Shown here one piece after another: positions 1 through 64,000 of a stretch of 64,000 nt of DNA (its first letter is position 1; each line of letters opens with the position of its first letter). This DNA comes from Rhododendron vialii. Its lineage: Eukaryota > Streptophyta > Magnoliopsida > Ericales > Ericaceae. Where the stretch lies: the NCBI RefSeq assembly GCF_030253575.1, contig NC_080567.1:29028501-29092500 (forward strand). The letters are read 5' to 3'. The notes under the pieces were generated by a model that was given only the letters and a program-made list of their open reading frames with translations, did not search any database and was not told the DNA's origin. The position numbers and the translations under genes were made by a program.

Positions 1-395
1 TTAGAATCAGCATCTGGTTTAGCATAGCATCCGCATATAATGTGTCTTCCTCGCGCGCAGTCTTGGTACACCTTATTAGGGAGAGGAAAAACCAGAGTTA
101 TATTAAGCTTGGAATGCTATTAAGGAATGTGCTCCCACGAAATGAGCTCTCGATTAGTTTTCTTCGAGCTGTTGAGAGCTCTCTTTTTTTTTCCACAGCT
201 CGAAGAAAACTCATTGTTAAATACGCATACAATCACGTTCACTATACATTTTTATAGACTGTAAAAATATCAATACGTAAATAAAAATCAAATACGGGAC
301 TGTTAACTTTTAACATAAACACAATCGCACAAAGAGAACTCATGCTTTGGGATTCCAACGCTATCAACTTGCGAAAGAAATGCAAAACTAACAAA

Positions 396-1829
396 TCAAA
401 CAAGCCAAAATTTATCAGCAACAACTTGAGAGCCCAACGCATCAAAATCGAGATCGAAACTTGGTAGCGGCTCCCATTGCAATATGGAAACTAGTTCTTC
501 AAAATATGCATCCATGTCCGAAAGCCATTGTGAGTAATTTCCCTGCCTCTCCACTTCCAAAAATTCTTCTGGGAAAGGTGTTGGGGCAAGCCCGGATAGG
601 GTATGAGGGTCCGAGGCATCAAAATCAAGACTGAAACTTGGTAGCTGCTCCGACTCCAATATAGGAACTTGTTCTTCAAGATCCGCATCCATGTTAAGAA
701 GCATTCGTGGATAGTCTCCTTGCTTCTCCATTTCCGAAAATTCTTCCAAGGAAGGTGTCGGGGGAAGCCAAGATAGGGTTTGAGGGACTGACGCGTCAAA
801 ATCAAGACCGAAACTTTGTAGCTGCTTCGACTCCTGTATAGGAACTCGTTCTTCAAGATCCGCATACATGTCAAGAAGCATTTGTGAATAGTTTTCTTGC
901 TTCTCCGTTTCCAAAAATTCTTCAGAGAAAGGTGTCGGGGGAAGCCAAGATAGGGTTTGAGGGTCCGAAGCATCAAAATCAAGACCAAAACTTGGCAGCT
1001 GCTCCAACGTAGGAACTTGTTCTTCAAGATCCGCGTCCATGTCAGCCGAAAGCATCCGCAAATGATTTCCTTCCTTCTCTGCTTCTGAAAGTTCTCGCGA
1101 GTAAGGAACTGTTTCTGTTTCCGTTGCTTCCATCTTCTGTTCTTGCTCAGACTCCCTCCTGGCACGCTTTGCGGGTTTCTGGAGCGTAACATCAGCATCA
1201 TAAGCAGCAGCAGCCTCAACATTCTCTGCTCTCCCCGTAGATTTCTTGGTGCACTTTACTATCTTGGTGTCTCTTGAGCCATCTCTTTTTATCCTACAAA
1301 GAACATATTCCCCTTTAGGCGATTGTTTCCTAGTACTCGAAGTACTATTACCATCCGGCTGCAAAGAGAACTCATGCATGGTCCAATAGCCTTTTCCCAC
1401 GCTCTCGTCCATCGCTCCCGATTCGTTCGTTATCTGAAAACGCAGCATCCTCTTGTATCCTATCAATTCAGGATCGGTCTGTTTGTCGTCAGGACCGGTC
1501 TGTTCGTCGTCAGAACCGGTCTGTTCGTCATATATTGGTTCAGGACCGGTCTCTCCGTGCCATGAGCCACAGCCGGCCGTTCTAGCTATCCGTTTGTCGC
1601 TGCCGCGGGCCTTGATCAACTTGGTGAGAACGTAGACGCTGCCTTCTTCCCACGGGTCGTTGTTGGTGAAAATCTGCCACGGGGCTTTGTTTCCGGTCCC
1701 GTAAATCTCGCGCTCGAAAACGACGTCGCAAGGCAGGGCTTTACCTGTGCACTTCTTCTGAAGATAGTCGAGAACAAGTTCTTGGTCTGTAGGTCGAAAC
1801 TTATAACCCACTGCCACTGCCACGCTCAT
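396..1829 (-). CDS. NAC-domain-like transcription factor with C-terminal tandem repeats (NAC copy 1)
   Basis: Single-exon frame of 477 aa. The N-terminus (residues about 5-185) reads as an atypical NAC domain: GYKFRPTDQELVLDYL matches subdomain A, later YWTMHEF and EYVLCRIKR match subdomains D and E, and RTAGCGSW sits where NAC proteins have a GSGYWKATG-type motif. A basic stretch PAKRARRE near residue 240 could be a nuclear signal. The C-terminus holds four tandem repeats of about 59 aa (MDADLEEQVP, LDFDASDPQTLSWLPPTPF, EKQENYSQ), very acidic and possibly an activation domain (inference). An earlier ATG at 1883 exists, but I chose 1829 because the MSV start is shared by all three copies and the decayed third copy has no upstream ATG. 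Most NAC genes have introns; this reading frame has none. Confidence 0.8.
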   Translation of the reverse strand: MSVAVAVGYKFRPTDQELVLDYLQKKCTGKALPCDVVFEREIYGTGNKAPWQIFTNNDPWEEGSVYVLTKLIKARGSDKRIARTAGCGSWHGETGPEPIYDEQTGSDDEQTGPDDKQTDPELIGYKRMLRFQITNESGAMDESVGKGYWTMHEFSLQPDGNSTSSTRKQSPKGEYVLCRIKRDGSRDTKIVKCTKKSTGRAENVEAAAAYDADVTLQKPAKRARRESEQEQKMEATETETVPYSRELSEAEKEGNHLRMLSADMDADLEEQVPTLEQLPSFGLDFDASDPQTLSWLPPTPFSEEFLETEKQENYSQMLLDMYADLEERVPIQESKQLQSFGLDFDASVPQTLSWLPPTPSLEEFSEMEKQGDYPRMLLNMDADLEEQVPILESEQLPSFSLDFDASDPHTLSGLAPTPFPEEFLEVERQGNYSQWLSDMDAYFEELVSILQWEPLPSFDLDFDALGSQVVADKFWLV

Positions 1830-1912
1830 GTCTCTCTCTCTCTCTATAATCTTTGACAATACTCTCTCTCTCAGTGATATCACGTTGTTAAGTCCAGGTA
1901 ATAATGTGATGG

Positions 1913-1921
1913 TATATATAT
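1913..1921 (-). promoter_or_regulatory. TATA box of NAC copy 1
   Basis: A TATATATA tract lies about 85 bp upstream of the chosen NAC start. The same element, followed by GC(A), is kept at the matching place in copies 2 and 3 while surrounding CT repeats vary in length. This is a positional inference with no transcript data. Confidence 0.5.
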
Positions 1922-1971
1922 AGCAGAATATAAAGTCGGCTATGTATGTATGTACTAGAGTAGTACTGTAC

Positions 1972-2206
1972 TACCTCCATCTAGGTCGCTCGTCCCTCAC
2001 GAAAATAATTGTAATTTTTTGGATAAAAAAATGCGTCGTGCATATATAATTTTTTTGCACCAGTTTAAAGTGCTTGATTTGTTCTTTAATTTGGTGTAAA
2101 AAATTTCAAAAAATTATGAATGAAAGTAATTTATTTTTCGATCCAAAAATTTCGTTGACTTTTTGTAGAGGAAAAGTAATTTGGGACGGTTGAGTAGTGC
2201 AAAGTA
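1972..2206. mobile_element. Stowaway-like MITE remnant upstream of NAC copy 1
   Basis: The stretch starts CTACCTCCATC and ends GGGACGGTTGAGTAG, which as an inverted pair resembles the CTCCCTCCGTCCC terminus of Stowaway elements. The interior (GCACCAGTTTAAAGTGC, TTTAATTTGGTGTAAAA) resembles the interior of the clearer MITE at 55038-55279. Copies lie at about 13970-14200 and, split by the large MULE, at about 19860-19942 plus 28759-28950. Confidence 0.45.
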
Positions 2207-2219
2207 GGGGTGTTACGAA

Positions 2220-2460
2220 CCCAACCGGACCGAAAAAGACCGAAAAAATCGACCGTTCGATTCGGTCTTCGGTCAAGGTGGTGGCATAAAATTTTGGGTT
2301 CAGGGTGGACCAAACTGAACCGAACTTATTTCGGTTAGGTCTCGGTTTTGTTAAAATCTGGATCGACCGGACCAAACCGAACCCGACAGGACCGAACTAC
2401 CCCGACCGAACCGAACCACTCCAAACCGAAGTACCTCGAACCGAACCGACTATATACTTG
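2220..2460. repeat. Degenerate CCGAACCGAAC / CGGTTCGGTTT tract
   Basis: About 240 bp dominated by short ACCGAACCGAAC and CGGTTTGGTCTCGG-like words, a composition common in plant intergenic and transposon-related DNA. The duplicate is at about 14215-14450. I see no gene in it. Downstream to about 2880 is a CT-rich, 5'UTR-like stretch with a short frame starting at 2598 that stops in this copy. Confidence 0.6.
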
Positions 2461-3261
2461 ATACTTATATTTATATAATTGGGTTTAATCTATACCTTAT
2501 ATTTGTTTTGTGTGCAATCTACACCGTCTACATAACTCAAACCCTATTATTACCCTCTCTATCTTAGAGTTTCTCATTCCCGCAGCCACAGCTCACAATG
2601 GCTAGAGAACTCATCCCTTATTTCCCTTGTCTCACCCTATGGTCCCTACCCCTTCTCTCGCCCAAACCCCTCTCTCGCCATGGCCGAAGGCTGATCTCCA
2701 CAGAATCTGTGGCACGAAGCAGAGACTGACGTAGAAACCTCAAACCTCTGAAACTCTTCTCCGTTCTCTTTCATAGATCTCTCTCTATACCTGTTACTCT
2801 CGTCGAGACGAATCAATAATCTACAAAAGTTTGGCGCAAAACTAAAAAATGCAAAAAAAAAATTCAAATAATAACAAACCAACTCATTTTAATTTTACAA
2901 AAATGCAGCCTAATTAAGAGTTTGGTGTATTCCCTAATTTTATCTCGTCCTAGACTTCTACACCCAAGAGCACGTGCCAATTAGTTTTTGGGGAAAAAGG
3001 TTTTGTAAATTTATTCCTCATTAATCAGATCAATTGATTTATTCTGTGACTTTTTTTTTTTATCCTAATGAAATTGTCCCACATATGATGCAACCCCATT
3101 CAAATCATAAATTTTTCTTCCTTTTGACAGTAGAATATTTTTTTTTATAACGTAGTCCCTAGGCCAGCTTGCGCGCACAACGGGACAATAGATTTTGATA
3201 ACCACCAATCATTAAATGTGGATAATATACGTTCAATGGTAAAAAATTTAAATTTTCAATA

Positions 3262-3479
3262 CACTACGCCAAATTTTTGCATCGGCGGCGTTAAAAAACC
3301 CCCAGTAATAGTCCAAAAATCCCTCTAAAAGTAAATTACCGCCGACAAAACAATTATAAAAAATACAAAAATGGGTAAAGGTTTCTAGCTATTAACGGCG
3401 GTTTTACTACTGCCGCTAAAAGTTCTTGGAAAAAATAGGAGAGCCATGCCAACATCTACGGTTATGAATATGGTTAGTG
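3262..3479. mobile_element. Possible CACTA-type transposon terminus
   Basis: The stretch opens CACTACGCCAAATTTTTGC and carries subterminal CGGCGGCG, ACCGCCGACAAAA, AACGGCGGTTTTAC and TGCCGCTAAA words, the pattern of a CACTA (En/Spm) end with repeated subterminal motifs. TAGTG occurs at 3475-3479, but the 3-bp flanks do not match, so the far end is uncertain. The third segmental copy loses similarity exactly where CACTA begins (about 30392), which supports an insertion border. The copy B equivalent starts near 15264. Confidence 0.45.
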
Positions 3480-3689
3480 TATTTTTGCTGGATTGGAAAC
3501 AATATAACCATAGAAGACTCGGGAGTTGAAAGTCACCTTAATTGTTTTTCCATCTCCACGGGTAATTAACAACCTAAAGTTTATTACGCGGCATTGCAAA
3601 GGCCAAGATCATTTATGCTACCAATGTGAGACTCAATCTAAAGATAAGAATCTATCCTTAAGAAACAAAATAATATGTCAATGAGTCTC

Positions 3690-3870
3690 TGTTGGTCGAA
3701 ACGAATATGAGAGCCTGGACTTACCTCTACATGCCTCCGAATATTCGCTTTGCCGCGATAAGAAATGTAAGTGCAAGATATGCATATGCAGCACCAAATA
3801 CTTCATTACCAAGAAAAATACTTTTTATCTTAATCAACTGCGTCTATTTGGATCATGAGAGTGAACCAAC
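3690..3870 (-). other. Conserved block with membrane-protein-like minus-strand frame (unidentified)
   Basis: On the minus strand a frame reads through FGAAYAYLALTFLIAAKRIF and ends in a stop just before a GTAAGT-type sequence; an AG acceptor-like site precedes it near 3850. The same block in copy B (about 15690-15870) keeps most residues. It looks like one exon of a small membrane protein or a captured gene fragment. I do not recognise the family, and no start codon or partner exon is evident, so no gene is claimed. Confidence 0.2.
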
Positions 3871-3959
3871 AAGCAGAAGGGTATGGGTTCCACAAAGAAA
3901 GATAGCTAGAGTATCTTGATTGAAAGGTGAGAGCTGAGAAAGATTCAGAGTCTAGCCAA

Positions 3960-5039
3960 AATTGAGAAGGATTGATTGTGAAGACAAAGTCGTTCAGGAC
4001 TTTCTAATTGCATGTTGAGTTTACTTACTATTCAGCATTGCAATGCCAGATCTATTACATTTAGTGTGTTAAAACTACCACTCTCGGGATTGATATATTA
4101 CTATGGGGGATCGGAATAGCAGACTTTTCCTAAGAAAAGCCTTTAGTCTATCTATTCCTAGTATTATGTTGAAAAGTGTGGGGCATGTAGGTTGGATATC
4201 GGTTTTTGTCGCAAATGGCTTGGTTTTTCGTTTGCTTCTCTTTTTGTTTTTCCTCATAACGATGTTAACTTGCGAAAGAAATGAAAAACTAACAAGCAAA
4301 ATTTACCAGCAACAATAATTTATGAAACAGAAGAAAAAAATTCAGCATCGGAGCTCTGAGTTTCAAAAGTTTCAAGACATAATTCCCATGATGAACTGAT
4401 TTCCACCAGACCAAACAAAGCAACAAAGTTTCATACCGCTGTCAAGGAGCATTTGGTGAGAAAATTGTAGCATCTGTACGTTGTTTTCGTCCACTCAAAC
4501 TGAAATACTTCTTTTAGGTAATATAACTAGTATCTGTACGTTGTTTTTGTCCACTTCAACAACCTTATTCAATTCATCACATCGGACATCATTTTATTGA
4601 TGACAACATAAATAGCAAAATCCAATAGGCATAAACTACGATGAGAGAAATAAATGACAGAGTGACTCTTTCATATCCCTTTGGTATTTAGTGATTGTAC
4701 GCTACATACCGTGCAAAAGAAGCAAACCAGTAGGCAAATAAAAGAAGCAAACCATTCGCAAGATATAGAGAAGTAGGTCTATACTCCAAAGCATGGAAAA
4801 ATCTTATGACTGATAAAAACAACATTTCATTTCTAAGCAATAATATCTATGAATTTTTTTGTTACTTATAAATGAACAATGAATGGGTTCAATGAAATAA
4901 ACATCTACATCTACAGCTCCAATTTCTTTTGTTTCTCATTCCCCCTCCCACAACACACATACCATCTTACAATCATACAACTATGTTTACTCTCTCACTC
5001 TCGCTCTGGCTAGCTCCAATATTCCTCGTTTAGCTGCAG
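3960..5039. other. Non-genic part of copy A
   Basis: AT-rich DNA shared with copy B (about 15960-17170). It holds short open frames but none with a recognisable domain. The end is a pyrimidine-rich stretch (CTCTCACTCTCGCTCTGGC) like the sequence lying 3' of the third NAC copy. Confidence 0.5.
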
Positions 5040-5110
5040 TACTCTGTCTCTCCTCATGGTGGCGGAAACCAAGATAGGGCTTGAGGGTCCAACGCATCAA
5101 AATCAAAATC
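5040..5110 (-). pseudogene. Remnant of a NAC C-terminal repeat
   Basis: The minus strand encodes a short piece matching the NAC C-terminal repeat (DFDALDPQALSWFPP-like). Only about 60 bp survive, flanked upstream by the same pyrimidine-rich sequence seen 3' of the third NAC copy. It indicates that a further NAC copy once stood here. Confidence 0.65.
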
Positions 5111-5895
5111 AATATTCCTTGTTTTTTTGTTGTATATCTCATCCCTAAAAAACAATGTACGTCTTCCCTAAATTGGTTTTTTTTCCAAATGCTTGTTTTT
5201 GCAGGTGGATGCTTGGTGCCAAGGAACGAGCCTTGATCATGTATCTAAGTTAGATGTTTTAATAAAGCTTTCGCTGCACCTGAACGTGTTGCTTTTGGCT
5301 TGTTGAAGATTATATTTGAACTAGTGATGAACTTTGGAGTATTGATTTCGTGAACAGAAATTACATTGTCGCTAAATTTACTAGCTTAAAAATGTATCGA
5401 AGCTAATTTCTCTTCCATAATATTCTCATTTGTTAATTGGCCACTTTGATTGAGTTGCAATTTTCTGCACTGAGTAGTGCAATGCATTTTCTTTTAATTA
5501 TCAGGCCAAAGGGCTCCGCATAAATTCTGGTTCATCTAAATGTATGGAATATGATTTGCACTACTATGAAGTTTTGGGTAGGCCAAACATTTTCTAAGCA
5601 ACTTCAACAAACGTTCATTTTGGTACCGCGTTCAGTTTTTGATTTTGTGTTTACAAAATCAGGAAACAAGTTTCCAATTATATTGCTAAGAAGTATAAAT
5701 AAAAATAAGGGGAAGCTATGGTATACATGGTATACCGTATGTCTAAATTATGACAATTTGTGATTTTCATTATGCCGATTTTTGGTTTTCTAATGCATAT
5801 TTATGATGCTAGTTACGACTTATACTTTAAAATTTACCTGTTGAACAGGGTTATCCATAATTAAAAAATATTGTTATTATATAACCATAATTATT
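5111..5895. other. Non-genic stretch
   Basis: AT-rich DNA with short spurious frames. No domain, RNA gene or element ends recognised. Confidence 0.5.
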
Positions 5896-6620
5896 TGTAC
5901 AAAAATTCATAATATTTGTATCCCAACCAAATATATGCGTACAATATCAAAAATTAAATAATGCTAGCCATAAATGTTATAACAATACCATAAATTGTCA
6001 TTATCTTACCACAATGAGTTGTATCAAAAATTCTTTGACTTGTATGATATTCCGTAACAAAATCAAAAATTCTCAAACCAAAATCAACAATTGTTATACC
6101 CAAGCCAAAAATATTTATAAAATAGCACAATTGTTATGATAACACCTAAAATTGTTATTTTCTTACCATAATGTGTCGTATCGAAAGAAAACACATGTAA
6201 ATACCACAAATTATATAACAAACCACAATTGTTATGATAATACCATAAATTGACGTTTTTTTTACCACAATGTGTCATACCAAAAGAAATTGATTAAAAT
6301 ATTCCATAATAAGACACGGCTAAAATACCACAAATTCAGTAATATAACCAAATTTGTTATGACAACACCATAAATTGATGTTTTCATACCCACAACGTGT
6401 CGTATAAAAAAAATTCAATTAGCTTGTTCAGTTAACACTAATTATAATCGGAAAAATACCATACCATAATTAAATAATATAACCACAATTGTTATAATAA
6501 AACCATAAAGTGGCGTTACCTTACCACAACCTGTCAGATATTTTTTTTGTGATGATATATTCCATAACAAAATAAAAATATGTCATAAAAAATCCACAAT
6601 AGTTATACCGAAACAAAATA
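5896..6620. repeat. Degenerate AT-rich tandem-like repeat
   Basis: At least five imperfect copies of a unit containing CCACAATTGTTATGATAA, CCATAAATTG and TTACCACAATGTGTCGTAT recur at roughly 100-150 bp spacing (near 5985, 6140, 6240, 6365 and 6500). The units are too diverged to define an exact period by eye. No coding potential seen. Confidence 0.6.
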
Positions 6621-8010
6621 TATAGGTAAATTAAATACCAGACATTTATCTAAAAGATCTGGGGTTCAAGTCTTGCACCTTCGTTCCTATTTTTTTTAAA
6701 AGAATGTTGTTATTTTTTAGGATAAATTACATAGTTAGTCCTTGAAGTTTCATACTTCAATAAATCTCATCGTTCAATTTCAATACAACATTAAAATCTA
6801 ATAATACACCATTTGAGCCCCACGTAAGGTGTTTTTTTTTTATTTATCGAAATCGTCTATCTTTTACAATTTACATAATATCAATTAGGTCTTTCGTACC
6901 AAGATGAAGTTGATGGCTTATAGCTAGATACTTAATTGAATGGAAAATATCATTCTATTATTCAATCTTTGTGCCGATGATGGAGCTTCCTAAACCTGAT
7001 AGAGGCAAAAATTTACGTAGGTGACCTAATCAACAAACATAAAAAATTCAACGGATTTAATTGTCATTATTATATCACGGTTGCATGGCTACCTTATATT
7101 CAACTACAACAGAGGACTAGGTTTCATATCAAATATAAATTGAATGTACAATCTAAATGTCGTTAGTGAGTGTATTTTTAGAATAATGGATTCTTTCTCA
7201 GCGCACAGTCTTCAGTAAATTTTCTTGTAATCGTCATTTCTCTCTCTATCTCTCTCCATTCAAAATCCAAAATCCAAATACCAAAACGAACAACCTGGGG
7301 TCAGATCAGGTCAAGTTTCCTCCAACACCAGGCCGTCCAGATGGCCCAAATTTGTTCGGAGTGTTTTGGATATTTTGTAATTAAAATTGTTGCCAAACAG
7401 ATCTAGGCCGTCTAAAACACTTTTGAACGGCTCCAATTCAAAAACTTGACCAAACTGGTCGGAGAAAACATGACCGGATTCGATCCCAGGTTTGGGGGAT
7501 TGGAAAACCCTGTAGTGCAAGGCCTTACAAGGCACCCTGTAGGGCGCTCATAGACCATCGATCTTGACAGCGAGTGGTTGAGATATAATTTTTAATTATG
7601 ACTGGTAAGAATTATTAATTACCGGTCATAATTGATTTTTGATCTGACAACGAAAAAAGAACCAAGTCGCTTTTGACTTGGCTTGTCGTTGTACTTATGT
7701 AATAGTCGGCCTTTCTACACGCCCACGCCCATCAAAATGCATCCTTGGTTCGGGACGAAGCCAAACCGATACACATAATAGGCGAAGGAAAGGACCTCTA
7801 TTTCATGATGCTTGGGGAACGTAAGTTTGATCAAGAATAGGAGAGGAGAGGTGGAAGAAAAGGTTCGAGATGGATTTAGTAGCTTTTGTGCGAGCCGTAT
7901 GCGATGAGAGTCGCACTACAGCAATGTTCACCCACTCCTCCACTCTGATCATTTCAAAGTGTTTTTTTTTTTTTTTTTCACGGCGATCATTTCAAAGTTG
8001 ATCAATAGTT
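6621..8010. other. Intergenic DNA before TNL1
   Basis: No gene recognised. The part 7300-7560 holds words (CCGTCTAAAACACTTTT, CGATCCCAGG) that recur near 57330 and 62650 and probably belong to a dispersed repeat. A poly-T run lies at 7962-7978. Confidence 0.5.
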
Positions 8011-8016
8011 ACAAAG

Positions 8017-8070
8017 TTGACTTTGTGATCATTTCATTGACTTTGTGAAAATTTTGCTACGAAGTTGACT
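8017..8070 (+). promoter_or_regulatory. Cluster of three W-boxes upstream of TNL1
   Basis: TTGACT occurs at 8017-8022, 8037-8042 and 8065-8070, all in the same orientation and 66-119 bp before the TNL1 start codon. TTGAC(C/T) is the established WRKY-factor core site and clusters are typical of defence-gene promoters. That this cluster controls TNL1 is an inference. Confidence 0.55.
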
Positions 8071-8267
8071 TTATGCTTCCAAACTTTCTCTAACTTCTCT
8101 CTCTCATCCGTCTCTCACTCTTCAAGCTTCTTCCAATGGCCGCTCCAAGAACCCACGAGGCCTCCACTTCCACCTCCCGCCACGCCTACCAAGTCTTCTT
8201 GAGCTTCCGAGGCAAAGACCTCCGCAAGACCTTCATCGACCACCTCCACACATCCCTAACCCAAGCC

Positions 8268-8272
8268 GGAAT
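8268..8272. repeat. Target-site duplication GGAAT, left copy
   Basis: GGAAT lies directly before the TG of the solo LTR and is repeated at 8741-8745 directly after its CA. Removing the LTR plus one copy rejoins the TIR codons QAGI and HTFK in frame. Confidence 0.95.
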
Positions 8273-8740
8273 TGATGCAGGAGCGTGCGTGTTAATGGGT
8301 ATTGAAAATGACGTAAAATTCATGTTGAAGTGTCTTTCTAGCTTCTAGTCAAAGAGTCTAGTTGTTTGGTATTTTTTTTATGAGTCTTTCTATCATTTTA
8401 TATGAATCTAGTTGTCTTTTATTTTCTCTAGAGTCTTCCTAGTAGTTTGGAGTCAAAGTCTTGTTAGTATTTATTATTAGTCTTCATGAGTCTTGATGAG
8501 TCATATTTTGTAATGCCTATTTATATGAGTTCTAATGAAATGAAAAGGAGAGAGTTTTGAGTTTATGAAAAATATGTGCAAGTGTTTCCTTGCTTGAGAG
8601 TGACTGATTCCTCCGACAATCAAGTGTGTGACTTGGTTGCGTGAGTGTCTTCCGCGATTAGCAACGTCGAGTGATTCCGTTGCCCTCGGTGAGTGGCTTC
8701 CCGGGACTATCCCATCCTTTGCGGGTTTCGGCCTGCATCA
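8273..8740. mobile_element. Solo LTR (468 bp) inside the TIR exon of TNL1
   Basis: The element starts TGATGCAGG and ends CCTGCATCA, a perfect 9-bp inverted pair with the TG...CA ends of LTR retrotransposons, and is flanked by the 5-bp duplication GGAAT (8268-8272 and 8741-8745). Inside are promoter-like TTTATATGAG (about 8519) and AATGAAATG words but no reverse transcriptase, integrase or primer-binding tract, so it is one LTR left after recombination of a full element. Copia versus gypsy cannot be settled by eye. One cannot tell whether it or the GLPL deletion came first. Confidence 0.92.
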
Positions 8741-11700
8741 GGAATCCACACCTTCAAAGACGACGACGAAATCCAAACAGGCGAAGACATCAAGTACGAG
8801 CTCGAAAGAGCAATTGCCCAATCCAAGATTTCACTCGTAGTTTTCTCCAAAGGTTACGCTTCTTCCGCGTGGTGCCTCGATGAGCTGGTGAAGATCGCGG
8901 AGCGCCGGAGGGTTTGCGGGCAGGTTGTTTTGCCTGTTTTCTACGACGTGGACCCGTCTCATGTGAGGAAACAGAGTGGGGCGTTTTTACAAGCGTTTGG
9001 TAGGCATGAAGAGGAGGCGGGGACTGATGAGAAGAAGGAAAGGGTGAAGAGATGGAGGGAGGCTCTCACAGATGTTGCTAATCTTGGAGGGAAGGTTTTG
9101 GAAAATGAAGCTGATTGGTAATTTTGCTATGGAAATTAAGTATTATGCACCATTAGCCTCTCTTTCTTTTTTTTTTTGATAATTTTGCTAGGAAAAGTTA
9201 GTTTGTAAATTTTAATTTCATTTCTCAAGACATTGCTTCCTCTGCTTTGTAGGCATGAGTCGAAATTTATCCAGGAAATCGTTAAACAGATTTCAAGTAA
9301 GTTGAATCGCACAGTTTTGAATGTTGCATCGCACCTAGTTGGTATTGATGCTCGCGTCAAGAACATTAATTTGTGGCTACAAGATGGGTCGACTGAAGTT
9401 GGTGTATTGGCGATTTATGGTATGGGTGGAATAGGGAAGACCACAATTGCCAAAACTGCTTATAACCAAAACTTCGACAAATTTGATGGCAGTAGCTTTC
9501 TTGCAAATGTTAGAGCAGCTTCAGAACAACCCAATGGTTTGGTTCGTTTACAAAGGCAACTTCTCTCGGATATTTTGAAGAAGAAGGCCGAAAAGGTACA
9601 CAATGTTGATGAAGGAGTCATTAAGATTAAAAATGCTGTAAGCTGCAAAAGAGTTCTTCTTGTTCTTGATGATGTTGATGATTTAGATCAATTAAAAGCT
9701 GTAACGGGGATGCGACAATGGTTTTATCCGGGAAGCAAAATTATCATAACAACTAGACATGAGCGATTGCTCAAGGCTCATGAGGTGTGTGAGATGTATA
9801 AGGTTCAGGAACTGGATGATAAAGAATCACTTCAGCTCTTTAGTTGGCATGCCTTTGGACAAGACCATCCAATAGAAGGTTACGTTGAGCTCTCAGAAAG
9901 AGTTCTACAGCATTGTCCCTGTAGCACTTCAAGTACTGGGATCTTCAATGTCTGGAAGAAACATAGATGTTTGGGAGAGTGCAATAAAGAAATTGGAAGC
10001 AATTTCAGACAGTCAAATCCTTAAAAAGCTTAAGGTAAGCTATGATTCTCTGGATGAAGACCATGACAAGAACTTATTCCTCGACATTGTCTGCTTCTTT
10101 ATTGGAAAGGACAAAGATTATGTGGTTCGAATACTAGACGAATGTGATTTTTTCACCATAGTTGGGATTCAAAATCTTATTGATCGCTGTCTCTTAATGA
10201 TTGGTGAAGATAACAAGATGAAGACACACGACTTGATTCTGGACATGGGAAGAGAGATTGTTCGCCAAGAATCACCGGAGGAGCCTGGGCAGCGTAGCAG
10301 AATATGGAATCACAATGATTTGCTTTCTGTATTATCTGAGAAAACGGTAAGAAACATGTTTCTCCCTTCCATTTGGTGTTTTCTTGGATGATAAGTTACT
10401 TATCAGATTTACTATTATCAGGGTACTGAAACAGTCAAAGGCCTTGTGCTTGACATGCAAATGTTTATGGAAGGCCAGTCTGTTGGACCAATCTTCAGTA
10501 GTGAATCTAATGACGCAAAAAGAAAGCGTTCCCAAGAAATTCTTGACGAATTACTGTTGATAGACCGAGGTAGGTCATTGAAACGAAGACGGCTTGACTT
10601 CTCAAGGCACTCAATAGATGCTCTCTCAAAAATTGCTAATGAGGCAGGCTTGAAAACTGATGCATTTGCGAGGATGCACGAATTGAGACTACTTCTGCTC
10701 TATTATGTTAAGCTCACTGGCTGCTATAAGGAATTTCCTAAAAAATTGAAATGGGTCTACTGGCGCGGATTTCCTTTAAAATCTACACCCAATGATTTTC
10801 CTCTTGAAAGCCTGGTAGCTCTTGAAATACGTAACAGCAGCTTGAAACAAGTTTGGAGCGGAACCAAGGTATGCCAGATTAAATTCTCTACTTTTGTGAT
10901 TACATTAAGTAATGGAGAACTCATTTCATGTCGTTCATTGATTTCTCCTCGCTTTTTTTTACTGGAACAGGTGCTTAAGTTATTGAGATTTCTTAATCTG
11001 AGTCATTCCCATAGTCTTACTAAAACCCCTGATTTCTCCAGACTCCCTAAACTCGAAAGGTTGATTCCGAAAGATTGCATAAGATTGGTTGAAGTTCATG
11101 AATCCATTGGAGAACTGGAACGATTGGTTTTTCTGAATCTAAGAGATTGCACAAATCTTCGAAAGCTTCCAAAAAGCATTTGTCAGTTGAATTCCCTTGA
11201 AAAACTCATTCTCTCTGGTTGCTCAAATCTCATTGAGTTGCCTATTGAACTTGGAAAGCTTGAATCCTTGACAGTGCTCCATGCAGACAAAGTCGCTGTT
11301 AACCAATTGGTGCCTACCACCGGTGAGGTGAAATCATGGAAGGCTCGCTTCTGGTCTTGGGTATCCAAAAGAAGTAGAAGCCTAGAGTCCATCGGATTTG
11401 CTTTGGCTTCTTTATCACACTCATTAGTGAAATTAAGCCTTGCAAACTACAACCTTTCAAATGATGCCATTCCCATTGATCCTAGTAGCCTGTCTTTGTT
11501 GCAGTACTTGAATCTTAGTGAAAACCCAATTAATACCCTACCGGAGAGCATCAAAGGTCTTTGTATGCTCCAGGACCTTTGGGTAGATTCATGCACTGGC
11601 CTCCAATCACTTCCTGAACTTCCCTCGAGTTTAGTCAAGCTCAAGGCAGTACATTGCACATCTTTGAAAAGAATAACAAATCTACCAAACCTGTTGAATT

Positions 11701-12431
11701 CGCTGTTTTTGGATGTGAGCGAGTGTAACAAGCTAGTTGAGGTCCAGGGATTGTTCAAGTTAGCACCCATAGGGGACTTTTTTCCGGAAATGATCAATGA
11801 TTTGGGATTGTTCAACACGGAATTGATTGGAACCAAAGAGGTGGAATTGTTCAACAATATGACAAAAACAAGAATCAGATGTACTGTACAGGTGCGCTCT
11901 CTCTCTCTCTCTCTCTCTATCAAGCTAGTGGTTTTAAAAATCTTGTTTAATCAAAATCATATCAAGATGCCAAAATTGAGTAATGCAGGTTGAGAATTGT
12001 CAATATTTCTCATTAGAATCAGCATCTGGTTTAGCATAGCATCCGCATATAATGTGTCTTCCTCGCGTGCAGTCTTGGTATGCCTTATTAGGGAGAGGAA
12101 AAACCAGAGTTATATCAAACTTGGAATGCTATCGAGGAATGTGCTCCCACGAAATGAGCTCTCGATTAGTTTTCTTCGAGCTGTTGAGAGCTCATTTTTT
12201 TTTCCAAAACAAAAAATGAGCTCTCAATATCTCAAAGAAAACTCATTGTTAAATACGCACACAATCACGTTCACTATACATTTTTATGGACTGTAAAAAT
12301 ATTAATTAATACGTAAATAAAAATCAAATATGGGACTGTTAACTTTTAATATAAACACAGTCTCACAAAGAGAACTCATGCTTTGGGATTTCAACGATAT
12401 CAACTTGCGAAAGAAATGCAAAACTAACAAA

Positions 12432-13811
12432 TCAAACAAGCCAAAATTTATCTGCAACAACTTGAGGGCCCAACGCATCAAAATCGAGATCGAAACTGGG
12501 TAGCGGCTCCCATTGCAATATGGAAACTAGTTCTTCAAAATCCGCATCCATGTCCGAAAGCCTTTGTGAGTAATTTCCCTGCCTCTCCACTTCCAAAAAT
12601 TCTACTGAGAAATGTGTTGGGCCAAGCCCGGATAGGGTATGAGGGTCCGAGGCATCAAAATCTAGACCGAAACTTGGTAGCTGCTCCGACTCCAATATAG
12701 GAACTTGTTCTTCAAGATCCGCATCCATGTTAAGAAGCATTCGTGGATAGTCTCCTTGCTTCTCCATTTCCGAAAATTCTTCTGAGGAAGGTGTCGCGGG
12801 ACGCCAAGATAGGGTTTGAGGGAAACTTTGTAGCTGCTTCGACTCCAGTATAGGAACTCGTTCTTCAAGATCCGCATCCATGTCAAGAAGCATTTGTGAA
12901 TAATTTTCTTGCTTCTCCGTTTCCAAAGATTCTTCAGAGAAAGGTGTCGGGGGAAGCCAAGATAGGGTTTGAGGGTCCGAAGCATCAAAATCAAGACCAA
13001 AACTTCGTAGCTGCTCCAACGTAGGAACTTGTTCTTCAAGATCCGCGTCCATGTCAGCCGAAAGCATCCGCAAATGATTTCCTTCCTTCTCCGCTTCTGA
13101 AAGTTCCTTCTCCGCTTCTAAAAGTTCTCGCGAGTAAGGAACAGTTTGTGTTTCCGTTGCTTCCATCTTCTGTTCTTGCTCAGACTCCCTCCTAGCACGC
13201 TTTGCGGGTTTCCGGAGCATAACATCAGCATCATAAGCAGCAGCAGCAGCCTCAACATTCTCTGCTCTCCCCGTAGATTTCTTGGTGCACTTTACGTTCT
13301 TCGGAAATATCTTGGTGTCTTTTGAGTCGTATCTTCTTTTTATCCTACAAAGAACATATTCTCCTTTAGGCCATTGTTCGAACTCATGCATGATCCAACG
13401 GCCTTTTTCCAACGCTCCTGATTCGTCCGTGGTCTGAAAACACAGCGTCCTCTTATACCCTATCAGTTTAGGATCGGTCTGTTCATCGGATATTAGTTCA
13501 GGACTGGTCTGTCGGTCGTATATTGGTTCAGGACCGGTCTCTCCGTGCCACGAGCCACAGCCGGCCGTTCTAGCTATCCGTTTGTCGCTGCCGCGTGCCT
13601 TGATCAACTTGGTGAGAACGTAGACGCTGCCTTCTTCCCACGGGTCGTTCTTGGTGAAAATCTGCCACGGGGCTTTGTTTCCAGTCCCGTAAATCTCGCG
13701 CTCGAAAACGACGTCGCAAGGCAGGGCTTTACCCTTGCACTTCCTCCGAAGATAGTTGATGACAAGTTCTTGGTCTGTAGGTCTAAACTTATAACCCACT
13801 GCTACGCTCAT
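12432..13811 (-). CDS. NAC-domain-like transcription factor with C-terminal tandem repeats (NAC copy 2)
   Basis: Single-exon frame of 459 aa, close paralogue of the gene at 396-1829. NAC subdomain A reads GYKFRPTDQELVINYL; later WIMHEFEQW and EYVLCRIKRR follow. Relative to copy 1 it lacks the serine-rich DGNSTSSTRKQ piece, has a few extra residues after CRIKRRYD, a duplicated ELSEAEKE/ELLEAEKE step, and a shortened second C-terminal repeat that jumps from LQSF directly to PQTLSW. Four C-terminal repeats are still recognisable. The start at 13811 is preferred over 13841 by agreement with the other copies. Both this gene and copy 1 stay open although the third is broken, so they may be functional. 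Confidence 0.8.
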   Translation of the reverse strand: MSVAVGYKFRPTDQELVINYLRRKCKGKALPCDVVFEREIYGTGNKAPWQIFTKNDPWEEGSVYVLTKLIKARGSDKRIARTAGCGSWHGETGPEPIYDRQTSPELISDEQTDPKLIGYKRTLCFQTTDESGALEKGRWIMHEFEQWPKGEYVLCRIKRRYDSKDTKIFPKNVKCTKKSTGRAENVEAAAAAYDADVMLRKPAKRARRESEQEQKMEATETQTVPYSRELLEAEKELSEAEKEGNHLRMLSADMDADLEEQVPTLEQLRSFGLDFDASDPQTLSWLPPTPFSEESLETEKQENYSQMLLDMDADLEERVPILESKQLQSFPQTLSWRPATPSSEEFSEMEKQGDYPRMLLNMDADLEEQVPILESEQLPSFGLDFDASDPHTLSGLGPTHFSVEFLEVERQGNYSQRLSDMDADFEELVSILQWEPLPSFDLDFDALGPQVVADKFWLV

Positions 13812-13838
13812 GTCTCTCTCTCTCTCCATAATCTTTGA

Positions 13839-13870
<32 letters not shown>

Positions 13871-13910
13871 AGTGATATGACGTTGAGTTAGTCCAGGTAA
13901 AGTGATGGGG

Positions 13911-13919
13911 ATATATATA
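13911..13919 (-). promoter_or_regulatory. TATA box of NAC copy 2
   Basis: ATATATATAG about 100 bp upstream of the start, at the same relative place as in copies 1 and 3; the CT microsatellite between start and TATA (13845-13869) explains the different spacing. Confidence 0.5.
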
Positions 13920-14214
13920 GCAGAATAGAAATTAAGTCGGCTATTTATGTACTAGAGTAGTACCGTACTACCTCCATCTTCTGTTGCTCGTCCCTCACGA
14001 AAATAATTGTAATTTTTTGGAAAAAAAATACGTCGTGCATATATAATTTTTTTGCACCAGTTTAAAGTGCTTGATTTGTTCTTTAATTTGGTGTAAAAAA
14101 ATTCAAAAAATTATGCATGAAAGTATTTTATTTTTCGATCCAAAAATTTCGTTGACTTTTTGCAGAGGAAAAGTAATTTGGGACGGTTGAGTAGTGCAAA
14201 GTAGGGTTGTTACG

Positions 14215-14450
14215 AACCTGACCAGACCAAAAAAGACCGAAAAAATCGACTGTTCGATTCGGTCTTCGGTCAGGGTGGTGACATAAAATTTTGGGTTCGG
14301 GGTGGACCAAACTGAACCGAACTTATTTCGGTTTGGTCTCGGTTTTAATTTGTTAAAATCTGGATCAACCGAACCGAACCGAACCCGACAGTACCGAACT
14401 ACCCCGACCGAACCAAACCACTCCAAACCGAGGTACCTCGAACCGAACCG
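14215..14450. repeat. CCGAACCGAAC tract, copy B
   Basis: Duplicate of 2220-2460 with extra ACCGAACC words. Downstream, 14600-14875 is open for about 90 codons (MARELIPYSPC...), while copy A has a stop in the same place. No domain is recognised and the tail is poly-Lys from an A-run, so I do not call it a gene. Confidence 0.55.
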
Positions 14451-15263
14451 ACTATATACTTAATACTTATATTTATATAATTGGGTTTAATCTATACTTT
14501 ATATTTGTTTTGTGTGCAATCTACACCGTCTACATAACTCAAACCCTATTATTACACTCTCTATCGCATAGTTTCTCATTCCCGCAGCCACAGCTCACAA
14601 TGGCTAGAGAACTCATCCCTTATTCCCCTTGTCTCACCCTATGGTCCCTACCCCTTCTCTCGCCCAAACCCCTCTCTCACCATGGCCGAAGGCTGATCTC
14701 CACAGAATCTGTGGCACGAAGCAGAGACTCACGCAGAAACCTTAGACCTCTGAAACTCTTCTCCGTTCTCTTTCATAGATCTCTTCTGTACCTGTTACTC
14801 TTGTCGAGACGAATCAATAATCTACAAAAGTTTGGCGCAAAACTAAAAAATGCAAAAAAAAAAAAATTCAAATAATAACAAACCAACTCATTTTAATTTT
14901 AAAAAAATGCAGCCTAATTAAGAGTTTGGTGTATTCCCTAATTTTATCTCGTCCTAGACTTCTACACCCAAGAGCACGTGCCAATGAGTTTTTGGGGAAA
15001 AAGGTTTCGTAAATTTATTCCTCATTAATCAGATAAATTGATTTATTATGTGACTTTTTTTTTTATCCTAATGAAATTGTCCCACGTATGATGCAACCCC
15101 ATTCAAATCATAAATTTTTCCTCCTTTTGACAGTAGATTTTTTTTTTATAACGTAGTCCCTAGGCCAGCTTGCGCACACAACGGGACAATAGAATTTGAT
15201 AACCACCAATCATTAAATGTGGATAATATATGTTCAAAGGTAAAAAATTTAAATTTTCAATAC

Positions 15264-15480
15264 ACTACGCCAAATTTTTGCATCGGCGGCATTAAAAAAC
15301 CGCCAGTAATAGTCCCAAAACCCCTCTAAAAGTAAATTACCGCAGACAAAACAATTATAAAAATACAAAAATCGCTAAAGGTTTCTAGCTATTAACGGCG
15401 GTTTTACTACTGCCGCTAAAAGTTCTTGGAAAAAATAGGAGAGCCATGCCAACATCTACGGTTATGGATACGGTTAGTGT
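15264..15480. mobile_element. Possible CACTA-type terminus, copy B
   Basis: CACTACGCCAAATTTTTGC with GGCGGC, CCGCCAGTAATAG and AACGGCGGTTTTAC words, duplicate of 3262-3479 and subject to the same doubt about the far end. Confidence 0.4.
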
Positions 15481-16274
15481 ATTTTTGCCGGATTGGAAAC
15501 AATATAACCATAGAAGACTCGGGAGTTGAAAGTCACCTCAATTGTTTTTCCATCTCCATGGGTAATTAACAACCTGAAGTTTATTACGAGGCATTGCAAA
15601 GGCCAAGATCATTTATGCTACCAATGTGAGACTCAATCTAAAGATTAAGAATCTATCCTTAAGAAACAAAATAATATGTCAATGAGTCTCTGTTGGTCGA
15701 AACGAATATGAGAGCCTGGACTTACCTCTACATGCCTCTGAATATTCGCTTTGCCACGATAAGAAATGTAAGTGCAAGATATGCATATGCAGCACCAGAT
15801 GCTTCGTTACCAAGAAAAATACTTTTTATCTTGATCAACTGCGTCTATTTGGATCATGAGAGTGAACCAACAAGCAGAAGGGTATGGGTTCCACAAAGAA
15901 AGATAGCTAGAGTATCTTGACTGAAAGGTGGGAGCCGAGAATAATTCAGAGTCTAGCCAAAATTGAGAAAGATTGATTCTGAAGACAGTCGTTCGGGACT
16001 TTCTAATTGTTGAGTTCACTTACTATTCAACATTGCAATGCCAGGTCTATTACATTTTTGTGTTAAAACTAGCACTCTCGGGATCGATATATTACTATGG
16101 GGGATAGGAATAGCAGACTCTTCCTAAGAAAAGCCTTGAGTCTATTTATTCCTATTATTATGTTGAAAAGTGCGGGGCATGTAGGTTGGATATCAGTTTT
16201 TGTCGCAAATGGCTTGGTTTATCTTTTGCTTCTCTTTTTGTTTTTCTTCATAACGATATTAACTTGCAAAAGAA

Positions 16275-16562
16275 ATGAAAAACTAACAAATCAAGCCAGG
16301 CAAAATTTATCAGCAACAATAATTTATGATACAGAAGAAAAAAATTAGCATCGGAGCTCTGAGTTTCAAAAGTTTCAAGATATAATTCCCATGATGAACT
16401 GATTTCCACCAGACCAAAATGAAAAACTAACAAATCAAGCCAGGCAAAATTTATCAGCAACAATAATTTATGATACAGAAGAAAAAAATTCAGCATCGGA
16501 GCTCTGAGTTTCAAAAGTTTCAAGATATAATTCCCATGATGAACTGATTTCCACCAGACCAA
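16275..16562. repeat. 144-bp tandem duplication private to copy B
   Basis: The unit starting ATGAAAAACTAACAAATC and ending CCACCAGACCAAA appears twice in a row (16275-16418 and 16419-16562) with nearly no differences; copy A has a single unit (about 4281-4425). It arose after the segmental duplication. Confidence 0.85.
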
Positions 16563-17177
16563 ACAAAGCAACAAAGTTACATACCGCTGTCAAGGTGCAT
16601 TTGGTGAGAAAATTGTAGCATCTATACGTTGTTTTTGTCCGCTCAAACTGAAATACTTTCAGGTAATATAACCAGTATCTGTACATTGTTTTCGTCCACT
16701 TCAACATCGGACATCATTTTATTGACGACAAGATAAATAGCAAAATCCAATTGGCATAAACTACCATGAGAGAAATAAATGACAGAGTGACTCTTTCATA
16801 TCCCTTTGGTATTTAGCGATTGTACGCTACATACCAGGCAAAAGAAGCAAACTAGTAGGCAAATAAAAGAAGCAAATCATTCACAAGCTAGATATAGCGA
16901 AATAGGTCCAAACTCCAAAGCATGGAAAAATAGTATGACTGATAGAAACGACATTTCATGTCTAAGCAATAATATCTGTGAATTTTTTTGATACTTATAA
17001 ATGAACAATGAATGGGTTCAATACTTCAATGAAATAAACTAATCTACAGCTCCAATTTCTTTTGTTTCTCATTCCCCCTCCCACAACGCACATACCATCT
17101 TACAATCTTACAACTATGTTTACTCTCTCGCTCTCGCTCTTGCTAGCTCCAATATTCCTCGTTCAGCTGCAGTACTC

Positions 17178-17290
17178 CGTCTCTCCCCATGTTGGCGGAA
17201 ACCAAGATAGGGCTTGAGGGTCCAATGCATCAAAATCAAGATCGAAACTTGGTAGTTGCTCCGACTCCAATATGGAAACTAGTTCTTGGT
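17178..17290 (-). pseudogene. Remnant of a NAC C-terminal repeat, copy B
   Basis: The minus strand encodes ELVSILESEQLPSFDLDFDA and a following DPQALSWFPP, two adjoining parts of a NAC C-terminal repeat. It is the counterpart of 5040-5110 but slightly longer. It stops abruptly at the methyltransferase fragment. Confidence 0.7.
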
Positions 17291-17298
17291 AGCTGCTC

Positions 17299-17595
17299 CC
17301 CTTTTTCGAGAACACGTTAGACATAGTGCACTCGATGCACGTGCTGAGCAACTGGATACCAGATGCGATGCTTGAGTTCACCCTGTATGATATGTACAGG
17401 GTTTTGAGGCCTGGGGGATTGCTGTGGCTTGACCATTTCTTCTGCTTGGGGCACCAGCTGAATGCAACGTACATTCCGATGCTGGTTGGAGTTGGGTTCA
17501 AGAGGCTAAGGTGGAATGTTGGTTTGAAGCTTGATCGCCCGGTGGATGAGATTGAGTGGTACTTCTCGCCCCTGTTGGAGAAACCGATGAGTTAG
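17299..17595 (+). pseudogene. 3' fragment of a plant SAM-dependent methyltransferase gene
   Basis: A frame from about 17299 reads FFENTLDIVHSMHVLSNWIP, then YRVLRPGGLLWLDHFFC and GFKRLRWNVG, ending at TAG 17593-17595 after LEKPMS. YRVLRPGG is the post-motif typical of Methyltransf_11-type enzymes; the closest family I recall is the plant putative methyltransferase group around Arabidopsis At1g29790. Only about 98 C-terminal residues are present and the SAM-binding motif I is missing, so it cannot be a working enzyme. It abuts the NAC-repeat remnant without a spacer, marking a rearrangement junction. Sequence to about 18060 may be its old 3'UTR. Confidence 0.7.
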
Positions 17596-18060
17596 TAACT
17601 ATAATGAAAATGGCATCTTTGTTAGAGATAGGACAGATTTGTGACTACAAAAGCATATTCTATCTGGAAATTTATTGAATGGTTCAACAGGAATTTGGTT
17701 TAGATCCCCCTGGCATGATTACTGAACTGACCTGAGTTACGACGATAAATCAAGGAGTTTTATGAGCTTGGGACGACTGATAGTTTTTCATTGATGAAGC
17801 CAGTACCGTGCCATTCTACTAATTGAAACGAATCATAGGAGGGCCTTACGGTTCCAGAAATTTAAAATCATCGAATGCAATAGTTACTGTGTAGAACCGA
17901 TTGTCCATTTGTGGAGATCAAATTGTCCATAATTTCATCTTTCCGTTACAAGAACATTCCATATCTACGATTCTGTTTTCGATCGACTCCTTATAAATGA
18001 ATGACGAATGGGCTCGATCAATGACCTACTAGTAAACTAACATATACTGCTCATATTAAT
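17596..18060. other. Non-genic stretch between methyltransferase fragment and NAC copy 3
   Basis: No gene seen. The last 100 bp resemble the sequence before the remnant at 17178 (ATGAATGAC.AATGGG, CTTTTGTTTTTC, CTCTTGCTCTTGC), so this is a diverged NAC 3' flank. Confidence 0.4.
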
Positions 18061-18149
18061 TTCTTTTGTTTTTCCTTCCCCTCCAACAACAAACAACGCA
18101 TGCACATTTTACTCTCTTGCTCTTGCTCTTACAAGCTCCATTCCTCGTT

Positions 18150-19737
18150 CAACATGTCCAAGGCATCAAAATCAAGACCGAAACTTGGTACGTAGCTGCT
18201 CCAAGTACTCCAATATTGGAACTAGTTCTTCAGTATCCACATCAACGTCAGAAAGCATCTGCGAATAATTTCCTTGCTCCTCCACTTCCGAAAATTCTTC
18301 AAAGAAAGGTGTTGGGGCACTGTCGGGCTGGGGAAGCCAAGAATCAAGACCGATACTACTTGGTAGCTGCTTTGACTCCAATATAGAAACTAGTTCCTTC
18401 ATCCGACATGGAAGAAAGCATTTGTGAATAATTTCCTTGTTTCTCCGCTTCCGAAAGTTCTTCCGAGAAAGGTGTTTGGGCAATCCCAGATAAGGCTTGA
18501 GGGTCCAACGCATCCAAATCAAGATCCGCATCCATGTCAAAAACTATTTGCGAATAATTTTCTTGCTTCTCCGCTTCTAAAAGTTCTTCCGAGGAAGGTG
18601 TTTGGGCAAGCCCAGATAGGGCTTGAGGATCCAACAAATCAAAATCAAGATCCGCATCCATGTCAAAAAGCATTTGCGAATAATTTCCTTGCTTCTCTGC
18701 TTCCGAAAGTTCTTCTGAGAAAGGTGTTTGGGAGAGCCCAGATAGGGCTTGAGGGTCCAACGCGTCAAAATCAAGATCCGCATCCATGTCAAAAAGCATT
18801 TGCGAATAATTTCCTTACTCCTCCGCTTTTGAAAATTCTTCCGAGAAAGGTGTTGGGGGAAGCCAAGATAGGGTTCGGGGGTCTGACGCATCAAAATCAA
18901 GACAGATACTTGCAAGCTGCTCCGACTCCAACATAGGACGTAGTTGTTCAAGATCCGCATCCACGTCGGAAAGCATCTGCGAATAATGTCCTTCTTTCTC
19001 CGCTTCCAAAAGTTCTTGCGAGTAAGGAACTATATTTTCTGTTTCTAGTGCTTCCACCTTCTGTTCTTGCTCATGAAACTCCTCCTTCCTAGCATGCTTT
19101 GCGGGTTTGCGGACCATTATAACATCAGCATCACTAGTAGCAACAGCCTCAACGTTCTCTGCTTTCCTCGTAGATTTCTTGGTGCACTTTACTATCTTGG
19201 TGTCTCTTGAGCTATCTCTTTTTATCCTACAAAGAACTTAATCCCCTTTAGGCGATTGTTTCCTAGTACTCGAACTACTATTACCATCCGGCTGCAAAGA
19301 GAACTCACGCATGGTCCAAAAGCCTTTTCCCATGCTCTCGTCCATCACTCCCAATTCGTTCGTGATCTGAAAACGCAGCATCCTCTTGTATCCTATCAGT
19401 TCAGGATCGGTCTGTTCGTCGTCAGGACCGGTCTGTTCGTCGTATATGGGTTCAGGACCGGTCTCTCCATGCCACGAGCCACAGCCGGCCGTTCTAGCTA
19501 TCCGTTTGTCGCTGCTGCGTGCCTTGATCAACTTGGTGAGAACGTAGACGCTGCCTTCTTCCCACGGGTCGTTCTTGGTGAAAATCTGCCACGGGGCTTT
19601 GTTTCCAGTCCCATAAATCTCGCGCTCGAAAACGACGTTGCAAGGCAGGGCTTCTGCACCCTTCGACTTCTTCCTAAGAAAGTCGATAACAAGTTCTTGG
19701 TCTGTAGGCCTAAACATATAACCCGCTGGTACGCTCA

Positions 19738-19738
<1 letters not shown>
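18150..19738 (-). pseudogene. NAC copy 3, decayed, with expanded 42-residue repeats
   Basis: The NAC domain starts at 19738 (MSVPAGYMFRPTDQELV) and stays open to 19238, where the codon pair for EY in EYVLCRIKR has become a TAA stop. The reading frame continues past the stop (about 19117-18815, with PAKHARK, ETENIVPYSQ) and meets a second stop after EEFSKAEE. Behind that, three to four copies of a shorter 42-aa unit (MDADLDFDALDPQALSGL, TPFSEELSEAEKQGNYSQM) replace the 59-aa unit of copies 1 and 2. A truncated 166-aa NAC-domain-only protein is still possible; such short forms can act as dominant inhibitors in other NAC families (inference). Confidence 0.8.

Positions 19739-19741
<3 letters not shown>

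Positions 19742-19777
<36 letters not shown>
19742..19777. repeat. CT microsatellite in the 5' region of NAC copy 3
   Basis: Pure TC dinucleotide run of about 35 bp just upstream of the start. Shorter interrupted runs sit at the same place in copies 1 and 2. Confidence 0.85.
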
Positions 19778-19779
<2 letters not shown>

Positions 19780-19812
19780 CTCACTTTGTTTTAGTCCAAG
19801 TAATGTGATGGG

Positions 19813-19821
19813 ATATATATA
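19813..19821 (-). promoter_or_regulatory. TATA box of NAC copy 3
   Basis: ATATATATAGC about 75 bp upstream of the start, aligned with the elements of copies 1 and 2. About 120 bp further upstream the sequence is cut by the large MULE. Confidence 0.45.
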
Positions 19822-20002
19822 GCACAATAGAAAGTCGGCTATGTATGTATTAGAGTAGTACCGTATTATCTCCATCCTTGTCCCCCACAAAAATAATTGT
19901 AATTTTTTGGAAAAAAAATACGTCGTGCATATATATATATATATACACTCCGGTTCTGATCCAGGATCCCGGATTTGGGAATGGTCCGGGACTGTGCTGT
20001 GA

Positions 20003-20026
20003 GCCGTTGGATTAAAATCCAACGGC
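20003..20026. repeat. Perfect 24-bp palindrome near the MULE left end
   Basis: GCCGTTGGATT, AA, AATCCAACGGC forms a perfect 11-bp hairpin stem 60 bp inside the terminus, repeated at 28675-28698 in the right arm. A symmetric subterminal site of this kind could bind a dimeric transposase (inference). Confidence 0.75.
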
Positions 20027-20230
20027 CTGGATTAAAAAAGGGAAAAAAGGCTCCAATAATTACACTTTTTCCCCTCCCCCTCACACTTTCCCCCTTCCCC
20101 TTTTTTCTCACCTCTTCGTTCAAACAGAGTCCAGACCAGAGAGACAGACGAGAAGAGAAGAGAAACGCGAAGAGCGAGGAGAGAAGAAGAACGAAGACGA
20201 AGACGAGACGAAGACGTTCACGAACGACGG

Positions 20231-20232
<2 letters not shown>

Positions 20233-20302
<70 letters not shown>
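20233..20302. repeat. CT microsatellite, MULE left arm
   Basis: Pure dinucleotide run of about 70 bp; the right arm has only about 27 bp of GA (28443-28469). Confidence 0.9.
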
Positions 20303-20308
<6 letters not shown>

Positions 20309-20460
20309 GAACTTGAACTCAAAAAATCTCGAACTCAAAATTTCTGAATCGGAAGAAATTGCTCTGAAATTAGGTGATTTTTTTAGGACGAACGACGAAG
20401 AACGAAGAGGAGGAGAAGAACGAAGGAGATCGACTGGAGAACGAGGTATATTTTTCTCTG

Positions 20461-20796
20461 TCATATTTTTCTCTCTCGTTCAAAAAAATTAAAATCTGGT
20501 TCTGATTGGCCCGACTTCCCACCTGAAATGCCCCATTCCCCAGTTTGATTCTTGGGCTCAGCATTGGAACCACCTGAGCCACCCCAACCTGCAGTTTGAT
20601 TCAAGGGTTTAGCTACTGATTTCCCTGCAGTACCCCATCCTCCAGTTTGGGATTTTTCAGCTTTAGACCCACCTGTGCTACCCCAACCTGCAGTTTGATT
20701 TAAGGGTTCAGGTTCTGATTTGCCTGCAGTACCCCATCCACCAGCTTGATTACTGGGTTTCTCAGACTTAGAACCACCAGCATTAGCCACCGGCAA
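20461..20796 (-). pseudogene. WG/GW-repeat coding fragment, left block 1
   Basis: A minus-strand frame of 111 aa consists of about 22-aa repeats such as NQTAGWGSTGGSKAE, QTGGWGTAGKS and NQTAGWGGSGGSNAE, with Trp-Gly pairs about every 20 residues. Such WG/GW arrays are the Argonaute-binding hook of RNA-directed DNA methylation proteins (Pol V subunit NRPE1 C-terminus, SPT5L/KTF1). Which of these is the source I cannot say. It reads outward, toward the element end, and runs into the arm sequence after KSGQSE. There is no upstream promoter or N-terminal domain in view; the ATG at 20796 may be chance. Confidence 0.6.
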
Positions 20797-20925
20797 CGTC
20801 GCTCGATCCAGGTAGTCACAACCTCCGTTACCTTAAAAATTGCTCGTGAGAAAATCATACTTTTTATGGGTTTGTGCTGGATTTGTACTTAATTTGAAAT
20901 TCAAGCCCTAGGGTCAGTTGTTATA
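20782..20925. repeat. Direct repeat inside the MULE, copy 1
   Basis: About 140 bp (GGCAACGTCGCTCGAT, GTAGTCACAACCTCCGTT, GGGTTTGTGCTGG, AATTCAAGCCC) recur with about 85 percent identity at 21338-21480. WG block 1 lies just left of this copy and WG block 2 just right of the other. Confidence 0.8.
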
Positions 20926-21337
20926 TATCAGAATCTTTATCGATTCAAGTCGAGTGAGTGGGGGTTCGATTATGCTGAGTTGTTTGTTGTGTAAAATTCG
21001 TAAAGAAATTTACTTTAAAATCTTTGCACTTTTTTTAAAAAAAATTTCTCGTCTGGCTTCCCTCAAAAAATAGTTTTGTGACGAAAAGCATGCGTACAAA
21101 TTTTTTTTTTACTTTTTTTCTGGTATGGAACTAAAGACTTCCATGAGAACTTATTAGGAATACACGACCAAAGCCAAGAACACTTGCTTTTCACGCGGAA
21201 GCCCTCTGATTTTGTTCGTAAAAGTCAAAACTTTGCACGACTCGATCAGAATAATCACAGCAGCTATTATTTTTAACTTTGTCCGAGTATTAGAAACCAT
21301 CGGCTGAGGCATTCTATCAAACAAACCGAAGTGTATC

Positions 21338-21480
21338 AAGTGCGGCAATGTCGCTCGATTCCGGTAGTCACCAACTCCGTTTCCTTAAAATTACTGGTGA
21401 AAAAATTATATCTTTTCAAGGGTTTCTGCTGGGTTTGTGCTTAATTTGAGTTTCAAGCCCAAGGGTTAGTTTGGTGTTAT
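21338..21480. repeat. Direct repeat inside the MULE, copy 2
   Basis: Second copy of 20782-20925 (GGCAATGTCGCTCGAT, GTAGTCACCAACTCCGTT, GGGTTTGTGCTTAATTTGAG). The sequence between the two (20926-21337) holds no recognised gene. Confidence 0.8.
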
Positions 21481-21665
21481 GCGTTTAAGTGGGCAGAACT
21501 CCCACCCGTAGACCATCCTCCAGTTTGAACCTTTGGTTCTGCCTTAGAAACACCAGTATTGCCCCACCCACCAGTTTGATTTTGAGATTCAGCTATAGAA
21601 CCACCTGTATTACCCCAACCCCCACTTCTATTCTTGGGTTCGGTGTAATTAGAACCACATCCACG
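21480..21665 (-). pseudogene. WG/GW-repeat coding fragment, left block 2
   Basis: The minus-strand frame reads TEPKNRSGGWGNTGGS, ESQNQTGGWGNTGVS and PKVQTGGWSTGGS, three further units of the same WG-repeat family as 20461-20796 and in the same orientation. It is separated from block 1 by the duplicated 140-bp segments, so the captured piece was internally duplicated or interrupted. It is too short to be a gene alone. Confidence 0.6.
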
Positions 21666-21980
21666 ACGAAGATGGCAATTATGTTTGGCTATAATTAGGA
21701 TTTTTTGTTCTGTTACTCGATTAGGGCTTTTTGTTATGTTGTTATGCAAGTTTAGGGATGTTAATTTAGAAACAAAATCAAAATGTTTGGCCGATATTGT
21801 GTTGATTTGTTGAAAAATAAGAGTTTTGATGGGCCATTTGTTTTCATACGCTTTGGTGCCACTGTGAATGTTGACAAAACACTAAATGTTAGCTTATAAA
21901 TTTTATTGCTCATATACTAATTCGATTTGATAGTCTTTGCTATTTCCAGTTACGCATTCTTAAGAAGGAACGAAGAAGAA

Positions 21981-24474
21981 ATGGAAGAAGAACAAATTTC
22001 TAATGTCAATCCAACTCCCTTATTTCCACCACCACCACTGCAAAGGTATATTTCTCTCTCTCATGTAGAAAAATAGGATAGTTACAATCACAATGGTTTA
22101 TTTATTCTTTTGTCTTTTGGTGGGTAGAATGCAGTCTGTAGATGATATACAACTACTATCACCGTCACCTTCTCAACCTTTTGAGGAGTCTGCTAATTCT
22201 TCTGAAGCACTTTACACTCCTGAAGTCAAAAATGAGGTGATACCGAAAATTGCACAACAATTTAAAAGCTTAGAGGATGTTTTCAAAGCTTATAACAATT
22301 ATGCATTCGAAGCTGGTTTTAGTGTGCGAATCAATTCTAGCAAGACGGATAAGAATCGTGAAACCATTAGGAAAGAGTATGTTTGTTACAAAGAAGGGGA
22401 GAGTAAATGTTCTGAGGCCAGTCAACGACAACGGGGTTTAACTAGGGAGAAATGTGGTGCAAAATTAACAGTAGTAAAAAATCGGTCAGGTGAAGGGTTT
22501 GTTGTGACCCAATTTGTGGAGGGGCATAGCCACCCTCTTACGACGCCAAGAAAGAAGCATTTCTTGAAATCTCATCGTCGAGTGTCAGTTGCACAGAAAG
22601 CGTTAACGCAACAACTAGCAGCTGCAAATGTGTCAACCAGCCAACAAATGAGTGTTTTAGAGTTGCAAGCTGGGGGTCTCGAAAATATTGGCTGTTTACG
22701 GCGAGATTTTTATAATTCTCAAAGGGATATGAGGAAATATGTAGATGGACATGACGCCAACATGTTGAAAGAGCTTTTTGAGACTGAAAAAGAAAAGAAT
22801 CAAGGTTTTACGTATACAATCGAGGAAGATGATGAGCACAGGCTAACCCATTGTTTTTGGGCCGATGCGACGTCTAGGAAGTCATATCAGTATTTCGGTG
22901 ACGTGGTGGTATTTGATACTACATATAACACGAACAAATATTGCTTGATGTTTGCACCTTTATTAGGGGTTAACCACCACGGGCAGACAACGCTTTTTGG
23001 GTGTGCCTTCTTAAGTGACGAAAAAAGTGAATCATTTGAGTGGCTTTTCAAGGAATTTTTGAAAGCGATGCCTGGACCACCGCCCAAAATGATCATAACT
23101 GATCAAGATCCGGCAATGACAAGAGCAATTGCTTGTGCTCTTCCCAATACGTTTCATAGATATTGTATTTGGCACATTGTTAGTAAATTTTCTGAGAAAA
23201 TAGGTGCATTGGCATACAAAGAACATTATGAAGAGTTCAAGAAATGCATTTGGAATTCCGAGAGCCCTGAAGAGTTTGACGCAACATGGGCATATATTGT
23301 AGGAAAATCGAACTTGTCCACCCATCAATGGTTGCAGGCCATGTACGAAATTCGTGGCAGATGGGTTCCTGCATATACGAGACACATTTTCTCTGCCCAC
23401 ATGACAAGTAGTCAAAGGGCTGAAATTTCTCATGCATTCTTCAAGAGGTATTTGTCTGACAATAATTCAATGTATGAATTTGTGACACGGTTCGAAAGGG
23501 CACTTGCACGTCTACGACATAATGAATTAGATTTGGACCACAAAGATATAAATGAGAAGCCAGTCCTGAAAACCTCATGGTCGATGGAAAAGAAAATGAG
23601 TGAGTTATACACACTCCATTCATTTAAGAAATTTCAGGAGGAAATATTTCAGGTTGGTGCATATGTTCTTACGATACTACATGAGGATGAATGTCGCTCT
23701 GTGTGGAAGGTTCATAGGGAAGAAATGGAAGGTTCGAGAGGTCGTGAGGTGTTGGTAGACAAGTCATCGAACCGTGTGAGTTGTAGTTGTCAGATGTTTG
23801 AATTTGACGGAATTCCATGTCGACACTTGTTGGCATACTTGTCTTTAATGCAGATTAGAGAACTCCCTAGCACATACATTTTGCTAAGGTGGACTAAAAC
23901 TGCAAAAGCAGGCAGAGTTTTTGATGACTTGGGCAGTCATCAAAAACTCTTATGTGACAGTTCACTTTTGGTGAGGCGACAAGGTGTCTTTCAACTTGCT
24001 TATACAGTTCTTGATGACGCTGTATTAGATGAAGAAGGAACTGAAATTGTGCGAGAAGCATTGCTATCTAGTCAAAAGAAGATTGCATTTATGAGGGGTT
24101 CTCGTCAAGATGGTTCAACGAGTTCTATCCAATTGCCTATTTCTCTCGGAAGCCAACATGGTTTGAAAGAACCACTGAAAGTTAGGGCAAAGGGTTGTGG
24201 TAAGCGTTTGAAAGGAGGGAAAGAGAAGGCCGTCAAGAAAAGTAGGAAATGTCATGGGTGTGGGTTATTGGGGCAGTCGCATGACAAAAGAAATTGTCCG
24301 AAGCTTATGAACACGTAAGTGTACTTGTCTATTTATAAATTAAACTTGATTGTTTACATGCATAATATATTGTACTTGTTGTCTTATTTTTTTAGGTCTT
24401 CACAAGATGCTACTATGTATGACGACGACGACGACGACGACTTTGCCGATGAATGTATGTGTTTGCTTAAGTGA
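21981..24474 (+). CDS. FAR1-type Mutator (MULE) transposase
   Basis: Three exons (21981-22045, 22128-24314, 24396-24474) give 776 aa without a lesion. In order: Pro-rich start; FAR1-like DNA-binding zinc domain about 65-155 (EYVCYKEG, KCGAKL, GHSHPL); MULE transposase core with catalytic acids readable as Asp285 (FDTTY), Asp347 (TDQD) and Glu454 (SQRAEISHAF); SWIM zinc finger about 572-595 (CSCQMFEFDGIPCRH); CCHC-like knuckle about 727-747 (KCHGCGLLGQSHDKRNC); Asp tract near the end. The last exon can be read through to TGA at 24472-24474; a splice at 24454 would stop at once instead. FHY3/FAR1 light-signalling factors share this architecture, but the flanking 0.7-kb inverted arms argue that this is an element-borne, possibly active transposase. 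Confidence 0.88.
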
Positions 24475-26210
24475 ATTACGGACTTCAAATAGGTAGTCAA
24501 ATACGAACTTGAATGCTAATTTTTTTTATGTTTCAGGAACTATATGGGTTTGCGGGTATGGAGATGACATTAGCAAGGCACAGGCTACATGATATGTGTT
24601 TTTGAGGATGTTGTCTGCTATTGGATCTGTTTTAATAGGTCCCATCTTATTTAATAGGTCCCATCTCTGGGAATGCCCTGAAGGACGACATTAGCATTAG
24701 ATTTTCATGCTTTTACTGAAGTGGTTCTGGTTGTTTCACTCTCCATTCTGGTCTAATTTTAGAACTGTACTGTATAACTCTTACTGTAGGAGGATCGGGT
24801 TATGGTAATTCATGATGTGTTTATTTATATCAACTTCCCAATCTAGAGCCGGGCCAATGTTAGATGATCCTTTCAGGATCACACTTCTAAACCTTGTCTA
24901 CAATAATCACTTGTAACGGGGGAAGAGGTAAAATGGGAGAAAAAAGATACACAATGATTGTAAAATGGATGTCTTTTGTGAACTTTGGAGTTTTTAAATT
25001 GGAAGCGAAAAAAGATACACAATGATATTGCTGATCATGTTCAATCTCCCCGAGCAAAGAGAAGTGGTTGGTTGAGTTTTGCTTCCGCTACTTTTATACT
25101 GACAATAGAAAAAAATTAATTGATGATATGGCAAGGGATTCAGTTGGTCATTAATTTTAAAGATCATTGCTTTGGGTGTTTGATTTGTTTCTAGGAAGCA
25201 TCAAAGTATTTTTTATAACTCCTGTGTTCGGGGACCAATCTCATCGTTCATTTGCGGGGGTCCTTATTAAAGTTAGAGCAAAACTTTTCATACATTGACC
25301 CTAAAAGAGTTGACAACACCTCAACGTTTTTTAACCTAAAGCCTTAGTTAGGAGAGAGCAAGCCCCTAAGTCATTGGCCTTGTGGACACCCCATTGGTCA
25401 AACCATTCCTTTTTTTTTAATGTTACACCTATTCTTTGGGATGCCAAAATACCGATACACGGCAGAATCAGAGAGATGAGTTTGAACAAAACATGGGATC
25501 TCTAAACAGTGTATATGGAAATTTCCGCGCAAATTAGAGATGGAAAAAGAAGACCAGCTGTCCTTGATATGCATTTCTGTAGCAGAACACTACCAAAGGG
25601 GATGCGATGGTCCACCAACCCAATGGCTTGTAACTAAGGTAATTATAAGATCAATAGAGAAATTTAGGGAATAAGGATTGTCCAATTTGAGCTTTAATGA
25701 AGTTTGTCCAACTCTTCCACGGAAGAGAATAAATATTCCCTAGAAGAGTATATTTTAAATCCGGACCATTAATTGGTTACAGTAGAAGTTCCATACGCGA
25801 AATCGAATCCGGCACTGAAATACATATAATATTTACGCATACGTAAAAGTCAAGACACAAATGCCATCCACAGTACAAAAGATCAGTATCGCCTAGTTCA
25901 ACAGAAGTGACTTCAAGTTCACTAGTATATCCACCATCGCCACCACTGATATTCTTGATATCCATAGCAGACCCAAATGCAAAACCTCGGTCTACAGTTA
26001 ACTTTGTCCAAGTACCCCTAACCTACAGTACACTCCCTTCTATATTCACAAGCTTTCCACTGTCCAAGAAATCAAAGTGCAAGTTTCAATGGTGGCACAT
26101 TCCAGTAGCTCACAAAAATACTATTCAAAAGCGGTCAACTACACAATCATGCGGCCAAATGCTAGTTCCGGTTAAGAGATACTACTACTACTACCACTAC
26201 CACTACTTGA
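24475..26210. other. Internal MULE DNA without a recognised gene
   Basis: No domain recognised. A minus-strand frame around 25777-26030 is open for about 85 codons (GFAFGSAMDIKNISGGDGGY) but shows no known motif and may be another captured scrap. Confidence 0.45.
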
Positions 26211-26212
26211 GA

Positions 26213-26780
26213 TCACTGGCTGCTTTTGCCACACATGTACGACACAACACAAAAAAAAATAATCCAAAGGTAATTCCAGTTCATTTTCCCCTCATTTCTC
26301 ATTCTCTTTCGCATTGCATCAATCTCCTTCTGCATGGCTTCAATCTTCATCTGCATTGTGATTGTTGTCCTCTGCATTTCTTCACTAATGCTCATGGATG
26401 CTGAACTCTCACATTGTTCAACAGTCCTCACAGCCTTTTTTTTTTTCTAAACCATCATTGGCCCCAAATCAGCCCTTCCTTGCGAAATACAAGGCTCATA
26501 CCAGCAAAAAAAACCACAATCTGAAGAACGTTCGACCTAGGGTTTTTTAAACACAATCCAAAAAACACAATAACAACTTAGGTTTCAACTCCAACGAACA
26601 ACAATAGAATAACTTGGGGCAATGCATGCAGCTCACCTTATAATTTGCACATCCGAAGAACCTTCGACCTGGGTTCTTTTGTGTTCCAGATTTCCTCAAT
26701 ATTGTTGGTTCTCCGCAATAACAAAAGATCCCAAAATCGGGATCACCACTTCCATTGTTATCCCAACTACTTCCTTCCAT
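26213..26780 (-). pseudogene. GRF zinc-finger / coiled-coil / TM protein gene inside the MULE
   Basis: Exon 1 starts at 26780 (MEGSSWDNNGSGDPDFG) and carries the first half of a GRF finger (CYCGEP, GRRFFGCANYK) up to a GT at about 26638. A likely acceptor CCTAG near 26538 continues in frame with SSDCGFFCWYEP, completing the Cys pattern. The frame then hits TAG at about 26448, immediately before an 11-A run, yet continues in the same frame with a coiled coil (MQMKIEAMQKEIDAMRKRM) and a C-terminal membrane segment (NYLWIIFFCVVSYMCG). Small GRF-finger plus coiled-coil plus TM proteins are abundant in plant genomes. One in-frame stop separates finger and coiled coil; either it is a pseudogene or the two halves are separate products. 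Confidence 0.65.
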
Positions 26781-27963
26781 TAAATGGGTTGCTTGTCTTA
26801 TGATTCTCCTCCTATAATGTAAAAATTGGCAAAGAGTTATCTAATTCTAAGGCCACAGAGTGTGCCGCAATATGTAAATGTCTTTGCAGTAGTAAAATCA
26901 AGTATTGAGAATCAAATCCAAGTCACATAGGGTGCTCTTTGCCATAGTTCACATAATACTAAAAGACTACAGGGGAGGTAGCATCCAATTTTTATTAGGT
27001 AAAATCCTAGATGTTATGTGAGTACAAAAATTCAAAGTAACCATGCTCAAGTGAAACTTCTAAGAATGTAGTTTCATGAAGCATGAGTCAACATAGAGGG
27101 AGAATATAAGAGAATATGTGAAGCACTTGATCCAGATCTCAGACCAATGTCGTAGGATAAAACATGGGCCCATTCACTGAATTTAAACATCCATCTAAAG
27201 AAAATAATTCATCTTAGAATTTGAATAAATGTGGAGGAAAGGGTTGGATTATGATAATACTAAAAATAAAAAGTTTCACATTCAAAATTTACACACCCAT
27301 ATGAAGCCCGTTTATCAGTCAAGAATCCCCCAGCCATAACCTCGTGTCCGGTCCCTTCATGAAAACAAAGGGTCAAGTGGATCATATTGTTTAGACTAAG
27401 AAAAATCACTCCTTTTTAGTACCCAAAGCCACCATCTTCGAGTTTTTTAGGACAGATGCCATACTAATCAAAATACTTTGCTAATTTCGAATCCCAAAAA
27501 AAAAGCCCTAATTTTTTGCCAATTTCGAATGGGCAAAAGAAGCCCTAACCATTTTTTTTTTTGGGATTATCTAATCATCGTATTATATTCAATCCGTCAA
27601 GTTTTATTCATATAAAGCTAATGAGGAAAACCAATCCTATTGTCTTTACAATCAAAACACAGCACTTGAAAAAAAAAAATGATTATATTGCCTTTCTTTC
27701 ACGCAGCGAAAAGCAGCTGGTTTCACAAGGAATGAGAAATCAAACAATAACTGATAAATAGCACAAAAAGCTCAAATAAGCAACAAAAAGGATGCATAAG
27801 CTGTTAGGGTTTCCAAAATCACACATCTACTAACACAATTCCAGAATCGAAATCAAAACCCTAACAAAAAAGGGTTCAAATCAGTCAAACATTCGTTCTT
27901 AGTCGTTTGTCCTAAAAAAAGAAAAACCTAATTTTTTAGAAAAATCTTCCGAAGCAGAAGCTG
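26781..27963. other. Internal MULE DNA without a recognised gene
   Basis: AT-rich, with A/T homopolymers and short frames only. A 25-bp segment TTTAGAAAAATCTTCCGAA at about 27936 recurs at 28226, bracketing the WG fragment of the right arm. Confidence 0.5.
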
Positions 27964-28758
27964 AACCCTTGAATCAAACTGCAGGTTGGGGTGGCTCAGG
28001 TGGTTCCAATGCTGAGCCCAAGAATCAAACTAGGGAATGGGGCATTTCAGGTGGGAAGTCAGGCCAATCAGAAGCTGAGTTAAGTAGCTGGGGAAAAACC
28101 AAAAAGGAAGGGGCAATAAGTTGGAGAAATTCCATGGATACCCAGGAGAGTACTCCTGTTATGGGATCCGGAGAAAATTCCTGGGGCAAACCAGCAAGCG
28201 GAAGCAAATCAGTGTGGAATAATTTTTAGAAAAATCTTCCGAACCAGATTTTAATTTTTTTGAACGAGAGAGAAAAATATGACAGAGAAAAATATACCTC
28301 CTTCTCCAGTCGATCTCCTTCGTTCTCCTCCTCCTCTTCGTTCATCGTCGTTCGTCCTAAAAAAATCACCTAATTTCAGAGCAATTTCTTCCGATTCAGA
28401 AATTTTGAGTTCGAGATTTTTTGAGTTCAAGTTCGAGAGTTCGAGAGAGAGAGAGAGAGAGAGAGAGATACCGTCGTTCGTGAACGTCTTCGTCTCGTCT
28501 TCGTCTTCGTTCTTCTTCTCTCCTCGCTCTTCGCGTTTCTCTTCTCTTCTCGTCTGTCTCTCTGGTCTGGACTCTGTTTGAACGAAGAGGTGAGAAAAAA
28601 GGGGAAGGGGGAAAGTGTGAGGGGGAGGGGAAAAAGTGTAATTATTGGAGCCTTTTTTCCCTTTTTTAATCCAGGCCGTTGGATTTTAATCCAACGGCTC
28701 ACAGCACAGTCCCGGACCATTCCCAAATCCGGGATCCTGGATCAGAACCGGAGTGTAT
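27964..28758. repeat. MULE right inverted arm
   Basis: Reverse complement of 19943-20609, longer by a 172-bp segment (about 28071-28242) that encodes the C-terminal part of the WG fragment, so the right arm is the more complete version. Contains the palindrome 28675-28698. Confidence 0.85.
27966..28229 (+). pseudogene. WG/GW-repeat coding fragment with natural C-terminus, right arm
   Basis: A plus-strand frame ends in TAG at 28227-28229. It starts with the same units as the left arm (NQTAGWGGSGGSNAE, EWGISGGKSGQSE) and continues with SSWGKTKKEG, SWRNSMDTQES, NSWGKPASG and VWNNF before the stop. The extra 50 residues look like the end of the source gene's WG platform. As in the left arm it reads outward. 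Family assignment (NRPE1 or SPT5L/KTF1-like) is from repeat style only. Confidence 0.6.
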
Positions 28759-30392
28759 GTATATATATATATATATGGTATATATATATTTGAATTTCTT
28801 TGCACCAATATAAAGGGCTTGATTCGTTCTTTAATTTGGTGTAAAAAAATTATAAAAAATATGCATGAAAGTATTTTATTTTCCAATCCAAAAATTTCAT
28901 TGACTTTTTGCAGAAGAAAAGTAATTTAGGATGGTTGAGTAGCACAAAGTATGTTCCTAATGGAAACAAAAAAACGCTGACTTTGGGTAATTAGTTGGAA
29001 CGGATCAGTCGGTGGTGTTGGATTAACTTGTGGAGTAATTATTCAGCGGTCACATGGTGTTGCAATACTCTTGTCCACCACACGTTTTTGCAGAGTTGAT
29101 ATACTTTGTATTGAGCCCCACAAACATGTGTGGCAGATAAAGATGTTGAGGCATCACGTGACGGTGTTTCAACAACAATAATAATTTTTTGTTAAGCTCC
29201 TGCGACAACGGCTGGGTTGTTTGATTGCCGGTTTCCTTTCTCCGTTTGGATTGGCCAAAGGTGGCATGGTGGTGATCGGAGGCGGATGGTCGGCGGTTTG
29301 GATTTGGTTGCTGTCTGATTGGTGGCCGACGGGCTAAAGATTTGTAAAGGTAGGTTTTGTTTTGGGTTTTTGGGGGTTGGGCTTGCTTCTTTGATTGTGC
29401 TTAATTGTAAGATTTAGATTTTTTAGATCATCTGGTGTTTTGAGCTTCATCTGTAATATTTGGACTTTGAGGCCTTTAAATGTTTTGGGCTTTGCCCTTA
29501 GGAGCGTATGGGTTTGTCTCATCTGATTGTTTTATTCAACCTTTAGTCGGAAATCTCTTTCTCCATCCCCTTAATAAAATGTTACTTTTACCAATAAAAA
29601 AAAATAGTAATTATTTTTTCTAGATTTTGTGACGGTGTAGTGGATTTCCACTAATTAAGAGTTGGGTGTATTCCGAAATTCTCTCTCGTTCCCAAACTTC
29701 TACACCAAATAGAACGTGCCAATTAGTTTTAGGGCAAAAATGTTTTGTAGAATTTTTCCTCATTAATCAGATCTAATTTTTAATTCATTTTCTGAATTTG
29801 CACAATCTACCTTATAAAACACATGTTGATCCAAGGGTTGAGATTCATTTGATTCAAGGGCTGATGTGTGCTCTCCAACTCTCTTAAGAAAATACCCACA
29901 CTCTTGTAAATATATAACAAAATGTCATCAGTTCTTTTTACCGACTGCTCGACTTCTAGTATTGAGATAAAAAAACAAAAATATATTACAAAAATACTCG
30001 TGCCTACGGCACGAGCAAACACTAGTTCTAGTGAAATTGTCCCACGTATGATGCAACCCCATTCAAATGATAACTTTTTCCTCCCTTTGAGGATAAATTT
30101 TTGGGTGCCGGGTGGTCGTGCCCCTGTGTGTGTCCGAGCAGCGTATCCGAGCTATTCAAAAGTGTGTTGGACGGTTCAGATTGAAACTCACTCTCTCTAT
30201 GTCCTCTTACCCCACCACTCTCTCTCCTCTTTCTCTCTTCGAATTTGAAATGAATGGCCTGAATGCGCTGCTCGGGCACCACGTGATGCCTTGCTCTGCA
30301 CCCAAAATTTCTCCCTTTTGAGAGTAGAATTTGATAACCACCAATCAATAAGTGTGGATATTATACGTTCAATGGTAAAGAATTTAAATTTT
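28759..30392. repeat. Segmental duplication, copy C (right of the MULE)
   Basis: From TTCTTTGCACC the sequence follows copy A from about 2055 onward, but only in islands: 28795-28955 (A 2055-2210), 29640-29790 (A 2895-3030) and 30030-30392 (A 3066-3262). The intervening 28956-29640 is unrelated and lacks the CCGAACC tract. Similarity ends exactly where copies A and B begin the CACTA-like terminus. Copy C is older and more diverged than A and B. Confidence 0.75.
30095..30310. mobile_element. 216-bp MITE inserted in copy C
   Basis: Ends AAATTTTTGGGTGC and GCACCCAAAATTT form inverted repeats. CTCCCTTTGAG before and CTCCCTTTTGAG after the element look like a target duplication of about 10-11 bp, and the matching place in copies A and B (about 3118) has one such word and no insert. 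Likely Mutator- or hAT-derived. Confidence 0.7.
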
Positions 30393-30650
30393 CAATATGC
30401 GTTTTGAACTTAATTAGGAATACCCCGTTTACAAACTCTGTGCATGTTTCATGAATATTGAAACACTTTTTGCAAATGAATTGCTGTCAATCGGAAGGCA
30501 TGGATTGAACAATGCTAACATATGCGGAAAAAAAATTGAATAAGGATAAAAATAAAAATAAAAGTTATCCACAATACCCCGTTTAGTATAATTTTTTCTT
30601 TTGAAACGCAATAAAGTAATTGGAAGGCATGGAAATAAGGGAAATGATTT

Positions 30651-30749
30651 TACCACTCTTTTTTTTGTTAACGTCACTCCCCTGCAAGTGTATTTTTGCA
30701 CCAAAAATACACTTGTAGGGGAGTGGCGTTAACAAAAAATGGAGTGGCA
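30651..30749. mobile_element. Foldback MITE, near-perfect hairpin
   Basis: Two arms of about 49 bp around a centre at about 30700 (GTATTTTTG, CA, CCAAAAATAC) pair with only a few mismatches; outer words are CCACTC and GAGTGG, inner words GTTAACG and CGTTAAC. No coding capacity. A transcript would fold into a long hairpin. Confidence 0.75.
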
Positions 30750-33700
30750 TAATCAACAGCCGGAAATAAAGGTATTATTTTCAAAAACTGAAAGTAAGCA
30801 AGACAAATGTACACATTCATTTTTAAGCAAGCAAATACAAAAGCGATTTAGTTTTATATGAGGAGTATTAATCATCCGTAATTTTCTATATTTTTTATTT
30901 TTTAATTGAGAGAGAGATATGTTTTAGGAACATGGAGAGTCACTTCATTAGATAAAAAAAAGATTTAAATAAATATTGGAATATTATAGTTTTTAGATTT
31001 TATTATTTGCTTGATTATCTTATAACATCTTTCATAATTGCAAACTAATTTGAATTTGTCTTGTTCGCAATTCAAATTTTTCTTCGTAATAAATAATAAC
31101 TAGCGAATGCGTGCAACACATTTTGAAGACAACTAAAGCTACTGGTCGAACCAATGATCAAAAGAAGGACATGTTGAAAAAAATGGGAACGAACAAACTA
31201 AACTTTGGTGTATGTGCAGGACAAATCGAGGTGCAAATAATATTCAAGTTTACACAAATTTTCAAAATCCATAAATCACCCAACACACGTAACAAAAATT
31301 AATTACTGTCAAACCAAATATAATTTTTGTAAAACTTTACCTAATAAATAAAATGTCATTATGAAATTTCCATGTCTTAACAAATCTCTTATCACGAAGA
31401 CCTCATTGCTCTGTCGCACAAAGCAACTGTTTGCTACAAAGTCTAGAAAACCGAAAGAAGTGATTCCAACTCATGTCATAGAAGCACATAAAAAATTGTA
31501 AAACCTTCGGACACGGCAATTTCAAAACACAAAATCTAAAAGAGTGAAGATAATGCAATCTCATAAAACTAAGCAGGCATGTTGTAAAAATGTCAATATT
31601 GTATCTGCCTAGAAAACCAAACAAAGTGGTTCCAACTCATGTCATAGAAATACATGTCACATAGCCTCCTATTTTGAGCTATCAGGCGGTGGTCACATGG
31701 GGTAATTCCCATAAAAAGTGTTGCTTTTAACTCAACTCACATGAGGTAAGTTCTATGCACGTGTATATCCCATGTAAGAAGACATTATAAATATATTAAA
31801 TGAAATTTTGATAAGTCACTTTCTAAGTACATTGAAAATCGAAATACATGCACATATTGGATCATGCTCAGATTCAAGCGGACCGTACCAATTTTATTAC
31901 AATAACACACCCCGCATGACCAAGAGGCTAGTGGAATCGCTCAAATGTGATCAACTTTTCATAAGGGATAAAAATCTATGGGCCGTTATGTTGAACATTA
32001 CTTGCGTACCTAGGCGAAAAATAGGGATAGTATTAATACTCGTTATGTAATCGTAAGGAAAAGTAGATTTTTTAGCTGTGGGCCTAGCAAAAGAAAAATA
32101 GGGATAGCATTAGTACCCGATATGATATCCCATCTTCAAAATCGGACATGAAAGTTTCTTTTTAACCGGTTTCAAATTAGTGAGTTCTCCCTTTTTCCTT
32201 AATTTATTCATCTTCGTTTCAGATCAAAATAAAATTTCCAAACCAAGTAAAAGAAAAGGTTGCCCTTATGTACATCAGATACAAAAACCGTAACTCTTGA
32301 ATGAATCGTAAAAGCATTGATCCTAATGTGAAAATTAATACCCTGTGTTTTGCCCCATAGCCTCATAATCTTTGAAGATGATTCAATCATCAATGTAGCA
32401 GTAGAGTGTACCCTAACTAAAGAAGCACATTCACGAAACAATTTTGCAACAACACCACAATAAGATAATGCACTTTTGCAAACCCCTCTTTCCTTGAGCC
32501 ATGGCCAGTTTAACTAAGATCGACTTGCACCCACTCCAGCCATTGTTATCCTTTAATTTCAAAGCAAAAAAACATGAGAGTAGCCATCAGCAACCACAAT
32601 AAATGTTTAAATCAGTTTCAAAAATCAGCCCCATTAATTTAGAATTGTGTTAGGCCAATTTAGAACTCAAAAAATCCAAACACGGTACTCCAACTTGTAG
32701 CTTATACTATAAAGAGAATAAATTGAGCGAAACTACCTTTTAATGCACGGTACTCATGGGAATGGCCTTAATGGTTTAGATTTCAGCATCACAATAGCTG
32801 CAAAAAATAAAATAGAAAACCCATAAAATCAGAACTTAAAACCAACATAACTTAAAAGTAGGATATTACAGTAAAAGATATAAAAAAGCTAAAGATAAAC
32901 TCGATTGTGATTTCGCATTTACACTACTAATTTGAGACACCAAAGGAATCCATTTTCGTAGTAGCACATACGAAATCACATTCGCTAGATAACCTTACAT
33001 ATCCGCACAACATGATACTACACTTTTGTAAAATCTGACCATGACCATTAACCAATAATAATAACAATACACAAAAAAATAACTCTAGATTCTCATTCCC
33101 AATTTGAGTTCATAATTTCTAGAAAACTCAAAACACCCGAAATCCAAACTTGCAGATTGAATCATGAAGGGAGTGAATTGATTTAAAATACCTAGATCTG
33201 GAAGCTCGTAGAAGTGACTCAATTGGCATGGCCTTTATGATTCCAGTAAGAACTTAAAAACAAACTACCTAAGGGGAAAAAAATTAAAGCAACAAAGTTA
33301 CACCAATACAAAAAAAAAAAAAAGGGGGAGCTATCTGTTGAAAGGGAAAAATTTCTAAAGAAAGAGTAAAATAAACTCAAACTTGCAACGACAATAAAAT
33401 TTTCAGCTGCTGAGAGATCTCAAAACACCTAAACACTGGAAAAACAAACACGAAAACAATTAGAAAATTGAGTTGATTACCAAAATAACATGAATAATCG
33501 ATAATATGGCTATGCTATAGGGCAATACTTCTTTATGAGCTTTCAAAAGTTATCATTTTTTAGGAGAATTGAAGGAGGAAATTCAAATTGTAGGCTAAAT
33601 TTTGGGATCAATTATTGAACATTTGTCTCCATTACCATATTGCTCTATTTAAAACAATTCCTAATTAGGAGTATAATTTAAGATCGATGCACAAAAAAAT

Positions 33701-34750
33701 TTTCTATAATCTATTTCCTACATTTGCAATGGCCAATTTGGATATAAAATCCTTTTAAGGAAAGACGTGAAAATTCATGAATTCTATTTACTATATAATA
33801 TCGTTGACCCCACCATTAGAATGTAAGGAATGCTTCGTAATTTTTTTGTTGAATAAGGTAACAAATAAGATACGTTAAACATGATTCTCCGCGTTAATGG
33901 CAATTCAGCCAGCGGTCTTGATTTATGATTCTACCATATTAGGAGATGTTTCCTTTCTATTTACCTATCTCCTTAATGATTTTACTGTACTAATGTCAAT
34001 TCAGCCTACCTTCTTGTTCTCTAGTAATACAAATCCTAGAAATTTAGGATTCTGAAAATAAGGAAAGAAAAATATGCTTGATTGGTTTCCTAATGGCAAC
34101 GATTATGGCAGATATTGTTTTCTTCTTACATCCATGAAATCTATTATTTAATTCTTAAAAGTAAAAAAAAAAATTCATGAAATAGAAAAGGTTTCTCAGC
34201 CGCAGGATTTATGTATATAAATCCAAGGATTCAAAATAATCAATTGAAAAAGGAAGGGGGATATGTTTAGTCTTCTCCCATATCGGAAACATGTAAAACT
34301 TATAAAACCTAAAAGGAATGTAGAATGAAGGGTCCAGATTTATGCACAAAGAGGGATAAATCTAGAGCGTTGGTTGTCTTTAGGATTCAAACACAGCTCT
34401 GTTTTATTATATAAATAATAATATATATGTATGTCTTCTCGTGTATAAAATGGAACAATGCTATAGTGCATCAAATACGGAGCTGGAAAAAAATCAAAAT
34501 TTTTTTATCAATTAGCGTCGTGCCCATTCGATAAATGAACCAGAAAAAAATACCGTGTTAACGGAAAAATTAGGGGAGTTCCAATTTTGTGGAAAAGTAA
34601 TTTTTGAAAAAGAAGGCAATTTCAAACTCAAAAATCATATGTTTGCGCAAATAATTTTTCTATCAATATGAATCTTATTTGATAGATCTCATTAAGAACT
34701 TTTAAACGGTGCAAAAAAAATTTTAAAAATATTTTTTATTTTTATTATAT
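30750..34750. other. AT-rich non-genic region
   Basis: About 4 kb with short spurious frames, homopolymers and no recognised domain, RNA gene or element end. A pair of about 45-bp direct repeats (AGAAAACC.AA..AAGTG, GGTTCCAACTCATGTCATAGAA) lies at about 31436-31490 and 31609-31655. Confidence 0.5.
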
Positions 34751-35663
34751 ATGAGTTTAAAATTACCTTTCTTTCTCCAAAAAGTTTTTTTTAGAGAGGG
34801 GAACGCCACCTTATTCTGTTTGGAATTACGGTTAAAGACTGTTCAGTTCAACTCCTCTCTGAATTACTCCATGGTTAAACCTAGAAGAAGCATAATCCAA
34901 GAGTGGCAGTCCTACAGGTTTCTTTCCCAGTCGATAAAACAGCATATTCAATTTCGCCGGGGAGCAGAATTAGGGTTCCGATTGATCGGTTGGGTAATTT
35001 TCGCAATCTCGCTACTTCTTGTTGTTGATCGTCGTCTTCTTTTCTGTTTCACATTTGTGCTAGTTTGTGTTATGCTCAGTTCACGCTTTTTTTGCTTCCG
35101 TCCACTGGCTTTTGCTTGTGAGGAAGGAAGAGAAGAGAAAGGGTCGTAGTTTCATACCAAGTCTTGCTAAAAGTGATGAGATTTGGTGAGAAACAAACTG
35201 GACCCGATAGAGATTCGTCCTTTTGTTTATTTTCCATCTTTTTTCCACCATTACTTATATCTTTCTTTAGCTATCCAAATAAGGTGAAAGGTTTCTTCTT
35301 TCTTTTCTTTTCTCACCATCCAAAGGTGTTGTAAGAACACAAAAAGTAGAAGAGAAAGAGCAAGAAAAAATGAAAAAATAAAAATTCAGCATGACAGTGG
35401 GGAAGGAACCCAGTGATTAGATTCAATGCACTTCTAATTGATTTCCTTAGTTATTTCTGTTTGCTTTCTGCAAATTATCATTTCATTTGAATGTATTGCT
35501 GATAGCATTATTTGAGTTGCTTTATGACTTCGATTATATCGCATCTTTACTTTCGTTTTGATTCTAAAACAAGCCTAGTGCCCTTTCAACTGAACAGAAA
35601 TTGCATTTTCTTCCAGATATTTGTCCAGTAACTGCTAAGAGGACACAAAAAACCTCCTCTTCC
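34751..35663. other. Upstream region of TNL2
   Basis: Contains a 132-codon open stretch (34751-35149) with hydrophobic, biased composition and no recognisable domain. I read this as promoter and 5'UTR sequence. A T-rich tract followed by CTTCCAG at about 35615 could be the end of a 5'UTR intron. Confidence 0.4.
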
Positions 35664-38600
35664 ATGTCTCAGTGTACTTACCAGGTGTTCTTAAGCTCCA
35701 GCGATGACACTAGTATCAACTTTTCAGATCACCTTTATACAGCGCTGGTTCACTCTGGAATTCACACTTGTCGAGCAGATAATGGAATTGAGAGAGGGCA
35801 CAATATGCAGTCAGAATGTCAACGAGCCACCGAGGAATCCAGGATTTCAGTAATTGTCTTCTCGAAAGGCTATGCTTCTTCGGGACAGTGCCTTGATGAA
35901 CTTCTAAATGTTCTCCAACGCCGGAAGGCAGTTGGACATAGAATATTGCCGGTGTACTACAATGTGGACCCATCTGAAGTTGGGAAGCAGACTGGGAGTT
36001 TCGGAGAAGCGTTTGCTAATCATGAAGAACAATTCATTGCAGCCACAGATGGAAGGGAAAAGGATTTGATGGAAAACGTCGAGAGGTGGAGGGCAGGTCT
36101 CAGGGAAGTTGCAAAATTAAGAGGGATGGTCTTGCAAAATCAATCTGATGGGTAAATGTCCCGGAATTCTTTATAAGGCATCATTGGGCTGTATGTGCCC
36201 GTAATTTCATTCAGATGTTGCCCACACATAGTTTTGCAGTATTTACATAAAGATTCTGACAGGAACAGGATACATGTTAATTAGAAAAGAGTTCGAAATC
36301 AGTGTAGAAATATTGTTCTAGCAGCTGGTAGTTTTCTTGATAGTTTCCCTTTCCATGTGTTTGTAAGAAACATGAAATTCTTACCCTGCTCTTTTGTTTT
36401 TTGTTTTGTTGATCAAAATCTGTAGGCATGAATCGAAGTTCATCCAGGAAATTATCAAAGAGATCTCGAACAAACTGAATCGTAGGGTCTTGGGTGTTAC
36501 CCAATACCAGATTGGAATTGATTCTCGAGTTGAGAGCATAAATCATTGGTTACAAGATGGGGCAACTGATGTTGGCATTGGGGTGATAGCCGGGATTGGT
36601 GGAATAGGGAAGACAACCATTGCCAAAACTGTCTATAACTCAAATTTTGACAGGTTTGAATGCAGTAGCTTTCTTTTAGATATTAGAGAGACTTCTAAAC
36701 AGCCCAATGGTTTGGTACGTTTACAAGAACAACTACTTTCAGATATTTCGAGGTGTGGAAAACTAAAAATTGGCAGTGTTGATGAAGGAATGATTAAGAT
36801 TAAAAATGCAGTAAGTTACAGAAGGGTTCTCGTTGTTCTTGACGATGTGGATCAACTGGATCAATTGAATGCAGTCCTTGGAATGCGAGACTGGTTTTGC
36901 CCAGGAAGTAAGGTTATTATAACAACTCGTTATGAGAAACTGCTGAAACCATATAAAGTTGACGAGACCTTTAAGGTTAAGGAATTGGATTATAATGAGT
37001 CACTGCAGCTCTTCAGTTGGCATGCCTTTGGACAAGCACATCCTATTGAAGGTTTCATGGAGTACTCAAAAAGTGTACTCCAACAGTGCAAAGGACTCCC
37101 TCTGGCTCTTAAACTGTTGGGTTCTTCTCTCCGTGATAGAAGTGCAGAGGAATGGGAGACTTCATTGGAAGAAATGGAATCATTCACTGGAAATCAGATC
37201 CTACAAACACTGGCAATTAGCTTTATGTCCTTACAAGATGATCACGACAGGAAATTATTCCTCCACATTGCTTCATTTTTTGTTGGGAAGGACAAGGAAT
37301 ATGTGGTCAAAATACTGGATGAATGTAATTTCTATACGACAGTTGGAATTGAAAACCTTGTGGGTAGAAGCCTCATAACAATTGGAGAAGGGAATAAGTT
37401 GATTATGGATCAACTGCTCCGCGACATGGCTAGAAGAATTGTACACCAAGAGTCACCCAATGAGCCTGGGAGACGTAGCATAGTGTGGGATCATGAGGAT
37501 TCTTTCCATGTATTGAGTAACAAAACTGTAAGAAAGATCCTTCCTATTGCACCCTCAAAAGAAGAGATAAAAGAAACACTAGCTTCCTTATTTGTGTGTA
37601 TGTGCTTCTGTAATTATGTTTGCATGCTTTTTACCTGACAATTCTTTATGCGCTACTAGGGTACAGAAAGGGTTCAAGGCCTCATCTTTAATATGCGTAT
37701 ATTGAGGAAAGCTAAATCTTCCATGTCAGCTACCAATGTTAGTCATACAAAACGAGAACACCCGATACATGATAGTCCAGACTGGTCATGGAAACGGCGT
37801 CGTCTTAGCTTGTTCTCCTGGCAACGTCTATCCACTGCATTTCCAAAAGTTTTTCCCTCGGCAAAGGACGTAAACTTCAGAACTGATACTTTTTCAATGA
37901 TGCCCAAACTAAGACTGCTCCAGCTTAATTATGTGCAGCTTGGTGGAAGCTATAAAAGGTTCCCAAGGAAGTTAAGATTGTTGTGCTGGTATGGGTTCCC
38001 TTTAAAATCTATTCCTGATGATTTCCCGTTGGAGAACCTGGTATCTCTTGATTTTCGCCATAGCAATTTGGAACAACTTTGGAAGGGAACAAAAGTATGG
38101 TTAATCACCTTCCCTGTTTTCATTTGTTGTTTTATTTTGTCATACGAGGCATGTACAGATTTGAGATGAGTTTGTAAGAACTCATTATCCTCTCTTTCTT
38201 CTTCCTTCCCTCTTGCAGTTCCTCAGAGTGTTGAAATTTCTGAATCTCAGTTACTGCCATAGCCTTGTCAGTACTCCTGACTTCTCAGGACTTCCTTGCC
38301 TTGAGAGACTATGGCTCAAGGATTGCACAAGTTTGATTAAGGTTCATGAATCAGTTGGGGACCTTGAGAAACTAGTTCTTTTGCATCTAAAAGGCTGTAA
38401 TAATCTTAGGAAGCTTCCTAGAAAAATTGGGCAGCTAAAATCGCTTGAGAAACTGATTCTCTCGGGTTGCTCAAAGCTTGAAATGAATCCCATGGAGCTT
38501 GAGAAATTAAAGCCTCTGACAGTACTACATGCTTATAGAACAGCTATAACTCAATTATGCTTTACCAGTAGAAAGAGTGATCCATGGCCCAAAATTCTCT

Positions 38601-39794
38601 GGTCTTGGGTATCAAAACCAAGCAAAGAAATGGGCCACACATTGGCCTTTTTGCCATGCACTTTACAAAAATTATGTCTGAGGAACTGTCATCTATCAGA
38701 TGATACTATTCCAAGGGACCTTAGTGGCTTATCTTTGTTGTTGGAATTGGATCTAAGCCAGAATCCAATTTCTAGCTTACCAGAAAGCATCAAAGGCCTA
38801 ACTATGCTCAAGTCCCTTAGGTTAGATGCATGCACAGGGCTCCAGTCACTTCCAGAGCTTCCATCAAGTTTGAAGGAACTCATAGCAAGAGATTGCAAGT
38901 CACTTGAAAGAATGAAAATGCCTCCAAGCCTTTTCAAATCAATAGAGGTCATGCAACTAACTGGTTGCGACAAACTGGGTAAGGTTGAGGGATTGTTCCA
39001 GTTAGAAGCCATAAAAAGCTTCCATCCAGATATCATCAACACTTTGGGCTTTCTTGATTTGGAATCCAAGGGGAAAATGGAGGTGGAATTGTGCAATAAC
39101 TTGACACTTACTAGAAAGAGGGGTCACCTCCAGGTGCTCTATCTGTGTCTCTATCTCAGTCTTCGTTTTTCTCTATGTAAGTGTATCTGCACCTATATTT
39201 CATACTTATGTTTTCATGGCACAGGGGTTCTATGAATTTGGTATATTCAGCATTTTCCTTCCTGGCAGCAAGATTCCCGCATCGTTCAGCAATAAGAGTT
39301 TGGGTTCCTCAATATCTTTCGTTGTGCCGTTTTTTCCCAATGTCAACATACGAGGCTTGAATGTATGTGTCGTTTATGTGTGTTCCAACTCTCACAAAGA
39401 TGGGAACTTGCATGATTTCCATGTTAAATTTATAAATAAGACCAAGGGTCTTGAATGGACCTATGGCCCAACGATCCATGGAAATGAAGAAATGATATGG
39501 TTAAGCCATTGGAATGTGAGGAATCTGCAAGCTGGTGATGAATTAAATGTTTCCATGGTTTTGGGGGTTGGTTTCGAGGTAAAAGAATGTGGGGCCGACT
39601 TCGTGTATGAGCAAGAAGAGAAGTGCCCCTGGTCAAATAGTGGTGGATGCACCCAGTCTATTAGTGGACAAGGAGTAATCCAACACCATGACTTGACTTC
39701 TCATCAGCGTGTCATTGGTGGAGATTTGTCAGCATACGAGAGGAGTCAAGGCGTGTATCTCCTCTGCCATTATGGTCAATCTTCTAAGTTCTAA
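35664..39794 (+). CDS. TNL2: full-length TIR-NBS-LRR-C-JID immune receptor
   Basis: Five exons (35664-36151, 36426-37527, 37660-38094, 38219-39133, 39225-39794) with GT-AG borders give 1169 aa with no lesion. Domains: TIR about 1-163, NB-ARC about 165-530, LRR about 560-975, C-JID about 985-1160. NB-ARC motifs: GIGGIGKTTIAKT (P-loop), VLVVLDDVDQ (kinase 2), GSKVIITTR, CKGLPLALKLLGSS (GLPL). C-JID opens GIFSIFLPGSKIP. The TIR is unusual: the SFRGEDTR motif is replaced by SSSDDTSIN, and the WCLDEL motif reads GQCLDEL, still with the catalytic Glu. The MHD motif reads MDQ. A basic KRRRL lies between NB-ARC and LRR. TNLs sense pathogen effectors and signal through TIR NADase products via EDS1 (family knowledge). 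The start at 35664 is preferred to 35601, which lies in an acceptor-like tract. Confidence 0.88.
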
Positions 39795-40737
39795 CTAAGA
39801 TCCTCTTCAAAAGCATTCAAGTAACACTGGGATGTCGCAACTGTCTATAAGGTTCCAACTGGGGCACGAAAGTAGCTACAGGTATGTATAGCTTCCTTTG
39901 CGAAGCAAGTATTAAAAAGAAGTTGCTTGAAGGTAAAATCAGCACCATAGTCCTCTCAAAGAACAAGACATGGAATCTGCTTATCAAGTTGATATTGCTA
40001 TATTTGAGAGGAAAACTGATTTGAACATTATCTTTCCTTCTTCAGACAAATAGGGGACACACACACAGAGATGCACACGCCTATATCTCTAATACATATA
40101 TGTGTAGATGTGTGTGGGAGTGTGTCTGTATATGTCTTTGTATATGCAGATAATATCTGTAATAGTAGTTAATGTTTCAATGTTTTCATGGTACAGGAGT
40201 TGTATGAATTTGGTATATTGAGCACTTCTCTTTCGGGGACTGAGGGAGGAAGGGGGCCTTGGGAGCCCTTATGCGGACGATAAAGGAGTTATTACTGTCA
40301 GTCTAGCTTCACTGGTATTGATTACAGAAACGGGGTAAGTATTTAAGAAAGCAATTCTTTACAACTTCAAAAATAAACTTTTTAGAACTAAAAATAATGA
40401 GTCATTACGAGCTATGTGATGTGGACTTGGGTGCGGATATGTGTCAAAGTGTATAGTTCCTATGTCACGGATGGGGGTAGATTGCAAAATACCCGAATTC
40501 CTTATTTATTTCAATGGTAACTTGTGTTCACAAGGTGCCATATACCAAGTCATGCAGAATTTGGTTTGCCAAATTTTTTTCCTAGGTAAATGTCCAACGA
40601 ACAATGTTGGCAATATTCGATCTCCTACCTAAGTTTGAGTGACTGATATGTGCACTTCATACTTTTGTGAAGAGTCCTTTTTATATAGATCATTACCAAC
40701 TCCTTGTCTATTGTGGGTCAGATTTTTCAAGGGGGGA
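39795..40737. other. Intergenic DNA behind TNL2
   Basis: Mostly non-genic, with a TG/CA-rich stretch near 40060-40150. It contains a short TNL exon remnant at 40180-40245. Confidence 0.5.
40180..40245 (+). pseudogene. Remnant of a TNL C-JID exon start
   Basis: TTTTCATGGTACAGGAGTTGTATGAATTTGG repeats the intron-4 end and exon-5 start of TNL2 (39211-39250) with few changes, including the CAG acceptor; after STSLSG the similarity is lost. It is a leftover of an extra TNL 3' end. Confidence 0.7.
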
Positions 40738-42764
40738 ATGGTGATACAGGTTTGCCGGGTTGATTTTGCGATCCTTTATATTGGAAGGTTCAGTGGCATT
40801 TCAAATATCCCAGAATTTCCTCCTGCTAAGGGCCCTGAAACCTTCCATGGCATGGTTGTACACTCCATGGAGTATACAGACATGGATTTTGCAGCAGCTC
40901 AAGTGTTGGTGAGAGGAAAGCGAGTCACTGTTGTCAGGTTCCAGAAACACGCAATGGACATTGCAATGGAATGCTCAACAGAAAATGGTAAGAACACATG
41001 GCGAACTAATTTGGAAATCTACTCATTTAGCTCACTCATTAAAAGTTATACCTACACATCGAGCTAGGTCATATCGCTTTTGGTTTGTGACAAGTAAATT
41101 AACTTGTATCTGATTTTTTAGTTTGATGCCAGGATAGCACCATTTTACATGCAATGTTTTTGTGTGCTCGCAGGGGTGGAAAATCCATGTACTATATATC
41201 ATACAGGAATGAACACTGGAACATTTCGAATTACCTTCCTTGGGGAGTTCCCAGTGCATATTTTTACTTCGATCACTTCTCAGAGCTGTTGGTTCATAAG
41301 CCTGGTGAAGGATTTTTCCTTGGTCTCCTGGCAGCACTTCTTTCACCTCTGGTAATCTCTCCTCTTCAATTGCAGTTCCCAGATAAGTTATTATGTGTAA
41401 AGATGATTTACTTGCCAATATGTGTCAGAGATGGGGATTTTCCAAATTTGTTGGAGGTCTCATAAATCGGAAGCATTGTCTTTCAAAGTTGGGAATGGTG
41501 CCCAAGCACAGTTTCTTGAAAGAAACCGGTTCTTGTTTGGTCTCAATCGTGCCCGAGGGGTTTTACGAAGCAGTTGATAAAGGTAGCATCAAATTCAAGA
41601 AAGCTCCGAGTTTTGGGTTTTGCAAGGAAGGCATCTTGATTGTGGTGAGGCTGGACCTCCAAAGACTGATATGGTCGTATTTGCTACTGGGTTGAGGGGA
41701 ATTTAAAAGCTTAAAGACATTGTTGTGTCCACAACCTTCCAAGACTGCATGCTCGGGTCACCGGATAAGAGAGTGCAACGCTCTAGGTTGACATCTTTAC
41801 TACATAGAACAGTCTATACAGCACTCCACATATTTGTGCGCTTATTGGGTTTTTATGCATCTGGCCCGTCTCCGACTCTGTACTAAAGAGAGTCGGTCTC
41901 GTGCACTGTTGGTATCACAATTTTATTGAGTTTATGCATGGTTGGTTGGTTGTTATAACACATACATGTTGGTATCCCCATTTTAAGAAAGCAAAATTTT
42001 GCTTTTTGTAAAGGAAAATGCCCACAGAAATTGTCCACCACTTACCGAGTTTGTAGATATTGATTGGGTGTTTGTATGAGGGGTCCAAACCAACTTCCAA
42101 TTAAAAGCTGCCACATTAGCACTTTTAGACCAAATTTCGATATTTGTAGTATTGCTCAAATATAAATTTCTTTCTTCTAACAGGGAATGCATTCATCCTT
42201 GAATTCCAAAACTAGCGATAATCGGATTCTCAGAGATCATTTCAAGTCTTGCACAATTCGGAGATGAGGTGCCGATGGCTAGCAGGGCTTCTGGACGGCA
42301 CATTCAAGCTACCCGGAACTAAAGAGATGGAGAAAGACACTGCAAAAGGCGTCAAGTTAATGAAGCGATACTCTGGCCAATACTACCGGAGATCTTGCAT
42401 TGGCGCTCTTCATTTATGGTACGACCAACTCCGCCAGTACATGGGATGGAAACCTAAACGAAAGAAGGGATTCATTGCTGAGTTGTTTGAGCCATATATC
42501 CTCCTGGATTATGCTAAGCTGGTCGAGACACTCGGATATCAAATCCATCCTAAAGAGCTGCCTGGCCAACTGTTTTTCTCCCAAACTTGCAATGCCATGA
42601 ATCCTATTACCAGTGTCAATGGAGATTATTTTTTCAAAAAAACTATAGGAAACAAGATGGTTTGCTTGTCAAGCTTAAAATGTGATATAGAGATTTGCAA
42701 TTGCTTTTGGGGGCAAAATTTCTTGAGAGAAATCCTCATCAAGCCTTTTTGTGTTTTTTTTTAA
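40738..42764 (+). pseudogene. FMO1-like flavin monooxygenase pseudogene, 5'-truncated
   Basis: Pieces in order: VDFAILYIGRFSGISNIPEF and GPETFHGMVVHSMEYTDMDF with GKRVTVVRFQKHAMDIAMEC (to about 40988, then GTAAGA); NEHWNISNYLPWG and FSELLVHKPGEGF (about 41200-41350); WGFSKFVGGLINRKHCLSKL to CKEGILI (about 41410-41640); PPKTDMVVFATGLRG; then HNSEMRCRWLAGLLDGTFKL, RSCIGALH and PKRKKGFIAELFEPYILLDY to 42764. These match plant FMO1-class enzymes. The FAD-binding N-terminus is missing, at least three frameshifts and two stops are visible, so it is dead. Arabidopsis FMO1 makes N-hydroxypipecolate, a systemic-immunity signal; whether the source gene had that activity is unknown. Confidence 0.85.
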
Positions 42765-42793
42765 CCCACCCCTTTCTTCTGGGGCAAAGGCTA

Positions 42794-43136
42794 TGATGCT
42801 CCCAAGTGGTATGGGAGCATCATACTCCCAATGAATTACAGGCAATACTTACCATTCACTAAGGCAACACTTACCATTCACTAAGGCAGAACTTACCACA
42901 CAAGTGTGGTAAGTTCTGCCTTAGTGAATGGTAAGTGTTGCCTTAGTGAATGGTAAGTGTTGTCTGTTTTGTGGTAAGTAATCCTCCGTTTTTTAGGTCA
43001 AAATCGCCTCATTTTTAACAAAACCACCCTATTTTTAGTTTTTGGTTTTGATCTAAGGGCTGTGATTTATCTATTTTCAATCCAAGGGCTGTAATTCATT
43101 GGGAGTATGATGCTCCCATACCACTTGGGAGCATCA
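42794..43136. mobile_element. 343-bp palindromic foldback element
   Basis: Perfect 48-bp terminal inverted repeats at 42794-42841 and 43089-43136 begin TGATGCTCCCAAGTGG. Nested inside is a perfect 55-bp hairpin, 42847-42901 against 42904-42958 with a 2-nt loop, itself made of twice-repeated CTTACCATTCACTAAGG words. No open frame. No clear target duplication is seen. It sits about 30 bp behind the FMO pseudogene. Confidence 0.85.
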
Positions 43137-44825
43137 CAGAAGTTTTGCTTTCTTCTTCCAATTTATTTTGACATCTCCAGACAGACAAAATTATTCAGTG
43201 CCTCCAGGTCAGGTGCACTGAATAATCTCTCCAAGACCCCATAATCATGATATTTTTCCTTAAAATTCCTCTCATAATCACTTTTCCTTTAGGATCCATT
43301 TGGAACTCATGGAAAGAAAAGGAAAATAAGAATTGTTAAGAAAGAAAGTGTGCGAAAAATGTGTTCTGCTCGAAATTTTGTTTAATTTTTTTTTCACACT
43401 TTCTTTTCAAATGAAACGAGGAGAACTGTCTTTTCCTTTCCCTAAGCTCTGTTTGGAACTCGAGCAAAGAAAAGGAAATGAGGGGGAAAGTTCAAAGAGA
43501 AATTAGAGAAAAGTTGAATATATGGTTCTGAAACCAAACCAAATCAAACGAGGGAAGACGGAGCCTTTTTCTTTGGAACGTGCAGAAAGGAAAGGAAAAA
43601 GAAGAGAGAGTTGAAAAAAATTCTCTTCCCTCGTTTGGTTTGAGAGAGAGAAGAAGCGAAAATGGAAACTTTAATGTTAGATACAAAGAAAATTTATTTC
43701 GAAAGTCTTTCGAAAAAATAATCAGTGGTTGAGATTCACTTTGATAATTGGATTTCATACAACAAATGAATTTTAACCACTAATTGATCTTTTTGAGCCA
43801 CTTTCAGAATAAATTTTCTTTGTTTCTAGCATTTTTTGTAAACTTTTTGTTCCAGGAGTTTGTTAAATTTTCCCCTTTCGTTTCTCCCATTTTCCTTACA
43901 AAGTAGTACTTTTCACTTCCTTTTTCACAACTAAACCGAGTAATTTTCTTTTTGGTCCTCCAAACCGAGTAATTAAGATCCAACAATTTTCGCACCCTCG
44001 ACGCTGTCAGAAGAATTTTTCCCACGCAAATTTTAACGCGTCCACACCGTTCTCTCTCTTTCTCTCTCTCTCTCTCCTCCTCTGTTTAACTAGCCATAAC
44101 TCCTCGAATCGGTGAGGCGGTCGATTCCAAAGAAGGCACGTAACGATCAATCGGCTGACTCAGGTTGGTAACTTCTTCTCAATCCTATTAGGAAATCAAT
44201 TTCTTCTGATTGGGCGCGAGTCCAACGTCCTTTGTTTTGCACTCCTATACATACAATCCTGTAATTACAAGACTTTTCTTCACCACATTGAGAGAATACT
44301 CGCTAAGTTTTTGCAATTGTTTTCCCCAAATTACTTAGGAGCATTCCAAAAACTAAATGATTATTATTATTATTTACTTAGCATTTTCTTCCATACATCA
44401 CGAAAAGCATCAAGTCTTTTGATTTGATGCATAAATATCAGTTGAGTTCTCTTTTTCTTTTTTTCTGTCCTAAAGTCGTAAAGGTTGGATTTTTATGCAA
44501 ATTATATCCACCAATAAATGCATTATAATGACATTCTAATAAAAGATAACAGTTACAATTACAAAACATTGGAAGTAATTGAGATAATTCTGAAGAAAAC
44601 TGATATAGAGCTGTTGATTTTCTTGTTCTGCTTGATACAGATGTTGTTTGGGGGCCACAAGGAGTTGAAATTCATGAACTGTGATTCTTACTCCAAACTC
44701 ATTTTTCGGCCCAAGTTACTTGCTATACTATCTAGCAACCCAGAAATCTTTACCCTCGGATACGAGATTCCAGTTGGGGAATTTGTATTTTGCCACCATT
44801 AACATCCCAAGGAAAGCTCGATTTA
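43137..44825. other. Intergenic and 5' region of TNL3
   Basis: Two blocks with the words ATTTGGAACTCATGGAAAG and TGTTTGGAACTCGAGCAAAG (about 43300 and 43450) look like a dispersed repeat. A CT-rich tract at 44053-44085 and the following GGTGAGGC/TCAGGTTGGTAA may be a 5'UTR with an intron. A 94-codon frame at 44518-44802 shows no domain. Confidence 0.45.
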
Positions 44826-47800
44826 ATGGCTGTTGATGCCTCCTCTTCGATGTCTCGTTTTACGTACCACGTGTTCCTGAGTTTCAGAGGTGAAGACACT
44901 CGGAAAAACTTCACGGACCACCTCTATACAGCTTTGGTCAATGCGGGTCTGCATACTTTTAGAGACGATGATGAAATTGAGAGAGGTGGAGATATTAAGT
45001 TAGAGCTGGAGACAGCAATCAAACAGTCAAGAAGTTCAGTAGTTGTCTTGTCAAAAGACTATGCTTCTTCTGGGTGGTGCCTCGATGAGCTTGTGATGAT
45101 CGTTGAACGCAAAAGGAACTGTGAGCATATAATTTTCCCGGTCTTTTATGACGTGGAACCGTCCTGTGTGAGGAAGCAAACTGGGAGTGTTGGTGAAGCA
45201 TTTGATGGGCATGACAAGCGATACAAGGCGGAAACTGATGAAACGAAGAAACAGTATTTGAGAGAGAAGATGAAAGGTTGGAGGGCAGCACTGAGAGAAG
45301 TTGCTGATCTTGGAGGTTTTGTCTTAGAAAATCAAGCTGACAGGTAATTGCATCTTACTTTCTTCCTTTGGATAACGGCAATGTTTTTGGACACAGATGT
45401 GTCTGCCAATTTCCAATGCGTGTGGGTTCACGTGTATTTGTGTGGGGCCCACTTGCATTGAACGGCTCTGTGTCCGGACATGTGTCCGTGTTGCTACTCT
45501 TTGGGTAATACCCTTTGAAATGTTCTCAAGAGATACGTGGAACTGTAATTGTAATTTAACACTTAACAGTCAACGTAGAGTTCTACAACCCACCTAGTAG
45601 ACACACCGAGAGACAGGGCTCTCTTAGCAGAGTCATGTGCTGCCCTATTACATGATCTACTAACATGAACAAACCTACAGAGTTGAAAAAGAATGAACAA
45701 ACCTACAGAGTTGAAAAAGATTCTTTAAAGCCATACAACCTTGAATCAGCACAAAGACATCAGTAGGAGGTGCATTAGAAGAGACGCAATTCTTGACAAT
45801 AGCGTCCAATTATCATATCAATCTTCAAAGCCAAGCAAGATTCATGAAAACCTGAGAAGTCTGCATATCGGACTCTAAAACAGCTTCGGTGTGGGAGTCT
45901 TGTGCAAAGTTAGCTATGGAATTATGATTCGAGAGTTCGCGATCTTTTTTGTATTTGTAGCTTTTGATGAATAGTTTAGACATTGTAAGGCTAGTAAGTA
46001 TTGGTAGTTGGTACTGGTATTTTTGTGTCTTGAAAGCTCCCTAAGATGGATCAGTTGATGCAGAAGAGCTTGAGTTAAGCAAATATTAGAAGGCATACCC
46101 TTTGAAGTTAAATTTGATGTCTGTTTTAGAAGTTAGAACCTAGGTTTTTTACTCAAGAGTCGTTACTTTTGATGTAGTAGAAATTGTCCTAAAGTTCATG
46201 TAAAGATATCATTAAGATTAGTACCGCATGTTTATTTGTCATATCAGGTAAGTCGTAATGTGATTGACATGGGGCATCCAAATAGAGTAATTTTTCAGTT
46301 TGTTTGCAGTTTTCATTGAGATGTTCATCTCATCTCATTTCTTGACATGCTTAATTTTGTTAGTTACCATTTTGATCTCAATGTGCAGGCATGAGTCAAA
46401 GTTCATCAAAATAATTGTTCGGGAGGTTGTGAGAAAATTGGATTTCATGGTGCTAAGTGGTACCCCCTACCCAACCGGACTAGAATCCCGTGTAAAAGAT
46501 ATCAATTCGTGGTTGCAAGATGGGTCAAATAATGTGGGCATAATGGTGATCAATGGGATGGGTGGAATAGGGAAGACAACCATAGCAAAAACTGTTTATA
46601 ACCAAAACTTTGACAGATTTGAAGGTAGCAGCTTTCTTGCCAATATTCGAGAAACTGCAAAAGAACCTAACGGTTTGGTTCGTCTTCAGAGACAACTTGT
46701 TTCAGATATTCTGAAGCGGAAAATGGAGCGAATATACAGCGTTGATCAAGGAGCGCCTTTGATTAAAGATGCTTTGTGCTGTAAAAGAGTTATAGTTGTC
46801 CTTGATGATGTGAATCATTTGGACCAAGTAAACGATTTAATTGGGATGCAAGACCGGTTTCATCCAGGAAGTAAGATTGTGATAACTACTCGACATGAGC
46901 AATTGCTAAAGGCTGATGAAGTTTTTGATATCACAGTAGAGGAATTGAGTGATGATGAAGCACTTTGTCTTTTCAGCAGGCATGCTTTTGGACAACACAA
47001 ACCTATTGAACAGTACATGGAGCTGTCAAAAAGGGTTATTCATTATTGTGGTGGTCTTCCATTAGCTCTTCAGATTTTGGGCTCTTCTCTCTGCGGCGAA
47101 ACTGTTGATGTATGGGAGAGTCAATTACAAAAACTAAAAACTCATTTGCCTGAGAAAATTCATAACGTGCTTAAAATGAGTTATGATCCCTTAGATGATC
47201 ATGAGAAAAATTTGTTCCTCGATATTGTTTGTTTCTTTGTTGGAAAGGACAAAGATTACACACTTGAAATACTTGAGGAATGTTATTATCCTATTATGGT
47301 TGGCTTCCAAAATCTAATTCGTAGGGGTCTTGTAAAAGTTAATAAAAAGAACAAGCTTTTGATGCACCAATTGCTCAGAGAAATGGGCAGGGAAATTATT
47401 CGGCAGGAGTCCCGGAAGCAACCTGGAAAGCGCAGCAGACTTTGGTATCATGAGGACGTTTTCAACGTGCTGAGGGATAAATCTGTAAGAATTATGCTTC
47501 TCATAGCTATTTCTATGCCTTTTTGCATTTTTGTGACTTATCTTTTTCTTTATCAGGGAACTGAAACAATTGAAGGCCTTAGCCTCAACATGGATGATTT
47601 GACATTTAAGAGATCAAAAAATGTACAAAAAACCCAGTTGGAAGGTTTTCCTGGCGAACTGATGCTGCTTAATGAAGGAAATTCGCCTAAGCGATATCGT
47701 CTAGGCTTACTCTCATGGTTGCCCATGGTCCATGCCTTAGTAGAACCACTCTCAGAACCAGATGAAGCAGATTTGAAAACTGATGCATTTTCACAAATGC

Positions 47801-48425
47801 ACAACTTGAGATTTCTCCAGCTTAATAATGTAAGACTCACCGGAGGTTACAAAGAATTTCCTAAGAGGTTAAGATGGTTGTGTTGGCGTGGCTTCTCTTC
47901 AAAATATATACCTAATGATTTTCCTTTGGAGAGGCTGGTTGTTCTTGACATGCAGAATAGCAGCTTGGAACGATTGTGGAAGAGAACCAATGTATGATCC
48001 AGCTTTTCCTTTGTATCTATCGTCTCTTATGCTTTTCTCAGATAAATATAGACGCTGGTGGATACCCGGTTGCCTACTTTTTTGTGTTTTTGCAGGTGCT
48101 CAAGTCATTGAAAATTCTTGATCTCAGTTGCTCTAATGGCCTTACCAGCTCCCCTGACTTCTCACAGCTTCCTAGTCTTGAGAGACTGATTCTTAAATAT
48201 TGCAAAAGTTTGGTCACGGTTCACGAGTCCATCGGGGAATTAGTTAGACTTGTGTTGCTGAATCTAAAAGGCTGTGAAAATCTTAGGAACCTTCCAAATA
48301 AAGTTTTTCAGCTCAAATCCCTAGAAAAACTGATTCTCAGTGGATGCTCAAGGCTGGAAGGGCTGCCCCCTGATCTGGGCAAGTTGGTATCTTTGAATGG
48401 GGTTCACCCCGATGGAACAAACTAG
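44826..48425 (+). CDS. TNL3: TIR-NBS-LRR receptor truncated in the LRR
   Basis: Exons 44826-45343, 46389-47484, 47557-47991 and 48096-48425 join in frame to 792 aa. The TIR is canonical (FLSFRGEDTRKNF, DDDEIERG, GWCLDEL with catalytic Glu). NB-ARC is complete: GMGGIGKTT, VIVVLDDVN, GSKIVITTR, GGLPLALQILGSS; the MHD position reads MHQ. Only about six LRRs remain before TAG, at a point where TNL1 and TNL2 continue for another 190 residues; the following sequence still resembles the lost part briefly (PTTAG..W), so the cause is decay and deletion, not a natural end. C-JID debris lies at 48570-48922. A TIR-NB-short-LRR protein could still be made; TN-type truncated forms do have roles in other plants (inference). 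The start at 44826 gives MAVDASSSMSRFTYH; 44853 (MSRF) is an alternative. Confidence 0.78.
45592..45900 (-). mobile_element. RNase H-type (RVT_3) retroelement remnant in TNL3 intron 1
   Basis: On the minus strand HTEAVLESDMQTS, then NAPPTDVFVLIQGCMALKNL and, after a 31-bp tandem duplication, CRFVHVSRSCNRAAHDSAKR match the plant RVT_3/RNase H-like domain common in LINE-derived genes (consensus style FVHVxRxxNxxAHxLA). Stops and the duplication show it is dead. It lies inside the roughly 1.05-kb first intron, which is much longer than in TNL1 (135 bp) and TNL2 (274 bp). Confidence 0.7.
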
Positions 48426-48569
48426 TTACCCACCACCGCTGGACAATATGAACTGTGGCATGAACTCCTGTTCTTGGGTGTTAAAAAATTAAAACCAGGT
48501 GGTTTGCAGTTTCGAATCAGGAAAACTGCAGAAAATGTTAATGGCCTGACGAGCCTCAGGTGATTCTAT

Positions 48570-48922
48570 GATTGCAGAATGTCAGAGCGTTTTTCTTCCA
48601 GGGAGTGAGATTCCTGATTGGTTTGATGATAAGAGTTGCGGTTAAAGTTAAACAATGTCTTTTACTGTCCCTTTCTTCCCCATCTCAAGTTCCATGGCCT
48701 GATTCTAGGAGGTTTGTATATGGACACGGCTTGGACTGTGAACAGACAGAATGGAGGTATGAATGTAGTCTTTGAAATAACAAAACCGAGGGTCTGAAAT
48801 GGGGTTACAGGCCAACATTCAAAGGCACTGCACATCAAGGCAAAGATGTGGGCAGGTTAAGTGATTGGAAGGTAGCTAATTTGCTAGTGGAAGGTGGTGT
48901 TGAAGTGAATGTCTCTCTGTGA
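48570..48922 (+). pseudogene. Decayed C-JID exon of TNL3
   Basis: After a CAG acceptor-like site, FLPGSEIPDWFDDKS and, in other frames, NKTEGLKWGYRPTFKG and LSDWKVANLLVEGGVEVNVS match the C-JID exon of TNL2 (FLPGSKIPASF; TKGLEWTYGPTIHG; LSHWNVRNLQAGDELNVS). At least two frameshifts separate them. The intervening LRR-coding DNA of about 0.5 kb is gone. Confidence 0.85.
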
Positions 48923-49828
48923 ATGCGGCAGAGCTTTTTCAGGACAGAGAATTGGAATCTGGCGGCTTATTGCGGAGTTTCAAGAAGTAGTAGAGCAAGT
49001 TAGCAAGAGTTGGTTCAAAGCACAAAATGACTGCATTGCTTCAAACGGAGGGATCTCTTCTTCCTTTCTCAGCAGCTAATGAGAAATCAAATTGAAGAAG
49101 GAACAGGAACAGGAACTGGAAATCTGGGGGTGGAAAAATAAACCCGGCAAACCTCCACGAGTTTCGCTGGTTCGGTTCTTGAATGTTAACAATAGGTTCT
49201 AGGTCTGAAATTGTTGTTTTTTTGATTCTTGAGTTAGCTTAAGAGGGTGTTAATCTTTGTAATTTGTTTTCAAAGATTAATAAAATTCCTTTTTGCTCTT
49301 CAAAAAAAATGTGTCTGATTGAAGAAGAACTGATTCTGCAACTCAGTATAATCAAGTTGATACCTTTCCAAACCAACTTTAGGCTACTTCAAATGCTACA
49401 ATATTTCCCTTTGTTTCTCTTTCAAACTCAAATGCTGCCCTCATAGCCATAGTGGAATGTGCATTTTAACAACTCTCTCTAGAAACTTGTTTCTCCCATA
49501 AACATGGATTCTTCACGAGCATTTAAAACAAATACGGAGTTTTGACCTAAGGTCGAATACAGATGCATTAGACGTAAAATATTAAGCATAACTCCCACCA
49601 AGTTTTGATTTTTCCTAGCAAGATCATCAAAACACGAACACATTTTCCTATGAAAAGATTAACGAAATACGAGATTTAACAACTGCTCTGTACTGAATCT
49701 GCATTGTGGCTACAAGATAAATCTAGAAATATAGGTTTATACAACAAAGGAAAAAAGAAAAAATAGAAGAGAAATGGGAACTGTAAAAATGATCTACATT
49801 AACAAAAATCCACCCTTCATACTTACTA
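48923..49828. other. 3' flank of TNL3 and of the F-box gene
   Basis: No gene recognised. AATAAA-like TTAATAAAATTCC at about 49276 may be the former TNL3 poly-A signal. Confidence 0.45.
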
Positions 49829-51193
49829 TTACATGTGAGTATAAAAATTCATACCGCCCATAAGTCCACGCCATTTAGAAGTTTTCAAAAGGCCTCCTCT
49901 TGCGAAACCCTTTAGAGAAATAAAGCTTGGAATATGAGCAATAGCACGAACACCACAAGGACCAAAAGCTTTAAATTCTCTGAAGGTTCCTTTCCTATGA
50001 TTGTAGGACACTAAAGATCTGGAATTCCATATGAACAACAAATCTCCATTTCTCAAAAATGCAATCGGTTGATGCAAGTAATGCTCCAGCGCGCAATAGA
50101 AGTTGATGTCAATGACAAACTCTCTAGTCCAGGACTCCTTGACACCATAATCCTTCATCACCCAAACATCAAACTGACCGTCGCCAATTACATAACATAG
50201 AGAGAGAAACTCACCTAGTACCCCGACATTGATCCAAGAGATCTTATTAACACACTCTCGATCAAAATGGGTAGGCCCCGGAACAGATCCAAACTGCTCC
50301 ATCTCAAAATCAAATGAAGAAATCAAGTTGAAAGCCGTAAAACCATCAGTAATCCAGTGAAGAATGCCATTTAGGAAAGAGTCAAACGATCCCTCAGACA
50401 TAGGTAATGGGGCATCGCCAATTTTCCTCCAGGATTCCGTGCCAAGAGTGTATATCTCAGCTTTTGTTTTACCACCAGAGACCAAACGAGTCTCAGGATC
50501 AGTATATTGCATGCACATCAAACTAACGACCTTGTACCGCTTAGTCTTTGGACAGAAACCAAACCCAGAATGGCAACGATAATTGTAAGCTCGTTTTGCA
50601 GAAATCTGATTGGGAAGAACCATAACTTCGCCAAGGACTGGGTTGCAAATGTAGTGAAAGGGAGGCCATGAAGCATGGTATAAACAAAGCAATCCATTAC
50701 AAGAACCCACAAGGGTAACTTGACGACGGGAGAGTTCGAATCTGGTACTTTTCACAGTTAATGCTTGGCACGGACAAGAAATACGCCGGCGATAAAAGGG
50801 GCGGTCGTCAGCAGTGCAGGTGGCGGCGGCTGAGGTTTCCTCAAGATCTTGCATATAGACAAAGTGAAATGCACATGAACTGGGACTGTGTTGAAGGATG
50901 AGGCTAGCACAAACATTGGGTGCTTTAATAAGGTTAATTTCGGAAAAATACGGGTCTGTGAGAATCTTGAGGAATGTTTTGCAAACACATTTGCAACAGA
51001 TTATGGCCTTTGGAGGGAGCCTTGAGAGTATTTCGTATATTAAGTTCATAGGCAGTTCAAGTATACCACAACCAAGTATACTTTCTGATGCTGCTGTATG
51101 ATCCTGCGATTGTTGTTCATCTTCCTTGTTGTCTTCTTTTCCTTCAAAAGTTGAGTTGCTTTCTCTTCCTCTTTTGCATCTTCCAATGACCAT
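49829..51193 (-). CDS. F-box protein with F-box-associated domain
   Basis: Uninterrupted single-exon frame of 454 aa. After a charged, Glu/Gln-rich leader, the F-box spans about residues 45-90 (LPMNLIYEILSRLPPKAIICCKCVCKTF, then DPYFSEIN). It is followed by an F-box-associated (FBA) region with VGSCNGLLCLY, NPVLGEVMVLP, GFGFCPKTKRYKVV, WRKIGDAP and FLNGILHWI, the standard order for plant FBA-type F-box proteins. These act as the substrate-choosing subunit of SCF ubiquitin ligases; the target is unknown. The start at 51193 follows a CAG acceptor-like site; an in-frame ATG at 51244 lies in what looks like a 5'UTR intron end. The last segment (GGLLKTSKWRGLMGG) is free of known motifs. Confidence 0.88.
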   Translation of the reverse strand: MVIGRCKRGRESNSTFEGKEDNKEDEQQSQDHTAASESILGCGILELPMNLIYEILSRLPPKAIICCKCVCKTFLKILTDPYFSEINLIKAPNVCASLILQHSPSSCAFHFVYMQDLEETSAAATCTADDRPFYRRRISCPCQALTVKSTRFELSRRQVTLVGSCNGLLCLYHASWPPFHYICNPVLGEVMVLPNQISAKRAYNYRCHSGFGFCPKTKRYKVVSLMCMQYTDPETRLVSGGKTKAEIYTLGTESWRKIGDAPLPMSEGSFDSFLNGILHWITDGFTAFNLISSFDFEMEQFGSVPGPTHFDRECVNKISWINVGVLGEFLSLCYVIGDGQFDVWVMKDYGVKESWTREFVIDINFYCALEHYLHQPIAFLRNGDLLFIWNSRSLVSYNHRKGTFREFKAFGPCGVRAIAHIPSFISLKGFARGGLLKTSKWRGLMGGMNFYTHM

Positions 51194-53425
51194 TCTATGC
51201 CTGCTGGGAACAGAAATGGAGCATGGATGAAACAAACACAACAAAGAAGAAGATTATAATCATTTACGGCAAACATCGAGAGCAAGAACAATTGCTTTCT
51301 CTCAAATGAGCAGGAAACTCCATTGAGGTAAGAGCTGTTGGCATCAAATCATAAAGAGTATCATAGCATCAAATTTCCGGAAAAGAATATGCATGTTTGC
51401 AGGTTGCAGAAAAGCATGCATTGTAATCTTTTAGGATGATAACAAATGAACAGAAGCATGGAAAGTTTTACACGTTTGGAATGGTACGATCCAAACATTT
51501 TATGTTATTCTATACAGTTCAGTACCGATATTTGCTCAATGATCAATACAGCAGGAAATGAGGTAAATCAGAATGCAGGAGCATGAGCAACATGAACACC
51601 ATCCAGCTAATGTAAATACTGTTATAGCAGGAAAAAACTCAAAATCAATAATTTAGACCCAAAACTTTTTCCTAGAGGAATCACCAGAGAAACAGTGTGT
51701 TTGATTTTCCATAAAAAATATATTAATAGAATTATGTAGACCGCCGAAATAGAACGATAAGCAGATACCAGCTTCGCCATCTACCAAAATAATTTATCTT
51801 AAAGACACACTAGATGGAATCTACAAGAGAAACAGAGAGAACTACTACCTCAATTGGCAAAAAAATATGGCGACATCACATTTCAACAAACATTATCACA
51901 TTGTAACCCAAGTTGTAAACTCATTTATCTTGCGAAAGTAGAGTGACAATAATTTAAAGTAGAGCTTAGGTAAGTGGGCAACATCATACCATATATAAAG
52001 ATAACAATTAACTTACAAAATATGATGGCAACCTTTTGAATCAGAAACTCTGAATTCAATACAACTACCCCATGGTCCCCATCCCACTAGAGGGGCAATT
52101 AACGAAACCATCATGGCAAATTTACCATGATCATAAAAGCAAATTGATAGCGGAGACGATAACTTGCAGATCTTCAAAAGGAACCCTTCAAACAGGAAGG
52201 AAATTGCGGAGCATCTCGCGTCCGCTCCATAACCGATAATCAATCAATCAACTTCAAAAGAGTTCCACAACATGATAACAGCCTATCAAAATAGAAACCT
52301 CACTCTCTGTTCCCTAACACCGCAGATCTAGTTCTTTTTATTTCGTCTCAATTGGAATTCAATTGCTTCGACTTCAAGAGTAACAGACAGATTTTACTGT
52401 AGCAGACAGATTTTATGCATGGATAACGAAAGAAAGGGTGATTTTACAGTAGCAGACAGATTATGACAGGATACAGTCGAATACACTACAAAGAGTAACA
52501 TGAGCCGATGAACAATGCTCATTCTTTCTTCATGCTGGCTCCAAAAATTAGGGGCATAACAAACAAATCATTAGTGCCACACATGGCCAACATTGAGCTC
52601 AAAGCACGATAGCTTTCCTTCAAAATGAGAATCAAATTGCCCACACTACCAAAATATTTCCCCAAAGAAATAAATGCAAGTACATAACTTGACCATTGAC
52701 TTGCAACATCTATAGCCAATTCTGTTTTGAAGAAACAGAACGCATACATGTACGTACTTGACAATCACAGTAAAGTGTGATTTCAAAACAGCATTTTGTT
52801 CTATCATTGGCCATGTCAATCGTTAAACCTATCAATTACCGAGAAATTAACTTGCAACTACCCAATATCTTCAACATTTTGTCCCATGGCCTTTGCTAGA
52901 GGAAATTTGTGAAGTATGCTCGATCTCAATGATCTATGGTCTGCTCCATTAGTCATTGGACTTCATAAAAGTTCCACAGCACGCAAACAACCTACCAAAA
53001 AAAAACCTCATTCTCTACTCCTAACCCCGCCACATATAAGCACGGCCATTTCTTTTTATAAATCAGGTCCAGGCTAGTTTACGCGCACTTCAACTAATCC
53101 TGAGACCAATCCCACCGCCTACTTGCAAGGGATCTGATTAAAGCCGGAGCAAATCTCATGCCTTGACAGCTACGCCAAGGCCTAGAGGTTAGTACAGGTA
53201 TGGCCATGTAACTTCAGTTCCAATTCTTTCTATTTCTTGTTCAATTGCAGAATTTGGAGTACTCTTTTGAACAGAATAGCACCAAAAAATTGATTCTCAA
53301 GAATTATTTCTTATTCTCTCGCAAACAAACTGATGGATGACGACAGTTAAAGGGTTTTGCTAACACGTATAACCTCTGGTACATGCGTGCGTGGAATACT
53401 CAACAACTATTACGTATAGATTCAA
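51194..53425. other. Upstream region of the F-box gene
   Basis: No gene recognised on either strand. Much of it may be promoter and 5'UTR. A short direct repeat (ACAGTAGCAGACAGATT) occurs near 52395 and 52446. Confidence 0.5.
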
Positions 53426-53432
53426 TTGCAAG

Positions 53433-53437
<5 letters not shown>

Positions 53438-53468
<31 letters not shown>

Positions 53469-53578
53469 GCGATGGGGACCTGATCAGTAACCGACCCCCG
53501 CGTCGTCTCCGCGTATCTGTTGTTTCTTCTTCCGCTTGCTTCTGGCTTCGAGATCCAGAGAGAGAGAGAGAGAGAGAG
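53438..53578. repeat. Two GA microsatellites
   Basis: GA runs at 53438-53465 and 53558-53577 with a GC-richer spacer (CCGACCCCCGCGTCGTCTCCGC). Open frames across them (Arg-Glu repeats) are artefacts of the dinucleotide. Confidence 0.85.
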
Positions 53579-53589
53579 GTCTTCTGTTT

Positions 53590-55035
53590 ATATAGAGGCG
53601 GTGGGGTTGGATGGGACCGACACCTGGGAGAAGTTTACACGTGCCAAATCCATCTTAAAATCAGTGCCATTGCGAATATTTACCAAAAAAACCACCCTAA
53701 AATTCGGACAAGTTCTTTTTTTTTTGGTCCAACGGGAAGTATTTCGGACAAGTTCGATTCGATGAAACAAATACTCCAACAAAGACAGATGGGCTCCACA
53801 TACAAGACGCGACTATGGTGTCGGACCGGTGTACCAACCCCTTGTGTTTGCCTACTCGCACAAATGGTGTTTGTTCTCCTTCGTGTTCATGGTATATTTA
53901 TTTATTTCATGATTTATTCATGTTTTTTATTAAATCATGGTGTATTCATGAAATTATGGCTTAGATTTGTATTTTTTAAATAAATTAGGATGTATTCATA
54001 AAATCGTACAGTAATTGTTTTGGTTTGATTCAAGTTGAAATATAAAATTAATCAATCATATTTCAAATTACCCTAAAATCATGAATTATGATTATTTTGG
54101 GTCGATTCAATTTGAAATATAAAAATAATAGGATAAAAAATATAAATGTAATCGATCATATTTAAATTTATCAAATCCTACTAAATTAAGAAAGCAATTC
54201 AATCCAATCTCACTAAATTAAGAAAACAATACAACATAATATATGTATATCATAGTAAAAAGAGTAAAAAATGTAATTTACATACTAAGAGGATGGAAAC
54301 ATAAGCACGAAAAGTGCGTGGGATGAAAACTTACATGATGTGACTAATGAGGATGAATATTTAAAACTCCTAATTTTTTAGGGATAAATTTGTGATATGT
54401 CCTATAAAAGATTAATTCATTCAGATATATATTGATTTTTTCATATGACACTTCGTCAAATTTAGTCCAAATAGAATGAAGGTCAGAGATTATTTGTGCG
54501 TACCCGAAATGAACCCCACCCGAGAGGTCGGTATACAATCAGTAGTCAATTTGTCCGTACACAATATTTTTCGTTACAGAAAATGAATTTTATACACCAA
54601 CCATGATCAATTTTGGCGGAGGTGTGTGTATAAAAGTGATCAAAAGTTTGCATGTTCAAGTTTATTAAACAAAACTAGCGTTTGTGCTCGTTCGATGCAT
54701 GGGATAAAAAAATTTCATTGTTTTATTTTCAGTCTTGTGTATCAAACGGGCAAAAACGCTAGTCGATTAAAAAAAATAGTTAAATATTTTAATCGATTCT
54801 GTGTTCGATACACACTAGCATTAGTCTCATTCTATACACTAAAAGATGTGTGATGAAAATTGAAATTTGAGTACCGACGGTGCCCAATGACATAGAATAA
54901 TATTTTCTCTCTCCGTCCCTCTCCCACGTTCCACCACCCCTTCCCCCTCTTTATAAAAAAAAAAAGAAGAAGTAAAAATTCATGAAATTAGGAAATGGGG
55001 GTTTGAAAGCTTGTGGGACTCAAAATACAATTGTA
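53590..55035. other. AT-rich non-genic region
   Basis: No gene recognised; short AT-rich repeats (AAATCATGGTGTATTCATGAAAT and TTCAATTTGAAATATAAAA) recur at about 53930-54120. Confidence 0.5.
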
Positions 55036-55037
55036 TA

Positions 55038-55279
55038 CTCTCTTCGTTCTATATTGAGAGTCCATCACGAAAAGTCATGTCATTTTTCAAATCAAAAAAT
55101 TAACTACTTCCGTATATAATTTTTTTAATTTTTTCGCACCAAATTAAAGTACTAATCGAGATTTTTAATTTGGTACAAAAAAAATTGAAAAATTATGCAC
55201 GAAAGTAGCTGATTTTTTTATTTAAAAAATAAAAAAAAAAAGAGAATGTGAGACTCTCAATATGAAACGGATGGAGCAG
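55038..55279. mobile_element. Stowaway-type MITE
   Basis: Ends CTCTCTTCGTTCTATATTGAGAGTC and the reverse complement of GACTCTCAATATG...GGAGCAG form about 25-bp inverted repeats; TA lies directly outside both ends (55036-55037 and 55280-55281), the Stowaway/Tc1-mariner target duplication. 242 bp, no coding. Confidence 0.8.
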
Positions 55280-55401
55280 TAGATAGGATGATAGATGATA
55301 TACTGAGGTGTTCCCGTTGGATGTTGGAACGACGTGAGCAGGTTAGGCTTCAAGATCCGGCCCAATTGCTGCTGAGTTTTGTATTTAACATTAAAGAAAG
55401 G

Positions 55402-56361
55402 GAAAAAAATTGAAATGGTTCTTGTAGTTTAGTGTTTGTATCAATTTGGTCCCTACAGTTTGAATTAACTCGATTTACACTTTGTAGTTTCATTTTGTTT
55501 CAACTTGATCCAATTACTAACTGCCGTTAGACTCCGTTAACCCCAGATACGAATGGGCCCCTTTTTTAGGGTTAAAATCGTAATCTGTCATTATCCTCTT
55601 ACCTTAATATACATCTGAACCAAAACACAGGGCCTCATTGTTCCATTCTCCTCTTTTTTTTCACGACTTTCATTCTCCATTTGTCGTGCCCAGGATTTTA
55701 CCTTCGATCGAAATGTGTCTTGTTCGCCTTCGGGGGGAAGGAGTGAGAGGGATTAGGGCCTGAATAAGTGATCCGATTCCTATGGATTGCGACGTGGTTC
55801 TTGAAAAGAAAGGAAAAATGAGAAGTTTTGTGTTCTATAAAAGAGATTTGGATATTTTTGAAAAATGTTTGACTTTTAGAAAATGAAGTGAGTTTTATTT
55901 TCAAAAGGGACCGAGCTTTCATCAAGCTGCTTGCATATCTCCGGGTAAACGAGAATCAGGTCTGGCCATAGCTCAGGCCACAAAAGAGGTTTAGAAAATC
56001 ACTTATCTCCATCGGGCATAAAGTTCAGGTGTGCTTGGTCACCTCTTAAATATCGAAAGAATAATTCAAGTATTTTAGAAAAAAGAACACCGGCCAGAGA
56101 ACCCGATTTTTAGAAAAAAGTTACTTTGTTTTGCTTTTTAGGAAAATGCTTTAGGTATGTGAGGTTCGAGAAGAAAGGGTTCAGTAATTCACTAGAAAAA
56201 GAGACTCATTTGTGTCTAGGGTTAACAGAGGCTAACGACAGTTAGTAATTGGATCAAATTGAAACAAAATGAAAATTACAAGAGTGTAAATTAAATCAAT
56301 TCAAACTGCAGAAATCAAGTTGACACAAATACTGAACTACATGGACCATTTCGGTTTTTTT
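55402..56361. mobile_element. Non-autonomous element with about 150-bp terminal inverted repeats
   Basis: 55402-55550 and 56218-56361 are inverted copies (GAAATGG, CAATTTGGTCCCTACAGTTTGAATT, GTTTCAACTTGATCCAATTA, GTTAGACTCCGTTAACCC) with about 80 percent identity. About 0.65 kb of interior has no transposase. Long TIRs suggest a Mutator derivative. No clear target duplication seen. Confidence 0.7.
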
Positions 56362-57673
56362 GACTAAAACAAAACGGAATACCCGAAGAATGGTTTAACA
56401 TTTTTTAGGGGAGTCATTAAACGTTAGTGAAAACCCCCCTCGCTGAGCCAAAAAACACATTCGCCGATAGAAGACCTTTATTATGCCAAAAACATAGAAT
56501 GAGACAATACTACAGGGATCAGTTGGTCCAACCGTTAGTCTCAAAGCCTTCGGCCTGCCATTCAATGGGTTTGGGCCTATACTTTGGGCTAAGGTGAAAA
56601 GATGGAAGTTTGGGCTTGATTGGGCCATCAGATGCCAAGAAAAGTGATGATTGGCCTATAGTGAGATGAAATGGGCCAAAGAATTTGAAGTGGGTTAGTC
56701 GGGTCCGGACCGGGTGATTCGAAGCTGTGCGGTTGGCGACCGGTAATATAGTTACACTACGTGACTAATTCCGATTCAATCTAAACCAACATTACAAATC
56801 GAAAACATTCCAAATGAATAGATCACTTACAATACTAGGCAATTGAATGTATGGAAATTGCGATCCTTCTAAACAAAGCCCTATCGTGTATGGTGCTGAC
56901 TTGGGCCGATTTACAGCTCAAGAACTTGCTACAACTAGTTAGGTCAGACCAAGAAAAACTCCAGAAATTTTCATTTGTTGGGAGAAAAACAACTCTATTT
57001 CTCGTTAGCTTTTAAATCATTGATCCCTCCTCATCTTCAATGTACTGGATTCAAGGGTCCTATGAGGGTTCAATTAACTTTGTTCCTCTCGTCCTCTGTT
57101 TGAGTGACAACAAAATCACATACCAATTACCAAATTTGCAATAAATAAATAAAAAAAAACCCCTATTTGCTTGCATGGTTAACCAACAACTTTTGACCAA
57201 CTTTTTCTGTCAAACTTTCCTCCTCTCTTCACTTTTCAGTGCCATCTATACCAAAATTCCCGAGAGAGGAGAAAATTCAGAAAGTCTTGCCCCCACCACT
57301 TTGTTTTACCGCTTTCTCCACCGCTCTCAATCTCACAATCCAAAAGTGTTTCGGACGGTCTGAATTTTAAAAGACTTTTTCAGAGAAATTCGAACTGTTG
57401 ACGGACGTGAAATTGAGCGCTTCGGTAGGCACCGCTGGAGAAAATTCATGGTTCCTGAAGGAGAAAAAAGAACATCAGTTGATGATAGTGGGCTTGGTGG
57501 TGAATTATGAGACTGCTAATTTATTTATGCTGTATAATTGCTTTCTAAAAGCACTCGATTCGTGGACATGATCCATTGATTTTTTTTTCCCCTTGTGAGT
57601 TGTGATGGTGATGATGGTATGCACATGCCACTGGTAGCTTTAGATCAGTAGTTCAAAATAATACTAGCAAAGT
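56362..57673. other. Non-genic region
   Basis: No gene recognised. The part 57170-57370 has a 62-codon frame without a domain. Confidence 0.5.
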
Positions 57674-57803
57674 CCAAGACCTTGTTCATTTGAAGGTTTT
57701 GAGGGAGACTTTTGAAAATAATGATTGGAAAAAGATATATAGAGAAAATTTATTGGAGACCGTGTTCAGAGAATTTGAATCTTCCAAATGAACAAGGTCT
57801 TGG
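57674..57803. mobile_element. 130-bp MITE
   Basis: CCAAGACCTTGTTCATTTGAAG and the reverse complement of CTTCCAAATGAACAAGGTCTTGG form a 22-bp inverted pair with one indel; AGT on both sides may be a 3-bp target duplication. No coding. Confidence 0.75.
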
Positions 57804-59389
57804 AGTTCCTAGCTTAATGTTTCGGGTTCAAGTTTTCATAGCAGTTTGGTGAGGCTAAACATACTCTTTCACATCTGTAATATGCGGTGGGAGTCGTGGG
57901 ACCTTAGATTCAGACCCAACATAAGTTGTGTGGTGGGTCCCCTGCAGATGACTCTTATGATGCCGAGAGCAATAATCTTTGGCAAATATGTGGAATAGCC
58001 TATCTACATATCCGTTTTCAAAACTACACCCAAAATAACTGCAAAAGATATATCAGGTTCTATTATTACTTTAAAGCCATTCATTTTGTTTGGTTGAGTT
58101 TTTAGAAAGTTATTTTTGAGAGTTGGAGTGGTAATAAGTGGCGAGAGATAGAGAGAAAGATTTATTGAAAACTGTGCCGAGAGTTGAAAGTTACTCTATT
58201 GATTTTTTTAAAAGCTCATCTTAGAATATTAGTAATAAAATGAAAATTCATAATGGTCGTATATCGCAGATACGATTGCGGCATTCATTTATGATTCATG
58301 TTTAAAAGGAAAAAAAAACATTGACATACGAAACCAAAATCTAGTTCGTTTACAGTGTTGTGATATTCGTCTTTACAAATGTATTCCGATAATGTAACAA
58401 TTGATATCGAATTTATATAATTCTCAAGAAGATTAATGCTTTTAAAAAAAGAAGTGTCTTTAAATTAACAACAAAATAAAACATCGCGGAGAGGTTTGGG
58501 TTGCGCGGTCACGTCCAATTGTAGCTCGGTTGTAGAACTGTTTTTCGGTTATAAAAATAAAAAATAAAAACATCCAGGAACAGATCGAATCCATTTTTTA
58601 AACGTTGGGTCATGCTTTTGGGTTCCTTAATATAGTAAAGGAGCATCGTCTGAGTCGAAAGCCACAAAGACTCCCACTTGTATCCCAAACAACAGACAGC
58701 GCAATCGCCAGTTATGCTTTAAGAAAGAAAAACTAGCTACCACCCATGGACTTGCCCCAGCGGAAAGCACTTGGCTTTGCCCCAAAGTAGGCAGGGTTGG
58801 TACCTGCTGAATCCCGTAGCCGGGCCGTGGTGGCTGTTGGTCAACCAGAGGTTTGCGCTTTAGAGTGGGGTCCAATCAGTAATTCCTCTGTGGGGTAGTT
58901 CTTTCGTCAACAAAGAAAAAAAAAAGAAGAAAAACTAGCTAGAAGCTATCACACCACATATATGATTTTTACACTGATAAGTGATCACATTCCATTGAGC
59001 GCCGTTCATGACGGGGGCTTCGCAGTCGGCAAATTTTTGTTGAGATTAAAACATACGCGGTTATCCTGACGACTCGGAAAGGTGTGGTCTGGCTTCACAG
59101 CACTGCTGGGACTGCAAACAAACCGAGTTGCTCATGAGCAGCTCGAGGGTCAACTAGCTTTAGGTAATCGAGTCAAGCTTGAGCTCGATTTTTAGGCTTG
59201 TGTAGTAAATGACTTGAGCTCAATATTCTAAAACTCGGCTCGAGTCGAAAAAGCTTGGCTCATTGCCTAGGCTCGATCAGAAAATAGTTGGACTCGGTCC
59301 GTCAAGGGATCGACCCTCAATTTTTAGGTTGTGTTCTTTAAGACTTAATTTAAACTTAACTTAATTTTTAATTCAATCCATTCTTCTAA
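57804..59389. other. Non-genic region
   Basis: No gene recognised. GAGCTCGAGTCAAGCTTGAGCTCG-like words at 59140-59280 look like a dispersed repeat. Confidence 0.5.
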
Positions 59390-59620
59390 CTTAACTTATT
59401 TTCCATCCTTACATTTTTTGATAAGTCAATCCTTAAACTTAACTTATATTGTAATTGTGTGTGTGTTAGGCAATTAAATTTAAGTTTAAAAGAATAGATG
59501 AACTTAACTTATTTTCATTTAAATTCTAAAACGAAGGAAAAATAAGTTAAGTGTAAAAGAATGCAGCCTTAGGTTCGTTTAGTAATCGAGCTAAACTGAG
59601 TCAAGCTCGAACACTATAAC
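59390..59620. repeat. Local duplication, unit 1 left part
   Basis: About 230 bp (ACTTAACTTATATTGTAATTG, GTGTGTTAGGCAATTAAATTT, ACGAAGGAAAAATAAG) repeats with more than 90 percent identity at 60145-60378. It ends in ACTATAAC (59613-59620) followed by ACCACAAAGCTTGACT, the undisturbed version of the hAT insertion site at 60371-61694. Confidence 0.9.
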
Positions 59621-60140
59621 ACCACAAAGCTTGACTTGTTTGCCCTCCTAGGCACTGCTAAACCAACGTAATCCAAGACCTTTGCGATTTGGAGAAATTG
59701 AATTAGGGCTTAATTGGGCAGGATTTGTGATCGCCGGATCCGGATCACAAATCCGGCCCATTTTCTGAACAGATATTCCATGGGGTGCTGTTGCCACTTG
59801 CCAGATACTGCCTCCCCAAAAAATAGGCTGAGGACCACCCCAGGGGAACGCGGCATGTGGAGTGGAGGAATCCCGATCAATAGTCACCCGTGAAAACGAT
59901 TTCGCTCCCCAATACTTTCCAGTACTGCAAGTCTGCTCCCACCGCTGTGCTGTGTTTCATCGCTCTTCCAACCGCAGAGCTCAATCTCATCGTTCATATC
60001 GACTTTTGGTAATTAATGGTTCAAATTTTAAAAGGACTCTTCTAGGGAATCTCATCGTTCATATCGACTTTTGGTAATTAATGGTTCAAATTTTAAAAGA
60101 ACTCTTCTAGGGACCCTGAAAATGTTTTTAAAAATCTAGA
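59621..60140. repeat. Local duplication, unit 1 right part
   Basis: ACCACAAAGCTTGACTTG through GGATCACAAATCCGGCCC, TAGGCTGAGGACCACCCC and GTCACCCGTGAAAACGATTT is repeated at 61695-62115 and, after a MITE, at 62507-62660. A 65-bp tandem duplication at 59983-60112 (ATCTCATCGTTCATATCGAC) is private to this unit. Palindromic GGATCCGGATC occurs in both. No gene. Confidence 0.88.
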
Positions 60141-60144
60141 GCCT

Positions 60145-60378
60145 CTAATTTAACTTATTTCCCATCTTTTTTTTTTTGATAAGTTAATCCTTAAACTTAA
60201 CTTATATTGTAATTGTGTGTGTGTTAGGCAATTAAATTTAAGTTTAGAATAATAGATGAACTTAACTTATTTTCATTTAAATTCTAAAACGAAGGAAAAA
60301 TAAGTTAAGTGTAAAATAACGCAGCCTTAGGTTCGTTTAGTAATCGAGCTAAACTGAGTTGAGCTCGAACACTATAAC
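60145..60378. repeat. Local duplication, unit 2 left part
   Basis: Second copy of 59390-59620, ending in ACTATAAC (60371-60378), the left target-site copy of the hAT element. Confidence 0.9.
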
Positions 60379-61686
60379 CAGGGCCGGGCCAAGGGTTTTG
60401 AGTGCCCAAGGCCAAATTAAAAAAAGTGTGCCCCTAATACATAACAATTTTTACAGTAACGATCAAAATACGAGAAAGCCAAACCAATATAAAATTTATA
60501 CTATTTATTACATACGAACACAAAAATACAAAGTCTTCAAGATCTCACACAAATTATCTGAGTTGTTTAATTTGTTCAAAATATTTTTTGAAGGGTTTCC
60601 AGGAAAAATCACTTCAGCCGGATATCAATAAGTACTTGATCTTTGCGTTTTCTTTTTTGGTCTCTACTTATATAGATCAAAAAAATATTGTATAGATCAC
60701 GCACTTACCGATGTCTGAGTGAATTAATTTTTATAGGGACCCTTCAAAAAATGTTGTGAACAAATTGCAAGGTTCACAATATTTGTGTGGGCCATCAAAA
60801 TAGGTCTCATACAAGGAGGTGTACACGTGGTGTACCCATACCAATTTTGTCAGAACAATATACTGCTCAGATGGTGGGATTATTAAAATGTAAGGACTTT
60901 TTTTTGGTCTTCATTCAAATTTTTTTCCTATTTGTGAGTTTCGCATCAAACTTTTGTGATTTATTGATTTGTTTTTGCGAGATGAATCAAAAAAAAAACA
61001 TAAAATTTGGATCGAAACTCGTAATTTTTTAAAAAATACAAAAATAGAAGTCAAAAAGTTGTATTTTTTGACTTATTTTTTTATTTTATAAAAAAAATTA
61101 TGATTTTGATCAATATTGTTTTTTACTTTTTCAATCTCTCTTGTTGAGATGAATCAATAAGTCACAAAAGTTTAACGCAAAACTAACAAATACGGAAAAA
61201 AAATTAAATAGAAAAAATAATCCTAACTTTTTAATCAAAACCTACCAAATCAATCCTAGTTTACTATGTTTTCCTTTTTACCACAGTAGTAATAGCTGTG
61301 CACGTGTTTTTCCAGGGCAACCAAAGCAATAGCTGAGCTATCACCTATTGATCGGTGGGGCGGAAAAGAGAGTTTTCCATGTGAGCCGGACATAATTTAT
61401 TCTCGTGGAAAAAACGTGTAAGAGCTTTGGTTTTCTTTTTCTTTTTTCGATTAGTTCTCTGATTTACAAAAATGCCATCGAGTTTTTGGGTCATAGTTTT
61501 TGGGCATTTATTTTCATGTTGGGCTTTTATTTGCATGTTGGATGGGCATTTTTTTTTATGGTATTGGGATAAAAAAGAGTCCTACTCAAATCTATATACT
61601 AAAAAAATTGAAATGCCCCAAAAATTGAACATTTTTAGGGTGCCCAAGTTCCAGGCCTCTTGGGCCTTGGGGTTGGGCCGGTCCTG
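60379..61686. mobile_element. 1308-bp non-autonomous hAT-like element
   Basis: Ends CAGGGCCGGGCC and GGCCGGTCCTG are short inverted repeats of hAT style, extended by AAGG...GCCCAAGGCC against GGGCCTTGG. An exact 8-bp duplication ACTATAAC flanks it (60371-60378 and 61687-61694), the hAT hallmark, and the paralogous site at 59613-59620 has a single ACTATAAC. The interior is AT-rich without a transposase. Confidence 0.9.
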
Positions 61687-61742
61687 ACTATAACACCACA
61701 AAGCTTGACTCGTTTGCCCTCCTAGGCACCGCTAAACTTCAA

Positions 61743-61875
61743 GGGAAAATGACGGTAATGACGTATTTTGATAATTAATATCTGTCAAGGATATTTTCAG
61801 TATTAATAAATGCTCTTAGCATATCTTTAACAGATATTAATTATTAAAACACGTCCTGAGCCGTCATTTTTCCAA
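61743..61875. mobile_element. 133-bp Mutator-type MITE
   Basis: Inverted ends GGGAAAATGACGG and CCGTCATTTTTCC, with inner arms GATAATTAATATCTGT and ACAGATATTAATTATTAAAA, are flanked by the exact 9-bp duplication AAACTTCAA (61734-61742 and 61876-61884). Nine bp is the Mutator-superfamily target length. Confidence 0.85.
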
Positions 61876-62125
61876 AAACTTCAACATAATCCAGGACCTT
61901 TGCGAAATTGGATTTGGAGAAATTGAATTGGGGCTTAATCGGGCCGGATCCGGATCACAAATCCGGCCCATTTTCTGAACAGATATACTATGGGGTGCTG
62001 TTGCCAGATGCTGCCTCCCCCAAAAAATAGGCTGAGGACCACCCCCGGGGGGAACGCGGCATGTGGAGTTGAGGAATCCCGATCAATAGTCACCCGTGAA
62101 AACGATTTCCCTCCTCAAGACTCGG

Positions 62126-62500
62126 TTAGAGCAAGTTTATCAGTTATTAGCAAAAAAAACTCATGAACAGTGCACATTTTTCATTTTATCTATTCATATT
62201 TCTTTCAACACTACACCAACACTATCTATTTAACCTATTCTCTATTAAAATATACAATCTTTTCCTTTATTCTATTATTATAATATGAGAGAGAGAGGGG
62301 GGAGAGAGAGAGAGAGAGAGTTAAATAATCAAAAAATAGGATTCCTAATGAACAGTGGTGAGGCATTAATACCGAACCAATACTTGGCAGCTATTTTACC
62401 TCCCCTGTTTTCCTCCTCTGCTACAACCTCTTTTTTCTGTTCTTCTTCGGTAAATTAGCTAAAATTGTCATTTTAACTCCTTTGGTAAACTTGCTCTTAG
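62126..62500. mobile_element. MITE of the TTAGAGCAAGTTTAT family, copy 1
   Basis: Ends TTAGAGCAAGTTTAT and TAAACTTGCTCTTA are inverted; the interior has CACTACACCAACACTATCTATTT and a GA microsatellite (about 62287-62320). It interrupts the duplicated unit between CTCCTCAA and TACTTTCC. Confidence 0.75.
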
Positions 62501-63015
62501 TTTATTACTTTCCAGTACTGCAAGTCTGCTACCATCGCTGTGTTTCACCACTCTTTCAATCGCAGCGCTAATCTCATCGTCCATCTTGACTTTTAGTAAT
62601 TAATGATCCGAATTTTAAAAGAACTCTTTTAGGGACCCTGAAAATGTTTTAAAAATCTGGACCGTCTAAAACACTTTTAAACGGTGAGATTTAGACCAAT
62701 AGAAGAATGGTGAAACAAAGCGGTGGAGGTTGACTTTTTGCTTCCAATAACACTCCACCATACACTTCTGCTACATCCACCGCACCATTCCCAACTGCTC
62801 TATGTGGGGTCCACTCTGGGCCCAACAAAAATAAAAAAAAATACTCATAAATTTCAAAATATTTTTTTAGGAGATCTTCTAAAAAAATCAACCAAATCGT
62901 ATATCGGTAGGTATGTTTTTTAAATTCGTAAGAACAAAACTGAACAGTAGAATCCAGAATGGACCCCACATGAAATAGTGAAAATAGTGCGGTGATCCTA
63001 GACTGAATGTCACCA

Positions 63016-63391
63016 TAAGAGCAAATTTATCAGCAGAGCCAAACAACAAAACTAAGCTACTTACCTATGGAAAGGGACAAAACCAACTTGCAGCGGATGA
63101 GGCAAAGGGAGATGTTAAATACATCCGTGAACAGTGCTTAGTCTCCTTTACCGATCCACTGTTCACTTTGAAACAAATTTTTTCCTTCCTTTTTCTCCCT
63201 CTCTCCAACAGTACGTAGTCATACATCCATAAACAGTATATATTCATCCGTGAACAGTAATAATATTTTATTAAAAAATAAGTTAAACAGATAGCATTGA
63301 TGTAGTGTTAATAGAAAAATAAATAGGTAAAATAAAAATTATACATTGCTCGCTAGTTTTTTTTACCTAACAACAGGTGTACTTGCTCTAA
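63016..63391. mobile_element. MITE of the TTAGAGCAAGTTTAT family, copy 2, opposite orientation
   Basis: Starts TAAGAGCAAATTTATCAGC and ends GGTGTACTTGCTCTAA. The interior AACAGATAGCATTGATGTAGTG is the reverse complement type of copy 1, so the two elements, about 0.5 kb apart, lie in opposite orientation. Confidence 0.7.
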
Positions 63392-63600
63392 TACCAATCA
63401 CACCCCGCGACACAAATTGTGTTGTGTGGCTTTACATGATTGGTGATTGAAGAACAAAATTGCTACCACCAATCATCCATAATCTCTAAATTAAGGCCTT
63501 CGGTAATAAATGATCTATCCATCTGATCGTCCCACGGCCCAATATATGTGCCAATAAACGTCCTTGGTTTCTGTATTTTGTAGTAGCGCTGAAGTCTGAA

Positions 63601-63605
<5 letters not shown>

Positions 63606-63637
<32 letters not shown>
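63606..63637. repeat. CT microsatellite in the MMT promoter
   Basis: Pure TC run of about 32 bp, followed by a second shorter run at 63685-63701 in the 5'UTR. Confidence 0.85.
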
Positions 63638-63639
<2 letters not shown>

Positions 63640-63653
63640 CTATGGAAGGAATG

Positions 63654-63660
63654 TATAAAT
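63654..63660 (+). promoter_or_regulatory. TATA box of the MMT gene
   Basis: TATAAAT lies 56-62 bp upstream of the ATG, leaving room for a short CT-rich leader, a usual plant core-promoter layout. Position-based inference. Confidence 0.6.
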
Positions 63661-63715
63661 TCGCAGACAATCATACTTCTTGAATCTCTCTCTCTCTCTC
63701 TATCCGTGAATTGTA

Positions 63716-63959
63716 ATGGCAGCCAAGGGTTTGTGGGGATCCATGGACGACTTCTTGAATCAGTGCAAACAGTCGGGCGACTCCGCTTACAGTGCGTTCC
63801 GATCACTGCTGGAGAGGCTCGAGGATCCGAATACCCGGCCCGAAGCCCGGATCTTCTTATCGGATCTCCAGAAACGGTTCGCCACCAAGGAAGCCTCCGA
63901 CGAGTGCCTCCAGACCTTCCATTTCCTCATCCAAGACATCTATATTGAGCAATACGAAG
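63716..63959 (+). CDS. Methionine S-methyltransferase, exon 1 (gene runs off the window)
   Basis: The ATG begins a frame of 81 codons ending at a GT donor (GAAG/GTCTCT). The peptide includes SMDDFLNQCKQSGDSAYSAF, LLERLEDPNTRPEARIFLSD, LQKRF and TFHFLIQDIYIEQYE, which I recognise as the conserved N-terminus of plant methionine S-methyltransferase, the cytosolic enzyme that makes S-methylmethionine from methionine and SAM. The SAM-binding and aminotransferase-like domains lie beyond the right edge. GC-richer than its surroundings, as expected for a conserved housekeeping gene. Confidence 0.88.
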
Positions 63960-64000
63960 GTCTCTCTCTCGTTCCAATTTTTCAATTCCTTTTAAGCATA

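Follow-up and report, generated by a model that had tools for sequence, protein, structure and literature searches.

The FHY3/FAR1 regulators of light signalling descend from FAR1-type transposases, and the domain order common to FHY3/FAR1/FRS proteins is also displayed by a 776-aa protein encoded in Rhododendron vialii, within a stretch of 64,000 nucleotides (NC_080567.1, positions 29,028,501 to 29,092,500) that we refer to as the window. The question raised by this locus is whether the protein belongs to a mobile element or to a domesticated regulatory gene that happens to lie between repeats. Our results indicate, with high confidence, that the locus is a recently multiplied Mutator-like element (MULE) of the FAR1 (Jittery-like) type that targets TA microsatellites and carries two convergent genes and two captured fragments.

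The complete element covers positions 19943-28758 (8816 bp), with near-identical inverted arms and an intact transposase frame. Its tip, ATACACTCCGG, starts at 19943 and the reverse complement ends at 28758, exactly the limits proposed in an earlier note on this DNA; allowing up to 3 mismatches, the 20-base tip was found 2 times in the window, against 0 in 100 shuffles. One search of the genome contigs with the tip returned no match, as did searches of Rfam at gathering scores and of viral contigs. The element and the parts of its arms that are its own are as follows:

19943..28758, no strand: whole MULE, 8816 bp, inserted into a TA tract; the ATG of a NAC-like gene copy follows 204 bp downstream
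19943..20499, + strand: left arm, MULE-own part, with a CT microsatellite at 20233-20304; putative promoter and 5' exon, candidate splice donor at 20445/20446
28244..28758, - strand: right arm, MULE-own part; predicted to supply the convergent second gene with its promoter and 5' exon

The promoter role proposed for the left arm follows that of MuDR, as described in parts of PMC3310237. Long terminal inverted repeats, as expected of a MULE, are present at both ends: the outermost block is identical at 290/290 positions (19943-20232 and 28469-28758), a second block at 192/195 (20305-20499 and 28244-28438), and a third, which pairs captured host DNA, at 113/117 (20500-20616 and 27957-28073), which adds up to 595 matches in 602 aligned bases when the CT microsatellite separating blocks one and two is excluded. 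An additional 170 bp (28074-28243) of the right arm are absent from the left. The arms are as closely matched as the earlier note had described them, but its length of about 0.7 kb comprises a MULE arm of ~0.52-0.56 kb and ~0.12 kb of host DNA.

The 776-aa transposase is encoded without a stop in three coding exons, whose splice sites were predicted from the sequence:

21981..22045, + strand: transposase coding exon 1
22128..24314, + strand: transposase coding exon 2, with the FAR1 domain, MULE core, SWIM and a C-terminal CxxC...HxxxxC
24396..24474, + strand: transposase coding exon 3, with the Asp-rich tail; splicing may alternatively occur further downstream

Pfam matches were obtained for MULE (PF10551, 4.1e-30), FAR1 (1.2e-16) and SWIM (1.3e-8). 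From their motif context, we take D285, D347 and E454 to be the D-D-E triad; further residues include C368/H371, the SWIM residues C574/C576/C586/H588, a C-x2-C-x6-H-x4-C motif at 730 and the Asp tail. The protein therefore has the features of a MULE DDE transposase and, with FAR1 at the N-terminus and SWIM/CCHC at the C-terminus, those of the Jittery/FAR1 type, and the lesion-free protein announced earlier, with FAR1, D-D-E, SWIM, zinc knuckle and Asp tail, was recovered in its domains, motifs and open frame. The transposase also matched viral glycoproteins and further unrelated chains, at E 0.0086 or weaker, which was attributed to chance, and a structure model of a 729-aa piece, made with no alignment, was dropped (mean pLDDT 32).

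The earlier note had proposed a search for further copies with the same ends, and these were found on contigs C4, C9 and, for one end, C1, giving four near-identical copies in the genome together with that of the window (C11). Perfect 290-bp arms occur 7 times, in four elements on four contigs. The transposase is 100% identical on C11, C1 and C4, followed by a ladder of relatives down to 52% (at least 63 matches, with 60 of 1084 candidates scored). C11 and C4 differ at 12 of 8684 bases, which supports the youth previously suggested, and C11, C4 and C9 differ from one another by 0.14-0.25%; C1 shows 8 mismatches with C11 in 5482 aligned bases of clean segments, its totals of 0.53-0.64% including misaligned stretches around the C1 deletions. 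The C9 copy is devoid of the transposase, and the C1 copy lacks the second gene and runs into N. A stretch on C5 in which one arm was matched was not used as a relative. Dating from the arms, which had also been proposed, was rejected after their alignment: 4 of the 7 arm-to-arm differences are common to C4 and C9 and thus predate the insertion in the window, making such dating unsafe.

The insertion is a discrete one, as expected of a MULE, since two upstream regions of NAC-like paralogues within the window read straight through the site without the element, their flanks being identical to NAC2 at 161/182 (region 1) and 147/168 positions (region 2). The element is flanked by TA tracts:

19933..19942, + strand: TA tract left of the element, ATATATATAT; may be one copy of a 10-bp target-site duplication
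28759..28768, + strand: TA tract right of the element, GTATATATAT; may be the other copy of a 10-bp target-site duplication

MULEs are expected to have a target-site duplication of 8-11 bp; the two tracts match at 9/10 positions, but inside a TA repeat, where a duplication cannot be demonstrated. TA runs of at least 10 flank the young arms in 7 of 7 readable ends, and runs of at least 9 were present in 17 of all 24 arm flanks examined (7 being without a TA run of 9); the background, from 30-base stretches drawn at random from the window with the element left out, was 23 of 19935. Insertion in (TA)n microsatellites is the mark of TA-targeting, MuTAnT-like MULEs.

These findings bear on the possibility of a domesticated FAR1/FRS regulatory gene flanked by inverted repeats by chance. 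The FAR1-MULE-SWIM architecture is common to FHY3/FAR1 genes, and the coding lineage is under purifying selection (dN/dS 0.21-0.38, in comparisons with dS above zero), which is expected of a transposase lineage as well. Conversely, mobility is indicated by the perfect arms that recur in four elements, each on a contig of its own, by the presence of near-identical transposases at three places, by the empty site in paralogues and by the targeting of TA tracts, and a domesticated gene would be immobile and without terminal repeats, which is not the case here. The earlier note would have given up its reading of a mobile MULE had no other copies existed and had the coding region been under purifying selection at an orthologous site in related species; the additional copies, the empty site and the TA-tract insertion bear that reading out, and we regard domestication as almost certainly wrong.

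A second gene, missed by the earlier reading, lies downstream of the transposase in convergent orientation:

26637..26780, - strand: second gene, exon 1, first part of a GRF zinc finger (PF06839, 2.1e-7)
26213..26536, - strand: second gene, exon 2, remainder of the GRF finger, a coiled-coil-like stretch and a hydrophobic C-terminal segment

The last two features were read by eye. To our knowledge, the GRF protein has no known function and no known anti-silencing role. A GRF match was found beside 18 of 63 transposase rows (17 loci), convergent in 18/18 and upstream in 0, compared with a mean of 0.165 and a maximum of 1 in 200 random trials; the count used entries typed by hand, comprising every one of the 63 transposase rows and 102 GRF matches out of 152, the listed GRF rows left out being second rows of loci already included, and a few matches standing outside the list. 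The GRF-type second gene thus occurs in convergent position across subfamilies. The remaining 45 rows had no GRF match within 9 kb in a search that scored 150 of 212 candidates, and in these the gene is either too diverged for the search or absent. Among open-licence papers, we found none joining "GRF zinc finger" with "Mutator-like", and no GRF occurrence among the MULE papers surfaced by a listing-level search.

The GRF gene of the window copy holds one premature stop (26447-26449), a codon read through in C4, C9 and C6. The transposase of this copy is intact, but with that stop in the second gene the autonomy apparent to the earlier note is not proven. It is also conceivable, although doubtful, that the family is dead or nearly so, its last copies having decayed after a single burst and the window element being immobile now. 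Each of the four young copies has a lesion or gap (the GRF stop in the window, loss of a SWIM cysteine, C586Y, in the C4 transposase, and the deletions in C9 and C1), and since an undamaged pair of genes was seen in none of them, the family may no longer be active. Against this reading stand the intact transposase and arms of the window element, and the differences of just 0.14-0.25% among three of the copies.

Besides its own genes, the element carries host DNA. Both arms hold inverted pieces, 95-98% identical, of a 642-bp AGO-hook exon stretch of an SPT5L/KTF1-like gene on C3, and the left arm includes a second captured segment:

20500..20788, - strand: captured SPT5L/KTF1-like exon fragment, left arm, with WG/GW repeats; 282/289 identical to C3:14750846-14751134
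20789..21485, + strand: second captured segment, 98% identical to C7:14351020-14351715
21486..21658, - strand: captured SPT5L/KTF1-like fragment, the donor continuing after a gap of ~32 bp; 95.4% identical to C3:14751167-14751336
27929..27958, + strand: ~30 bp MULE stretch flanking the capture as a direct repeat, inner copy
27955..28224, + strand: captured SPT5L/KTF1-like fragment, right arm; 265/270 identical to C3:14750695-14750964
28220..28248, + strand: ~30 bp MULE stretch, outer copy

A 129-bp direct repeat inside the second segment is duplicated at the C7 site too. The SPT5L capture is absent from the diverged relatives on C6, C12 and C13, where the ~30 bp stretch is single at an uninterrupted site, and outside the C3 donor a genome search located the fragment in no place but the four young copies. 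The donor displays an NGN domain (8.8e-14), KOW5 (1e-6) and, in an exon frame of 1037 aa, 42 W of which 34 are next to G; its best solved relative is RDM3/KTF1 (2.1e-24) versus SPT5 (3e-14). It thus combines the NGN and KOW domains of SPT5L/KTF1 with WG/GW repeats that probably constitute an AGO-hook. The NGN piece also matches four other places, on C9 (68%), C6 (55%), C12 (54%) and C2 (69% over a short part).

The WG repeats gave no match to solved structures with phmmer, and their alignments to NRPE1/KTF1 were mostly weak (z -0.6 to 3.1 against W/G-fixed shuffles) and were set aside as a basis for identity; the best of them, between the right-arm piece and Brassica NRPE1, would have pointed wrongly to NRPE1. 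The genome search settled the repeats as SPT5L-like. In the open-licence literature, at listing level, nothing was found that connects capture by MULEs with SPT5L, KTF1 or an AGO hook.

We propose that each arm would provide a promoter and a 5' exon, so that the transposase and the GRF gene would be transcribed inward; the transposase would bind the arms through its FAR1 domain, excise the element by D-D-E catalysis and insert it into (TA)n sequence. The SPT5L fragment, being bracketed by the ~30 bp of duplicated MULE sequence, may have entered one arm by break repair copying host DNA, and would then have been copied, inverted, into the other arm. Its predicted position is antisense within what are presumably the first introns of the transposase and GRF genes, and arm-driven transcripts would consequently hold stretches complementary to SPT5L mRNA.

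This cargo is most likely a passenger. One alternative is a counter-defence, in which antisense RNA from the arms would yield siRNAs that lower SPT5L, weaken RNA-directed DNA methylation (RdDM) and aid the spread of the element. Within the element, exact 21-base matches to the SPT5L-like gene occur at 421 positions (252 left, 169 right), all antisense to inward transcription, and the confinement of the fragment to the young copies and their donor would fit such a role; furthermore, the available parts of published accounts describe RdDM silencing of VANDAL noncoding regions and the evolution of anti-silencing by VANDALs (PMC10398659), as well as captured sequences able to act as siRNA reservoirs against donor genes (PMC13317346). 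However, such siRNAs would hit the element too, its copy number is low (four), and MULE capture of host gene fragments is common and usually functionless, as stated in portions of PMC13317346. We therefore consider a counter-defence improbable; its broader form, in which SPT5L small RNAs would act in the lineage that spread, and the GRF protein with its hydrophobic tail would be a second, unrecognised helper of FAR1-type MULEs, is if anything less probable.

The analysis shows an element that is inserted discretely in a TA tract, retains an open transposase frame beside a convergent GRF-type gene, exists in four near-identical copies and bears two captured fragments also matched elsewhere in the genome; one of these comes from an RdDM-type SPT5L/KTF1-like gene. 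The earlier note was right about the element and its transposase, yet it undersold the locus, leaving out the GRF gene, the SPT5L pieces and the C7 fragment of the left arm. The locus offers a recent mobile FAR1-type set whose ends are intact and which is multicopy, targets TA, has a known empty site and keeps its convergent gene across subfamilies, together with a precise transduplication for which donor, junctions and pre-capture site are at hand. As the captured gene comes from a transposon-silencing pathway, the feedback of captured silencing genes on silencing becomes directly testable.

Among known systems, AutoMuTAnT of Medicago truncatula is likewise a MULE considered putatively autonomous; its transposase is Jittery-like, and the related MuTAnT copies sit in (TA)n microsatellites. 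AutoMuTAnT is 4873 bp long, its only ORF encodes 833 aa, and no captured host gene is mentioned in the Results (PMC4486113), whereas the window element, compared by description, has 8816 bp, a second convergent gene and host DNA inside its arms. The Jittery group (group 36, from dicots and monocots) shares the N-terminal FAR1 and C-terminal SWIM or CCHC, but the sections consulted of PMC6446971 tabulate one ORF, which describes the group without strictly defining it, and TIRs of 39-292 bp, in contrast to the second gene and arms of ~0.52-0.56 kb seen here. MuDR of maize, too, is described in excerpts of PMC3310237 and PMC6446971 as having two genes that converge between long, promoter-bearing arms; here, however, the second gene encodes a GRF zinc-finger protein with no demonstrated kinship to mudrB, and the transposase is of FAR1 type. 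As in Pack-MULEs and transduplication, a host gene fragment is carried, and acquired sequence can sit in extended TIRs (PMC3310237, in part); unlike the non-autonomous Pack-MULEs, which lack a transposase, this element retains an intact transposase frame, and its donor is an RdDM-type factor. VANDAL/VANC MULEs resemble it in having more than one gene and a conflict with RdDM, according to passages of PMC10398659, PMC6446971 and PMC13317346, although no VANC gene came to notice here. FHY3/FAR1/FRS proteins are FAR1-type and transposase-derived, but serve as host transcription factors (PMC6000157 and PMC13306707, in part), while the window transposase lies between arms and is multicopy. The element is of a known kind, a FAR1-type, TA-targeting MULE, and what is new in it is the second gene and the SPT5L cargo.

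The element runs from its left tip (ATACACTCCGG), which begins at 19943, to the reverse complement of that tip, which ends at 28758; this confirms the limits proposed for this MULE. Its inverted arms match at 290/290, then 192/195, then 113/117 bases (CT microsatellite excluded), and the third block is host DNA; therefore, the arms are long and closely matched, as the earlier note described, but of the approximately 0.7 kb assigned to them only ~0.52-0.56 kb belongs to the MULE. The arm tip (19943-20060) contains a short hairpin (GCCGTTGGAT...ATCCAACGGC), its single-strand DNA fold surpassing shuffled sequences (z -2.94). Of three tandem NAC-like genes (NAC1-NAC3), the third has the element 204 bp upstream of its ATG. 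When the flanks of the element were joined and aligned, an uninterrupted site was found upstream of both other genes (161/182 left and 147/168 right against NAC2; 167/192 and 142/168 against NAC1), and the element is thus an insertion. It displays the other MULE features tested; its 10-bp flanks match at 9/10 positions but within TA runs, and because such runs occupy both sides, a possible 10-bp target-site duplication is not demonstrable. The third NAC-like gene looks like a pseudogene, since its frame meets a stop after SPKGD, at a point where both paralogues read on. Resistance-gene-like frames of TIR-NB-ARC-LRR type share the window with these repeats (NB-ARC at 1.2e-27 in one scanned piece; the others were assigned by eye).

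Features of the window and near-identical copies of the element
396-1970, NAC-like paralogue
12432-13868, NAC-like paralogue
18356-19780, minus strand, third NAC-like gene, beside the element
8693-11993, 35568-39235 and 44736-48425, resistance-gene-like frames
20500-20788, captured SPT5L piece, left arm, 282/289 against contig C3
21486-21658, second captured SPT5L piece, left arm, 95.4% against C3
27955-28224, captured SPT5L piece, right arm, 265/270 against C3
26780-26637 and 26536-26213, minus strand, GRF gene (GRF zinc finger PF06839, 2.1e-7)
C4:36905080-36913859, copy of 8780 bp
C9:29659472-29664059, copy of 4588 bp, without the part corresponding to 21443-25683
C1, copy whose other end runs into N

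The claim of an intact 776-aa FAR1-type transposase was borne out: three coding exons (splice sites inferred from sequence) join without a stop, and the FAR1, MULE and SWIM domains all score above the Pfam cut-offs. The SWIM ligands and a C-terminal CxxC...HxxxxC are in place, as is the acidic triad, which we presume from family motif context, in keeping with the D-D-E core, SWIM finger and zinc knuckle reported earlier. At least 63 transposase matches, ranging in identity from 52% to 100%, were found in the same genome when 60 of 1084 candidates were scored, and dN/dS among copies was 0.21-0.38 in comparisons with dS above zero, some copies containing stops and stop codons being omitted. In another subfamily, 74% identical to the window transposase, two intact frames (C5:40731744-40733966 and C11:18109299-18111521) differ at one nucleotide; this subfamily was thus also recently active.

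The second, convergent gene encodes a GRF zinc finger, after which a coiled-coil-like region and, at the C terminus, a hydrophobic segment were recognised by eye. Among the matches listed, 18/63 transposase rows (17 loci) had a convergent GRF match within 9 kb downstream and 0/63 had one upstream, against a random expectation of 0.165 on average and 1 at most (200 trials). As this partner recurs with transposases of identity down to 61%, the GRF gene is part of this MULE lineage and not a late passenger.

The same ends recur in the genome (532.6 Mb, 13 contigs), where a search recovered at least seven perfect 290-bp arms among at least 40 arm matches (40 of 62 candidates scored); the seven fall in four elements, on C11 (the window), C4, C9 and C1. 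The C11 element differs from that of C4 at 12 of 8684 bases, from C9 at 11 of 4442, and from C1 at 8 of 5482 (clean segments), in agreement with the youth proposed in the earlier note. Assuming 5e-9 to 1.3e-8 substitutions per site annually, the C11-C4 divergence corresponds to roughly 50,000-140,000 years. Dating by arm alignment, which had been suggested, was ruled out, as 4/7 arm differences are common to C4 and C9 and the arms are thus unusable as a clock. Regarding autonomy, the window transposase is intact, but a lesion or gap in every one of the four young copies speaks against it. That of the window copy is a stop at 26447-26449 in the GRF frame, a codon open in C4 and C9 as well as in the more distant C6, with a stop also in the more decayed C12. 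The C4 copy is its mirror image, with the third SWIM zinc ligand lost (C586Y) and the GRF gene uninterrupted; the C9 copy has no transposase, and that of C1 no GRF gene and an unreadable right end. The four might complement one another in trans.

Both arms carry WG/GW repeats, and three frames there are the richest in these motifs of 266 stop-to-stop frames of at least 60 aa in the window. The captured pieces jointly cover 642 bp (C3:14750695-14751336) within a single exon frame of an SPT5L/KTF1-like host gene (C3:14750.0-14753.1 kb) with NGN (8.8e-14) and KOW5 (1e-6) domains, whose best solved relative is RDM3 (KTF1/SPT5L; 2.1e-24, versus 3e-14 for SPT5). This 1037-aa frame contains 42 tryptophans, 34 of them adjoining glycine, and among its WG/GW repeats are interspersed 12 CCHC motifs; the NGN piece matches four further places in the genome (best on C9, 68%). 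In the genome search, the fragment turned up in the four young copies and on C3 and nowhere else (18 matches, 10/10 candidates scored). It is absent from the diverged relatives on C6, C12 and C13, whose similarity is ~94-97% across the main internal blocks and 82-89% across the arms. These relatives have an uninterrupted capture site with a single copy of a ~30-bp stretch that, in the window element, flanks the capture on both sides as a direct repeat. Segment 20789-21485 is probably a second capture, matching C7:14351020-14351715 at 98%; the direction would be from C7 to the element, given the partial internal tandem duplication at the C7 locus (C7:14349000-14353500, offset ~550-600 bp).

MuDR has promoters in its arms (PMC3310237), and by analogy the window element may be transcribed likewise. 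Matching candidate splice donors lie in both arms (20445/20446 and 28298/28297), and candidate acceptors precede the start codon of each gene; the SPT5L pieces would then be in the first introns of both genes, antisense in both transcripts. Most likely, this cargo is a passenger. SPT5L and NRPE1 are described as tethering AGO4 through AGO-hooks in RNA-directed DNA methylation (PMC10991848), the pathway reported to silence VANDAL noncoding regions (PMC10398659), and element and donor share 421 exact 21-base positions; a counter-defence could accordingly be envisaged, as captured fragments may be siRNA reservoirs against donor genes, but the same source describes them as mostly inert (PMC13317346), and we consider this role quite improbable.

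TA runs of at least 10 were found within 30 bases of the tip in 7/7 young arm flanks, and of at least 9 in 17/24 flanks examined (those of the 40 arm matches with a locus and a match reaching within 4 bases of the tip), compared with 23/19935 random 30-base stretches of the window, element excluded. TA microsatellites are thus the target of this family. The element has the domain architecture of the FAR1 (Jittery-like) type; a domesticated FAR1 gene was rejected as its class. Neither an SPT5L cargo nor a GRF partner of a MULE was found among the matches listed from open-licence papers. The element is not a strict Pack-MULE, because it encodes a transposase, and its GRF gene resembles mudrB of MuDR in placement. 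Its insertion habit is shared with MuTAnT and AutoMuTAnT of Medicago, which are reported to target TA microsatellites and to have a Jittery-like transposase (PMC4486113).
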